DNA of 64,000 nucleotides from Phlebiopsis flavidoalba (taxonomy: Eukaryota > Basidiomycota > Agaricomycetes > Polyporales > Phanerochaetaceae), in assembly GCA_035772785.1 (NCBI GenBank), contig JAOCPU010000072.1:1-64000 (forward strand). The letters are read 5' to 3'. This document shows, in pieces, positions 1 through 64,000 of this stretch (position 1 is its first letter; each line of letters opens with the position of its first letter). Below the pieces are notes generated by a model that worked only from the letters and a program-made list of their open reading frames with translations, was not told where the DNA came from and did not search any database. The position numbers and the translations under genes are program-made.

Positions 1-761
1 GGGCCTGAAGACGTGAGTGGTGGGAAGGTCACTCCGTTGCGAGCCGGTGACCTAGTCTACCTGTCTACCGCGAACTTGAGTCTGCCCTCGGTCGTGCGCG
101 GAAGCTTGTCCCGAAATATATCGGCCCATACCGCATAGTCAACGGAGACTCGACTACATCCTCGTACACGTTGGACCTCCCGCATTCACTTACGCGACGC
201 GGAATCTATCCCCGATTCCACGTCAGTTTTGCTCCGGCGTCATTATGCGAACGACGAAGCACTGTTCCCGCACCGCGATGTCCGAACATTCTATGATATC
301 GGCGACGACGACCGCGCGGAAATGGGTCGTCGACGAGATCACCGATCATCGCTGGACGGGCACCGACCTTGACTTTCTGGTGAAATGGGTTTGTGGGAGA
401 GCCGACCTGGGAGCCGGTGTCTAATTGCGATGAGTTGGAGGCCCTGGACAACTACCTGGACCTCAAGGGTGTCACATTATGGTCAGATCTACCCTCGCGG
501 ACCGCTCAACGGTCGTGCCTCAGCGACCCGCGGTTGAAGCTCGCGTCGCAGGAAAGTCAGGATGCGGATGCCGCCCCCACAGTCGGAGCACCTCTCTCGT
601 CGCCGCCGTACTCCGCCGCCAGGGCGCGAGTCGCCCCCCGGACGATGGGCGCTCCGAGCCCGGATCCGGGTTCCGGATCGACGTTGCTCTCCCCGTGGCT
701 TGCCCGCGTCGGACCGTGCGCCCGACGGTGGGAAGCTCTGCGCGAGTGCCGCGAGCAGTGA
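1..761 (+). mobile_element. Ty3/gypsy chromovirus pol 3' end (integrase tail + chromodomain), frameshifted
   Basis: The opening bases encode GDLVYLST, the start of the integrase C-terminal region. After a frame change near base 92 the reading continues as KLVPKYIGPYRIV, a GPY/F-type module, then PRFHVSLLRRHY near 211-245. A chromodomain follows from about base 318 (EWVVDEITDHRW, then LVKW). A second frame change at about 385-395 separates LVKW from GEPTWEPVSN, which is the expected next segment of a chromodomain. The last frame stays open to 761. The 5' part of the element lies outside the window. In living chromoviruses this tail binds DNA or chromatin and steers integration; here the two frameshifts make it a relic. 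Family assignment is by motif order; I could not name the lineage. Confidence 0.85.
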
Positions 762-1221
762 AGCCAGAAGATCGCGCCGCCGGGACCGGTCCCGCCATGG
801 CGCCGTTTGTGGCATCACGGCCATTGCCGTGATGGTACTGTACAGTTGTTGCGCACCTGCTGGCAGGCGCGCCTATCGTATTATTATTGCTCAATCTCTT
901 CTCAACATACCCAACCTTTCCCCATCGAACACCGGCATCCGGGCCACCCACCACCGCGCGCGAATTCGTCTCGCACCGGCTCCCGCTCCGACCGACGGTA
1001 CCAGCCCGGGCCCCTGGGTCAACGACCCGCTCTTCGGTCCGCGCCCCATGCATCTGGCTGCAATGCGTGCACCGAATACGTGGACCACCGCTCCATGCGC
1101 AGTCGCGGCCGACCCCGTGTACGTGGCGGTTGTCCGCGCCGACCAGGCCACTCGGTACGCCGGCGCTCCCGCCGCTGTACCAGTGCCTGCTGCCGCGGCC
1201 CCCCGCACCTCTAGGCAGCTG

Positions 1222-1328
1222 ATTAATGCATTAAGTCCCAGCAGATGCTGGTGAGCCTAATGCATTATTCCCCAGGTAACATCTAATGCATTATTTGCAG
1301 CTCCCCGCCTGCTGGCTGGGTTTGAATG
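1222..1328 (+). repeat. Inverted repeat, arm 1 (TAATGCATTA-rich)
   Basis: This segment holds three palindromic TAATGCATTA cores (1223-1234, 1258-1267, 1284-1293) and ends in CTGGGTTTGAA. A reverse-complement relative lies at 3896-3993 with two cores. It may be an LTR edge of two oppositely inserted elements or terminal repeats of one 2.7-kb element; the sequence does not decide. Confidence 0.6.
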
Positions 1329-1395
1329 TGCTACAGCGGCATCACCGGCACCTCACCCAAAGCAGTAAGATGCTGATAACAGCCAGATAACAAGT

Positions 1396-1420
1396 AGATA
1401 ACAGCCCACTGCTGTTATCT
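1396..1420. other. Perfect 10-bp hairpin
   Basis: AGATAACAGC, five-base loop CCACT, then GCTGTTATCT. It lies in a gene-free stretch (762-1590) between the gypsy relic and low-complexity DNA. No function is assigned. Confidence 0.7.
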
Positions 1421-1654
1421 GGCCATTATCGGCTGCCCACAGCGCCCGATCGCCCATCCGCCGTCCCGTCCGTCCCGCGGCGCTTCACCGACCGCTGCCT
1501 AATATGGCACGCCCCGCCACGTCGATTATATTCCACATTTTCTCGGCATTTCTCAGCATTTTCATAAATAGACAATTGTTTTATTACATATACTATTCTA
1601 CATGTACATTACATCGCTGTATACATATGTGAGAACGCTGTAATTGGGGAGCGG

Positions 1655-1730
1655 GTGCCGGGTGCCGGCGCCGGCGACGGCAGGGGCGGCGGGGGCGGCG
1701 GGGGGCGGCGGGGGCGGCGGGGTCGAGTGG
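1655..1730 (+). repeat. GGC/GGGGC low-complexity tract
   Basis: A run of GGCGGC and GGGGGCGG units. On the minus strand it produces a proline-rich open frame that I do not accept as a gene. A short minisatellite of GGCCAGTGGGA-like units follows at about 2098-2140. From 1760 to 2850 I see no other supported feature. Confidence 0.6.
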
Positions 1731-2859
1731 TGGTGACGCGTCGACATTGAACAGAAGACTCCCGCACGCCTGCATGCATGGGCAAGGCATGTCGCACTGG
1801 GGCAGGGGCGGCCGGCGGGTTGTACAGTTCTCGTGGGGCGCCGGCGAGCGCCCTCACGCGCGGCGGGCGGTGGGCGTCGTGCACAGGCGGACCTCGGCTT
1901 CCATACATTTGGCGCACACACGAGTGTGTGTACATCCTTGAACGACGAAGAGACGACGTCGGAGACGGGGTCGCGCAAGGGCGTGGGATCCAGCAACCCT
2001 GCCCGGGGGGGGCGCGCACCGCTTCACGGTGCAGCGTTCGTGACGCGTCCTGCGCCGCTTCTGACGCAGGACAGAGTCGGTGGGGAGACGGCGTAAGGCC
2101 GGTGGGAGGCCAGTGGGGAGGCCAGTGGGAGGCCAATGGTGAGGTCGGACAGGCGGCCGGCTGGGGTGCGCCGCGGCGTACAGAGACGTAAATTTGCGTG
2201 TCCGTACGCTCTACGCGGGGGCGATCAGCCATAACGTGTCGCTTCTGACACTGTACGGCGGCGGCGGGTGGCGGTAGTGGACTGGCAGACTGGGGGGTGG
2301 GGATCGAAGTGACCTCTGCGCTGGGGAAGCTGACGTAGTTAGCACAGCGGATACTGTGTTCAAGACGCACCTCTGTGACGTGGAGGACAATTTGAATCGT
2401 CCTCGACGCCAGCTGGCGGTGGGTTATGCGGTTAGCGGCCGCGGTGCAGCCAGACATGTGTTGGCCACGCACCTTCAACCCAGGGGCCCGCAAGCATATT
2501 GTGCCCAGCTAGAGCGTTGGAACATGCACCTGGTGCACTGCTCCAACGTTCAGAGACGCTTTCCCAGGCGTCGGGGTTCGTCGTTCGTGTCGCCGGTGTC
2601 GAGGTGGCCGAGCGCACGGAGTTGGGCAGCGCAGTATCGACGATCGACGGTTCCCAGGGTGGGGCGTAGACAGAAGTAAGCACACCAGAGCCCCTCTGCG
2701 AGGAGCCCTGGGCATCGAGACAGAAGAGAGAGGACCGCGCCGTTCTCGCGAACGACGGTCGTGGGTGGTGGTTTGGGACAACCAAACCTGGGCGCTTTAG
2801 CCCTCGGGCGGACTTCCAGGTCGCCTCGGGCAGCCTCGGGCGACCTCAAAGTGCGCCGT

Positions 2860-3895
2860 CCCGCGCACTATCTATTGCACGCCTGGCAATCCTCTTTGCT
2901 TCGGGATGAGTTGAAGGAGATATTTGGGACCTGTAGGTAAGGGTTTCCCACGCAATACGGAGATTTAATATTTTCACCTTATTCCCAGCACGTCTCCCTC
3001 CTCGTTTCAACTACACATTGACACCAACGTTCGACACACTTTCAAGTCTACACATATGAAGGTACGTAATATTGTTTTCAAACCATAGGGAAGATACTCA
3101 CGATGTCCGCTTATGATTCCAACCGCTCAGTATTGGCGTACAGCTCGATTCGATGCCGACGAGGCTGCCCTGCTAGAGCCGGTACGTGTCCCGGTCGCTG
3201 AGTCACACACGCTAACCCGATGTACTTCAAACATTTTACTCGCTATTTAGACATACTAAAGAGTTGCTCTACGACTTTTAGACTGTATTACGAGCCGTTC
3301 GGTGTCTCTGGAAGCCGAGCACCACATGTGCTTGCACATAGGTGAGCATTCTATTTACCTCTTACTCCTCTGACTCTACCCCCTCCGGTTAGTGTGCAGA
3401 TGCTTTATACACATATTGAAGACATTTCCATCCCCTCTGTTCAGCAATCCGTACCCAAGATTCCCATGCTGGGGCTCCTCTCTCCTCGACGTTCCGATGG
3501 GCGCCTACGGCCATGAACGCCGTTTAATATACAGCTGCATTTATGCGCCATTTATGCGCGCATTTTTAACCATGATGATGTACATCCATTCCCTTTACTT
3601 ACAACCTTTCTAACAGTACAAGTACAGGTGCATTCAAGTATCTGTATGCTATAACAGTCATACATAAGAAGGGAGCCCCAAATGGGACCATAATCCCGGC
3701 CCGTGCAAGGCGCAGGGCGGGACTGTGCCCAATTTGGCACGGGGCGGGTGCCCAAACAAGAACAAATGAAGCGCGCGGTGAGCGCCGGCAGGCGACGCAC
3801 CGCCGGATAAGATGAGGGGCAATAGGGTTTGTAGATTAGATACTGGGAATGCTTGATTTGATCTAGAAACCTAGGATAGTAATAACATCAGTAAT
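2860..3895 (+). other. Gene-poor stretch with two intron-like modules
   Basis: Two segments look like basidiomycete introns: 3182-3250 (GTACGT...TTTAG) and 3342-3392 (GTGAGC, CTGAC, TTAG). The short exons around them do not join into a recognisable protein. It could be the remains of a small spliced gene. The remainder, to the inverted-repeat arm at 3896, shows nothing else. Confidence 0.25.
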
Positions 3896-3993
3896 ATTCA
3901 AACCCAGACAGCCTCCAGAGCCCCCTGCGGATTTGCTGTGAAATAATGCATTACGCTCACCAGCCAACTAGAGGTAGCTAATGCATTACTTGC
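3896..3993 (-). repeat. Inverted repeat, arm 2 (TAATGCATTA-rich)
   Basis: Reverse-complement partner of 1222-1328. It has two TAATGCATTA cores at 3944-3953 and 3979-3988 and the shared CTGGTGAGC block between them. It lies directly before degraded ORFs that may be retroelement-derived. Confidence 0.6.
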
Positions 3994-3999
3994 TTGCCC

Positions 4000-5117
4000 A
4001 GGGCTCGCCCCCGCCTCGCAGCGCGACCTGGACCGACTCCGGGGTGAGCGGAAGGCGCTGCAGGAGGCGGGCCGCCCCGCGCGCAAGCTCAAGGTTGCGG
4101 CCCTCGAGTTGGAGCGCGACGAGTTGCGCGGCAAGGCGCGGCGCAAGGGGGGAGGGGTGCCACATCGGCTCGTGCTGCCCGCATCCCGCAACTGCTCCCG
4201 CCTCCCAACCCCGCCGATTTTACTGCCGGCCTGGACTTCCTTCGCGTCGACGACATGGCATCCGCGCTGACGTCAACGGGAGCAGCAGCTACGGTTCCCT
4301 CGCACTGTGGACGAAACGGTGCGGATGATGGCCGAGGCCAGGCGCCCCAACCAGTTCGTGGCCCTTCGCCTCTTCGGGCTCTTTAGTCGCGCAGTGTACT
4401 CGAACGAGGACGGGATCGCGACTGAAGCCGCCGCTGAACTACGACGATACGCCTGGACGTGCCCCACATGGCAAACGACTCGACTCAGGGTACGGCGACT
4501 CCAGCACGTCACGGCGGAAAGCGCGTCCAGCGTAACACCCGCGAAACGGGCAGCTCGGATCCCCCGGCTGTGGGGATGGAAGTAGACTCCGAGGACGTGG
4601 TGATGAACCCAAGCGAAGCCACGGCTGGACCGACCGCCGCGGCACCCCAGCGCAATATACCCGCCTGCTGGGACAGATCCCACCAAGACGAGATCGCCAG
4701 GTTCGTCATGGCTGAAGGCATCGTCCCCGGGGGAATATTCCGTGGCGCCCCTGGACCCGGGTCGCAGGTGTCACTCGACCAAGACGCGCTCCTCGGACTG
4801 CTATATCTCATCGAGTTGGCCGGCCTCAGCCAGAACCCCGCTGAGGCGTACCAATTCCTCAAGATTGCACCCCCGAGGTGTCGAGTCGACCGGGGTTCAC
4901 CAAGTTCAAGTGTCGGAGGTTTCTCAGCTGCGTCCGTTGCGCACTGTCGACGATTCATCGATCGTCGACTGGCTCAAGGCTCTAGAGCGCTATTGCGCAG
5001 CCGGAATACGAGAACGCCCCCGCCATGAAGTCACTCAACCAGTCTCTGTTCGGTATCAATGCCTGGATGCACAACATTCACATTGAAGGCGTCGACTTCG
5101 AGGTTGACAACGCGTAG
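4000..5117 (+). pseudogene. Degraded ORF cluster, possibly retroelement gag
   Basis: Three overlapping plus-strand frames are joined by frame changes. The first part (about 4025-4150) is rich in charged residues of coiled-coil type (RDLDRLRGERKALQ). The middle frame (4307-4585) and the longest frame (4459-5028, 189 codons) have ordinary composition, with a disordered Ala/Pro/Ser-rich start and a helical-looking block LLGLLYLIELAGL near codons 107-119. A final piece ends in HIEGVDFEVDNA and a TAG at about 5117. A flanking LTR-like end (5281-5391) and the neighbouring gypsy relic suggest a gag remnant, but I recognise no zinc knuckle or protease. An unrelated host ORF is the alternative. Confidence 0.3.
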
Positions 5118-5280
5118 TCGCCTCCGCGCCGCTTCGGCTTAGGGGGGAGGGTTGTAAGGCGCGCGGGCTGGGCCGGCGCTAGCGCCGCCCCAGACCCTGA
5201 CACAGCACGCGCCCGCGGCTTGATTTGGTAACTCCGCCTCCTTCCTTTTCCGTCACAAACTATACAGTCCATCATTTGTA

Positions 5281-5391
5281 TTTAAGCAGCCGGCCAGCCA
5301 CTTCGGGGCTGGCCAGATCTTTTACACGCTGCACTTGATTCGTTGAATACAACGCCGGTCAAGTTCAGCTCAAGGGATCTAAGTTCTTACA
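5281..5391 (+). mobile_element. Possible LTR 3' segment
   Basis: A short inverted repeat (GGCCAGCC ... GGCTGGCC) is followed by a TTGAATAC-type signal and a run ending CTTACA. This is the usual arrangement of an LTR R/U5 end, but the matching LTR was not found in the window. The stretch 5392-6099 after it holds no supported gene. Confidence 0.3.
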
Positions 5392-6099
5392 GACAATCCA
5401 ATGTAGATCTTTTCTTTAAAATGACCCTCTGAGTCAGATATGATATAATATGCACAGCGCAGCATGTCCGAGGATTACGGCGGACGTATGCGCATGTGTA
5501 TGACGATTCCGTATCCGGTCTTATTCTTGTTGTCTCGAAGTCATGTTCTGCAGCAATTCTGCAGATCAAGCCTAATTTGAGAACCTGGTTATTACCAAGA
5601 AGCACATAACTGAATGCCAGGTTGCGAATCGTAAGCGTACGATTACCAGAATATTTAGGAATATTTCCGCGATTGGTGTTTAGTTTGCGCGCGATGGCAA
5701 GAAGGTTTGATCCAGATACCGAGTGGCGCATCACGATAAAGTCGGGACGCCACCACGGCGGGCGCTTCCAATCCAAACTTCTTGTCCTCCTACTCTTTGT
5801 GCGAAATCACAGCCGTCTCTACAAACTGTCTAGTGTGGTCTACATTATGCTATAATCTTGCACGATGTGATATATTCAAAGTACTTGTACGCTCAGATCC
5901 CCCACCTATTAGGCCCTACAGATTGCCTCGACGGCCGCGGCTTGAGAGCTCTGGCAATCATGTTCAGAATATATATCCGTCTTCGGAATTAGCGCTCCAG
6001 ATGACATCCAACAAAGCGTAGACATAAAAACATCCTCCATGACTAAACGTTGTGCGAACAACGACTGTGGCATCACCCCGGGGTACCGAACCACCCGCC

Positions 6100-7708
6100 T
6101 TACTCGGACAGAGGCATACGCCCCTTCTTCCCGTCCCGCTCGCCAAGCTCAACCATGTCCAACTCACTCCCGAGGTGGACAGTCCTCCACGGGCCCATCT
6201 TGCACGGGCCGGAATACACCCGTCGGGTGGCCCAGTACCAGAAGAGCCCACTGACGCACTCTGATTCTCCCCAGACCCGAAAGCGAACGATGATGAGCGT
6301 GTACGCAATGCCAATGGTGGGAGCGGACTACATAGGAGCGTTGCGATGAGCGAGCGAGAGGCAGACGTCGGGTGGCGTGTGTGCGTGCGTACCATGTCTT
6401 TGACGACAAATGCACCCAACGAGCCGCAGACGTATGTGAGTAGGAGCCGCGAGGTTGCATATGCTGTGGGTAGGGCTGTGAGAGACGGTTGCGTGTGCGA
6501 GGCGGAGGCCGTACGTGTACAGCGCGGCGCTCTCGATGAGTATGCTCGCTATCCGCTGTTTTTATCGCGTGGGGTGTGGTGATTAGTAAAGCGGCCACCA
6601 CGGCCCTGAGAAAACTTAAAAGTGGTGAAAACTTACAAACACTTACGTATGCCGAACGGTGTTTGAGATGGCTTGATGTCATCCTTGTAGCACGCTGAGA
6701 CTTCCAGACCTTGTAAGAGAGCAAACCTATAGTAAAATGAAGGAATTGGCTGCCAAGAACCAGTCTACTATGTTGCTTAGCCTACTGGTGCAGTATACCG
6801 TTACGCTGCGTAATTTGCGGTTGTTAGCACAAATGAAGCAAGCCTTTCCTAACTATGATATATTTTTCACGTACGCGCATGTCCCACTCAATCCAGAAAT
6901 GAACCAATTCACTACAAAAACCATCAGCGTTCATTTCCGAGATTGAGCGTTGGTAGCACGTACATCCAGTGGAATGGAAGAGCTCTGCTGCCGAGGTAAT
7001 GGGTTTAAGATCGTGGAGATACACTGCTGCGCAGACTTGTGAAACAACATCCATGAGCGCACACATGGACCCCAGGCCCGACAAACGCACATATATATGC
7101 AATATACGCGCAGATAGACGCCGGCACGACTACGATCGCCCACTTGCGTTTCCAGACGATCCACGTTCGGTACATCTATGTTGCGGGCTGTGAGTCGTAC
7201 GCACACGGGACGGAAGCCAAGAGGGAACGCACCATCAACGCGTTGGATACCACAAAACTGCACGACCAGTAACGAGAGGTCCGCTATGGTCAGGGGTGAG
7301 GTGACCGCCTCGAGCAGCAGGATGTCCGGGCTTATCATCTTCGCCGAGATGTCATTGAGCACATCGATCGTTTGCACGACGAAAATCACGGATTGCTGCG
7401 CCCGGTCCTGAGCGTTGAGCTTGTGGACCAAGATAAATCGTGTGCGTACGGCGGTTGTAGCGGCGAAGAGCAGGAGGCCGGCAGACATGAGAGCCCAGTT
7501 GATGGGGCCCCAAGCTGTGAGTGTATGCTAATGCGAAAGTACGAGCGGATCGAGCGGATAATGAACGTCACGAAAGTATATTCCTTGCGCGGGGTAGTGC
7601 CCGTCAGTCCGACAACATGCAGCTGTGCCTTGGAGAAGACACACCGTATAGGGCCGCTGCGAGGAACCTTCCCAGGACGGTGAGAGCAATGTAAGACAGT
7701 CGACCCAT
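6100..7708 (-). CDS. Multi-span membrane protein of an uncharacterised agaricomycete family
   Basis: Read on the minus strand, the gene starts at ATG 7706-7708 (MGRLSYIALTVLGRFLAAAL, a likely first membrane segment) and stops at TAA 6100-6102. Ordered pieces match the family layout: INWALMSAGLLLFAATT (membrane span), then VVSNALM spliced to MYRTWIVWKRKW followed by a span rich in Val/Ile/Ala, then SYKVWKSQRATRM (cytoplasmic loop), SILIESAALYT, and SPTIGIAYTLIIVRFRVWG, the last span, with a 50-residue polar tail ending PLSE. Introns are clear before MYRTW (about 57 nt) and before SPTIG (62 nt). An AT-rich gap of about 230 bp at 6730-6960 may be a long intron or an insertion, and one junction after the second span needs an intron of about 105 nt or a frameshift. 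These proteins have no established function; a sensory or transport role is only a guess. Confidence 0.6.
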
Positions 7709-9115
7709 ATGTCGTGGTTAGCTTGTGTGGCAATAAGCTGCAAGGTGGCTATAATATGAGCCGCTTATATAGCCGAAGGCCTTGATGCTTTACATTGGCT
7801 TTTACGATTTCGATTGAGGAATAAGCTCATGATGAACGCGTGGGGTCTACGGATAGATAGATGCTGTGAGCGCTGATTGTCACAATTTGGGGGAAATCGG
7901 TATTTCCAGCGGGAGATGGAGCTGGACCGAACCGGCTGTCTGAGTTCCATTATGTAGAAAGACAGTTCAGCATGTGAACGATATATCTTGTGGGAACACC
8001 GACCGGGAAGGTGACAACAAGCTTTTCAGCTCTTCGTTCAACGCTAACACCTTTATATGCTCAGTCTTTCCAATATAGGTCAGCCAAGTTTGAGCCTCTA
8101 CATCACGGTATTCCCCAAAGTTAGAAGACCGTACCTCCGGAGGCTGTCCCCTCGGGATGCTTGCAGCGCTGGCCTGAGAGGTGTAGGATGCATCTCATCC
8201 TCTTTTCTATAGTCGTAAAAGCGAGGGTAAGCTACGGACATAACGACTGAGGTTGAACATGCGCCGTCGGCCGAATATGCCATGGGAAAAGCACTCACCC
8301 CGATACTTCGAAAACATCTTGATGTGAAGTCCACAGAATCGAAAGAGTTAGACTGTGATACTTACGAAAACCTTAGACTCATTGCATGCGCAGTTGCGCT
8401 GCGGCGTCGCCATCAGATACAAGCTCGGATCGGAAACTCATCGTTGATATTATCATCGTATCGACTTCGTCCCCTGCGAGTCGGGTGACACGCCGCCGTT
8501 TCCACGGGCGATGTTGTGATGAGGGCGGCAGCAGAAGCACGTCGCGACCTGATTGAGGCTGTCGGTAATGACACTTAATATAGCTAGCACATAATCAAAA
8601 ATGATATATAGGATAGATAACGCCACTCTTAGATATAGGAGAAGAGATCTAAGAGGCCAGGACGCGAGGGAGCGACAAAGCAGCGAGCGCGGCTGACAAA
8701 GCAAGCGCGCATGCACCCGGTTTTTAGGAAGGCAAGCAAGAAACAAAGCGAAAAAGCGAAATTCACACCCACCAACTTACTTTGCGCGCAACGAGATCGT
8801 GATCATCATCGAGCATGTGGTCGTTTGCAGGCGTGCAGTCTCATCCGGCGCGTGTGAGCGCTGATCGCGGAGTTTTGTGGACGTGTTCCGGGCGGGAAAG
8901 TGAGTTGATGTTTTCTCGCGCAACGGTTTCAAGATTGTTGGTGGTGCCATAGTAGTCTCAGAAATTCCTATGGACTGTTTCGATGTGATTGCTTGTGTGG
9001 GGGGAGGTCAGCATTGTAGTGACTGTGTGCTTACGCATTCGACGCCTCTTGGTCGCAGTAGAACGTGTTTGTGCTTTAGTACTCATTACCCACACACGGC
9101 GATTCGGTGATGTCC
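7709..9115. other. No recognised gene
   Basis: AT-richer DNA between the membrane protein gene and the composite repeat. A 68-codon plus ORF (8282-8488) and a minus-strand frame around 8098-8334 are open but match nothing I know. I see no promoter, repeat or RNA gene here. Confidence 0.4.
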
Positions 9116-9119
9116 ATGT

Positions 9120-9430
9120 CCAACTCATGTTATGAGTCGATGTGAGAAATTTGCGACTCGGTATGATGTTTTTTCTCTATTCTCTCCGTGACGATTACGA
9201 TTGAGAATTGGAGTTGGGAACTCATAAGCGTTGATTCTCACGGCGCCGAGGTAACCGTTCTGGACCCGGAGGGGGAAAATATCCTCAGGCTCCATGTCAT
9301 CACGGCGCACTATAAAGTGCCCAAGCTGAAATGTTTTTCGGTCACGTCTCGCTGGAGAAATGCGGACTCCGGAGAAGACCAACACACGTCTACTTGTCGT
9401 CTAATTGGTCATCGCCATCCGTCAAGAAAT
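9120..9430 (+). repeat. Module X of the composite repeat (copy 1)
   Basis: About 300 bp that recurs in reverse orientation at 39460-39545, 42010-42060 and 42640-42720. The shared block includes CTCCATGTCATC and a run ending AAGTGCCCAAGCTGA. Both strands are open over part of it (minus: LGHFIVRRDDM; plus: LHVITAHYKVPKL), so which strand codes, if either, is undecided. In every copy X is followed, in this orientation, by an HTT unit. Confidence 0.7.
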
Positions 9431-9972
9431 TGTGTCGCAAGTTCAATCCACCCGCTGTGGAGGTAATCCCTACCTTAAGCGTAAAAATTTATTTTTCTTC
9501 TTACTTTCTTTCATTATCTCGTTCAGTCGCTCTCATCACCCCGCCATCCATTTCCTTCAGTGACCACGTCCTCAATAATACCGACGCTCATGACCAGACC
9601 GACCGATACCTTTCCGACCAGGCCGCGGATGCTTTTCAATCAGCATCAACGACGTCATTGATGCGCACCACCCCGCCGTCGGCATCGCGCCGTCCGGGGT
9701 CGGATCGCGCACGTAAATAGGGCGCATCGTTTCCGCCTGTCGCGCCGAGTCACTACCGCCGAAGACGCACGTCAACAGCGCATCAAAGCCGAGGGATCCG
9801 CTTCCTTTTCCCATTCATTCTTACGCAACATTTCCTGTTTTGTACCACTTCCCGTCACTCCGACGACACTCCCTGTCACGCTCCGCCCGATTCGAGCGCG
9901 CCTTCGATGATTTTCTATTCAGATGTGTACGATAACCCCCGACCGAGAGAACGGTGGCGGGAGGTCCCAACG

Positions 9973-9980
9973 TATATAAG
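9973..9980 (+). promoter_or_regulatory. TATA-like box
   Basis: TATATAAG lies in about 800 bp (9450-10270) that separates X from the intact HTT units in this locus and is absent from the other loci. A pyrimidine-rich stretch follows and then GTGAGT at 10164, so it may drive a short spliced transcript. Confidence 0.35.
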
Positions 9981-10269
9981 ACGCGCCCGCGTCGTCTCAA
10001 AGTACGTCCCCCCCCCCTTCATTCGGCACTCCCGCACGTTTACGTTTACACGCGTCCCTCGATATCGTTTCACTCGTTTCTCCCCTCGCATTCGGAACGT
10101 TCTCTCTCGCGTAGTGTTGGCGCTCGGTCCAGCACTCGAGAGTACTGTATACCTCGCGCGTTAGGTGAGTTTTCAGGTTGGAAGTTCTCGATTCACACGC
10201 TCTGTAGATACATGCGGCCATACACTACTTCTTCTCCTCACTGCCCCACCGTACCATTTAGCGACCTCA

Positions 10270-10425
10270 AGGCATGATTCTCCTCCATACCGCCCTCGCC
10301 GTGCAAGCCTGTTTTTTAGGTCCAAACTGTATATAAAGGGGGAGCGGCTCTGCGGGGTAGTCTCCCCCTTGTCCACTCACCCAGCACTTGCCGGATGGAT
10401 CTCTCACAGGCGCTCCGCCGCGCAG
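10270..10425 (+). repeat. HTT repeat unit (hairpin, T-run, TATA), copy 1
   Basis: The unit runs CCCTCGCCGTGCAAGCC, a T-run (10312-10317), then TCCAAACTGTATATAAAGG with the TATA box at 10330-10337, then GCGGCTCTGCGGGGTAG and a CACCCAGCACTTGCCGG block. It is followed after exactly 200 bp (TATA to TATA) by copy 2, a tandem arrangement. Confidence 0.75.
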
Positions 10426-10454
10426 CAGAGATCCTCGCCCAGCAAGTAGACACA

Positions 10455-10625
10455 TCAAGAAATTGTGTCGCAGGTTCCATCCCCACCCTCGCCGTGCGAA
10501 CCTTTTTTTTTTTTTTAGGTCCAAACTGTATATAAAAGGGGGGCGGCTCTGCGAGGTAGCCACCCCTGTCCACTCACCCCGCACTTGCCGAGTGAATCTC
10601 TCGCGAGTCACAGGCACCTCCTCCA
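10455..10625 (+). repeat. HTT repeat unit, copy 2
   Basis: GTCGCAGGTTCCATCCCC leads to TGCGAACC and a 15-base T-run, then TCCAAACTGTATATAAAAGG (TATA at 10530-10538). In the best-preserved units GTCGCA and TGCGAC form the arms of a hairpin just before the T-run, and the loop holds AGTTCGATCCC, which resembles a pol III B box. Reverse-strand copies lie near 39340, 41735 and 41880; a partial copy without the TATA is at about 9425-9460. Confidence 0.75.
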
Positions 10626-11300
10626 GAGTTGGCCAGACGGCAGAGGCCCTTGCTGCCGCCCAGCCTCCCACCTGGGTAGACCTCTTCGACGCCGCTGCCG
10701 TTCTCGCCCCCGCCCTCGACCATGTGCTCGCTCGCTCGGACGATGATGACGACAACTCTTCCGCCTTGCCCCCCAGCCACAGCTGCCGCCGCTGCCGTCG
10801 TCGCTCTAGCAATGACTTTGCCTTCACGGGCGTCACCGCCTGCGTCGATCGGATTGTTGACCTTTTCGACGTCGACGCTCTTGAGCCAGAACACGCGTAC
10901 GCCGTCTTCGCCGGCACCCTCCCCCACGGCAAACGCAGTCAAGTCGAAGACGGCGCCCTCCGTGTGCTCTGTCGCGGTTACGCCTAGTCGCTTCGCTACA
11001 ACTGGGTGCCCCGCACCCACTTTTTTGCTGGCAACTCTCACGTCGCGCGCATATAGTCGGCTCTGCTCCAACCTCTGTCAACAGTCTGTCGCCCCAACCG
11101 ACCGCTTAGACGCCTTTTCCACCCGCCTTCGCCAACGTCACTCCAATCTCGTCACCAGCACCGCCAGCGCCGTCTCCTGGACCCTCCACGCCCCTCGGTC
11201 AGATCGAGGCCTTCAATTTTGCCCTCGGCTGGAACTCCCTCGGCGGCACAGGATCGCACGCCCTCAATCATGAATCTTGCGGCTGCCTACTAACCGTCTT
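10590..11300 (+). repeat. Module Y: unknown repeated ORF
   Basis: A GC-rich block downstream of the HTT units, present again in reverse at about 40850-41640. Several frames are open. Plus strand: VDLFDAAAVLAPALDHVL near 10680, and a second frame 10722-11273 with KSKTAPSVCSVAVTP. Minus strand: VTATEHTEGAVFDL near 10950. Peptides in both a plus and a minus frame are similar between the two copies, so the coding strand cannot be settled by eye. A hydrophobic C-terminal stretch (SLSMFILIALL) runs into the ALDH last intron. I recognise no family. Confidence 0.45.
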
Positions 11301-11450
11301 TTTTTCTACTCTAGTGGCCTTCTACGGACGGACGCAACTGACAGCTCTATGCTTATATCGCGTCAAAACGCCCGCCAGAGAGCGTATCCTGTCACGGCGA
11401 TGGTCGGACCAAAGCTTGTCGATGTTCATACTCATCGCTCTGCTCTCCAG

Positions 11451-11499
11451 ATACATCGCGGTCAAGGCGACCCACATCAACCTCGGCCACTCGCCCTAA
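11451..11499 (+). pseudogene. Orphan last exon of aldehyde dehydrogenase
   Basis: CTCTCCAG is followed by codons for YIAVKATHINLGHSP and a TAA. This equals the final exon of the ALDH copies at 43219 and 59665, including the 3' half of the preceding intron and the downstream flank (to about 11670). The rest of the ALDH gene is missing: module Y sits directly upstream. The junction between Y and the ALDH intron is the same in the copy at 40745-40793, so the fusion is older than the duplication of this unit. Confidence 0.8.
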
Positions 11500-11970
11500 G
11501 CGACCCCACGAGCCTCTCGTCCGATTAGTATTGTAACTGTTTCTCGTCCTCTTATACGTAGCTTTTTCTTGAATCTGTATCATTTAGTCATCCAAACGAG
11601 CGTGTGCAAAAAATAACGACTACAGACATATGATACAAGTACACTTTGAAGCCGCGTCCCGCCACGGTCCACGACTGCCATCAGGCCACAGCAACGCCAC
11701 AACGCCCCGACAGGCGCCCCACTCTTCTCCTTCCCCATGGCACATCCCGCATCCTCCGAGACCAAGACCACCACTGCATCCCATCACGCTTCGCGCCAAC
11801 AAATACGCCAACGCGCTGACTCGCTGCCCGAAGCGGGGGCGCGTGGCAGATGGACGCTGGCACGCACAAACACGTGGGCCCGGCTGGGAGGGGACGTCGT
11901 GCGCGGCGGGGGCTTGTACAGGCTTGTACTTATACCACCCTCCTCTGCTTGGTTTTGAGGCTAGGATACG

Positions 11971-13160
11971 ATGGCGTCGAGAGAGGACTTGTCGGGAAAG
12001 TTTATCAAGGTGACGGTGCCAGAGAAGCATGTGTTGCTCGTTGAGCTTGCGCGCGGTGCGTTTTTGTGTTCGGTATGGGTCGACGGGTGCTCATTGTTTG
12101 TAGGGCGCCGGTGAATTCGTTCACGACGGAGTATGTGCTGTGGCTTGTGGGGGGAGAGTCTGGAGTTGACGATGAGATAGGTTCTGGGAGGACTTTGGAC
12201 GCGTCTTTGACGCGATTTCGCGCGACACGACCGTCCCGCGCCGTCGTCCTTGCGTCTGCTATTCCCAAGATCTTCTCCGCCGGCATAGACTGTGAGCACC
12301 TCAGCGACTTCCCTCCTTCCACTGCTAATCTCAATCGTGTCTTGTATGCGCAGTCACAGGTCTCGATAGCCTGAACCAACCCGAGAAAGACCCCGCGCGC
12401 AAAGCTCTCAACATTCGCCACGACACCAAACGCTTCCAAGACGCCATCGCAGCGACCGACCGAGCGCTGCCCATACCCTGTCATCGCAGCCGTTCACGGC
12501 GTCGCATACGGGCTCGCCATCGACATCATCACCGCCTGCGACGTGCGCCTCTGCGCCGAGAACTCGCGCTTCTCCATCAAAGTGAGCTCTTTCCCCCCTC
12601 ACACGCATATACTCGCCGCTGAGCGCGCCACGGCAGGAAGTCGACGTCGGGCTCGCGGCGGACATTGGCACGCTCGCACGCCTGCCCAAGACGACGGACA
12701 ACGCGAGCCTCGTGAACGAGCTCGCGTACACCGCGCGCGACTTTGGGCCCGGCGAGGCGGAGCGGCTCGGCCTCGTCTCGCGCGTCGTGCCCGGCGGCCG
12801 CGACGAGGTCGTGCGCGCGGCGCTCGAGGTTGCGGGTATCATTGCAAAGAAGTCGCCAATTGCGGTGACGACGAGCAAGAAGGTGTTGCAGCATGCGCGG
12901 GACCATACGTGAGTCTGTCCAGTGTGCTGTTGGGCGGTTGGTGCTGAAGCGGGTTCGGAACAGGGTGCAAGAGAACATGGACTATATGTGTTGAATTGGA
13001 ATCAGGTCATGTTGCAGAGTCAGGTATGGTGCTGCTCAGATGGGTTGTTTATGCTTCGCTCATTCCGCTGCAGGATCTCATGGCGGCTCTTACGGGGGCA
13101 AAGACAAAGAAGACACCCGAGTTCCGCGACCTTGCAAAGCCGGCGGGCGCGAAGCTCTAG
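11971..13160 (+). pseudogene. Peroxisomal delta3,5-delta2,4-dienoyl-CoA isomerase (crotonase family)
   Basis: Enzymes of this family shift double bonds of unsaturated fatty acyl-CoA during beta-oxidation. The start MASREDLSGKF lies at 11971. Ordered exons give APVNSFTTEY, then FWEDFGRVFDAISR, AVVLASAIPKIFSAGID, the oxyanion-hole region AAVHGVAYGLAIDI, and KEVDVGLAADIGTLARLPK, which carries the acidic residues characteristic of the dienoyl-CoA isomerase branch. The C-terminus AKL is a PTS1-type peroxisomal signal. Introns of 45-65 nt separate the exons. The frame does not join cleanly: the first two junctions are out of phase, there is an extra base near 12455-12465, and a TGA interrupts the exon near 12992. 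It is therefore a recent pseudogene or carries sequencing indels. Its 3' end is duplicated at 26780-26988. Confidence 0.85.
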
Positions 13161-13737
13161 GCCACTTGTTCGAATGATCTGCTTTCATGTGTTTGTTTTG
13201 CATAGGATGTACGTAATATCTTGAGTTCCACTACTAGGTCATTCTGTGGGCACCACGCGTTCGGAGAGCGCAAATGAACGTGGACACGGCTCTGTGGGAG
13301 CACGGCGGCCGCGTGCTGGCGACGGACATTGAGGCGCGATATAACCACGATCTGTGAACAGATCATGAGGCACAGCAACGAGCTATAATTGAGCAGGCTA
13401 GTCGAGGAGCTGTAGCGGTTCGCAGGACGAGATGAAGACTTGTGCTTGGCAGGGGATATAAGCTACGTGCGCCTCGGGTGTCTAGGGGGATTTCAGAACA
13501 ACGATGTAGTCGCCGCAGTCGTCCAGGGCTGACTGTGGGCTGCATTTCAGCGCTCTGAGCTGAGCTGGGGACTGCGTGTTGAGGGAAGTGTGGTGGCCCG
13601 CATACAGCGAGCTGTTGAGTGAACGTGGAGGGAGTCCGAGTCTGAGAGCCAGTAGTTTCAGTCGGCGCGTCCCAATCAAGCCTTCACTCTCTCCCGCAAC
13701 GACGATCACGACTGCGACGACCCCTCCCCCGACGACG

Positions 13738-14940
13738 ATGTCGAGCAGCAACAAGGCGTCCAAGCAGCCATCCTCGCCCTCTTCATCGCCCCATGGCTCG
13801 AAATTGCCCAAGTTTCTGCAGAAACAGAGGGACCGCTCGCGCTCGGTGGTCGAGACGTCCGGCAGCCTAGCGAGCGCGGCCAGCTCGTCGTCGTCCATCT
13901 CTGAATCGCCCAAGACGGCCAGTACAACGAAGAGCTCAATCATGCGCAAGGCGAGCAAGAAAACGGCGCAGGGGTCGCCGCGCGAGGGCGGGGACAGGCG
14001 GCAAGATACCTGGACGCCTGATAGCGCACACGGTGAGCAGCCCGGCGGGTCTGAGCTGCCACCACCACGCCCCGAGGCGGGCGACGAGCCCCCTGTGATT
14101 GTCGAGCCTGTGAACATTCCACGACCACGCACACGCGCAGACCGCCCGCTCTCTGACAACTTCTCGGCTGTGCCTTCGTCCTACTACCCCTCCTCGTCCT
14201 CCAACACGCGCATCGCCGACCTCCCCAGCCGCCTCTCGGGCTGGTTCTCGCACACGTTCAGCACGTCCTCGACCGACCTCTCGCTGCCGCAGCTCCTGCA
14301 GCAGCAGCACCTGACCGCGGGCTCGCCAAAGGGGAAAGGCTCTGCGCTCCTGACGGCGGCCAAGCACGGCAAAGGCCACCTCGACAAGGCGATGCGCTAC
14401 CTCCTCGACAGCGACGCGGTGCCGGACAAGTGCGCGGACTCGATCTGGCTGCTCGGCGTCGAGCACCCGGGCTACGAGCCGGGCGCGGCGCCGCCGCCGA
14501 GCGTCGACCGCCGCAGCTCGGTCGACTCGCGGCGCTCGCCCGCCTCGTTGCGCTCCTCTGCCTCCTCCTCGCCCTCGACCACCGCAGCCGAGCCCGCCGC
14601 GCTCGCGCAATCGCAGTCGCAGGCGGGCAGCGCCAAGGACCCGGGGCGGCACTGGCCGCCCGTCTTTTACGCAGACTACACGTCGCGCGTGTGGCTCACG
14701 TACCGCTCGCAGTTTGTGCCGATCCGCGACATCACACTCGACGAACTTGGCGCGGCGCCCGACGGCGGCGGCGGCGGCGGGACCGGAGCCGTGCAGCCCA
14801 AGAAGTGGAACTGGCCCCTCGGCGGCGAAAAGTGCTGGTCGAGCGACGCGGGGGTGGGGCTGCATGCTTCGCACGGGGCAGTCGCTGCTCGCGAATGCGC
14901 TCGTGCATGTGCATCTGGGCCGAGGTGCGTGTGGGTCCTC
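13738..14940 (+). pseudogene. ATG4: ATG4 cysteine protease, N-terminal third only
   Basis: ATG4 cleaves Atg8 so that it can be lipidated in autophagy. This copy begins MSSSNKASKQPSSP (chosen over an upstream in-frame ATG at 13576 because the second copy starts at the same place) and runs as one clean frame of about 370 codons. It has a Ser/Pro-rich disordered head, then DSDAVPDKCADSIWLLG, WPPVFYADYTSRVWLTYRSQ and KKWNWPLGGEKCW. Just before the catalytic cysteine one extra G (five instead of four near 14850) shifts the frame; the other frame then reads GWGCMLRTGQSLLANALVH, with the active-site Cys. Similarity to the second copy ends within the first intron at about 14945, exactly where intron-rich locus I begins. 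The Asp-His half of the catalytic triad is absent. Confidence 0.9.
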
Positions 14941-15199
14941 TTTTTTTTATGACGGTGCTGACGGGCGCCTAATGGAACGCGGTGGCGGGTGCGGCCTAGG
15001 GGAAGGTGTTTTTGTGGCGAGAGAAAAAACGAACCTTAGGGAAAATCGGGTGGACACAGCGGGGGTGGTACACAGCGGGGGTGGTGGTGTATACGGTCAG
15101 ACGGCCGTGCTGCAGTCACGGAGGCGAGGCGGAGGTGTGCAGCACAGTGCTGGTGCCCTCGCCGTGTCCGCTCTCGCTCTCCCTCGAGTCTCTCTCTTT

Positions 15200-18100
15200 G
15201 TGCTCACTTTACTGTTTCTAGCTAGTATCAAATATATATTTATGCCCGTCTAGTTTTCGCTCCCGCGCCGAGCTCCCGCGCGCACCCATACAAGTCCAGC
15301 TGTGCCTCTCGCTACAAGACACCGGGCTGCCGTCTGTTTGGAGGTTCACTATTGAGCCTTCTAACTTGGTTTTTAGCTCTAATAGATTTCGTTCAATGGA
15401 GCACTTACCTGCCGTCACCAACTCCTCATCCGCCGTGCCGTCTGTCGAGTGCCCGAGATTCTGCGCGCGCACACCAAAGTAAGCCATTCCTTCATTCTTT
15501 GCTTCGATTTTTAGTACTCACCTCTTATTAGTTTGTTTGCACTCCTTGAAGCGAAAGCGCACCAGCGCGAATGCCGCGGCCCGCATGCGTGCGCCGTGCA
15601 GAGTCTGGTAATGGTCAATAGGAAACAGGTAAGTATGGCCTTCTACAGAGATAAGACGCGGCACTAACCTTAGATAAGCCTCGTTTGAACGATTACTCGC
15701 GCGCGGTGTTGACGGCCGGTCCGTCCTACAAGTTCTCGGCTCGTTCAAGTCCGCGCTGGGAGCCTCGGCGCGCGGGAGGGTTAGTAGGTAACACTCTAAA
15801 CAAGCGAGGTAAGCATTGCCGTCACTCTTGAATAGAAAAGAGTACTCACTTTAGTGTTAATCTTCCTAGTTCATGGCCCTTTCTATCCGCTGCGACCGTG
15901 TACCTTCGTCGCCGAGACGGCGCCGCCGTCGCCTTCGACAGCCCTCGACCTCACGCCGCGACACGTCCCCCTCGTCCGTTTGCCACGCCGACGCATCTGC
16001 GTCGTCCCTAACGACCTCTGGGACCATCTCCCACCGCACGTAGCCCTCAGCGAGCCCTCGCTCGCCGGAACGTGATCTGTCGTCTCGCGACAGAATAGAC
16101 GCCCACCCCACGATCGACACTGGAGTCTTCGTTAGCGGACCCAGGCCTCTCGTCTTTGGACTAGTCTCTTATATACGAATGGGGAGGCGGCGTAGAAGAA
16201 TTGGGACAGAGGGGGCCAAAGGTGAGTCTTCTGTACTTGGTTCTTTGCTTGCCTACTGAAGGCGTGAGTATAGAGACCTAAACGCGTTCGGGCACAATGC
16301 ACATACCTAGGAAAACGAACCTCGGGGGCCCTAGACCCCGCTTCAATGACGCAGAGATGTGCGCCTACAGACCCCCGCTCGCCGGACGGCGATATAGGGT
16401 CTCGAGCCCAAATCCGCCGCTCCGCCGTCCCTTCTCCGTCCGCAAGGCTCGCAGCTCCCAAGTCTCTCTCCACGCAACGTCAAAGTACCGGCCTAGCGGC
16501 CGGTACAGCTCCCATGCCGACGCACCCCACTCTGCGCTCTCGGACTCTCGTTCTGCGCGCCCGCTCTCACCCCTCACCACCGCCCGACCCCACCGTCCCT
16601 CCACTTCATGACTCTAGGTGCTGCTCCCAAACACCTATCTCGTAAGCCTGCAAGCATGCGGCACGTCCACGCGCGAACCCGCTGTCGCGGGAACGCGATA
16701 TGTCGTCTCGCAGCCAAATAGACGCCCGACCTTCGATCGGTGCGGATGCGGCGGACATGCGCAAGAACGTTACGCAACGTGATTTACTGCGAGGGGGCGG
16801 TATGAAGAACACGCGCGAGAGAGGCGGAAGTGGGCGGGATCGTGTGTGTGCGCGTGTGGAGCGTGTCTTCGCGCGCGGGCGGGGTTGGGATGTAAACACC
16901 TACAGAGGTGCGTGCGCACGTCCGTTTGGTGTTGTTTTTGCTGACGTTTGATCTTCTAGGCTGTATACAACTTTTGAGGACCGCGCCGGGGCGTTTGGGC
17001 GAGGTCGAAATTTGAATTTAATCCATGGGTCGAATTTCGGAAGCACGGTTTTGGGCATCGCGGACGTCCTGGAAATGTCGCGATACAGTCGGCGATGTGC
17101 CGTGTGAAAGAACGAGAGGCGGGGCGTGATTTTGAGCTGCCTGGAGTCGAAACGGCGGGCGCGGCGAGACGGCGCGCGAAAGGGCCGACGCCGCGTGGGA
17201 CGCTTGGAGAAGGTGAGTTACATGTCGGAATTGGCTCCTTAGACAGCACACTTACATTCTGATTCCTTGCAGAAAACACTAGGATGACGCGCAAGGCGCG
17301 ACACACTGGTGTCGTTTGAAAGCCGAGACGCGGCGCGTGCGCGCGGCGCAAATTCAAGACGATCGCTGGAAGAGCATCAATATTTCGTCAGTACATGACA
17401 CAAACAGCCCAATCAGAGCACGTACGCACCTCAGAAAAGCGACAGACACACGCCGCTACGCTGCGCGCACCAGCGCGCACCAGCGCACACACACGCCGTG
17501 CGGCACTGCAAGGCCGGTCTGCGCGCGGCCACGCTGCAGTCTACAAGCAAGCCACATGTAAGTATTACATTCACTCGCACATATGCATTGCGAAGCTCAC
17601 CTTGATCATGTAGGTACTAGCACGAGAAACCTGCGAGCTGCGCGCTCGCAGTCGCGAGTTGAAGACGCGCACCACATCCTGGCAGCGCGGCGACGTGGAA
17701 AGGGCTACCAAACAATGCGTCAGGAAATACTAGCGGAGAGGCGAAACAGGACGCAGACGTACCGTGAGGATCGCGGACCGAAATCGTGAGAGCGAGACCC
17801 GATCGGAGGCTCGTGAGCGCGTGGGGGAAGTTGTCATTCTGCGCATGGGAGGTGAGTGCATGGGAGGTGAGCTGCATTCTCCAAGCAGTAGGATCACATT
17901 TACTCACTCTTTTGCACAGAGCTGTGCGTTTGCCGTTGCAGACAGTTCTCCTTGATACCGCGGAGGCCGCGCTCGACGCGCGCGAGACCGACCTGCGCTG
18001 TCGTCCACGTCAGAATGCGCGATGCGCCTCCGCGCAACGCAGGCACGGAGCGTGCGAAGCACACTACTAAGCAGCGGCTTGCCTGCACACCGCCGTGCCG

Positions 18101-18250
18101 TCGTCTAGGCCGTCCGCCGCTCGACGCGTCAAACACGCCCGGTACGCCCGTCGCGTGTGTGACACTAGAAACCTTCGGAAGCGCATCAGTTTACCCTGTC
18201 ATCTCTGTATCAATGCCGCGCTAGTACATACCTAGTGTTGTAGTAAGGAT
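15200..18250 (+). other. Intron-rich locus I, first half (array A)
   Basis: A run of short exons separated by intron-like modules. Clear candidates are 15479-15531, 15629-15673, 15809-15869, 16918-16959, 17213-17272, 17558-17613 and 17852-17919. Three exon segments share one reading frame: PERDLSSRDRIDAHPTID (about 16065-16120), PDGDIGSRAQIRRSA (about 16382) and SRERDMSSRSQIDARPSI (about 16684). Relatives with the same frame occur in array C, 30 kb away. The repeated open peptide suggests coding exons copied in tandem. I cannot assemble a full-length protein by eye, and some exons contain stops. No known family is recognised. Confidence 0.6.
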
Positions 18251-20135
18251 CCTTGAACTGCCGTGGTTGGCTTGCGCGTACGCGCATTCGTGTGTGTCAC
18301 GTCGCGTCTGCGTTCACGGACAAATCTCTGACTTCATTTTTGTAGGTCCGGGAGCTCGTTCTTGGGAGGCCGCTGTCGATAGATGGCTGGTGCATTTCTT
18401 TACAGCGGCATGGACGGCGGCATGAGTGTGTTGAGTGTAGTGTAAGTGTGACGGCAACGAGACGAGAGATTGACACTGACGGTAGGATGACTATTATGTA
18501 AGTTCCATTGTAGCTACGAAGATATTATCTGACATACCTTAGAGTGTAGATGGCAGTGACGGTGTGGTGAGCAGGAGGGTACAAGTGGCCGGGGCGAGAA
18601 CAAGTAGCACTGGTAGCGTACGAGATGAGCGTGCCCAAGTGAGGATAGTGCAGGGCAACGCATGGGGCTCAGCGTGACCCTCGGGCCTTGCCCGCGGGGA
18701 TGGTCCGGTTGAGCAACGGTCAGCTTCAACCGGCTGCACAGTGCTCCGTAACTGCAACCCTGAAAGTGCGACCCTGTCGGATTAGCTGCCACGTCGGCGC
18801 GACAGCGTTCTTTCGAGTGAATCTTTTTTGCGTCGCGTCAAATATGCCGGGTTCTTGGGTGCTTCCCTGTTGTTTCATGTGTCAGATTTGATGTCAGTGT
18901 GCAATTTCCGGCACTGTCCACCCGCCTCTGCTTGCTTTAGTGCCTTGAAGAGGCCTCATTTCTCAATTTATTTTATTTAAGCCATCTGGGTTTCTAGTGT
19001 CTCTAAGTCTGAGATCTGAGTGTGATCATTTATCTCAAGTCAATCCATTCATTCTACCATCTCAGTGTGTTCTCAATCACTCCAAAATCCGGCTTCTTAA
19101 TAATATGCACCCTAGATGGTGCCGCAAAATTGGCTGATATCAAGGAATATGCATGGGAAAAGGATGATGTCCTATTCCCATGGATATTCCTCAATACCAG
19201 AACTCTTTCAAACTCATTATTCATTGTACTCTAGAGCTACATGACATACATAACACTAAGGCAAGTATATAACTATAGACTAGGAAATGAGGATAGAGAT
19301 GAGCATGAGGATATGCCGGAGATGGGATCCAGGGTGCAAAATGCGAGGCGAGTGATGGAGCTCGATGGAGATTGATGAGACGTTGCGCCGCGCAAAGCAA
19401 GCGGGACGGTGGGAAAATGCACACGGCCGGATGGCGTCTCAGCATTAGCGGTCGGCTCCGGTCACCAAACGTGGAAACGGAGATGTGCGCTGGCAGGCAC
19501 CAGTCGGGGGTATTGGCACGGCAGACGGTGTATGTTGGTAATCAACTCTTTGGTAGTAGCTAGGTGTGGATGGGTTTCTTCCCAATAGCGAGATTCTATG
19601 AATGAGGTGCAAATTCGTCAGGTAGTTCAACAAGGTCTGATATTCGCAATCAGTGGTCAAAAAGCTGCATGAGTGTGAAGATAAAATACAAAAAAGTGAA
19701 TCAATGTGTATTGTAGCATAGAATTGGAATAATGATGATGAGTATCGGTATTCATAATGGTAACGGAGTGAGAGAGATTTGCCGCGCAACCGAAATCTAC
19801 CGAAATCTAGGATTTACTGTAAAAGGGAGATCTTGATTATCTTGCTTTTGATCGCGCCAGATTGCGCCACAAAGCCTTTGGCAAACGCCCTCGCCTTGAC
19901 CTCCGCCTCCACCTGTACCCATCGCGCACCGTCGTAGCATCACGCAAGCACTTGACGTATGTACACAGTCTATCTACAGATTTCATGCTGACAGAGAAAT
20001 GTCTAATCTTCAATTATCTAGAAATAGTTCAGACTCCAGAGTGGGCGGACAGACTTAATCCGAGCCAGTGCCGCTTGGGCACAATGCCTCCTCGCCACAC
20101 ACGGCAACCGAGTGCGGGCGTACGGAGATGATACA
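18251..20135. other. Spacer with AT-rich, LTR-like block
   Basis: No supported gene. The block from about 18869 (TGTTTCATGTG) to 19240 is AT-rich and has a TATTTTATTTAAG signal, which would suit a copia-type solo LTR, but I found no target duplication or second copy. At 19810-19880 a segment resembles 51800-51870, upstream of the second locus. Confidence 0.3.
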
Positions 20136-20147
20136 TAAGCGAGGTGA

Positions 20148-20500
20148 GTGAGGGAATCATACAACAGCCCCAACGGAACACTTACGAAAGCGACCATTTC
20201 CGCTGCAATCGCGGAATTCGCGTCATTGGCTCTAGCTACGTCCATCGCACACATCCGTCGCGTAAACGACCCACCTTCGGTCGAGGGGTGGCTAGTGCCC
20301 GCGAAGGCGCTTGCGTACGGGTACCTCAAGCAGATGCGATCAAAACACCCCGTTTCGTTGTACTTACGGAATCGCGAACTGAGGCCGAGTACACCTCGCT
20401 CTCAGGCCTCGGTTCCGTTGCTTGCAACGAGCGGCGGTGTCATGGCCCGGGTGGCGCGTGACGTGGCAGCACGGCACAAATCGAGGGCGACGCGATGAGA
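20148..20500 (+). other. Conserved coding-like exon upstream of array B
   Basis: Open frame containing ATSIAHIRRVNDPPSVEGW and LRNRELRPSTPRSQASVPLL. The matching DNA at 52190-52440 upstream of array D keeps ELRPSTPRPQSSVPLLAT. Conservation across two copies 32 kb apart supports a shared, once-functional sequence. It overlaps the promoter region of the array, so it may belong to an upstream gene. No family is recognised. Confidence 0.4.
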
Positions 20501-20560
20501 AGTTCCGGAATGGCGGCATATCGAGCAACGCGCAGGTCTCGGGGTATAAAGGAGGAGGAG
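20330..20560 (+). promoter_or_regulatory. Promoter region of array B with TATA box
   Basis: TATAAA at 20545-20550 is followed by GGAGGAGGAGATGGCTTGA and a CT-rich leader. The same order (TATAAAA at 52538-52544, the same GA-rich downstream block, a CT-rich leader) precedes array D, and about 250 bp upstream is homologous. This suggests the two arrays are copies of one transcription unit read from left to right. Confidence 0.55.
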
Positions 20561-20752
20561 GAGATGGCTTGACATCCTCCATCCTATCCTCCCCTCCTCC
20601 TCCAGTCCTCCACCCTTCTACTCCTCCATCGACGCAGCCACTTCCTCGCACCGTGTCACATCACCTCCACCACCGCCAATCCGTCCAAACGTGTCCGCCT
20701 CAATCACACTGGCCTCTTTCATGCCAGATGTGTTATCTTGCCGGCTAATCAA

Positions 20753-22412
20753 GTAAGTCAGCTCCCACCTCCCGTTCATTTCATTACTGACCTTTGAATA
20801 TCATTATAGAATGCCCATAGACACTCTTTCAATGAACATGAAGCGGAATGTAACGCACCCCGTGTACCCCTTTCACGAACGGGGTCTTCGAGTCCCGGGT
20901 AAGTACCGTGACGCTATCCGTTCAACCCTTTACTTACTCGTGCTGATCCAAAATCAGACAATCCGTTCAACCGATTGCTTACCACGTCAGCGATCGCGAA
21001 GTACGGGCCCGTTCAATCATTTGAACGACCGGTCATAGGAATTTGAACGGTAAGTAATTCCCGTTCATATTGTTTCGATTCTGCCATTGACTAATCTATA
21101 TAGTTTGTTGTGTTGCCGTTCCAATGCGTCCAAGCGCATTGTAGGGTTGCCGGCCAAAACGGCTGGCTGCGTGCCCTGAACGCGACACATATGTCGTGGC
21201 ATTCACCCCCATACACGGCGCGGTGGATTCATACAACATGTAAGTGCCCAATATCATCTTCGCGTCAGGTTCGCAATTTTGACTGATTCTTACAGATTCA
21301 TTACTATGAGTTACCTTCAATGCTCCGAAGCGCATTGTAGGGTTGCCGGCAAGACGGCTAACCGTCCTCTTTCTGGAACGAAACAGAACCAGGTAAGCAT
21401 GTTGAATTCGCTGTAACGTACAAAATACTGACCTCGACTACTTCTAGGTTCCGCTCCCTCGCCGTGCCCCTTGACGACCGCTGACGTGTCATGCATGGCA
21501 CGCCGTTTCGCGTCCCCTGTAAGTAATCGGCGCGTTGTTACTATCGCGTTATCATCATACTGACCTGTATTGCCGTAGTATATATGCACACATGCCGTCG
21601 AGCCTTGAAGCCGTACTACCACGGATGGCGCTGCGTCAACGGTGAGTCATATACCAATCACCCAGCCTTGAAATGGGCTAACTTCTTGTATAGCCCATTG
21701 ATTTGCCGTTTCAATGCTTCGAAGCGCATTGTAGGGTTGCCGGCATGAACGGCTGGCAGCGCGCTCGAAAATCACGCGACCCCCCGAGACTCTCGATGAA
21801 GTCTCCAACACCGCGCATAGGTACGTAAATGTCAATTAACGTTGTACTACAATCTAACCCGTCTCTTATGTTTGTATAGAAAGTTGAGACTTCATCATTA
21901 CAATGCGTAGAGAAAGCGCATTGTAGGGTTGCCGGCGTGAACGGCTGGCAGCTCGCTCGACAATTCCGCGACCCCCCGAGGCTCTCGCGCCACACGCAGG
22001 TTCGTGAACGTCGATTAATGTCGTACTACAATCTAACCATTCTATTATGTTTGTACAGATTGAGATCTTGTCGTCACAGTGCGCTTCAAAGCGCATTGTA
22101 GGGTTGCCGGCAAGACGGCAAACCTTTCGTTCTAGATAACCCAGCAGGGTCTCTACTGAACAAAACCAGACGCTACACGCCGGCCAGCGTTGCTACGCGT
22201 CATTCGATGCGCAACTCGGTGAGTCCGTCACAGCACTAGAGTCTTACTGCATCCTAACCATTGCTTATAGGCATTAAGTCGCCGCCACCGTCTATTGCTT
22301 CGACCTGGCTGTTGTCACGCCCAAGCCGTTCTGGCTTGTTTATCAAAGGTCAGTGCATTTTATTAATGCGACAGTCTTTTTCTCTTTACTAAATACTGTG
22401 CGACCGCCATAG
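20753..22412 (+). other. Intron-rich locus I, second half (array B)
   Basis: Eleven consecutive intron-like modules of 52-64 nt: 20753-20809, 20899-20957, 21050-21103, 21240-21295, 21393-21447, 21519-21578, 21642-21693, 21821-21879, 22000-22058, 22219-22270 and 22349-22412. Most have GTAAGT or GTGAGT, CTGAC or CTAAC, and a TAG or CAG end. Five exons carry the 19-mer AAGCGCATTGTAGGGTTGC or its variant in one frame, reading for example CVQAHCRVAGQNGW, CSEAHCRVAGKTAN and CFEAHCRVAGMNGW; four of the five stay open across the exon. Introns 21821-21879 and 22000-22058 are also similar to each other, so the duplicated unit was exon plus intron. Function unknown. Confidence 0.65.
21132..22107 (+). 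repeat. Five copies of a 19-bp exon core
   Basis: AAGCGCATTGTAGGGTTGC at 21132-21150, 21328-21346, 21722-21740, 21914-21932 and 22089-22107. The base before the core varies, while the core and the following CGGC are almost invariant. Each copy lies 10-45 bp after an intron acceptor. Three further copies are at 53452-53470, 53579-53597 and 53716-53734. Confidence 0.9.
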
Positions 22413-22829
22413 ATTCTTCCTTGCTCGTCGCCGTCATTGCGCCGCCGTCGTCGCTGCGCACCCAACAGGCTCGCCGTGGCAACCTACGGCGTCCCATGTG
22501 ATACCGTTGCCCCGCCGTCTCGTCTTCCCGCGTGACGAATGGGCCTGGCACGGCGTCTCGTCGTCTTGCTTGACGAGCGCACCCGCCGACACCCGCCGTC
22601 TCGCCGTCTCGTCTCCCCGCTCAACGAGCACGCCCGCCCATGTCTCGCATGTCGGAGACATAACGAGACTCTGATTAAAAGAAACATCTAGCGCGTGTGA
22701 TGCGCGCGCCGTAAAATTTAATTGTATTCTGTCTTTCAAGTCTATGTACAAACTCTTATCTGTAGTAGCATTCATTAGTACATGTGTAGACAGCCAGGAG
22801 AACGGAACTACTAACCAAGTAAATAAATC

Positions 22830-22853
22830 ACCAGTGCATCTTAATGCACTGGT
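22830..22853. other. Perfect 10-bp hairpin
   Basis: ACCAGTGCAT, loop CTTA, ATGCACTGGT. It is preceded by AACCAAGTAAATAAAT, which resembles the start of the palindromic intron at 23167. Confidence 0.75.
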
Positions 22854-23166
22854 CCCCCCGTCGCCTTGCCCACAGCGCGACGCACCCCACGTCCCGCCCC
22901 TGTCCACTCGCCGTGGGCCGCCGCGTCGGTCTCGGCCCTCGCGGATGTCGCTCGTGACGCCGACGCCGCCTCGCACACGGCACGGCGCACCGCGCCGTTC
23001 GTTCGTGCCCCGTCGCTGTGGGCCAGCGCATCCTCGCATCCGGCATCTGTTGTCGGTGTCGCCGACGCCGTCATGGTCTCGCTGCCGATTAACGAGTCCA
23101 CGCGGCGGGTTCGATTGGACTTGATAGCCGTCCTGGTCGGCGCACGTCATTAGACTGGATGAACAA

Positions 23167-23222
23167 CCAAGTAAGTAAAACAGTCGAATGAATTATTGGT
23201 GTTTTACTCACTTGGGTTAACA
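23167..23222 (+). other. Intron-like module with 16-bp inverted arms
   Basis: The left arm CCAAGTAAGTAAAACA (23167-23182) contains the donor, and the right arm TGTTTTACTCACTTGG (23200-23215) contains the branch-like CTCAC. The arms match at 15 of 16 positions, and AACAG follows as acceptor. The minus strand would show GTGAGT and CTTAC in the same places. Confidence 0.65.
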
Positions 23223-24657
23223 GGTTACACAGCGCACATATGCGCCATGCACCCTCGGCGCGACGCGCAGGCCGCACCATGTCTTCGTGAGTGGCCACCG
23301 CCTCGCGTCGTTGGACTGTGCTAAACTCCCCGCACAGCGCGGTGCACGGCAGCCTGGTCGCGCTACGTCGGCCGCACGTATATCTAGGCGTGTGTCAGCT
23401 TCGTCTGGCGGCCACGTCACTGAACGCGACTCACCGCGATGGTCACATGGTGCGTCTCGTCCATCTCTCTCTTTGTCGTTTATTGAAGTGGCGTATCGTC
23501 TTTGTTACAGGCCAATTCCTCCGGCGCACGGCCGCAGTCTGCGGCCCCTCGCCGTCGCACCCTTCGTGCTCGTCGGCTGTCCTGGTGCATTGGTAAGTGG
23601 CCTGTCTTACTTCTTCACGGCACCGTGTATTGTCTTGATGCGCCGTTGTACTGACCGCGATCCTCGAACGTCCCGCGCAGCGCGCAGACGGATCGCCTTG
23701 ACTCTCCGCCCGCCGCCTTCTCGTTAATCGGCGCCCCTCGGTGTACGCATGACGGCACGTCCGTCATGCCCTTTCGTCGCCGTGGTACAGTGGTGAGTGT
23801 GCGCCGTACTGGCTCCTAAATGTTTGCTGACGCCGTTTCAATGTGCTCGCCGACTGGTCGTGCAGTGCGGCTCACGAACGTGGCGTTCGACTCGTGCTGA
23901 CGAGCCGGTGCGTCACGTCTCGTTGTTACATGGTACGTCTCGTTCGTTTCAATTTAATCACTCGCCCGCTGACTTGCGTCCCACCACGCGACGTTCTCGT
24001 GGTGCATCAACGGCGCAACGCGCCGTTGTGTATAATTTCGTAGCCCCCGTCCAACCCGTTTCGATATTGCCTTTATCCAAGGCATCGATGGACGACGCAC
24101 GTCAGTGCCTGTCCGTACTCGCACGGGGTCGGCCGTCGCGTTTCGGTGAGTCCGGCGCGCCGTCGACGACGACGCGCAGAGCGTCGGCGGGCACGTTCTG
24201 CTGCTCGCACGGGCCCTCCAAAAACGCACGGGCCCGACCGTCGCGTTCTCGATGGGCCCCCGCGCGCCGTCGTCGCCCTCGTGATTACAGTCGGGGTGTG
24301 GACGCGCGGCTGCGGCGCGCGTGCGGTCGTTGGGTCCTGGGCACAGTTGCGCGTGCACCATACATGTCGGCGTGCGCTTTGTCGGTGCGTCCCCGTATCT
24401 CGTTCGCCGCCGTTTGCGTGCCTGACTTGCTCGTCGACGACTTCTAGGGCGAGCTCCAGCGCGCGGCCGAATCTGCGTTTGTTGGTGAGTCCAACCGGCT
24501 CGCCACGCAGAGAACGGCGGCTCACGTACCTTTGGTGCCCCGCCCGCATCTCCTCCACCTCCCTGGCGAGCTTTCGTGAGACGACGAGAGCGTGCAGCGT
24601 TCACGCTCTCTGTCGTCTTGGTTTCGTCTCGCGCTGCGACCGCGGGCTGCCCGGTGA

Positions 24658-24691
24658 GTCTCGTCTCGTCTCGTCTCGTCTCGTCTCGTCT
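24658..24691 (+). repeat. (TCGTC)n microsatellite
   Basis: About six to seven copies of TCGTC immediately after a GTGAGT donor-like site. Confidence 0.9.
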
Positions 24692-25150
24692 TGACTGTAA
24701 ATGACACGGCATAGACAGTCTTCGCGGAGGCGCGCGGAGTTGAAGACTCTGCGCCCCACTGGTGCCGACTGCGCGCGCGCGTGCGCCGTTCGCGCTCGTC
24801 AGGTACGTTCCCCTTTGTTTTCTTGTGTGTCTTGCTGAACGTCGTGGTCGCGGCGGCCCCAGAGCGGCACGTTGAAGACATCTCGCGATCGCCCGCGCTG
24901 TCTGTATCCACCGGTGAGCCCGAGCGGAGTGCGAATGCGGATGCGGACTCACCTGATGGAGGTCCCGCGCCCTCGGTGCGTACTTTGCTCCCCCTCTCTT
25001 CTGTGTGGCGGACGGTCCGGCGGCGCGACAGCGCGGTTCTCGTTTACGAGACTGTGCGCTCGTATGCTAATTAAGAGGTCAGTGCGGTTCGTTACCACTG
25101 GAAACAATACTTACCTGACCCCCGAGCAGTCATTTAGTGATCTGTACACG

Positions 25151-26640
25151 CATTAGGTCTTGGTACGAGTTTCCGGGCGTTTCTTCGCGCGCGTAGCCTG
25201 TAGATCACAACCGACGAGTATTCTAGAGAAAAGCGGTCGATACATACACTTCTAGACCAGTACACCTGGTTTCCATCATGTACGCGTTGTTTTCCTGCAG
25301 CTTCACTAGAAAATAGGCGAAAATAAAACGATAAATACGAATATAATAAGCATGATCCATAATATCCGTACGAAAATCCGGCCGTAAGGCCGGAAAGCCG
25401 CAGGTAATCCGTACAAATTTTGGGCCGCCGTTCCGTATATAATTTTGACGGATTTCGGTCATCAGCTTGGGATCAGGGATCTCCCCCCATTGTGACAGGG
25501 GTCCTCGTGATGTTGATGGTTAGTGCTTGGGATCGAAGAAGGCGGCCGTTCGACGCCCGTACCCCTCGCTGTCGAGTCTTGGAGCCCGCCCGTCGCTCGT
25601 GCGGGGTGTCGAGCCGTCGCTGGAGACCGTGCGCGGTGGTCGCGCCGTTTGTGTGCAGGACCGCGCCGAAGGCCGGTAGAAGGTGGTTGAGCTGCGCGAG
25701 GGATGTGAGAGCCCGCGTGAACAGGCGGACTCTGTCGTCACGATGCGCTGCGCGCGCGCGGTCGAAGCGACGGCGCACCGCGCCGACGCTGTGCGCTACA
25801 GCGTGCTCGTGCGCGCATTCGCTCTTGAGTTGGCCGTGTACGCCGAGGACGAGGGCAGGGCGCAGCGTGCGCCCGTTGTCGTGCATTGCGGGGGTCGGTC
25901 GTGGTCCGGTGGTGGTGGTCGAGAGCCAAGTCCGTGAGCGCGTAGACGCCCAAGCGCGGAACGGACTTGGGCGCGCGGGCGGCGGCGACCTCGGCGACGC
26001 CATGGCACGTCTCTGCCAGTCACTTCCACCACGTCCTCGTCGTCACCGCCGTCCTCGCCGTCGTCGTCGCTGCGTCCCGTCGCCGCCGCCGCCATGTTTT
26101 GTGCTCCGCCCGCGATCAAGCCCGATACAGGCCGCTTCAAGAGATGTCCGTGGGCGTGGTCGAGGGATTCGACCGTGCGAGGGTGCTCAAGACACTGCGA
26201 CCTCGGACCAAAGCGGGTCGTTGTGACACGTAAGAGGCGAGATGTAATCTCGCATTTAATTCGAGCCGTGTATAGCGTAACCGCGTGGTACACGGGTACT
26301 GTACGTTGGTAGTGTACCACACCAATATGATTGATTTTCACCATTGCGCGCTGCTGCTGAGAGTACCCTGAACGCGACCAGTGGAGTAAAAACACCACGA
26401 CGTTGGAATGACCAGGCCATTATCGCGAGACGAGAAATGGTATTTTTTTAACTGTAGTGCAAGTAGTTTACTGGACTATACTACCAGTGTACTGTATATG
26501 ATTAATGTTGAGTCCTGATATGTTTGAATACAGTCAGAGTCTTTTATTATTCTCTTTTCCTTGTTGTCCAGCTGTGTTTATGAGGGCGAGACTATCATAG
26601 ATTAATTCAACTATTATAATTACACATTGCCCGTGCTACT
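25151..26640. other. Spacer right of locus I
   Basis: 25200-25440 is AT-rich and holds a perfect hairpin CCGGCC-GTAA-GGCCGG (25378-25393). 25500-26230 is GC-rich and open on both strands; neither translation is recognised, so no gene is called. 26240-26640 is AT-rich with nothing visible. Confidence 0.4.
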
Positions 26641-26779
26641 ACTACACCCCGCCGTCGAAAGCCCTACCGACGCGGCACTCTCAATGGCACGCGGGAGGTC
26701 CCCCCCCCCCCCCCCCGAGCTCGCGCTGATTTTCCCCCTCACAGAAATGCTCGCCGCCAATGGAGAACGCGGGAGGTCG

Positions 26780-26988
26780 AGCGTCGAGCTCGTCTTGCGC
26801 GTCGTGCGCGCGGTGCTCGAGGTCGCGGGCGGAATTGCGCGCAAGTCGCGGGTGATGGTCGCAGAGTCAGGTGTGGTGGGATGAGTATATGCTGCAGGAC
26901 GTCGTGGCGGCTCTGACGGACACAAAGACCAAAGAAGACCGCGTCCGAGTTCCGCGACCTTGCAAAGCCGGCGGGCGCGAAGCTCTAG
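26780..26988 (+). pseudogene. 3' end of dienoyl-CoA isomerase (duplicate)
   Basis: Matches the last part of the gene at 11971-13160, from the segment coding VVRAALEVAG to the stop, including EFRDLAKPAGAKL and the shared 3' flank. It is preceded by a C-run of 17 (26700-26716). Many bases are missing relative to the first copy (the KKSPIAVTTSKKVLQ region is collapsed), so it cannot encode enzyme. It marks the left edge of the right-hand copy of the duplicated isomerase/ATG4 segment. Confidence 0.8.
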
Positions 26989-27587
26989 ACCATTTGTTCG
27001 AGAAATCTGCTGTCAGTATTTTGTTTTGTATAGGATGTACGTAATCTGGCATTCCATTCCGTGGGTGACACGCGTTCGGAGAGCGCAAACGGTCTCTGTG
27101 GGCGTGCTGGTGACGGACATTGGAGCGCGATAGGGCCACGATCTGGGAGCAGATCATGAGACCCGGCGGCGAGCTATCATTGAGCAGGCTAGTCGAGGGG
27201 CTGCAGCGGTTCGCAGGACGAGATGAAAGACGTAAAACCGTGTGCAGCAGGGGATATAAGCTCGGGTGTCTAGAGGGGATTTCAGAACAATGATGTACCC
27301 GGCCGCAGTCGTCAGGGCTGGACACTGGGCTGCATTTCAGCCTCTGAGCTGAATACTGCGTCTGAGGGAAGTGTGGTGCCCGCATACAGAGATCCTGCGA
27401 GTTGAGCGTGGAGGGGAGTCCCTGAGTCTGAGAGCCGAGTAGTTTTCTGATTCAGAGCCAGTCCTCTGTTTCAGTCGCGCCGAACTCGTCCAATCAGGCC
27501 TCCCCACTTCTCTCCCGCTACTCCCCCTCCCTCCAACGACGCATCACGACTGCAAGACGGAACACTACCCGCCCTCCCCCGACGACG

Positions 27588-30500
27588 ATGTCGAGCAGCA
27601 ACAAGGCCTCCAAGCACTCGCCCTCGCCGTCCTCACCCTCTTCATCGCCCCATGGACTCGAAATTGCCCAAGTTCCTGCAGAAACAGAGGGACCGCTCGC
27701 GCTCGGTGGTCGTCGAGACGTCCGGCAGCCTAGCGAGCGCGGCCAGCTCGTCGTCGTCCATCTCTGAATCGCCCAAGACAGCCAGTACAACGAAGAGCTC
27801 AAATCATGCGCAAGGCGAGCAAGAAAACGGCGCAGGGTCGCCGCGCGAGGGCGGGACCAGCGAGGCAAGATACCTGGACGCCTATAGCTACACACGGTGA
27901 GCCATTACTCCGGCTCGGGTCCTGAGCTGCCACCACCACGCCCCGAGGTCGAGGGGGCGACGAGCCCCCTGTGATTGTCGAGCCTGTGAACATTCCACGA
28001 CCACGCACACGCGCAGACCGCCCCGCTCTCTGACAACTTCTCGGGCTGTGGCCTTCGTCCTACTACCCCTCCTACTCCTCCTCCCAACACGGCCGCACTC
28101 GCCGACCTCCCCAGACCCGCCTCTCGGGCTGTTCTCGCACACGTTCAGCACGTCCTCGACCGACCTCTCGCTGCAGCAGCTCCTGCAGCAGCAGCACCTG
28201 ACCGCGGGCTCGCCAAAGGGGAAAGGCTCTGCGCTCCTGACGCGCGGCCAAGCCACGGCAAAGGCCACCTCGATCCAAGGCGATGCGCTAACCCTCCTCG
28301 ACAGCGACGCGGTGCCGGACAAGTGCGCGGACTCGATCTGGCTGCTCGGCAACGTCGAGCTACCCGGGCTACGGAGCCGGTCTCGCGGCGCCGCCGCCGA
28401 GCGTCCTCGACACCACGCCCAGCTCCGGTCGACTCGCGGCGCTCGCAACCGCCTCGCTGCGCTCCTCTGCGTCCTCCCCTCGCCCTCGATCGACCGCCGC
28501 GGAGCCCGCCGCGCTCTGCGCAGTCGCAGGCGGGGCAGCGCCAAGGACCCGGGGCGGCAACTGGCCGCCCGTGTTTCTACGCGGACTATACGCGTCGCGC
28601 GTGTGGCTCACGTACCGCTCGCAGTTTGTGCCGATAATCCGCGATATCACGGCTCGACGATGCTCGGCGCGGCGCGCCCGACGGCGGCGGCTGGGGCCGT
28701 GCAGCCCAAGAAGTGGAACTGGCCGCTCGGTGGCGAAAAGTGCTGGTCGAAGCGACGCAGGTGGGGCTGCATGCTCCGCACGGGGCAGTCGCTGCTCGCG
28801 AATGCGCTCTGCGTGCATGTGCATCTGGGTCGAGGTGCGTGTGCGGTGGTCTCCTCATGTACTATCGCGTTTTTTTTCTGACGGCCTATGCAGAATTGGC
28901 GAAAACCTCCACACCCCGTCTATACAGCCGATTACGCGACGTATGTGCAGATTATTACGTGGTTGTTCCTCGACGATCCGTAGCGCCGCTATTGTCCGTT
29001 TAGTGTACATCGTGATGGCTTTGGTGGGGAAGCAGCTGGGTGTAAAGGTTTGTGGCATGGTTTGGTCTCTGGCCAAGGCAGCACAGGCTGCTGGGGCATA
29101 TCAAGTGCGTATATACTACCCTTTTATGCGATCCTGCGCTTGACCTTGTTCAGGAACCCTGGTGCATGCATTCCCTGAAGCTGTGTCCTTGGGGTGCATG
29201 TCGCAGCCGATGGCGGAACGATCTACGAATACTGAAAGTATTTGCCGCGTCGCACACTGGCATTGGTTCCCCACGGAGACATACGCGCAAGGTATGGGGC
29301 GACCGTGCTGTGTTGGATTCTCATCGGTCATAAGACGGCTGGGTCTCGATGGCATGCGAGGTCAGCGAAGATCCCCATTTACTACGACACCCTGAAGGTA
29401 TGTTCTCGATCTATGCGATCTCAACTTTGATCTTACCCGCGTTCAATAGACTTTGTACACTTGGCCTCAATCTGTCGGCATTGCCGGTGTGCCGTCCCTC
29501 TTCATCCTACTGACTTTGTTGTGGCTCTCAGGCTGACAACCTCTTCTACCTCGACCCTCATCATGCTCGTCCTACCATTCCCCTCCGTCCCCCAAATGCA
29601 GAACCCACAGAACCCGTCACCCCCATATCCTATGAACTCACGCCACAACTCTAACCTCCCCAGAACCACAATCTCCCCACCGATCGCGAACGATCCTCAC
29701 CACACGCTCTCCCATCCGACACACCCGCACCCAGACCTCGCCCGTATCCGTGCGCTCGGCTCGTCCTTCTCGCGCATCGGGCGTCGCCCTCAACCCGCTA
29801 CCAGCTCAGCTTTCCCAGTCCTGCCACGACGACCGCATGGGGTCCTACGTGACCTCGTACGTCGCCACACTATTACTGGTGTGACTACCCACTCGAGCAC
29901 GTGCTCGCACACCCCCGCTTGGCGCCTCCGCCGGCGTCCGTGCCCGACGACTCGGAGTATGGACTCGCGCGAGCTCGTGCCCCGAGGTCGAGGAGCTCGA
30001 TGCGCTGCAGAGGCATTTTGTCACGGCGTATTCAGCGGCAGAGCTCAAAGACGTTCCATTGTGATGTGTTAGGGAAGATGACCTCTGTCGGTCCTCGCGA
30101 TCCGAGTATGCTCATGGGCTTTTTGTGCAAGGGATGAGGCGGGAGTGGATTGATCTCAAAGCGGCGCAATTAACGAAGTGAAAGTTGCACTGTCTCCAAA
30201 AATGCTGGTTGTACGTGTTGACACTTTGTGCATAGGCTCAATCAGAAGTCGCAGAAGGGGGGGCTACAGTCTTGCATCTCCAGGACGAGCCCCAAATTGG
30301 ACGACCGACTCTGATGTGGGTATGGAGAGCTCTCCGAGCCCGACTTTGACTTGCCCGACGAGGAAGACGAGTTCGCTGGACGCAGAGATCAGCTACGCTC
30401 GACATCCGCCTCACCAGTACACGAGACCTGCCGAGCACGCACTCCAAGTATGCCGAAGAGGGCGACACAGAGGACGACCCCGTGGACCCCATCACCCCAC

Positions 30501-31037
30501 GGCGCAGGCCGCACGATCTTCATGCACATCAGCGCGCCCGGCCGCATCGAGAAGCAGGCGAGCACAAGCACAACCGGCAGCTCCCAGGCCGACTCGCTCA
30601 GCTTCGACGACGAGGACGACGAGGAGTGGGCCGTGCCGGACTACACGCGTGGCCGCACGCGGAGCCGCGGCCGCCGAGCCCGCGCGACGCGGACGGCGCC
30701 GGAGCTGCTCGCCTCGCAGGCGACGATCGTGCGCGAGCCCGGTTGAGCCCGAGGATGCGGCGAGGGCCAGGGCCAGGGCAGCCCCGCGGCGGCACCACCG
30801 TAAGAAGGCGAAGAAGAAGAGCGCGAAGCAGCCGCCCGCGCCCCGAGCAGTATCCGTTTCCCTGCGAGCTACGGCGACGCGGAGGAGAGCAGGAACAGCC
30901 GCGTAGGGCCCGGGCAAGCGTGTCCCGCAGATGCGCACGCAGAAGCGCGGACCTGGCAGGAACACGAGCGGGCGGCACGCAGAGGTGTGGGGGCGTGCGC
31001 GTATTCCCTGCGGTACGATATCAAAGAGGATGTCTAG
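27588..31037 (+). pseudogene. ATG4: ATG4 cysteine protease, full-length extent, many indels
   Basis: Starts MSSSNKASKHSPSPSS, as the first copy does, and continues through the Ser-rich head and WPLGGEKCW to WGCMLRTGQSLLANAL, with the catalytic Cys near 28770. After an intron comes NWRKPPHPVYTADYATYV, then MALVGKQLGVK, HAFPEA and KVWG. ADNLFYLDPHHARPTIPL (about 29533-29590) supplies the catalytic Asp and His. SAAELK and DPSMLMGFLCK follow, then an acidic C-terminal region with a late FIMHISAPG-like motif. Order and content fit a complete basidiomycete ATG4, including its long acidic tail, but the frame changes about every 30-100 bp. A TAG interrupts after WLFLDDP near 28980. The end is uncertain; a stop near 31037 is my estimate. 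Compared with 13738-14940, most differences are single-base insertions. Confidence 0.85.
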
Positions 31038-31710
31038 CGCGACTTCTTCGAAAAAATGCCGTCGTCCGCCACTGTCGGACCTTTATTTCCAGGTTTTTTT
31101 CAGTTGTTCTTTCTGCTGCAAACACAGTCGTCGCGTTTCTTGCGACTGTGCGCCTAGCTTATGATTTGCTCTTTCTTTGACTGTATACTTTGCTTGCACA
31201 CTAGGACGGCCCTTGCGCCGGCCGATGTACTCTGGGCCCCCCAACACACCCGGAATAGTTGCTGTATTCCGCCCGGAGCAGTCGGTCTCGCGATCGTCCC
31301 CACCAGACCCCATACCCTCGGAGCACGTAGTCCCCCACACGCCACACTCCGCTCAATATATTACAAGACTGTTGTAGCATCACCAGGGCTTCCTTCTAAC
31401 GCCTTGTTTTTTTATCGCCTGTTCTGTGCTGGTTTTTCTCCGCCACTATCACAATGTGTACGTATACAAAATGGATGTATTTCCCAGGTTCGCGATACGA
31501 ATGATAGTGAAAGTGTGGTATGGCAAGTCGTGCATGTACGCAAGGCAGGAGCGATTCATGAAGACGAAAGTGTTCCGTGTAACGAGCGGAAGAAGAGGTC
31601 GGTAGAAAGCTGATAACGAAGCTCCAGTGTACTCGCTGCTGCCATTGTAGCGGAAATAAGTGCACATTACAGTGAAGAGAATAATAGCCATAAAGAGGAG
31701 CCACGCCGCA

Positions 31711-33283
31711 CTACGGTTGCAACACGACCCTGCAGCCCACGCTCGTGTGTCGCCGTGTTTGCTGCTGCAAAGCCGGATGGTCCCGTCGACGCTCGCGTCC
31801 CCCCGCCATATGCACGTCCGGCTCTCCACAGGCCTCATCGTACTCCCACCGCCGTACGACGCGCGCTGCGACGTACTCGAACCATCAGAACACGCCTTCC
31901 GCCTGTCTTGGCGGAACGTGAAGAAGAGCCGCCGCGCCGAGGTCGAGCGGCATTGGGATAGGTGGCGCCTGCGACGATGGGGGCGGGGACGCCGGACGCG
32001 CGTCGCCGTTCGTGCGCCCGAAGAGTCGCGGCGTGATCGTGCCTGTGCGTCGGAGAGGTGTGGAATGAGTGCGAGCGTTGGCGACGTGACGGGACGCGCT
32101 CCGGGCGAGTAGCTGGGCGAGCGACGATTACTGCGGAGGGTGTCGAGGAACGCGAGAACCGGACGGGCGAGGGAGCGTGGGCGGGATTCAAAGGAGTCGA
32201 AGACGGAGGAGCTGGGCGTGTGGTAAGGCGGGAGAGGGTGTGCGTTGTCATTGTGCCTACTGTTGGCCGCGGAACATGGTCGAGTGGGGGGGGGAGCTGC
32301 GTGAGCGAGCGTATGACTTGCGTCGGACGTGGTGGTATACCCCGATTTCAATGGAATGTTGTGCGTGGTGGCGATGGCGTAACAATGCTCAATGACATTG
32401 CAGAGTGATCAGTTTGCAATGAATGTTGTGATGGAGGTTGATTAGCAGAACTTGTGGGTGTCGCAGGAGGAGGCCATAGGAGGAGCTCGTTCATAAATCT
32501 TCGTGGGCTTGTGGTCTTCGTTCCACACGCTAAAAACGAGCTGGGACCAGGGCTGAGAGGACCGATTGCAGAAACACCGTTCGGGATTTGTACATCAATC
32601 TTGTTCCCCACTAATATGCACAGAATCGGTCCACTTGGTCCCTCTGGTACGGTGCGCGGTCGCGAAACTCTTGCCACCGATTTCCGCAATGCTTCGAGAG
32701 TCTGTGGCTGGTTTACGTCCAACATTAACAAAAGCAGCATCGGCTCCTCGAAGAATGCAGAGGATAGACTTGAAAACCGGTTAACCTTGACCCGCCGTAT
32801 CCTGCGATAAATTGTATAGTCAGTACTAACGCGACCGGGAGCAAATAGAGCGGTTCCTCTGGCGACTATAGTTTATCCCTCATCCCGTATCCAGACCTAG
32901 CGAGCTTCTCTATCACAGCTCTTCGTATGTACCGAAGCTTTATTTCATGAGCTAGGTCCGGTTGTCACACGAGGCCGCCCTATACGATTCGTGCAAGTAA
33001 ATCTCACCCATATCTGCAAAAGTGACAGTCTCCGCAGGATCACTGTGATGCGGCACCGTCTTTGTTATAAAGTCTGCGCCTATCGTAGCACGGTAGCCTG
33101 TAGTAAACCGTCCTGAGATATACTATAGAGCCAAGAGGAGAATATATAAGTTCCAAACACTGCGGTACACTACCATTGGCCGAACGAACCTGGTTTGCGG
33201 AGGCTGGTCTTACCGACACCTGACGCTCCAATGACGACGAGCTTAACGGTGTGCGCATTCAAGACCACCCTCGATATTGTCAT
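31711..33283 (-). pseudogene. Rab-type small GTPase with long Ser-rich linker
   Basis: On the minus strand the gene starts at 33283 with MTISRVVLNAHTVKLVVIG, then ASGVGKTSLR (P-loop). The next exon gives GYRATIGADFITKTVPHH (switch I), then IW just before an intron. The exon after it gives DTAGQ..RFSSLSSAFFRGADA (switch II). VNQPQTLEALRK and VGNKID (the base-binding NKxD) follow. A long linker with YHTPSSSVFDSFES separates this from RRLFFT and SAKTG (the SAK motif), and the tail ends near SCC, fitting geranylgeranylated double cysteines. It belongs to the Rab/Ypt7-like group found in agaricomycetes and would act in vesicle traffic. Frames break within switch I/II (extra T before LQIW; the GQE codon disrupted) and in the linker, so this copy is probably inactive or carries sequencing errors. 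Confidence 0.8.
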
Positions 33284-33539
33284 CGGCGACGCGAGCACAA
33301 ACGGGGAGAAAGAGATGATGGCGGTTGCAGAGCAGCGGATGGTCCACTGGTACGACCCCCGTGCTCTTCGGGGGAATGGATGTCCGTGGCAGGACCCGCG
33401 AGTGACCCCTTCTTTCTCATCGGACTGTTCTTCCCACACGACTTTATTAGAACTACTACTACTGCCATCTCTTGCACACTAACTCTGAAGTAAATCTTCC
33501 AAAGCTTTTCAACCGACGCCTACCCCTGCATGGTTAAGT

Positions 33540-35230
33540 ATGCGTCGTTTGCTTCAAAAGCTAAGGTGCATGCGAGGAAAGGCCAAACTTCCTCTGCCTG
33601 CCCCGCCTGTTGAACGTTTGAAGTCCGAATCGCCTATTCAACCAAGCGTAAATGAAGAGGAGAGGTTTTTACAATGTAATATTCGGGAGCAATGCGAGCT
33701 CCCATAGCTTCAGGTGAGAAGCTTTAGAGCTACATTATTCACCTCGATATTACATTTACGTCGAGCGTCCTATGAGATGATCCTCCATGCACTTTTCCTA
33801 TGCACGATCTGCCACTCGAGCTACTGATAGAGGTCTTTCGCTGGTACATTCAATATGTGCATGTCGCACTGCAAGATCAATCCAAGCTTTTCGATGAACG
33901 CCCCAGGCCATACTGTTGGCTGACTCTTCGACACGTTTGCCAATCCTGGCGCTATGCTTTCCTTCACAACCCCTTCTCTGCACACCATTATCTATTTGAC
34001 CGAATTAGATTGCGTCAAACAGGATGTTTCTCCTGTCAGAGACTTCCAATCAGCATCTACGAGCGTCCGCGCACCGGTCGCGGACGCGAACGGGGGGGAG
34101 TCACGTAACATTTTGGAACTCCTCACAAGCAACTTTATCTCATCGCATCCTCGCTGCGGATATCCAAAGTTGGGGATGATGATGTGGTTCGATCCCTGGC
34201 TCTCGTTCCAGCAGTGCTACAGAAGGGCGAGTCGCAGCTGCTAGTCTCTGACCTGGTTGGTTCTGGGTGCCACTACAGTCCCAGCCTGCGGCGTGCGGAA
34301 ACTCACATTCGGTTCCTATCTTCCCAAATCTCACGTGTTCCTTTTACCTTCGTTTATCTCAACTGCTCCTGGACAAACCTCAATCGATTGAGACTATGCT
34401 ATGCAAACCCCACACCTCCGGCAAGCTTCTTCTGTACGAGATCGCACCCCTGAGCGGTGGACCTCTATTCGCCGCGCTTAGGACGGATGCAAAGGCTGGA
34501 GGAGACTTTTACAAATGCGTATGGCGTACTTTCGTGGCAACCGACAGGAGCGGCCCTGAAGCGGTCATCTTGCCATACCTACAGCATATCTATATTGCCT
34601 ACGAGGACGCATGAAGACCACATCCCTCTTCGGTACATTAGGCCACCCGGGGCCTCTACATCAACGTCTCTTCTGATTTTCCAACGCTAGTCTGGCTCTG
34701 TTCTTTTTACGCGACCATCGTATCCAAAATACACGAGTGCAAAGGCGAATCATTGGAACCATGGGGGGGGACACCTTCCGCCAGCCAAAGTCAATAGTGC
34801 ATCAATTTCTCAGTGGAACAGTCTCAAGCTAGCATGCTATGGGACTTCCCCACAGTCCCCTTCGACACACTCTCAGTTCGCTCTCTGCTGATTTACGTCA
34901 GCCGCTTTGAGATCATATTTGACGTAGATTTTGATTGGGTTGCAGACTTACTCTTCAAACTTCCGTTATCGAACATTGTCTCAGCGTACATCTCGGAAAG
35001 CGGCGCTTTCGACGCTTCACTGCCTCTCACACTCTATCGCCAGCACACTGCCACTCCTCGAATTGTCTCATTTTCCTGAAGGACTTTGAGAGCCATCAGG
35101 ATCGAAACCTCCCGACGTATTCAATTTATGGCGGCACCGACGCTGTATATATACGCTACGGAAAACCGACTGGGCACGTTTTGGATCGTGTTTTCCCGCG
35201 GCTCAAGACGAAGCTGCAGATTGTGTGAGG
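33540..35230 (+). pseudogene. F-box protein, decayed
   Basis: An ATG at 33540 opens MRRLLQKLRCMRGKAKLPL, a basic Pro-rich leader. After a likely intron (33714-33771) comes MHDLPLELLIEVFRWYI, the start of an F-box, then CWLTLRHVCQSWRYAFL, its conserved core with HVC..WR. The leader frame meets a TAG just before the intron. Downstream pieces in different frames (to about 35230) show the hydrophobic spacing of leucine-rich repeats, for example FPTVPFDTLSVRSLLIYV near 34850. F-box proteins recruit substrates to SCF ubiquitin ligases; this large basidiomycete family is often degenerate. At least three frameshifts are visible. Confidence 0.65.
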
Positions 35231-35924
35231 AGCTGTGAGCGATATCTGGGGCCACCCGTCGTAGTCCGCGCACCCCCAGTCTCCAATCTATGTCTTGTCT
35301 CGCGAAGTCTAGCTGCAATGAACGGACAGTGGAATCATCAACCCTCTCTCGAGGGGGGTCACCAAACTTTCACCATAATATGACAAGCAGACCGCCCACC
35401 CTTACGATATGCACTAGACACCCATACTGTACACGTCTAACATCGGCGAAGTGCTGAGCCTGAAAATACCAACCTCACCGGCTGAGTGGTGCACACAGAG
35501 GAGACCGCCGTGCGGCATTGGGCGGTACAATGACGCAATTGGTTTCTTTCCTTTCCTTTTGTTTTTTGGAACAGCGAACCCGAGATGAGCGCAAACCGAC
35601 AATGGCCTGAGGCCCTAGCTCACTCCCTTCGCATGTCCCAATGAGGTGTTTAGTTTGACACTTGAGATCGCTGGATACTGACTACATATATTGTTCGCTG
35701 GACGGAGGTCGATAGCTAAATACATCTCATAAATTAGTGCAATATTGCAAGGATATATGCAAGTGTTATTATCTGAAATATGCGGTCAACGAGGGCCATA
35801 GCTGTATTAGAGCCTGTACATGTGTCCAACGCCGCCACCATAGACGCCAGGTAAAGGAGGGGGATCAAGCACACACGCCACGAGAGCCGCAACGCGTACA
35901 AAGGGACAGCGGTTGTCAAGCACG

Positions 35925-35950
35925 TTTTTTTTTTTTTTTTTTTTTTTTTT
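35925..35950 (+). repeat. T homopolymer (26)
   Basis: An unbroken T-run. On the minus strand it would be a poly-A tail, but I found no retroposon body next to it. It sits inside an open plus frame (35737-36165). Confidence 0.9.
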
Positions 35951-37850
35951 CAATTCGTGTTTCTGTGGCCACATTGATTCGCCGCGGCTGGGGCCTTTCC
36001 CGGAGGCATAAAAGAAGAGCCTGTTTGACCATTTTATTCTCCGTCGTCCTCCTCGTGTGCGTACCGAGTCTCTCGACGTTTGTCTTCGGCCAGCTGGGGT
36101 TGGACACGCAAAGACGATCTTCTGACAAAGCACTCCGCACCAGGATTCAGCAACACATCGAATAAACGTTTCGGGAAGAAGCACTGTCAATGATTCGGGA
36201 GGATATCATCGCAAGCTCCAATGTCAAAGGGTGAGTCAGTTTCATGTGGAGAAACCATCTTAACTCACCGGCATTCATACCACAACAAAGCCGTCCGAAT
36301 TCGACTGCTGAGAGTGCTACATGGGCAACACGCCACGCAAGTCGACATAGCGAAGTTCGGGGCTACTGGCATTATTGCTCCTTGTGAACCCAAGCCAACT
36401 CTTGTCAACGTGGTGCCATCTGCCAGCGACAGTGCCCGGTGAGTTACACAAGCGCACCCCGAGAACACTACGGGGCGTGAGCTCACCTCTATGTCAGACG
36501 TTTATTGAAATGGGTGAAGAAGCATCCATACATCCGACCCCAAGTATCTTGCGGACTTCGTAGAAGGCAGAAGTTATCGCGCTAAAGTTTGGCTGACACA
36601 AATTCGCGCGAGCGGTGAACTCTATAGGAAGATGCTAAAAAGGAGGACTCGGCCGTTGAACGTAAAACCCAATTGGTGGAAGGGGCGCACTAATGAGGAC
36701 CTGCGATCAAGCATGTCAGATCTGGTATGGCCTGTGCGAACGTCACAAAGTTTATATCTTGAATGCCTTGCTTTTTCAGACCCTTCGGAGTGGGTATTTA
36801 CCCCGAAGGGGGGGGGGGGGGGGGGACGCTGGTAACCGACCGTACACCACATTGAATGCGTCCGAGAACTCTGCGGCCAAGGATGACTGGGTCATTGCTC
36901 AAGAGAGTCCGTCTCGCAGATGTCCCCATCTGCCATGCTTTGTCCTCCAGCACAGTGGATGCCAACAACAGCAAGACGAGACTCCTCGTCAGGCATTACC
37001 ACCCCCTGTGCGAAAGCGCAAGCGTTCTAGCCTTTCTAGCCTTGGCTGAGGTGGTTTCCATAGGACCTCAAGAGAGCCCATCTCGTGCTACAAAAGAAGC
37101 AGAAGATCCACACGGGTACTGTATGCAAAACCGGCGCGGCTGATGGTGGCAAATCTAGTCTCCTGGCGGACATCCTTGCTGTGGAGGAAGATCAGGTCCC
37201 AATAGAGGCGATGAAGGTGTCCGGAGGGGCGAAGAAAACGACGGCTGGCGAGGGGCAATTCCCATGGGGGAGTCCGGAGAGCTCGTCACAAACCGCACGA
37301 TCAAGGCCATTTTCGAAATTGAGGAGTCGAGCGATGCGGGTGGCTCCCCCGCGAAGCAGCATGAGACGTCAATGAGTGGGACTGAGAAGGCCGACGCAGA
37401 GGGAGAAAATTGGGGGTGTTTGGAGGCGACAGACTCTCCGCGCAAACACAAGTGGCTCTTCGCAGAAGACGGACCTGATATCGGAGATGACAGGGTAAAG
37501 GCCTCCTAGTGAAGCGTGGAGGCTGCCACAGATGGTGGGGAGAAGACCAACGCCGTGTGGGATTGTTTGTTCTCCGCGAAAGCGCAAAGAGCTCTTCAAG
37601 GATGGAACGAACGCTGGGAATGAGCCCCTTCAGGAACCAAGACGCCCAAGCTTTTGGACGGAAGGAGCGGCCCAGCAGACGAAGACGATGGAACCCTCTA
37701 AAGGAAGAGCGCCACATGCTCCAATGCCCAAGCGCATAGAGGTGACATAACCAGGCCAGTTGAGTGCGGTATCCACAGTGAAGAAGGCCTCGCACCCAAG
37801 CGAGCCAAGCTTGACAAAAAAGGAGTAGGCATGTTTGATGTGCGGCGGAA
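35951..37850 (+). other. Unrecognised spliced ORFs
   Basis: Two intron-like modules at 36229-36287 and 36439-36497 (GTGAGT, CTCAC, AG) separate exons of ordinary codon composition. A hydrophobic stretch TILFSVVLLVCVPSL near 36030 could be a membrane span. Further on, KTGAADGGKSSLLADIL near 37125 resembles a P-loop NTPase motif with a broken first glycine block. A G-run of 18 (36808-36825) interrupts the middle. I cannot name a family, and the frames change several times. Confidence 0.3.
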
Positions 37851-38289
37851 GTCAAGGGGTTGCGTCGACGCTATCATCGTCAGGGCGTAGATTCCTCGAA
37901 GTCTGATGTTGTATAGCTATGATTATGACTGCAATTATGATTATGACTATCATGAGACAACAGTGTTTGAACCAGCCGAAGAGCTCACGCATTTCCACGG
38001 CCGACGACTGAATAGTCACGTCGCCGTGTCGCTGGATAGACTCCGTAGATTGTGGCGGACTTGCAACGCCAGGGAAGAGCTGGGTTAGTGTCTTGCTCTT
38101 CATTCCGATAGTAGCTGATTGTCGGCCAAAAACATTTCCGGACTCAGAGGCGTTAAGTTGTGTGTGTCGTCGTGTCCTGATTCCGAGTCCTGGTCAATCG
38201 AGGTAGGGTGGAAGCCATGAGCGCCCTCCGTACCCAAGCATGGAATGCTTTAGTGACCCGTCGCCCTACTGCGTGCCCAGATGACCTAA

Positions 38290-38905
38290 GGCCCTGTTCA
38301 GGAGCACCCGTCCCTGATAGGATTTCCGCTCCCAACTAGCCGCTCGTCCCAAGTCCGTCACGACGCAGCCCTCTAGTCACTGGGTGACTGTGGTGACTCG
38401 GGCTACTCGGACTTGCATCATTTTCGTCTTGTTTCGGTAGTGAAGGCGGCCGGGCCGCTCATTCGGCTCTTACAAGTTATATTCCTCTACGAGTCTACGA
38501 GCAAATAAACATTACCGAAGTGCTCCTTCTTAAGCCTGAGTGCTAGTTGTGAGGTTAGTGCATCTTATCCAGCTAGCAGACAAGCAAAATTAGCCATGGT
38601 CAAGCTGAATAAATGACATGATAGATTGTATACTGTTTACATGGAGCCTTCGCATTCACCCCTACTACAGAAAGGTGTGGCTGTGGTTGATATGATTTAC
38701 GGTATTTATTTCCATTTCTACATACTCACTGGTAGCTTATTAAGGGGTTACTAGCTCTTGAGGTCAATAGGAAAACGCGACACAACCAAAATCTGCGCCT
38801 CGGGTCACAAGTGATCGCCTGCGGTCACACATCAGTAACAGACGTAACGGCGCCAGACTTGGGAGGGATTGGTCCCAACAGGGAGCGGTGCTCCTGAACA
38901 GGGCC
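38290..38905. mobile_element. PIF/Harbinger (Tourist)-like MITE
   Basis: Terminal inverted repeats GGCCCTGTTCAGGAGCACC (38290-38308) and its exact reverse complement (38887-38905). Weaker similarity continues inward (CCCAAGTC blocks). A TAA duplicates on both sides (38287-38289 and 38906-38908), the 3-bp target preference of PIF/Harbinger. The 616-bp element has no long ORF, so it is non-autonomous. No transposase source is visible in the window. Confidence 0.85.
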
Positions 38906-39113
38906 TAAATAAGATCTGGGACATTTCTGAAGTCACGCGGAGGCTGGCTAGGGCGATGGGGGTGGTGAATGATTGAACGGGGGTGGCCCCCTTGACTGGG
39001 ATAGGGTCAACTGATGGCGTACTGACACCCTTATGTCTAGCGAATATGGCATGGCGAGTCTAGTAGGTAGCTGCCTCATGCACCGTGAGGTGCGCAGGAT
39101 AATACGAAGAATT

Positions 39114-39137
39114 AAAAAAAAAAAAAAAAAAAAAAAA
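39114..39137 (+). repeat. A homopolymer (24)
   Basis: A-run close to the truncated edge of the reverse composite unit at 39190. It may mark an old retroposition junction. Confidence 0.9.
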
Positions 39138-39189
39138 GCGAGGTTTCAAGCGCGTCCCCGTCCCCGGTGGGGCTTCGAGCGATCAAACC

Positions 39190-39980
39190 TTGTTCATAGA
39201 CCGGTTGATGCGAGGGCGTTGAGAGGCTGGGCGGCAGCGAGGACCTGGACCTTGCGGGTACGCAGTGCTTGCGGGGAGATCCACCCAGCAAGTGCTAGGG
39301 GGTGAGTGGGCAGGGGGGGACTACCTCGTAGAGCCTCCCCCTTTATATACAGTTTGGACCTGAAAAAAAAGGCCACACTTGCGACGGGGGCCAGAGCAGA
39401 TGCGGAGGTCGATGACCAAGTACACATCAAGTAGACGTCGGTCTGCTCCGCACTTGTTCAGCGAAAGTCAGCTTGGGCACTTTATCGTGCGCCGCGATGA
39501 CATGGAGTCTGAAAATGTTTTCCCCCTCCCACGCCACGCGTATGTGCTAACGCGGAGGCAGCCTCGCGCTCGCCTGCGTGAGCGTCGTCTGGCGGCGCGT
39601 GCTCATTCTCTCTGTCGCCACCGGCACCCGCGTGAGCTCCTCTTCCTCCCCATTGTTCTTAACCAAAGAGAGGCTGATGGATATGGGGAGTAGCAAGCGG
39701 AGAAGAACAAACGGGTGTACCAGGGCATGTGGGAGACGCCAGGCGGGCTGGCGCTGCGCGCGTGGTTCTGCCCTGCGCTCGACGGCGCGCTCGAGCCTGC
39801 GGCTGTATGAGTATTATATGCGGTTGTTGTCTGATCCTGAGGCCTGAGGTTCGGGTTATGGCGTGAGTTTCCTGGCCTTTAACCCATCCGTGCGGGACGC
39901 GGCTTCAAAGTGTACTTGTATCGGATGTTTGTAGTCGTTGTGTTTTTGCACATGCTCGTTTGGATGACATGATACAGATT
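39190..39980 (-). repeat. Composite unit, copy 3 (truncated Y, HTT, X, ALDH 3' flank)
   Basis: Read on the minus strand: ALDH downstream flank (39890-39980), module X (39460-39860), one HTT unit (TATA at about 39340-39346, T-run as TTTTTTTT before it), and only the first 100 bp of module Y, cut off at about 39190. The plus strand of X ends in a peptide YYMRLLSDPEA that is echoed by YGFYMGL at 42955 and by GFHMGSLCDSEV near 59320. Confidence 0.7.
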
Positions 39981-40037
39981 CAAGAAAAAGCTACGTATAC
40001 GAACACCGAGAGCGATAATGATAATACAGTCGAATCG

Positions 40038-40717
40038 TTCTGTTGCTGGTAAGCGGCCTCTTCTAGCGGTGAGAACGGACAGAGTGGGAACGCAGACGGC
40101 AGATACGGAGACCGGCCAGAGGCTCGAGCCTCGGCCAAACACTGAGACAGTCCGTACAGTACGAACCCAGGCGTGGTACAATAAGGTAGGTTAGAAAAGA
40201 AAATAGTCCGTGTGAAGCAGAAAAAAAAGTAGTCCGTATAGAGCAGCGCACAAAAAACGAGACACGAGAGAAAGAACCGTCCACAGAGTCCGTTGCAACA
40301 GGGCGGGAAGGTGGGTAAGCGCAAATAGGTACAGGACACTCGAAACTAAACGCAGGCAAGATACCATCAGCGGCTGCGCTGACGGGTGACGAGAAGAGAA
40401 CGAGGAACCTAAACGCGGGCGAGGGTCAAGCTGGGGGGAGGCTGCGACCCCCCCGACCCAGTATGTGAGCCACTCGCGGGCCACGGCTGAGGGGTTCCCA
40501 GTCAGGAGCACCCCCTGTCGAACTCATCGACGGTGCTCCCGACACCCTCAGCAGGTTTCGTCGGCGTCCGCGGGACTCATCGCACGCTGGTGCGGGAACG
40601 CAGGGCGGCGGCCCTGATGGAGATGACGTATGCCGCGGCGGGGCAGTGCGCGTCGAGTCTCGGCTGAACCTCCCGGTTCGACTTGTGTAAACCGAGTTTT
40701 AAACTCGATATAACACT
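40038..40717. mobile_element. 680-bp insertion with 5-bp target duplication
   Basis: The ALDH 3' flank, continuous at 43160-43190 and 59620-59645, is interrupted here. AATCG occurs at both edges (40033-40037 and 40718-40722). The inserted DNA has a near-terminal palindrome CGAGTTTTAAACTCG (40693-40707) and an internal GGAGCACC/GGTGCTCC pair near 40504-40538, but no transposase ORF. A 5-bp duplication suits a solo LTR, although clean TG...CA ends are not at the borders. Confidence 0.65.
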
Positions 40718-40744
40718 AATCGGACGAGAGACTCGTGCGTTCGC

Positions 40745-40793
40745 TTAGGGCGAGTGGCCGAGGATGATGAGGGTCACCTTGACCGCGGTATAG
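40745..40793 (-). pseudogene. Orphan last exon of aldehyde dehydrogenase (copy 2)
   Basis: On the minus strand, CTCCAG and then codons for YTAVK, followed by a slightly changed version of THINLGHSP and a TAA. As at 11451, module Y lies directly upstream with the same junction. Confidence 0.75.
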
Positions 40794-40849
40794 CTGGAGA
40801 ATAGAGCAATGAGTATAAATATCGACAAGCTTTGGTCGGACCATCGCCA

Positions 40850-41640
40850 TGATAGGGATACCGCTCTATGGCTGGCGTTTCGGCGCACTATACCATAGAA
40901 GGCCACTAGAATGAAGAATAGAAGATGGTTAGTAGGCAGCCGGAGAATTCATGATTGAGGGCGTGCGATCCTGTGCCACCGAGAGAGTTCCGGTCGAGGG
41001 CGAATTTGAGGGCCTCGATTTGGCAGAGGACGTGGAGGGTCCAGGAGACGGCGCTGGCGGTGGGGGTGACGAAATCGGAGTGACATTGGCGAAGGCCGAT
41101 GGAAAAACCGTCCAAGCGGTTTGGTGGCGACAGACTGTTGACAGAGGGTAGTGTGGGGGGGGTGGCGAGACCTTTAGGGGTTGGAGCTGAGCCGGCCTCT
41201 ATGCGCGCGACGTGAGTTGCCAGCAAAACAAGCGGGTGCGGGTGCACCAGTTGTAACGAAGCGGCGAGGCGTCACCGCGACAGAGCACACGGAGGGCGCC
41301 GTCTTCGACTTAACTGCGTTTGCCGTAAGAGAGAGTGCCAGCGATAACGGCGTACGTGTGTCGTCGTTCAAGGGCGTCGACGTCATGAGAGAGAGACAGC
41401 GTCAACGATCACGCTCGACCGCGGGAGGTGACGTTCGTGATGGTAGAGCGACGACGACGGCGAGCTGCGGAGAGCGGCGGCAGCTGTTTGCTGACGGGGC
41501 GAGGCGGAAGAGTTGTCGTCGTTTGCCGTCCGAGGAGGTCTACCCAGCGAGCGCGCCGGTACGCGGTGATGCATGATGCGAGGGCGTGGGATACTGGGCG
41601 GCAGCGAGGGCTCTGCTGCGTGGCGGGACGCCTCATGTGC
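40850..41640 (-). repeat. Module Y, copy 2
   Basis: Reverse copy of 10590-11300. Minus-strand ALNHE and SAVSWTLH match the first copy; on the plus strand VTATEHTEGAVFDLTAF is conserved as well. Frames change more than once. Confidence 0.6.
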
Positions 41641-41659
41641 TGCTGCGGGGGATCCCACC

Positions 41660-41960
41660 CGGCAAATGCTGGGTGAGTGGGCAGGGGGGAAGGAAGGGGG
41701 GAACGACTTATGCTTACCTCGCAGAGCCGCCCCCTTTATATACAGTTTGGACCTTAACAAAGGGTCACACGGCGAAGGCGGGGATCGAACTTGCGACATG
41801 GTTTCTTGCTGGGATTATCCACCCGGCAAATGCTGGGCGATGGTGGACAGGGGCGACTACCTCGCAGAGCCACCCCTTTATATACATTTTTGGACCAAAA
41901 AAGGTGGTCGCATGGCGATGAGGGCGGGGATTGAACTTGCGACATGACTTGACGGGGGTG
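41660..41960 (-). repeat. Two tandem HTT units
   Basis: TATA boxes on the minus strand at about 41733-41742 and 41875-41884, spaced 142 bp. Each unit has GTCGCAAGTTC(A/G)ATCCCCGCC, a TGCGACC or TGTGACC arm and a short T-run before the TCCAAA...TATATAAAGG block. Confidence 0.75.
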
Positions 41961-42061
41961 GAGCTCGGCAGTCCCGGTGACCAAGTACCACGTCGGTCTT
42001 CTCCGCACTTGTCAAAGCGAACGTGACAGAAAGTCAGCTTGGGCTCGACATCGTGTGGCGC

Positions 42062-42629
42062 AGAATGTCGGATCGACTGAACAAGAGGGCTCATGAGCCC
42101 GGCTCAGAGCCTTCGGCCGCTGGACCAACATCAGAGCGCCCGCGGGCCACAACGAGATGCGTGAGGCCACACGCACGAGAGCCCAGAGGCGCAATGACCA
42201 CCTGCGTGAAGAAATCGAGGCCACAAGTCAACAGGGCTTATACTCTACTTATCGCTGGTTACTAATGACATCAACCCTCAAGATGCACTACATAGTGCAT
42301 CGCGACCTACTTGGTAATGTAGGTAAGTTGACACCCTAAACCAGTCCGAGTCTACAAAGCATTCAGATTCGTGCAAGTGCAAGTATGCACATTGCAGAAT
42401 GATGAGGGTCGAAACGTCCCTCTGAGATAGGCAGAAAATTGACCAGAAACTGTAGTTGGTAAGGAAATCCAAATGACTACTCTCAATAAGGCGAACGATC
42501 TATGTGGCCTACACGATGGCCCGCAGCCTAGATGTTATAGGTTTGGCGCTCGGGAGGGCTCGTGGGAGGGCTCATGGGAGGGCTCTGAGCCGGGCTCTGA
42601 GCCCTCTTGTTCAGTCGATCCGACGCTCT
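42062..42629. mobile_element. MULE-like MITE with 49-50 bp TIRs
   Basis: The left repeat 42062-42111 and the reverse complement of 42581-42629 agree at nearly every position (shared inner part GTCGGATCGACTGAACAAG). The element is flanked by a 10-bp direct repeat CGTGTGGCGC (42052-42061 and 42630-42639), the 9-11 bp duplication expected of Mutator-like elements. The 568-bp body has no long ORF and splits module X, which is continuous at 39480. Confidence 0.85.
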
Positions 42630-42639
42630 CGTGTGGCGC

Positions 42640-43110
42640 GATGATAGTGGCGCGCGATGATATGGGGCACTGAGAACGTTTTCCTACACTCCCACGCCAC
42701 GCGTCGCTTGTGTGCTACACGTCGCAGTGCCGTTCGCCTACGTGTGACAAAACCTCTGGCGGCGCCGTGCTCGGTCTCTCCGTCGCCACCGGCGCCCGCG
42801 TGAGTTCCCCTCCCATTCCCTAGAACGAACGAGTGAGTGAGTTGAGAGAGGTAGATGAGGGCAGGAAGCAAGGTTGAGAGCGTCTTGTTTGGGCGCTGCG
42901 CGCGTCTTGGCTTCTGCTCTACTTACGCTCGACGGCGCGCTGAAGCCTGCGTACGGGTTTTATATGGGTTTGGTGCGGTCTGGCTCAGATGGCGTGCAGT
43001 GGGCCTGCCACCGTCTGTATTTGTGCGATCAGTCGCGATTCTGTATCCGTGTTTAAATGAACACGCTCGTCCCTTTGATCGGCACGCCCGGTGTGAGATT
43101 GAGATTGACA
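42640..43110 (-). repeat. Module X, copy 2
   Basis: Continuation of X on the far side of the MITE, running into the ALDH downstream flank. Frames on both strands are broken. Confidence 0.6.
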
Positions 43111-43218
43111 GATGATACAGATCCAAGAAAAGATGCTACAGTATACAAGACCGGCGAGAACCATAAAGATAAGTACAGTTATAATACTAATCGGACTGAA
43201 AGACTCGTGCGCAGTCGC

Positions 43219-45385
43219 TTAGGGCGAGTGGCCGAGGTTGATGTGGGTCGCCTTGACCGCAGTGTAGCTGGAGAAAAGAAGTAATCAGAATCACTGAAGG
43301 AGGGACAGCAGGAAGGAAGTGCGACGTACTGCCCTGGAGCGCATACTCGCCAAGCTCACGCCCAATACCGGACTGCTTGTAGCCACCAAACGGCACCTGC
43401 GGATGCAGCTGGTTCGCCACAGTTGATCCACGTCGTGCCGGCGCGGAGCTTACTGCGAGCAGCGGAGCGGCGCGAGTCGATGTTCTTCGTGGAACATCGC
43501 GGCGGCAAGGCCGTACACGGTGTCGTTCGCCTGGCGCACGACGTCGTCGTCGTCGTCCTCGAACTTGATCACGACGCCGGACGGGCCCGAAGATCTCCTC
43601 CTGCAACCCGATCGATCCGCATCTCCTTCTTCGTGCCCGTGAAAGATGGTCGGCTTGATGAAGTAGCCCTCCGTGCCCCAGCGCTCGCCGCCGACGTGTA
43701 CGGTGGCGCCTATTCTTGCCGGCCCGAGTCGATGAACTCCATGATGCGCTGCAAGAGGGTTAGATCTGAGTATGTATAGAGATTGTGCGATAGAATACGG
43801 ACGTCGTATTGCTGCTTGCGCACAGCTGCGAGCGGCACTGGGTACTTAGGACCTCCTGGGTTGAATGCGGGTCGCCGAGGGGCACTTTGTCCGCTCCCGG
43901 ATCAGACCTCAGTGGGTTGAACGGATCAGTCATGGCGTGAACCAGCGAGGATGAATCTCATGATTTCCTGGTGATCCGCTCTGCACAGAGTAAGCCGGGC
44001 GGGGCGAGGGCTGAGGAACTGTGCGTAGGATGCCGGGGTGGGAAAGGTTTGTGGGGCTTTGTGAACGTCAAGATACGCGAGCCGGCGAATCAGCATGCCT
44101 AGGCACCCCGTCGGTTCACAGCTTGCATCACAATGAAAGCAACAAGTGCGATGGGAGGCATAGACGAGCACGTGCAAACAAGATACCCGTGGAATATGGT
44201 AAAAAAATCCTCAGTGGGAACGATGGGACGGCCTGCTCGAACGGTCGCGCAGTCGGTCAAGATGACGATTCGTAGGTTTGTTCTCTTTGCCGCCGAGCTC
44301 GAGCGACCCGGTTCTCCTTGAGGTCCTCGTCTTCGCGAGGCGCCTCGAGGACCTTGCTGCGGCCGAACGATGGTGGTGCTGCCGGGGTGAACGCGACTCT
44401 TGTCGTCGCATGTGCATGTGGTGCGAGATGTGGTGGCCGACGGTGTGGCCCGTAGCCGTTGAGCCGATGTTGATGTGACGTATACGCCTTTCACAGGGCG
44501 GGAGAGGTGCCGGCCTAGCTCCCTCGGCAGAGCTTCGCGGCGAGCAGCTCATGCGCGGTCAGCCCGGACCGTGCAATCGGACGGCTTGAGGGCACGACGA
44601 CGGTGTTGCCCGCCGCGAGCGCGGGGCCGAGCTTCCATGACAGCGATCATCACTGGAAAGTCCCTGTCAGATCAGGCGATCGTAAGGATGGGATCGGCGC
44701 GGCTGGGACGTACGTAGTGAGAAGTTACCAGGGGATGATCTGGGACCGACGTGACGACCAGTGAGAGCGTTCATCGTGGGTCGTGTAGACGATCTTGTCC
44801 ATTGGAGGTCTCGATTGTGTTGCCGTGGATCTTGTCGGCCCAGCCGGCGTAGTATCCGGAAGGTGCCAATCGACATCGGCGTCACGCCATTCGCCCTTTT
44901 TCGCCCACGCAAACGACTCTTCTTGACCAGCTTGTCGAAGAGGTTCCTCCGTGCTCGCGCGCGACCTTCGTCTCTGGTGCTTCTCGAGCAGGTCCGACAG
45001 AACTCATTGCTATCGAGACAGTTGCCCTGCCACGCTCAGTAGCCTGGGGCAGTGTGATGGCCCCACGGAATCGGTGTGCGAACGCCCGCCGCATGCGTCG
45101 CGGGCCGACGACGGCCATCAGTCGGACCTGCTCCTTTAAGGGCCGTGCGCCTCATGGGAGAGGCTTGGGGTTTGAATCGACCTCATGCGGCGCCTCGAGC
45201 GGGTTGATGGACATGACCACTGTGGCTTTCGAGACCCCGCCGTCACGTGTAAATCTGTCGTCTATGCGTTGGTCTGAGGAGGAGATGGGATTGAGGACCG
45301 CACCTTGGGTTCCGAGAACGCCGGAGTATCAAAGAACTATTTATGTTGGGGGGCCCGTCTCATGAGAAACTGACGTTTCGGACGC
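43219..45385 (-). pseudogene. NAD-dependent aldehyde dehydrogenase, heavily decayed copy
   Basis: Minus strand. Recognisable in order from 5' to 3': an N-terminal region around 45360-44950 similar to the second copy, WADKIHGNTIET-like DNA near 44830, HTVGHHISHHMHM near 44420, the ELGGK region near 44290 (general-base Glu), EEIFGPV near 43600, [16 protein letters not shown] near 43380-43350, and the last exon ending in the TAA at 43219-43221. The active-site cysteine exon is badly eroded near 44070-44090. The gene is far more diverged than the copy at 59665 and has indels throughout. It forms the left flank of intron-rich locus II. Confidence 0.8.
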
Positions 45386-45925
45386 TTGGCACTGCCACCA
45401 TTGGGCGAAAAACGTACTCAAGAGTACGGCCCTCCTACAGTCCTCATTTCCTCCATTGCCGCCGTGCATGGCCATCTCACTAGGGCACACTGACGCCACT
45501 GTCCATCAACACAAGTGTATGTCACGCCACTGTGCGCGGCATCCGATTCTGCGCCCCCGGAATCGCGTGCGGGCGTTCTAGGTGGAGACAGGCGGCTCGT
45601 GTGGGCGTGGTGGGGCCGTATGGGGAAGACAGGCGCGAAATCGTCGGGCGAGAGCGAAAGATGCGAAGAGCTCTGGCACTAGGGTGTGACGGAGCATTAT
45701 GTCGTGGGGCCAGTGGGCGGCGAGCTCAAAAGGTTTACTACATCTGGGGCACGAGGGCTCAGAGGTCACTTAATGCGTTGTGCCAGTGGGGTGAGCTTCT
45801 GCTAATGGGCCGCCGAACGTGTGGCTCCAAGGCTGTGTTTCTATGCTCTGCACTACTGGGCCATCTTTAAGTGCGCGTTTATTTCCACGTTTTTCTGACA
45901 GTCAGAGGGTCAGTTCTGTTTAATT
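45386..45925. other. Transition between ALDH and locus II
   Basis: Similarity to the upstream flank of the second ALDH copy fades at about 45385. No gene is recognised; a 112-codon plus ORF (45532-45870) is open but unassigned. Confidence 0.35.
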
Positions 45926-48900
45926 CTAGTGCTTACCAACTTCCTCTCCGCTCGACTTCTCAGCCCTCTAGCGCAGGCCACATGTCGTGGTCCCTTACGA
46001 CGCCGATCCCCCTCGCCATGTCGCCGCGGCCCATCTCATCTCTCTAGCGTGAAACACCTGCCCTACTGTCATTATAGTATTGACCGTCATCGTTCTGCGG
46101 TTGCGAACACGGTCTAATCGGCGCCCGCGTTCGTGGATGAATGCGTGCTACAGAGGCAAAACAAGGTGAGTTGAAGTAGAGTATTAGAACTAGAATAACG
46201 GCTCATTACCTTGTTTCACAGTGTTTCCTGTCTCCCTTTCGACGGATACCGCTAGTAAAGCAGCCAGTAAGTAATCGCGACGTACTGCCTAAAGTGCCAT
46301 TACTTACCGCGGCTCCTTTAGATGTCTTCAAACACTTGATCGAGACGCCTTCGCGCGCGTCGAACGCGTTCGCGCAGACCGTAACTCCAGTACTAGTAAG
46401 TAACTTTATTGTGACGCATTGAGCTACAGATGCTTACCTGGTCGTTGTCTAGATGCTTTCCGCCTCATCTCAAGAGTCGCAACGGAAGGCCTCGAACTGT
46501 TCTAACGAGCTCTCTGTCGTCCAGTAAGCACTCATATTCACCTTCTCGTCAACGAATGAAAGACTTACCTTCAAATGTTTCTAGATGTCGTTTCTAAACG
46601 TTCTTGACGGCCGTGTACGACCCGTGGGATGGCCCGCTCGCCGGAACGCGTTTCATCGTCTCGGGTTAAACTCCCCCCCGTGACCTCGACGAGGCGCGCA
46701 AGTCGTGCCGTGCCTTCGGTGCCTGAAAAGGACTCCCAGGTAAGTTATTTGTATCCCTTTGGATGCCCTCTCGAACACTCACCGGCGCTCATTTGTAGAC
46801 TTCCTTCGCGTTGCGCCCGTTGTGTGTAACGACGGCCGTGCCGGCCCGCCGGCGATCGCCCCAAAGCACTCTCCGCGGGCCCGTGTAGGCAGCTGGCCTC
46901 GAGACCTCGCTCGCCCGGGAACGCGTACGATGCAACGTCGTCTCGGGCCAAAATCCGTCTTGGCGTCGACGTGCGTGCAAGCTCCGTGCACACAGTGCGC
47001 AGTCGGCGCCGTTAGCCGAAGGCGGCGGACGGGTCGTTTCGCGGTGGTCGGTTCAAAGACATCTAGTACCGAAGAGGTGAGTCGCCACTTAACCTCTGAC
47101 GAAAAGATTAAAAGACTCACTTACATCCTTCCTTTAGTTGTGACTTGTGGAACGGACACTTTGAAGACGCCTTACCGTAGACCCGCGCCGTGCCCCGCTC
47201 GCGGGACGGGCGATCTGTCGTCTCGCGGCCGATGAACGCGGCACGCCAAAGACACCGTGGATCCGGCGGCGGCGACGGCCTGCCGTGCCGTTTGCAGGTT
47301 ACTTCAACGCCGCCTAGATGTCCCCGCTCGTCGATTCCCCGCCGTGAGTCGCTCGCGGGAACGCGATATATCGTCTCGAGGCCAAACATCCACCATCGAC
47401 TCACCTAACGCCGCGCGCCGCACCGTTACGCACCGAACAGGGGTCGCAGCCCCTCCCGCCCCATACCCCTCTATCACACCATGCCGTCAAACGACGCAAC
47501 CGTGCACGCGCACATCGGCACGCCGAGCGCAAAGCCCACGAGAGGCCAGGCCGCCGTCCGCGACTGGCGCAACCACCGTACGACGGCGCAGAGGCGCCCC
47601 GCCGTCCCCTCCGCCTACAACGCCCGGTATGCCTCAGGGCATGCCTCAAGCAACGCCCCAGGGTGGACGACTCCTGTTGGCGGCCCTCTCGCTCGACGTC
47701 GCTCGGCGGGACGGCGATACGTCGATCTCTCGCGACGTTGTTTTAAGCGCCCGCCCGGAACACCATCAACGTGAGCACGGCGACGGCGCGCGCCGCCGTT
47801 TGGCCGTCGATTTTTAATATTCAGATGTTCGAGGGAGGACGTGCGCTGCTTTTTAAGAAGTGGTGAGGGTGCCGGTAGCGTTTTTGCGCGGGCTGGGAGG
47901 TGAATGTCAGGATTTGGGGATTTGCGTGTTCTTGACCTTACAGACATGCATGCACGTACGTATATCCTTTCAATGGAAATTTAATTTACAATGATATGCC
48001 AGTGCTTGCGTGACGTAACCGAGACAATGCGCAAGGCTACGACGACATTTTTGATTCACGCGCCGCGATGGACGAAACAGGACGAACGAATCAAGCCCCG
48101 TGGCCTTTGTCTGACTTGGGAAAGTGTGCCCCTACATCCCGAGGACCGCGTCCTGCGAAAGCGAGAAGAGGGCATGCGAAACGCATGCGTTACGACGCGC
48201 CGAGACGGCAAGGTGGGTGTCATGGACAACGGAGTCGAAATATAGCCTGGAACCAACGCCCAAGGTAAGTAACTGCACCGATTCGCTACAGACAAGCCTC
48301 ACTCACGTTTTCCAAGTGTCACCGCTAGACGTGCGACGCGTCCATGGCCGTGCGCTGCGCGCGCGCCGCCATTTCGTCTTCGTCGACGAGCGGTGTCCGA
48401 AGTCGATGACTACGGATCAGACGTCAGCGCGCCGTTGGCACACGCAACCAGAGCACGCACCGTATACGGAACTTTACACACGGCGCCTGAAGTCGTGCTG
48501 AAGACTGGGCGACAGCTGGCGAGGAAGAGAACCAAGGTGAGACAATTGTTGCCTTCGACATGTACACCGAGACTCACCAGACTGCGCTGTAGACGACGCG
48601 AATTCCACGCCGTGGCGTTGTATCTTGCAACGGCGGCCATGCGCGCCGTGGTGCGAACGGCAGCAGCGCAAACGGCTTGAAGCGAGCCGGGGCCGTAGTG
48701 CTAGAAAAGAAGAACGAGGTGAGTTGGTGCTCCTCTCTGCTATGCACAGTGCTCACTTAGCAAAGGCTTCTTCTCGCTATGCGGGCTATGGACGACGTTA
48801 CGGCGCACAAGCGTGCGCCGTGAATCTCGCGGCGAGACGGTGGCGTGAAAGAGCGAGACGACGGCTATAAAACATGAAAGAGGTGAGTCCCTGGCGTGAA

Positions 48901-49117
48901 GCTGAGATGTATACATAATGCTTACCCGGGCTTGTTTTAGACAACGCGGCGTGGCTACGTCGCGCCTTGCCTTGCGGATTTCTCGTGCCACAACGCACCA
49001 GTGCGGAAGCAGAGCGGTTGGGCAAAGGAGTGCCAGCAACTAGGAAATTCAAGCGAGGTGAGTGGTTGCATATGTCTCGCGGACGCAGGTGATACTCACG
49101 TTTTGCTCGCCCTTCAG
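45926..49117 (+). other. Intron-rich locus II, first half (array C)
   Basis: Intron-like modules at 46166-46221, 46267-46321, 46396-46452, 46524-46584, 46740-46798, 47077-47137, 48265-48316, 48537-48592, 48883-48940 and 49058-49117, all 52-61 nt. Exons share the array A peptide frame: SPERVSSSRVKL (about 46636), SRERDISSRGQ (about 47350), and weaker forms near 46908, 47196 and 47690. The DNA core is close to CGCTCGCGGGAACGCGATA followed by TCGTCTCG. The region 47400-47960 is Arg/Pro-rich and lacks clear introns. Confidence 0.6.
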
Positions 49118-50255
49118 TTTACGACGTCGCCGTATAGTCTGTGCACCACGCCGCACATGGACTACATTTACGACTCGGGCCGTCGCGATGGTGTATCGCA
49201 CGCGCCGCCTCGTCCACGCTGGGGCCTCCCGCCGCCTCCAATCCGAATCAGCGCACCGCTCACGCGCAGGAGATTAGAGAGACGCACCTTACCTGGGACC
49301 TGGATCGCGTCAAGATCATTCATATCGTTTGTAGGTGTTTTGGTCATGCTTCAGTGTAGGACGGGCTGGCTGACCGGCTCCTGCTCAGACTTGCTGTATG
49401 GCGCGGACGTCGACGGCGGTGTTGCGTTTATCGTGTCGCGTGGGGGTTCTGGCATCTCGACATGCCGACCTCAGCGTGTTGTCTGTGCCCTGGGTCGGTC
49501 AGCTCGATGCTCGGGGCCCAACGTGGAGTTGGATGGGTAGCGTCGGACAGTGATCTCGTCTTGAGGTCAGATGTGTCGCGACGGCGGGTGGAGCATCTCG
49601 GTGGCTGGTGGGGTGTCTCCGGCTTCGCATCGCAGCAACGCGCGGGCGGTGCTCGTTTACTTTCACGTTCGCGCGGACGGGGGCTCGTCGTTCATGAGAC
49701 GATGAGCGGCGGATTTGAGAAGAGGACGGTGTAGGCTTGACCTCGCCGTAGGGATTGTCATAGGGCGCGAGGGGGTTGACTAGATAGCACGGGTGCAAGC
49801 ACCGGCGTGCTCCAGTGGGGGGCAAACGTCGACATGAGTGGTGGTAGCAAGACAGTCAGAGGACGCACCCAGTGTGGAGGCTCTCTCGGTAGAGAGACAC
49901 ACGGCCTCCACCTTTCGTCGCCGAGCCCAGCAAAAGATGCCGGCAACGTACCAGGGCAGTCGGCCAAATCTGCGCCCGGTGGTGCGACGGGGTCGCATGC
50001 GAATTTCCGTTCGTTACGCCGTTACGCCTGTCGTAATCGTATGCCGAGGATGTCGACTGGGCCGCGACGCGAACGCTCGCCCTGACGCGGTGAAACGGGG
50101 GTGCGACACGCTTGGGTACGCGGCGTACGGCAGCGGTTTGAGCCGCGTTTGAGTGCACGGTCTGACCCTCTCGGGTTTCCGTCCGATGTCGTCCTTCCAT
50201 GCAAGTCTGTATGTCCTGACCTTTGTGCAATACACTGTAATTGTGAAATTCCATG
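49118..50255. other. Spacer after array C
   Basis: GC-rich DNA with many short frames on both strands and a possible donor at 49336. No frame is convincingly longer or better conserved than its shadows, so no gene is called. Confidence 0.35.
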
Positions 50256-50320
50256 TTTTTAATGTTTAAATAGGCTGGTAATGTTTCTTAGACCTGTTTC
50301 ATCAGAAAAGATGTGGATTG

Positions 50321-50375
50321 AAGGAATAAACATGAAAGAGGGAGAGCTGGCTTCTCTCTTTCAGATTTATTCCTT
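50321..50375. other. Imperfect 23-25 bp inverted repeat
   Basis: The left arm at 50321-50345 (AAGGAATAAACATGAAAGAG, then GGAGA) pairs with 50353-50375 across a 7-base loop. It lies in AT-rich DNA (50230-50560). A stem-loop this long could be a terminator-like or small-RNA-like structure, or a remnant of terminal repeats. Confidence 0.6.
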
Positions 50376-50575
50376 CTTTCCACCGCTTTTTTGAGAGATT
50401 AAAACATGAGGGATATGTTAGAGAAATGCATCAACATCAGACTAAGGAACTGTAACAAATGAGAATTGAAGTGAGAATTGAGATCAGTCAGAATCATCAA
50501 TATGTGCAGCAGTCTTCACAGGTTTCCTAGTCTTTTTCTTAGAAGCTGTCTTAGCTGGTCCTCAGAGCCCTTTTC

Positions 50576-50929
50576 TCAAATGCGTCCTTCCGACCGGCAT
50601 ATAATAATTTCGAGCGGAGGTGAGATGCACCACTCCCGCGCCAATTTGTGCATGGTCTCGAAATCGAGGCACGCAAAATTGATCTTGCCGCTCCGTAGCC
50701 CATGGAGAATGATGCGGGTTTCCGGAACAGTCAGCTTGCCTGGGCTCTTGAACGGCACATCTTCCGGCCACCCGAAGATGTCTATTCCGTAACTGAAGAT
50801 GATCTTCCGATGCTGGCTTGAGCAGGGTGTATATCCCCACAGCATCTTGGGGTCTTTGATGCCACACACTTCACCTGTGGTCAATGGGTCATTTTCCGAG
50901 CAGCAAATGTCATACCATAGCCAGGACAA
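50576..50929 (-). pseudogene. Fragment resembling a recurrent agaricomycete hypothetical protein
   Basis: The minus frame contains IDIFGWPEDVPFKSPGKLTV and then HGLRSGKINFACL. A GWP..V.F..P..L motif followed by a .LR.G spacing recurs in many agaricomycete proteins of unknown role that are often near transposons. No start codon or upstream exon could be joined, and the frame ends in an unlikely tail. Upstream minus-strand frames to about 51230 do not clearly connect. Confidence 0.35.
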
Positions 50930-51639
50930 GCATCCATAATGAGATGGTAAGAGTCATGCATCAGGTTCCAGCAGAACTCGGAGTGCAACAATTTGACATA
51001 CCAATTTTCTCGTCACAGAGTGCATTGATCTCTCTCCGATTGGCAGTTCGACATCCCGCTCCCGAAGCATCTTTCGTGATCCAAGCGGTAACCAGGTCAG
51101 ACTGTGCGGCCTGTCAGAGGAAAGCCGAGAGATGCGCTTACCATTGAGAGGAGTCCCGATCGGATCCTGCCGGCTGCGAAAGATGGACCGTTTTGGTGTC
51201 TTGGTCATTTCCTCACAGCTGCCGCAGCGCAACTTGTGCCAAAGATATAGTCGAGTGAGACTGGTGCAGGTGTATCGGGTTGCTCAATTCTTAAAACTAC
51301 TGGTACATGAGCACCTCTTTATAGCATTCAGGTGAAAATGAAATGTTTCGGCTACATGGTGCGACACGGGGACAAACAAGGCCATTGCTGTCTAACAACA
51401 CACGAGCAGATGCTTGTCATAGACGGTCACCTCTGGTGCCACGTCTTGATTGCGGAAGCTTGCGAGGCAGTAGCACAGGTTGGCCTGCACACACAAAGTT
51501 CAAGGAGAGCGGCGAGGGCGGGCAGCGCTGCGTCGCCACGTCGCGATAGAGTCTCCAATACTCAATTTGAGTGTCTTGGTTGATGAGTCCTCTCGATGCA
51601 TCACGCCTTGGTTGGTGCAGTCCGCCCTGCGCAGTGGAT

Positions 51640-52440
51640 AGGTGTATTTGTGTCAATTTAGTGACATGACGCCGGGCAGGCGCGGTCGTGACGGCACGAG
51701 TCAACAGCCCATCGTCGGCGCGACATGGACGTTCGAGAGAAAGCCGCAAGCGCGGAAACCAAAGATAAGATGGGCCCAAACGCGATTGATTGCGATTAGC
51801 TATAAAGGGCAGATCTTTGATTATCTGGGCCGTATCGAGATTGATGCCGCCACAATGCCTTCGCTAGACGCTCTCTTTCGAATTTCTCGCACAAGTGTCA
51901 TCTGCTAGGTATACGCACCACAGGATCTTGCTACATACAACCCAGGTACGTCTTAATCTGCCATTCCAATAAGAAGAACTTATTTCGTCTTCACCACACG
52001 ACCGATTGGTCAGGTTCAACCTCGCGATGGAAAGCGCAACGGCACGGCGCTGGCGGAGCTACTGGGCTGGAGCAATGAGGCCTGCACATCCGGCACGGGC
52101 ACCCTTGTCAGCCAGGCTCGAGACGGAGATGACGAAACAGGTACGCAACCCATCAACGACCCCGAAACACGACTCTGACAAAGGCCGATTTTGTGCGTAT
52201 TCGCAGAATCTTCTCCATTGGCCGCGTTGCTCATCCCGTCGCGCATTCACAACCGCGTAAAAGCACCACCCTCGGCCAGCGACCGTTGGATGCCGTACAG
52301 GCGCTTGCCTACGCGCGCCCAGGAACGGTGCGATCAAACCGCCCCGTTTCGTGGAACTTACGGAATGGTGAACTGAGACCGAGTACACCTCGGCCTCAGT
52401 CCTCGGTTCCGCTCCTCGCAACAGCAGGCGGCGGAGCGGC
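51640..52440 (+). other. Conserved exon-like DNA upstream of array D
   Basis: Contains YKGQIFDYLGRIEIDAATM (about 51800-51860), whose DNA resembles 19815-19880, and the ELRPSTPRPQSSVPLLAT segment (about 52370-52425) matching 20380-20430. So the homology between loci I and II extends well upstream of the TATA boxes. No family is recognised. Confidence 0.4.
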
Positions 52441-52545
52441 GTTCTGAGCACGAGCATGCGACGGGCTGCGACATTTACCCACGCAAGAGCCGGGACTCTC
52501 AATGCCGGGGCGGCACTCGGCTTGCAGAGGCTAGATGTATAAAAG
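52300..52545 (+). promoter_or_regulatory. Promoter region of array D with TATA box
   Basis: TATAAAA at 52538-52544, then GGGGAGGAGGAGATGGCTTGA and a CT-rich leader. It is homologous to 20330-20560, including the CGATCAAA(A/C)C(A/C)CCCCGTTTCG block upstream. Confidence 0.55.
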
Positions 52546-52742
52546 GGGAGGAGGAGATGGCTTGAGGGCGCATCCCCTTCTCCTCTCTCCTCCTCTCCTT
52601 CACCTCTGTGTCTCTCATCCGCACTCCACATCAACCATAGCAACACTCTGAGTTGCCTACTCCCACTTCCTCACTTGTGCCCGCGCCGTTTCCACCAAAG
52701 TCCCAGCATGCGCGGCGCATCAATAGAAGTCTGTACGGAATG

Positions 52743-54009
52743 GTAAGTAACTCACCGCATCCGTTCAAAACGTCACTGATCTTTTGTTACCTCGCGTTAT
52801 TTCAGGCGCCATCCCGTTCAAACCCGCTCAATCGGCGTGATCACGCCGTTCAAAACCCGTTCAAGACCGTTCAATCAGAATAAGTAAGTGCTCCGTTCAA
52901 TTCCGTTCAACTGATTACTTACTACTTCGGCGCTCTAGTCATTGACCGTCGCTTCACGGTCACAACGAAAAGGCCCGCGCAACAACTTCAACAACGCACG
53001 TACAGATGCGTCATCAAGTGAGTACGCCGTCCGTTTGAACCCCTTATAAATGTACACTAATGCGTTGCTTACCAACTTTGTTGTAGAACTTCGAGCACCC
53101 TGCGCGCGCTGTGACGTGGCAGGCCGTACCGAACGCGTTCGCTCTCGCAGGCATACATGCCTCCACCACACAATCAGTAAGTCATTCAATCAGATGGTGC
53201 TAAGCTATTGAACTAATTATCATAATGCTTGTCCTAGAATCTCGCAGCGTCGTCTGCACAGTACACGCTCGGTCCACGCTCGGCAGACGCGCGAGCATGC
53301 CCGCCATCAGCGCGTCGCAAATGCGGGTGCCGATTGCATTTGCTGCTGCCGATGCTATCCGGCTACTCGAGTAGGTCCACACCACCCTCTTTAAACCGAA
53401 TGCACTGACCGTTCCTTTGTTATTGAACAGCTATCGACTAATGCGATGATTAAGCGCATTGTAGGGTTGCGCGTTGCAGCCGTTCAATCACACAAGTGAG
53501 TGGAACACATGTTTTGTTGACTTGTAGCACAGTACTCATGTTTGAATTCACGCAGGTATCTTCTATATTTCGATGATCAAGCGCATTGTAGGGTTGCGCT
53601 CGCACCGTTGAAGCCGCTTGGCAATCGCACAAGTGAGTTTTTATAGCATGTCTTGTTAACTTGCAGCACAATACTCATGGTTGAAATCACGCAGGTATCT
53701 TCTTTTTAGATGATTAAGCGCATTGTAGGGTTGCCTATCAAGCAGGCTTGTCACCTCATGGAATGCTGTAGAAGGCTTGTAAGTAATTTCTCCTATCGCC
53801 ATCAGTTGAGTCTGTACTGACCTTTTCCGTTGTATAGTGAATAGTGAGGGTCGCATCGAGCGTTGCGGCCAGTCGCTGGTCCGCGCCGGTTACAAAATCC
53901 CGCGGCGGAACGGGTCGAGTCACCGGACTCTTCGCCACACTTCATGCAGGGTACGTCACGCATTGATACAACATCTTACTCATTAATAATGATCACAATC
54001 TTTCACTAG
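52743..54009 (+). other. Intron-rich locus II, second half (array D)
   Basis: Nine consecutive intron-like modules: 52743-52805, 52884-52938, 53018-53086, 53177-53237, 53371-53430, 53496-53555, 53633-53694, 53779-53837 and 53951-54009. The first exons are rich in CCGTTCAA. Three exons carry the 19-mer core seen in array B, in the same AHCRVA frame. The middle copy reads DDQAHCRVALAPLKPL, while in the outer two the Gln codon before AHC is TAA. This suggests C-to-T decay of a formerly coding exon. Confidence 0.6.
53452..53734 (+). repeat. Three copies of the 19-bp exon core
   Basis: AAGCGCATTGTAGGGTTGC at 53452-53470, 53579-53597 and 53716-53734, each after GATGAT(T/C). It is the same core as in array B, 31 kb away. 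Confidence 0.9.
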
Positions 54010-55600
54010 GATACATCTGTTTACAATGAAGGCCGGTACATGGGCCCTTCGACGTGTACGGCTCTGCGTTCCGGAACGCGACCGGCACTCGAAACGACCA
54101 CTGGCACCGGACCCGTTGTAGAGGATTCGACGCGTCGCGGCGGCGCTGTCTACTCGTGCGACACACCGCGCGTACTGACATCGAGGTTGCGGCCCATTCG
54201 TTAAACCTCGATCGCATAAACTCACGCGTAGGTCGTAGTGTAGAAATCAATATTTGTACTAGTTTCGTTGTATTGATAGGTAGTTGCGTTGTTCGACGCG
54301 CGGTTTCGTTAGTACACAGGCAGACTGACCGCGCCCGCCGTGGCCCGTTCAGATTAGACGAACGGGACTGACCTAGCACGTTTTATTAAAAGCTAGGGTA
54401 GTAGTAGTAGTACAAAGGGGAGGCTTTCCAGTAGTACAACGGCACGCGCAAGGTCTCGTAACAAGCCGGCCTTGATGAGACCACAGGTGTCGAGCGACGA
54501 GTAAGCCGTATCGGGGCTTTGCATACTCGACGCGTGAGGTCGATGACACTGCACGATGGATAATACGGTAAGAAATAAGTGATTGAAGTAATGCGAGTCG
54601 TTAACGTACCGCGTCCGTTAGTGTCGCGGCACGCGAACGCGCACACACCCCATAGACAGTACTTGTGAATGCACCGTATTCCCGGTAAAGACATAGTCGT
54701 CGGTACGTTCGATTTGTTCTTGACTTTTGCGAGACGTACAGCTGACGTGGGTGCTATCGTAGGCCAAATTTACAGTGGGTCCATGAATTATTAATGGGCG
54801 CAGGTGCGCTCCCCCTCACGTCGCGACGGATCCCCAATACCGCCGGACCCTTTGCGGTGACGCGCCGTGGCGTTCGCATAATCGCAGACACAACGAGGAC
54901 ACTCGCTGGTGAGTCCTCATGTGTCTTTGACCTCATCCTCACCCTCGTGTGTAGTGTGCTATCATATGCCGTCGTGATCGAGCACCACGCCGGTCAGTCC
55001 CCTCTCTACGTTGCGCCGCATGTGCTCTGAAGGTATGTTGGTCTTCGCAAATTCACTGTCTATTCACTATTAATTCACAGTCCTGTTTGTCCACATAGGT
55101 TGACTGTAATGGATTTATTTCTATGGTAAGTTGCACAGTTACATGTGTACTATACTAACAAGGTTTAATCAGTATCAGACCACATGTAATCAGTATAGAG
55201 ACTCACCAGTTACAAGTTGCACAATGCGGCCCTGTGCCCTTCAAAGCGAACCCAAAGCAAACCCAAAGCGAACGGGTGCGAACGGGCGGTCTCGCCCGTC
55301 CTCGCTCTCGTTTCGTACCACCGTGCTTCGTCTCGTCTCGAACGAGTCCGAGGTCTGCGCCACGTAGGTATGTCGCTCTTTACACACCATCTACGACACT
55401 AACCATTTGAATTAGTTTTCGTTTGCGCGATACGCATGTACACGACGTACCTGGGTCACCGCGGCGTGGGCCCCGTGGTCTCGTACCGCCCATACCTGGA
55501 GACGACGGCGCGAGATGAGCACGCCGAGTCCTCTCGTGGCCACACGGGTGCGTGGCCGTCTCTCCGTTGCGTTCATCGCTGACTATCTTGTGCTGGTGGC
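54010..55600 (+). other. Locus II continuation
   Basis: Fewer clear modules; donor-like GTGAGT occurs at 54910 and GTAAGT at 55127. A peptide-like stretch with repeated KPKANGCERA character lies near 55250. An AT-richer part (54370-54780) holds no recognised gene. Confidence 0.3.
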
Positions 55601-55604
55601 GTTG

Positions 55605-57130
55605 TAGCGCACCCGGTCGGCCGTGCTCGTCGAAACTGGCCACTGGGCTCTCGCTGCAGCCCGAGCCCGAGATTAACAATCTGGCATCGAAGTAAGTCCA
55701 CGGATGAGAATATCGAGTACGAAAGCTTACCTGAACACCATAGGTGTCCCAGCGGGGCGAGATTTTGACGAGACAGCGCGGTACCGCCCTGTCTCGGTCT
55801 CGTCTCGTGCCTACAGACGGCGACGGCGAGAGCGCGTCGTTGGCTTCTCGTGACTACGCGGTACGTCGACGTCTCTATGTTGCATTCGTAGTTGACCAAT
55901 CTACGTTACTGGTATTGTAGCGCGCCCGACCGCCGGTGCTCGTCGAGGCCATGCGCGGAGCTTATGATGCATTCCGAGCCCTTTCGGCGCATGCGGCGCG
56001 GCTCCCCGTCTACGGTATTCACATCGCACACACGGCCTGTGTGAAAGCGGTGAGTAAGAGTCTCGTTACGAGTTTTAGTATATCAACTTACCTTGCCAGC
56101 GTGCTCGATCGAGACGCGAACGCGACGTGCGCACGTCTTGCGTTCAGCGTGCCGTGCGCACGAGCTGATCCGAATGAGACCTGGCATCAAAGTAAGTAAA
56201 CAGACGAGAGCATCGAGGGCAAATACCTACCTCGACACCACAGATACCTCGAAGGGGTAACACTTCGATAGAACGGCGCGAGCGCGGTTCCACGCACACG
56301 CATTGAGGCCCAAGCTGCGGCACTGTGCCGTATCCAGGTATGTGTTCTCTTGCATACACTGGCCGCGCTGACCACCAACGCGTTCGCAGTGCAAATCTCC
56401 GCGTGCTCGATCGAACCGTCTTTGTGCGCGTGACGACGCGGTCATTTCGACGAAGCGGCGCGGTGCCGCCCCGTCTCGGTCTCGTCTCGTGCCTACAGGC
56501 GGCGACGCGAGAGCGCGCCCTGTCTTCTCGTGGCCACGCGGTGCGTCGACGTCTTCTTGTTGCATTCGTAACTGACTATCCTATGTTGCTTTCATTACAG
56601 CGCACCCGGCCGCTAGCGCCCATCGAAGCCGTGCGCGGGGGCTCTTGATGCATCCGGAGTCCTTTCGGCGCACGCAGCGCGGCTCGTGCGGCCAGGCTTT
56701 GGGCCGGCCTGTGCACGGTATTCAAATCGCACACACGACCTGTATGAAAGCGGTAAGTAAAAAGCTTTTCGTTGCGAATTTAGTATATATCGGCTTACCA
56801 AGTTGCCAGCGTGACCGACCGAGACGAGAACGCGACGTGCGCACGTCTCGCGTGATGTGCGAACGAGTCGGCTCGAAGTGGGAATCCTGGCATCAAAGTA
56901 AGTCAACGGGCGAGAACGTCGAGCGCGAGGACTCACCTCGACGTCACAGGTAGCCTGAGGAAGGAGTACTACTTCAATGGGAACGCCGCGTGCGCGGTTT
57001 CACGGCGCGCGCGTCGAGACCCAAGCTAGTACGGCACTGTGCCGTGTTCCCTCTGCGTGCACGATCGATCCGTCTTTCGTAGGCGTGACGACGCCGTCGT
57101 TGCGCGTGCGCAGCGCAACTTCTAACAAAC
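55605..57130 (+). repeat. Higher-order tandem repeat of multi-exon units
   Basis: Related units start at about 55608, 55919 and 56600, each beginning GCGC(A/G)CCCG(G/A)(T/C)CG. The 55919 unit has an exon that is open throughout (VEAMRGAYDAFRALSAHAA, then YGIHIAHTACVKA), an intron at 56050-56099, and an exon ending GACCTGGCATCAAA before a second intron. The 56600 unit repeats the order (HGIQIAHTTCMKA, intron 56754-56810, exon ending CTGGCATCAAA, intron 56899-56949), with a TGA and a frameshift in its first exon. Intron positions are preserved between units about 680 bp apart. Confidence 0.65.
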
Positions 57131-57489
57131 CCGGTGAGTAATTAACGTGCCAGGCCCAAGATTAGGTGTGCTCACCCTTCCCCCGCACTTGACAGCGCAA
57201 TTCACGCGCGCCGGCGTAGTCGCGAGCGCCGCACAGTCTCGTGTGCGCACTCGGGCACGAGCGCGTTCATCTCGGATCGACGCAGACGGCGCGTCGATGG
57301 GTCCACCACGGGGCCTCTTGCGGGTCTCAACGCCCCCCGCTGAGTCAGCGCGGACGACCTGGGGCGGGACCTCGGATTTGGTGTGGGTTGCCCGTTTTGG
57401 AGGAAGGCTTGTGCGTGAGACGAGGCCTAATCAGGCGGGAGGCTTGTGCGCGAGACGGGCGTGAGACCTGTCGAACGCGTCAGAAAAGA

Positions 57490-58520
57490 CGAGCGACGCG
57501 CGTAGTGTGAGTGCTCACCTACCCCGTCGACTTGGCGCGGCGGCGTGCGAGAACGCCAGGCGTCGGCTGTGCGGTGCTGACGAGACCGCATGGGGCGGTG
57601 TGCGCCGGAATTGAAAATGACGAGAGGGCCTGCGCCGTTGTTTGGTGCGCGGCCCGTCCCCCTGTAACGTGGCAATTTGGCCCGTTTAGGTGGGAGGCTT
57701 GTGCGCGAGACGGGCGTGAAACCTGACGAATGCGTCAGAAAGGGGGTAGGTTGCGCGTGGGGTATGAGTGCTTACCTGGCCCGTCAAGTCGGCGCGAACG
57801 GGGGTGCGAGAACGCCGGGACGTCGGCTGTGCGGTGCTGACGAGACCACATGGGGTGAGGCCTGTCTCCCTGTAACGTGGCGATTTGGCCCGTTTAGGAG
57901 GGAGGCTTGTGCGCGAGACGGGCGCGAGACCTGACGAACGCGTCAGAGAAAGGAGGTGGGGGGTGGGGTGTGAGTTGCCCACCTGGCCCGTTGACTCGGC
58001 GCGGCGGCGTGCGAGAACGCCGGGCTTCGTGTCTGCGCGGTGCTGAAAAGACCGCATGGGGCGGGTGCGGCCGGAATTGACCCAACGACGGGCGAGAGGG
58101 CGGTGAGTGAGGCCTGTCTCCCTGTAAACGTGGCGATTTGGCCCGTTCAGGTGGGAGGCTTGTGCGCGAGACGGGCGCAAGATCCTGTCGAACGTGTCAG
58201 AAAAAATGGGCGACGCCCGTTAGTGTGAGTGCTCACCTACCCCGTCGACTCGGGCGCGGCGGCGTGCGAGAACGCCCGGCGTCGGCTGCTGGCGCCGAGG
58301 TGCTGACGAAGACCGCCTGGGGTGGGTGCGAGGCCTCGGTGGCCGGCCTTGACGACGACGAGAGGGCCTGCGCCGTTGGTGCGCGGCCTGTCCCCCTGTA
58401 ACGTGGCGATTTGACCCGTTAAGGAGGGAGGCTTGTGCGCGAGACGGGCGCGAGACCTGACGAATGCGTTCAGAAAAGGCAAGTTTGGGGCGGGGTGTGA
58501 GTGCTCAACCTCGGCGCGGC
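57490..58520 (+). repeat. Tandem satellite, about 205-275 bp period
   Basis: Units beginning GTGAGTGCTCACCTACCCCG or close variants at about 57508, 57763, 57969, 58222 and 58496. Each contains CGGCGTGCGAGAACGCC, a GTAACGTGGC-ATTTG(G/A)CCCG block and GGGAGGCTTGTGCGCGAGAC. The first 12 bases (GTGAGTGCTCAC) form a near-palindrome that looks like a splice donor next to a branch site. One frame reads GGRLVRETG in several units. Confidence 0.8.
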
Positions 58521-58939
58521 GGCGTGCGAGAAACGCCGGCGGGTGCTGACGAGACTGCGTTGGGCTGGCGCGAGGCTTCGGCTGCCCGGCCTTGACGTCA
58601 CGACTAAGGCACGAGTAAATGAGAAGAGGAGGTGCGGTGGTGAGACGTGAGCTCGTTGATCCTACCGGCGCGGCGACCGCCATTCCTGCTGTTTGGTGCG
58701 GTTTGCGAACGTCGGCGTACGCAAGCGAACGGAGGGACGAAGAAGGGCGCGCACGAGACGCGGTTTCGTATAAGGTGATCTCATGCCCCGCAACGCCGTT
58801 TCGAGGACGTCTGAGACGTTCCACGGCAAGTCTTCAAGGTCAGAGCCAAAGCCTGCGCCAAAATGAGCAGTCAGCACGGGCAGAGCGAGTGCAAGAGAAA
58901 GAGACCCACCTGAGGGCGCTGCCACCGCACTGAGCGCGA

Positions 58940-59660
58940 TGGGGTCTCGTATTGAGACGCGACCAGATCACATGTGGGCGTTGGCGACGGCAGTGTGCGC
59001 CGGTCGCCGTCGTCGTGCATCGGGCTCGTGTGGGATGTGCAACGATGCGCGAGCAGATGACTGCTCGCGCGTTCTGTCAGTCTCGTGTGCTGCGGTGTCT
59101 AGCGTGTGCACATGGCCATTGGGCCCCGCAAAGGCTAGATGCACGCGCGTGCGCGATACAGTTTGCAGTTCAGCTGCAGCCTGCAGCTGACTGCACGACG
59201 TGACGTGGGTGTGGGATGCATGCGACACAACACCAACGGATGATGATGGCTGGTTGAGAGCGTCTTGATTGGCGCTGGATCTGCTCTGCGCTCGAACGGC
59301 GCGCCGAAGCACGCGGACGGGTTTCATATGGGGTCGTTGTGTGATTCTGAGGTGCGGCTTATGGCACGCTGGGCGCGGGCTTATAATATAGAATTTTGGA
59401 TCGACTGTCATCCAAATTCATTTCTACATTATAGTCAGCTACGGAGACTGGCGCGGGCTGTATCTCAGATCGCGTTACAGCCTGTAACGCGATTCTGTAT
59501 GTATTTAAATTTGAACACGCTCGTTTTGAATTTTGATTGGCACGATCGATGTGAGATTGAAATTGAGATGGTACAGATCCGAGAAAAGAGCTACGTATAC
59601 AGGACCGAGACCCATAAAGATAATACAGTTATAATACTAATCGACGAAAGACTCGTGCGG
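58940..59660 (-). repeat. Module X-like flank of ALDH copy 2
   Basis: Shares with 42880-43190 the blocks GAGAGCGTCTTG, CGAACGGCGCGC and the ALDH downstream flank. No HTT unit or module Y follows at its left; instead there is the satellite. A perfect 25-nt palindrome is at 59469-59493. Confidence 0.55.
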
Positions 59661-59664
59661 TCGC

Positions 59665-61408
59665 TTAGGGCGAGTGGCCGAGGTTGATGTGGGTCGCCTT
59701 GACCGCGGTGTAGCTGGAGAGGAGAGCAATGAGCATCACGAAGCGGATATCTGCAAGAGGAAGCACGACGTACTGCTGGAGCGCACTTACTCGCCAAGCT
59801 CACGCCCAATACCCGACTGCTTGTAGCCAAAAACGGCACCGTGCGGATGCAGCTGGTTCGCACAGTTGATCCACGTCGTGCCGGCACGGAGCTTCTGCGA
59901 GCAGCGGAGCGCGCGCGGTCGATGTTCTTCGTGAAACATGGCCGCGGCGAGGCCGTAGACGGTGTCGTTCGCCTGCCGCAACGACGTCGTCGTCGTCCTC
60001 GAACTTGATCACGACGCCGACGGGCCCGAAGATCTCCTCCTGCACGATCCGCATCTCCTTCTTCGTGCCCGTGAAGATGGTCGGCTTGATGAAGTAGCCC
60101 TCGGTGCCCCAGCGCCTCGCCGCCGACGTGTACGGTTGCCCCCCTTATTTCTTGCCGGCCGGAGTCGATGAATTCCATGATGCGCTGCAAGAGGGTGAGC
60201 TAGGTGTATACTGAGATCGCGATAGCACGCACGTCGTATTGCTGCTGCGACACCTGGGGGCCCTGGTAAACCTCCGGGTTGAACGGGTCGCCGAGCTTGA
60301 TCTCCTTTGTCCGCTCCGAGAAGCGGGCAAGGAACTGGTCGTAAATCTTGGCGTGGACAAAGATACGCGAGCCGGCGCAGCACGCCCTGGCCGGGTTCCA
60401 GCTGCAGCATAATGAGCACAAGTGCGGTGGGAGACAATGGACATAGGTGAGCACTTACAAGATACCGTGGACTGGTCCAGTCGACGGCCTGCTCGATGGT
60501 CGCAGCTCGTCAAAGATAACGTTCGGTCCTCATTTCCTTTCCGCCGAGCTCAAGCGACGTCTCCATGAGGTTCGTCTTCGCGGCGGCCTCGAGGACCTTT
60601 GCGGCCGACGATGGTGCTTGCTGCCGGTGAACGCGACCTTGTCGATGTGCATGTGGTGCGAGATGTGGTGGCCGACGGTGTGGCCGTAGCCCGTTGACGA
60701 TGTTTGGATGACGCCCGGCGGGAAGCCCGCCTCCTCGGAGGAGCTTCGCTGGCGAGCAGCGCGTAGGGGGTGAGTCGGCGTGAAACGTCGGACGGCTTGA
60801 GCACGACGGTGTTTGCCCCGCCGCGAGCGTGGTGGGGGGGTCCCGAGCTTCCATGACAGCATCATCACTGTGCGGCGGGTCAGGCGATCGTAAGTAAAGG
60901 ATCGCCGCGAGGGACGTACGTGGGAAGTTCCAGGGTGATGGATCTGGCCGACGACACCGACGGGGGCTCGTGGGTCCGTGTAGACGATCTTGTCCTTCGA
61001 GGTCTCGATGGTGTTGCCGTGGATCTTGTCCGCCCATGCCGGCGTAGTAGCGGAACGTTGCCAATCCAGGACATCGCGACGTCCGCCTTTTTCGCCCACG
61101 CAAAGGTCTTGCCGTTCAGCACGTGTCGAGCGCCTCGATGGCGGCGTTAACTCGTCCTGGTGCTTCCTCGGAGCAGGTCCGCGAACATTGTAGAGCAGCT
61201 TGCCGCGCTCGTAGGCCGGGGCAGTTGAGACCCCAGACGGTTTCGAACGCGCGCTGGCGGCGACGACGGCCTCGTCGACGTCCTTGGCCGTTGCCCTATC
61301 GAGAGACCTGGGTGATGACCTTGCCCGTGGACTGGGGTTTGATGACGCTGTCGCGGACGCGTCAGTATCTGTCGTCTGCATCAGGGCCTGCGAAGAGAAG
61401 ATTGACAT
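59665..61408 (-). pseudogene. NAD-dependent aldehyde dehydrogenase, better preserved copy
   Basis: The enzyme family oxidises aldehydes to carboxylic acids. Minus strand, start MSIFSSQALMQTTDTD at 61408. In order: NGKTFAWAKKADVAMS, WADKIHGNTIETSKDKIVYT, PVGVVGQI, EEAGFPPGVI, GYGHTVGHHISHHMHIDKV, then AFTGS, the LMETSLELGGK region with the general-base Glu, and QACCAGSRIFVHAKIYDQFL with the catalytic Cys. Next come [31 protein letters not shown] [51 protein letters not shown], a 3' intron, and YTAVKATHINLGHSP. No N-terminal targeting signal is obvious, so it is probably cytosolic. At least eight frame changes are visible, each by one or two bases. It lies at the right flank of locus II. Confidence 0.88.
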
Positions 61409-64000
61409 ACCGCCCTTGGCCGAACCCGGAGATCAAAGCCTCTTTATGGGCGTCTCATGATGATGAGAACTGACGTCGGCCTTGGGACGTGCACCCTGGG
61501 AGCCTGCACCTGCGAGTGTTCCCACTGGCAACAAACATGGTGCGAGCGCGGGGCGACTCGAGGGCGAGGGGGGGCTGTATGCACTGTGTCCCAAGTGTCG
61601 CGCCCCAAGAGAGAGACTCACTCGATGAGAGCGCCCGTCCGAGCCACCTCGCACGACACTTTCCGTCAGGGATGTAGATAGCCAGTAGTCGGGACCTCGC
61701 GGTGCCCCTGGTACTTGAAGACAGGCTTGAGTGTGTCAAACTTGTGGGTGTAGGGGGGGGGGGGGGTGGACGGCAGGCATGGTGGCGATCCGGTGGTGGT
61801 GGATCCCGGATGGAGGAAGCAGAGAGGGGGTGGTGGCGGTTCGCTGCGGCTGCAAAGGCAGCTAATATACGAAATCCCAAGACGGGGAATGGGACCAGAA
61901 AGCGGTTGGACATCCCCGTTTTTTCATTCATCAGGGGACCACAACGGTTGAGCCGCACCGCACTTGAGAATTTCTGGCGGTCAGCCTCCAATCGTCATTG
62001 GGGTCAGCCGATCTGCCCAGCGGGAACACCTGAGTTCTTATCAGGATCGATAGAGCCCTCCTGCGGGTTTGCCCCAGCGCGCACACCCACGCCGCGCCAG
62101 CGTTCACACAGACTCGTCCCAGCCGCCCAGCCGCCACCATCGCGCCACTATCCCCCGACGCGCCCGCGCACGTGCGTAGCCAGGAGGCCCCGTCGGTTGT
62201 CCCAGAACGCAAGGCGGGGCCCCGCATCCCTCATTGTCTGTGCTGCGCGGGGTGTCATGAAGATCGCGCAAGATGCAGATTACGCACTCCGCGTCGGAAC
62301 TTGGCCACAACATACCGCTAGAACGCGCCTGACCCAGCTGCTCGCGCGCAGGGGCCCGTCGAATTGCGGAACACGCCTAAAGGCCCTCCGCGTTGAAATT
62401 TAGTCTGTGTATTTGTCTGCGCGTGCCCGCCGCCCGTCGCCCGTCGCGGAGGCTCCTCCAGTTTCCAGTCCTAACCTTTGCTCGCCGTGGCCCAAGTCGC
62501 AGCCCAAAGCTTTGCAGATGATGAGAAATAACACCTAGTCGTGCTTCGGCCCAACAGGACACCGCGTAGAGAAATTGCCCGGCTCGTTGTCTTTTTAGCA
62601 ATCCAGGTCGAGTCTATACGGCACAGCACAGCAGCACGATTCCCACGCCCTGTGGCGCGCCCCGCTTTGAGCGCAGACCCCGATCATCGCGTTTCGTTGC
62701 TCGCGAACTTCAAAGCGTAGCAAGTCGAAAGACACGACAGTACAATGACTCATTGCTATATCTGCGATTGCTGAGCTGTAGCTTAACTCCACCGAGCCAC
62801 ACTCGATAATAGAAGTCTAATTTGTAGTAGGTATATTGATGGTGGCAAACATAGCGGCTGAACTCTTCGATGACGATCGACTGTAATCATACCACGTCGA
62901 ACGAAGCAGAGAAATACGCTTCAGCATTCTAGTGTGGTTCCGCCTAATCGCCTCTCTTCGATTATTGGTCCCACGTGGGGTAAGCGAATGACTCAGTTTT
63001 CTCGGTTTTCACACGCGATTGTACGAACGAATCGCAACTGCCGCGAGTTGTCTTCTGCCTCAACGCAGCCACAGTTTCCTTACTCATTCCAAGACTTCGC
63101 ACAAGGAAGACGGTTATCTCGAGTCCACGTAGAGACGATCACCGTCTTATTATGAGCCACGAAGACTCTGCGGAACACGCCTCAGGAGTGCCAAAGGTCC
63201 GCTCTCGATCAGGACCCCCCGCGCCGAGCGCTTCACGAACGCGATAGATGACCACATGTTCCTTGGGGGCGCTTTGGCAGCCCACCACAAAGAAACCCTC
63301 TCGTTATGCTGCTACGCAAACGAACGTCGCACCTCGCCCGCCGCCACGCTACCCCGCTCGCGCAGGCCTTGCCAGCCGCATCTCGAGCTCGCTAAACACC
63401 GGCACACGCTTCGTGACCGCAAAACCCCGATGCTTCGCGAACATGCGCGACGCTCGCGCCGTTCGCCTCGCCGATGCGCACGACGAGGCGTCTCGGGCGG
63501 GACGGGGAGCGGCGCCGGCGCGGCGGGCGATGTTGCGTACGATAGGAGAAGCTGCAAAGCGGCTGAGGCGAGCCCCGCGGCGTCTCCTCACTCTGTACGC
63601 TTTTTCTGCATGCCCGCCAAAACGCGCAGAGGGGGAGAAGGGGCGAGAAGGAGAGAAGGAGAGACAGGGAGGAGGGGAGGCGCGCCGGGGTTCCGTCAGA
63701 TTACTCGTGCGCGCTGACACATTCGCGGGCGAATTACCCCGCCGACACTGGGGCTATCATGATTTCGACCTCGGCTTCAAATTCAGGGTCTCCCTGCGTG
63801 CCTTTGAGGACAGAAAGGTTGGACGTCCCCGATCAAATGGTGCCCGCCGCGCCCGGGGTGTCGCACCGGCGTGCACACGATGAACGGGTGCGAGCTCTGG
63901 CCGTCACGAAAAGTGCAAAGGGAAAAACGTCAGTTGCGCTGTCGGCGCTGCGCCGTGTGGGGTGCGCGCTACCGGGCACGTGTCTCTCGTTCCACCTGCC
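61409..64000. other. ALDH upstream region and unassigned DNA
   Basis: 61409-61700 is presumably the ALDH promoter and leader. A G-run of about 15 lies near 61750. Frames at 61702-62403 and 63248-63883 are open but Arg/Pro-rich and have equally long shadows. A minus-strand peptide SVLKGTQGDPEFEAEVEIMI near 63740-63820 looks protein-like but is isolated. I call no gene. Confidence 0.35.

Follow-up and report, generated by a model that had tools for sequence, protein, structure and literature searches.

Several described systems come close to one part or another of the locus presented here. Introner elements are introns of similar size that lie near each other in large numbers and are near-identical copies of one another, while fungal microRNA-like RNAs belong to a size class of about 20 nt. 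In fission yeast, introns within repeat-derived non-coding RNA feed siRNA production, as described in excerpts of PMC11696164 and PMC5322907. Long non-coding RNAs (lncRNAs) are typically intronless in Neurospora and have fewer introns than coding genes in a tomato-infecting fungus, according to an excerpt of PMC12566771. Among the matches listed from open-licence papers (for instance the best 20 of 1,693 and the best 10 of 543), nothing like the system described below was found.

The window, a 64,000-nucleotide stretch of the Phlebiopsis flavidoalba genome, contains two intron-rich arrays. Locus I lies at 14959–25976 on the plus strand, an extent defined by homology to colinear pieces matching C9:384922-397646. 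A strict scan for modules of 40–80 nt with a GTRAGY or GTRNGT donor, a CTNAY branch and a YAG acceptor finds 21, measuring 45–68 nt, on the plus strand of 15200–25150, 19 of them distinct once two overlapping pairs are merged, where 1.74 are expected by chance (sd 1.4, no more than 6 in any of 50 first-order Markov sequences); the at least 18 intron-like modules of the original prediction are therefore real. A scored scan of 15000–26000 gives 23 modules against 5.5 expected. The minus strand of 15200–25150 also carries 17 scoring modules, which the earlier account had missed; many are plus-strand modules read backwards, and some modules in 23.4–25.1 kb fit the minus strand better.

The putative introns, whose use as splice sites is predicted from these signals, differ in how well they are kept in other copies. 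The module at 16908–16959 retains its donor GT, branch TTGCTGACGT and acceptor in the copies on C9 and C40, and that at 17213–17272 retains its donor in both; the signals of 20899–20957 are retained in C40, while the C40 copy of 21050–21103 is without the donor GT. The module at 23171–23223 is retained in C29, with the donor lost in C79. The strict scan also gives 21240–21295, 21393–21447, 21519–21578, 21642–21693, 21821–21879 and 22219–22270, as well as 20753–20809, which the copy comparison gives too. Two strict modules read as introns on either strand: 15479–15531 (15521-15461 on the minus strand) and 17558–17613 (a good minus-strand intron at 17600-17541). Three modules found by both scans lie on the minus strand, at 24525-24473, 24952-24902 and 25114-25067.

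Locus I appears to have grown by tandem copying of exon and intron as one unit, as the original prediction proposed: 21722–21936 and 21914–22111 are 79% identical, and a corresponding pair in locus II, 53444–53597 and 53571–53734, is 81% identical. Locus II, the second array (46000–57200, plus strand), has 39 scored introns on the plus and 22 on the minus strand of 46000–57400, where chance would give 5.4 on each. A conserved region (19801–20450, plus strand), in which 20305–20437 is 82% identical to 52299–52431, lies upstream of the second unit of locus I. It is followed by a TATA-type promoter block, GTATAAAGGAGGAGGAGGAGATGGCTTGA, at 20544–20572 (plus), which is similar in locus II (52537–52565, plus) and C40 and degenerate in C9. 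A further block on the plus strand, at 22318–23611, is common to repeats on C79, C48 and C29 at about 71–73% identity.

The family is dispersed, with locus II, colinear copies on C9 and C40 (C40:115327-123853 being colinear with 16679–22639 of locus I) and pieces elsewhere. Colinear paralogous pieces are mostly 65–80% identical, and this identity is unevenly distributed. In 12 comparisons of 8 introns, 138 of 168 donor, branch and acceptor positions are identical between copies, while the rest of the intron agrees at 292 of 499 positions (p = 1.6e-8); splice signals are thus 82% identical, other intron positions 59% and aligned exon positions 67%. Rfam gives no match at the gathering threshold in the 64 kb, so that no known RNA family was recognised and locus I was not classed as a snoRNA host gene; no tRNA was found either. 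Eleven sub-threshold matches fall in 20500–22700 (best E 0.015), ten to miRNA models at a repetitive stretch (20539–20616) and one to IRES_Bag1 at 22516–22651. Locus I is read here as a spliced, apparently non-coding array.

The original prediction had read the exons as coding, with motifs kept in one frame, and had looked to an excess of synonymous change and to protein relatives for confirmation. The motifs themselves are present, the AHCRVAG sequence five times in locus I and ERDxSSR-type sequences at 16063 and 16684. The AHCRVAG sequence, however, has no synonymous change and the phases of its exons do not join; when the exon peptides were joined and searched as protein, none of 36 candidates reached E ≤ 1. 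In many copies the length differs by 1 nt ahead of a conserved CGGC, which shifts the reading frame but leaves the sequence itself conserved. The longest spliced ORF is 69 aa, below the mean of 94 for shuffled sequences. In some aligned segments, introns among them, every one of the six frames is interrupted by stops. Paralogue alignments are without a 3-base signal (lag-3 autocorrelation −0.11 to 0.07), although this test is weak, because the control pairs show little signal either (Atg4 0.07; aldehyde dehydrogenase 0.12 and 0.03). The best frames in these alignments are scattered over both strands, and the Atg4 control is likewise without a single dominant frame.

The frame maintained through the spliced exons and the synonymous excess expected of a tandem-exon protein gene were not found here, and the protein reading of locus I is poorly supported. 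What remains of the original prediction, once its coding part is dropped, is a family of intron-rich repeat genes that duplicate in tandem and belong to no recognised kind. A fast-evolving repeat protein whose frames were broken by assembly errors would still account for the AHCRVAG frame being open in four of the five such exons of locus I. The assembly does appear to have frameshifts, for instance in HSP70 matches split between frames, and such indel errors weaken every ORF argument and leave the ORF and 3-base tests with little power. The weakness of the 3-base test raises the chances of a coding gene slightly; set against the unvarying core, unjoinable phases, shifting frame, short spliced ORF and missing homologue, they are slim at best.

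The AHCRVAG sequence proved to be a 20-nt core, AAGCGCATTGTAGGGTTGCC; of 20 array copies, 18 have it unchanged and the other two differ at the last base only. In locus I it occurs on the plus strand at 21132–21151, 21328–21347, 21722–21741, 21914–21933 and 22089–22108; with the three plus-strand copies of locus II (53447–53470, 53579–53597 and 53711–53735) and ten on C40, the loci have 5, 3 and 10 tagged exons. Mean pairwise identity is 0.99 within the core and 0.29–0.40 in ungapped flanks, the copies having been picked through the central 13-mer of the core and ungapped counting understating flank similarity. When up to 4 edits are allowed, the exact 18-mer is present in 17 of the 18 plus-strand copies of loci I, II and C40. 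In 7 of these 18 copies the distance from the nearest upstream YAG to the match is 25 nt; in the others, where a YAG was found, it is 17–34 nt. Degenerate cores occur on C96, C29 and C48, in three of four C9 copies and in one of ten C40 copies. The core has no matches in viral contigs; in prokaryote genomes it has four single matches, fewer than the roughly 7 that by our arithmetic an 18-mer should have at random in 257 Gb. Readings of the core as tRNA-, telomere- or rRNA-like were considered but not adopted.

Conservation of this kind bears on the possibility that the arrays are the remains of mobile elements, now without function, which at one time picked up part of the cyclin gene described below in antisense orientation. 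Dispersed copies, flanking gene duplications, repeats common to other contigs and the degenerate cores of several loci would all fit such an origin. Neutral decay, on the other hand, would not leave the core 99% identical, nor hold the splice signals above the exons and the remaining intron positions. A Pfam search of 10 of the ORFs of loci I and II returned no families, and with no transposase, integrase or reverse transcriptase domain among them the loci were not taken for autonomous transposons. We regard functionless decay as quite unlikely.

Genome-wide, the 18-mer gives 23 matches with up to 2 mismatches, 21 of them exact, compared with 2 for the reversed pattern. Twenty of the exact matches fall in array or array-like loci. 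C39 has few intron signals (2 plus and 4 minus, 2.0 expected), on which its status as an array depends. The remaining match, the only exact non-array copy in 36.3 Mb, belongs to a PHO85-cyclin-5/pas1-type gene, where it sits in antisense orientation within the first coding exon. The 20-nt core, core copy 1 of locus I included, is the exact antisense of the codons WQPYNAL near the start of this gene, at C2:1501051-1501075, and the site covers the conserved RWQPY codons. The gene has 34 homologues (best Phanerochaete carnosa, E 2.9e-41), among them two named PHO85 cyclin-5 and one named G1/S-specific cyclin pas1; of 10 that were aligned, 6 have the N-terminus at the site, and RWQPY is kept in 5 of these.

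Complementarity between arrays and cyclin gene extends over 19–25 nt. The locus II copies reach 24 nt (53447–53470), 19 nt (53579–53597) and 25 nt (53711–53735), and three type II array copies reach 24–25 nt, beyond the common core. The predicted duplex has an energy of about −47 kcal/mol. When six arrays are compared with a 3-kb stretch of the gene, 23 of the 24 antisense matches of at least 13 nt fall at the core site; shuffles give 1–4. Trans-acting siRNA and hairpin-RNA silencing loci are marked by a perfect or near-perfect match to the complement of one particular coding mRNA, and the arrays have such a match.

The core could instead bind an RNA- or DNA-binding protein, the spliced RNA serving as a sponge or scaffold with 3–10 sites per molecule and the cyclin gene having the same site on its other strand. 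LncRNAs that hold proteins at multiple sites are known, and the core is nearly invariant and similarly placed in the exons. A general site would be expected in many genes, however, rather than in a single antisense copy, and three type II array copies match the gene past the core. Such a binding role seems unlikely, if well short of negligible. It is also conceivable that the arrays are the regulated side and that a cyclin-derived RNA silences or processes their transcripts, since the complementarity is symmetric. Against this, there are many array copies and one gene; with the cyclin site under protein constraint as well, the arrays would be the side that had to adapt, and the reverse direction is very unlikely.

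Complementarity to a gene appears so far to be confined to the core exons, which counts against the antisense reading. Motif A, the ERDxSSR sequence, occurs on the plus strand as GGAACGTGATCTGTCGTCTCG at 16063–16087, as a variant at 16369–16404 (36 nt identical to C9 from 386414), as GGAACGCGATATGTCGTCTCG at 16684–16710 and in locus II at 47352–47378. With up to 1 mismatch in 16, it has 7 forward matches and no reverse-strand match (control 1), which at this threshold speaks against it as a second antisense guide. A 21-mer with up to 3 mismatches has 6 forward and 5 reverse matches (control 0), the latter on C1, C20, C52, C4 and C93; C1 matches locus I on the minus strand. A motif A hairpin, seen by eye and not counted, is present in some copies and broken in others.

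Two components of the silencing machinery are present in the host. Piwi domains (PF02171) over the cut-off are found on C1, C7, C8, C16 and C72, and RdRP domains (PF05183) on C1, C6, C19, C32 and C34, so that both Argonaute and RNA-dependent RNA polymerase, as required of a trans-silencing locus, are encoded. Symmetric GTRAGY-N-RCTYAC modules, which bear on whether two-strand transcription might give dsRNA, number 47 in five loci, a few being counted twice through overlap, against about 1.8 expected. Acceptors are present at 35 of them on the plus strand, at 30 on the minus strand, where the chance level is about 25%, and at 22 on both. A related strict symmetric pattern occurs 181 times genome-wide (control 26), and its ACTRACC version 125 times (control 29). 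A mixture of plus- and minus-strand introns explains much of the excess, and ambidextrous introns are only a lead.

A two-hairpin RNA structure around the core is suggestive only. In an alignment of 24 of the 29 copies (omitting two long-loop C40 copies, one C9 copy, C39 and the gene copy C2b), 79.7% of cells pair in the hairpin and 26–49% when it is slid, while partner shuffles give 78.2%, with 3 of 500 reaching the observed value. Two-sided changes are seen in 6 cells, a number reached by 35 of 500 shuffles. RNAalifold recovered another, weak fold instead of the hairpin.

The family, its intron signals and their conservation, the few signs of coding, the invariant core, its exact complementarity and the Argonaute and RdRP families are established by this analysis; from them we infer transcription, splicing in the cell, small RNAs and repression. 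The exact antisense match to one cyclin gene suggests that array RNAs probably act in trans on its mRNA. That the family consists of non-coding, many-intron RNA genes acting as antisense on this one cyclin mRNA, probably through RNAi, we judge to have an even chance of being correct. Transcription would start at the conserved TATA-type block (20544), about ten short introns would be removed, and tandem exon and intron duplication would set the number of tagged exons per locus. The intron-laden, perhaps two-strand transcripts would most likely feed the RNAi machinery, and the cyclin would be repressed by the resulting antisense small RNAs of roughly 20 nt. In a simpler alternative, the long RNA would itself pair directly as antisense. 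A fuller version, in which exon duplication doses the tag, splicing, perhaps on both strands, hands transcripts to RNAi and one G1/S-type cyclin is repressed by this trans-acting guide system as a cell-cycle or mating switch, or by a selfish element that works through the cell cycle, is offered tentatively and may well be wrong.

If the antisense reading is true, spliced non-coding RNAs from a scattered family of loci give a filamentous basidiomycete control over one cyclin, or exploit the fungus by way of it, and exon duplication, introns and RNA silencing are linked in one testable system. It would be a fungal counterpart of the fly Su(Ste) and hairpin-RNA loci and a clean case of sequence coevolution, in which 20 nt have to keep pace with a site in a coding sequence. 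Loci that are easily taken for fast-evolving repeat proteins, as happened here, would be explained as well.

Like introner elements, locus I has many similar-sized introns near each other; its introns are not copies of one sequence, the self-comparison matches of the window inside the loci being exons or exon and intron tandem duplicates, and it was not assigned to that class. Complementarity of about 20 nt to a target would fit the size class of fungal microRNA-like RNAs. Compared with the RNAs of this kind in PMC9757828 (in excerpt), no miRNA-type precursor was recognised here, and the tag instead sits in repeated exons of a long, predicted spliced RNA. Fungal lncRNAs, as excerpted from PMC12566771, are non-coding polymerase-II transcripts, some of them trans-acting, which the putative array RNAs would resemble, but the arrays have 23–39 scored intron modules in about 11 kb. 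With the fission yeast centromeric and cenH non-coding RNAs with cryptic introns (excerpts of PMC11696164 and PMC5322907), the predicted transcripts would have in common a repeat origin, several introns and RNAi genes in the genome. The target in fission yeast is the repeat's own chromatin, whereas the loci here are scattered through the genome, their intron modules are more numerous, and their 20-nt tag is complementary to a single protein gene far away. In this last respect they resemble the Drosophila Suppressor of Stellate and hairpin-RNA (Nmy/Tmy) loci, non-coding loci that are both related and complementary to protein genes and silence them in trans via small RNAs (PMC12224907, in excerpt). 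Of those loci, Su(Ste) originated as target-family copies and Nmy as inverted repeats; the arrays have only 20–25 nt in common with their target, in exons split by many introns.

Locus I (an intron-rich array at about 14959-25976, plus strand) and locus II (a second array at 46-57 kb, plus strand) lie in the initial 64 kb of contig C72 (136,280 bases; assembly size 36.3 Mb). Judged by alignment, locus I is a member of a family of loci: it is colinear with C9:384922-397646 and C40:115327-123853, on two other contigs, in pieces that are mostly 65-80% identical, and also partly matches C1 and C29. Locus II has a promoter block and both repeated exon motifs in common with locus I, namely a 20-nt core (the "AHCRVAG" sequence) and motif A (the "ERDxSSR" sequence). 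The core points to further loci at C2:1073496, C39 and C96, and a match to motif A alone points to loci on C20, C52, C4 and C93. Locus I, locus II and C40 have in common a GTATAAAGGAGGAGGAGGAGATGGCTT-type TATA block, which is degenerate in C9. Upstream of the TATA box a block is conserved (20363-20437 and 52357-52431; similar in C40), which could fold as CTGAGRCCGAG-TACAC-CTCG..CTCAG, and in locus I (20900-21070) as in locus II (52750-53060) the words CCGTTCAA and TTGAACGG recur around the first introns of the second unit. A dispersed repeat of roughly 2-3 kb, with copies at C79:47437-49412, C48:43897-46936 (about 260 bp of it inverted), C112:7811-10721 and C29:140690-142333, includes a version of locus I 22318-23611.

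The dense intron-like modules of the original prediction are borne out: a strict scan for the donor/branch/acceptor pattern in 15200-25150 finds 21 on the plus strand, 19 of them distinct, against 1.74 expected. The same scan finds 17 on the minus strand, and the modules are frequently readable as introns in both strand directions. A scored scan gives 23 plus-strand and 20 minus-strand introns in locus I (5.5 expected per strand) and 39 and 22 in locus II (5.4 expected); window positions 1-10000 (6 and 10, against 5.3) and 26001-45000 (10 and 12, against 9.0) are close to chance. When eight locus I introns were compared with C9, C40, C79 or C29 (six aligned blocks, 12 comparisons), identity was 138/168 at donor, branch and acceptor, 292/499 at the remaining intron positions and 1315/1949 at exon positions (Fisher p = 1.6e-8 for splice signals against other intron positions). 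On these alignments the intron signals are conserved between array copies, and the donor is lost in certain copies (the 21050 module in C40, the 23171 module in C79).

The idea that one coding frame is kept across the exons is not supported: neighbouring core exon frames do not join, and synonymous change is absent from the core. Copies also switch between AAGA-CGGC and GAACGGC type loops, a 1-base difference after which CGGC is retained. Once spliced, the second unit has no ORF longer than 69 aa, where shuffled sequence averages 94, and a Pfam search with 10 ORFs of loci I and II returned no family. The assembly seems to be rich in indels: matches to HSP70 are broken up between frames, gaps in the Atg4 and aldehyde dehydrogenase gene pairs are mostly not multiples of three, and such frameshifts in conserved genes suggest uncorrected long-read indels. 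This makes weak tests of both ORF length and 3-base periodicity, and the periodicity is weak in these control pairs too; the synonymous-change and loop-length evidence depends less on assembly indels.

Repeats also lie beside the arrays. Locus I is bracketed at 13067-14933 and 26891-28843 by a direct repeat (83%) that consists of the 5' part of a Peptidase C54 gene, of Atg4 type; all three C54 matches from the genome search are at this place on C72. Direct copies of an aldehyde dehydrogenase region (72-85%; 43.0-45.1 and 59.5-61.3 kb) bracket locus II, which adjoins a tandem unit spaced at about 255-460 bp (57431-58604), and an 84% direct repeat brackets the C40 array (C40:113001-113244 and C40:128012-128238). 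Direct repeats thus flank three of four arrays, with none at C9 within the 0.9 and 2.4 kb of flank compared.

The core was studied in 20 array copies picked via its central 13-mer (eight in the window, nine in C40, one each in C9, C2 and C39). It is identical in 18 of them and differs at the last base in two; in ungapped comparison of copy pairs it averages 0.99 identity, and four flanks average 0.30, 0.36, 0.40 and 0.29. With gaps allowed, neighbouring copies of the same locus fit better (79-93%, core included). The nearest YAG upstream lies 25 nt from the core match in 7 of 18 copies (loci I, II and C40) and, where found, 17-34 nt away in the rest. A looser search of all the loci compared (at most four edits) finds degenerate cores in C9 (three), C40 (one), C96 (three), C29 (one) and C48 (one), so that loci I, II and C40 retain the core and the other loci seem to be losing it; it also gives a single minus-strand match at 17720, ascribed to chance.

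A sequence held so constant could be a protein-binding site, and it is also complementary to a gene. Exact 18-mers occur 21 times in the genome, and that at C2:1501052 is on the opposite strand to a gene whose homologues identify it as a PHO85 cyclin-5 / G1/S cyclin pas1-like gene. Its nearest relatives are in Agaricomycetes, Phanerochaete carnosa among them, which makes a mushroom-forming, polypore-type basidiomycete the probable host. The 3 kb around it hold no scored introns on either strand. The 25-nt site (C2:1501051-1501075) starts 64 nt past the A of the ATG and spans codons 22-30; RWQPY is retained by five of the six homologues having an N-terminus at the site (10 aligned), and the site is therefore old and constrained at the protein level. 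Directly before it, the cyclin gene has an 11-bp inverted repeat (GGACCTGGCGC/GCGCCAGGTCC; L051 1469-1495). The match to the cyclin gene is 20 nt long in type I arrays (C39, C40, locus I and a single C9 copy), and in type II arrays 24, 25 and 19 nt (locus II copies) and 25 nt (C2:1073496); the two array contexts and the gene therefore have only this stretch in common. When six arrays were compared with the gene stretch, 24 antisense matches of at least 13 nt emerged, 23 of them at the cyclin site (1-4 in shuffles), and two sense matches, where shuffles give 0-3. In loci I, II, C9, C40 and C2:1073496, where plus-strand introns outnumber minus-strand ones, the core runs antisense to the cyclin mRNA. 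For motif A, no gene target was found.

Returning to the antisense reading, we propose that the arrays may be transcribed, give rise to small RNAs and repress the cyclin. The genome carries Argonaute-type (PF02171) and RdRP (PF05183) genes. A Piwi-family (Argonaute) gene is on the same contig as both arrays (C72:107594-108722). Since the S. pombe Pas1 cyclin connects the cell cycle with mating, mating or fruiting might, speculatively, be a natural context here. A parallel is in fission yeast, where, according to two reports, transcripts from repeats carry several cryptic introns that bring in the spliceosome and RNAi, and siRNA is made (PMC11696164; PMC5322907). The arrays would apply the same intron/RNAi logic, with the product directed at the cyclin mRNA.
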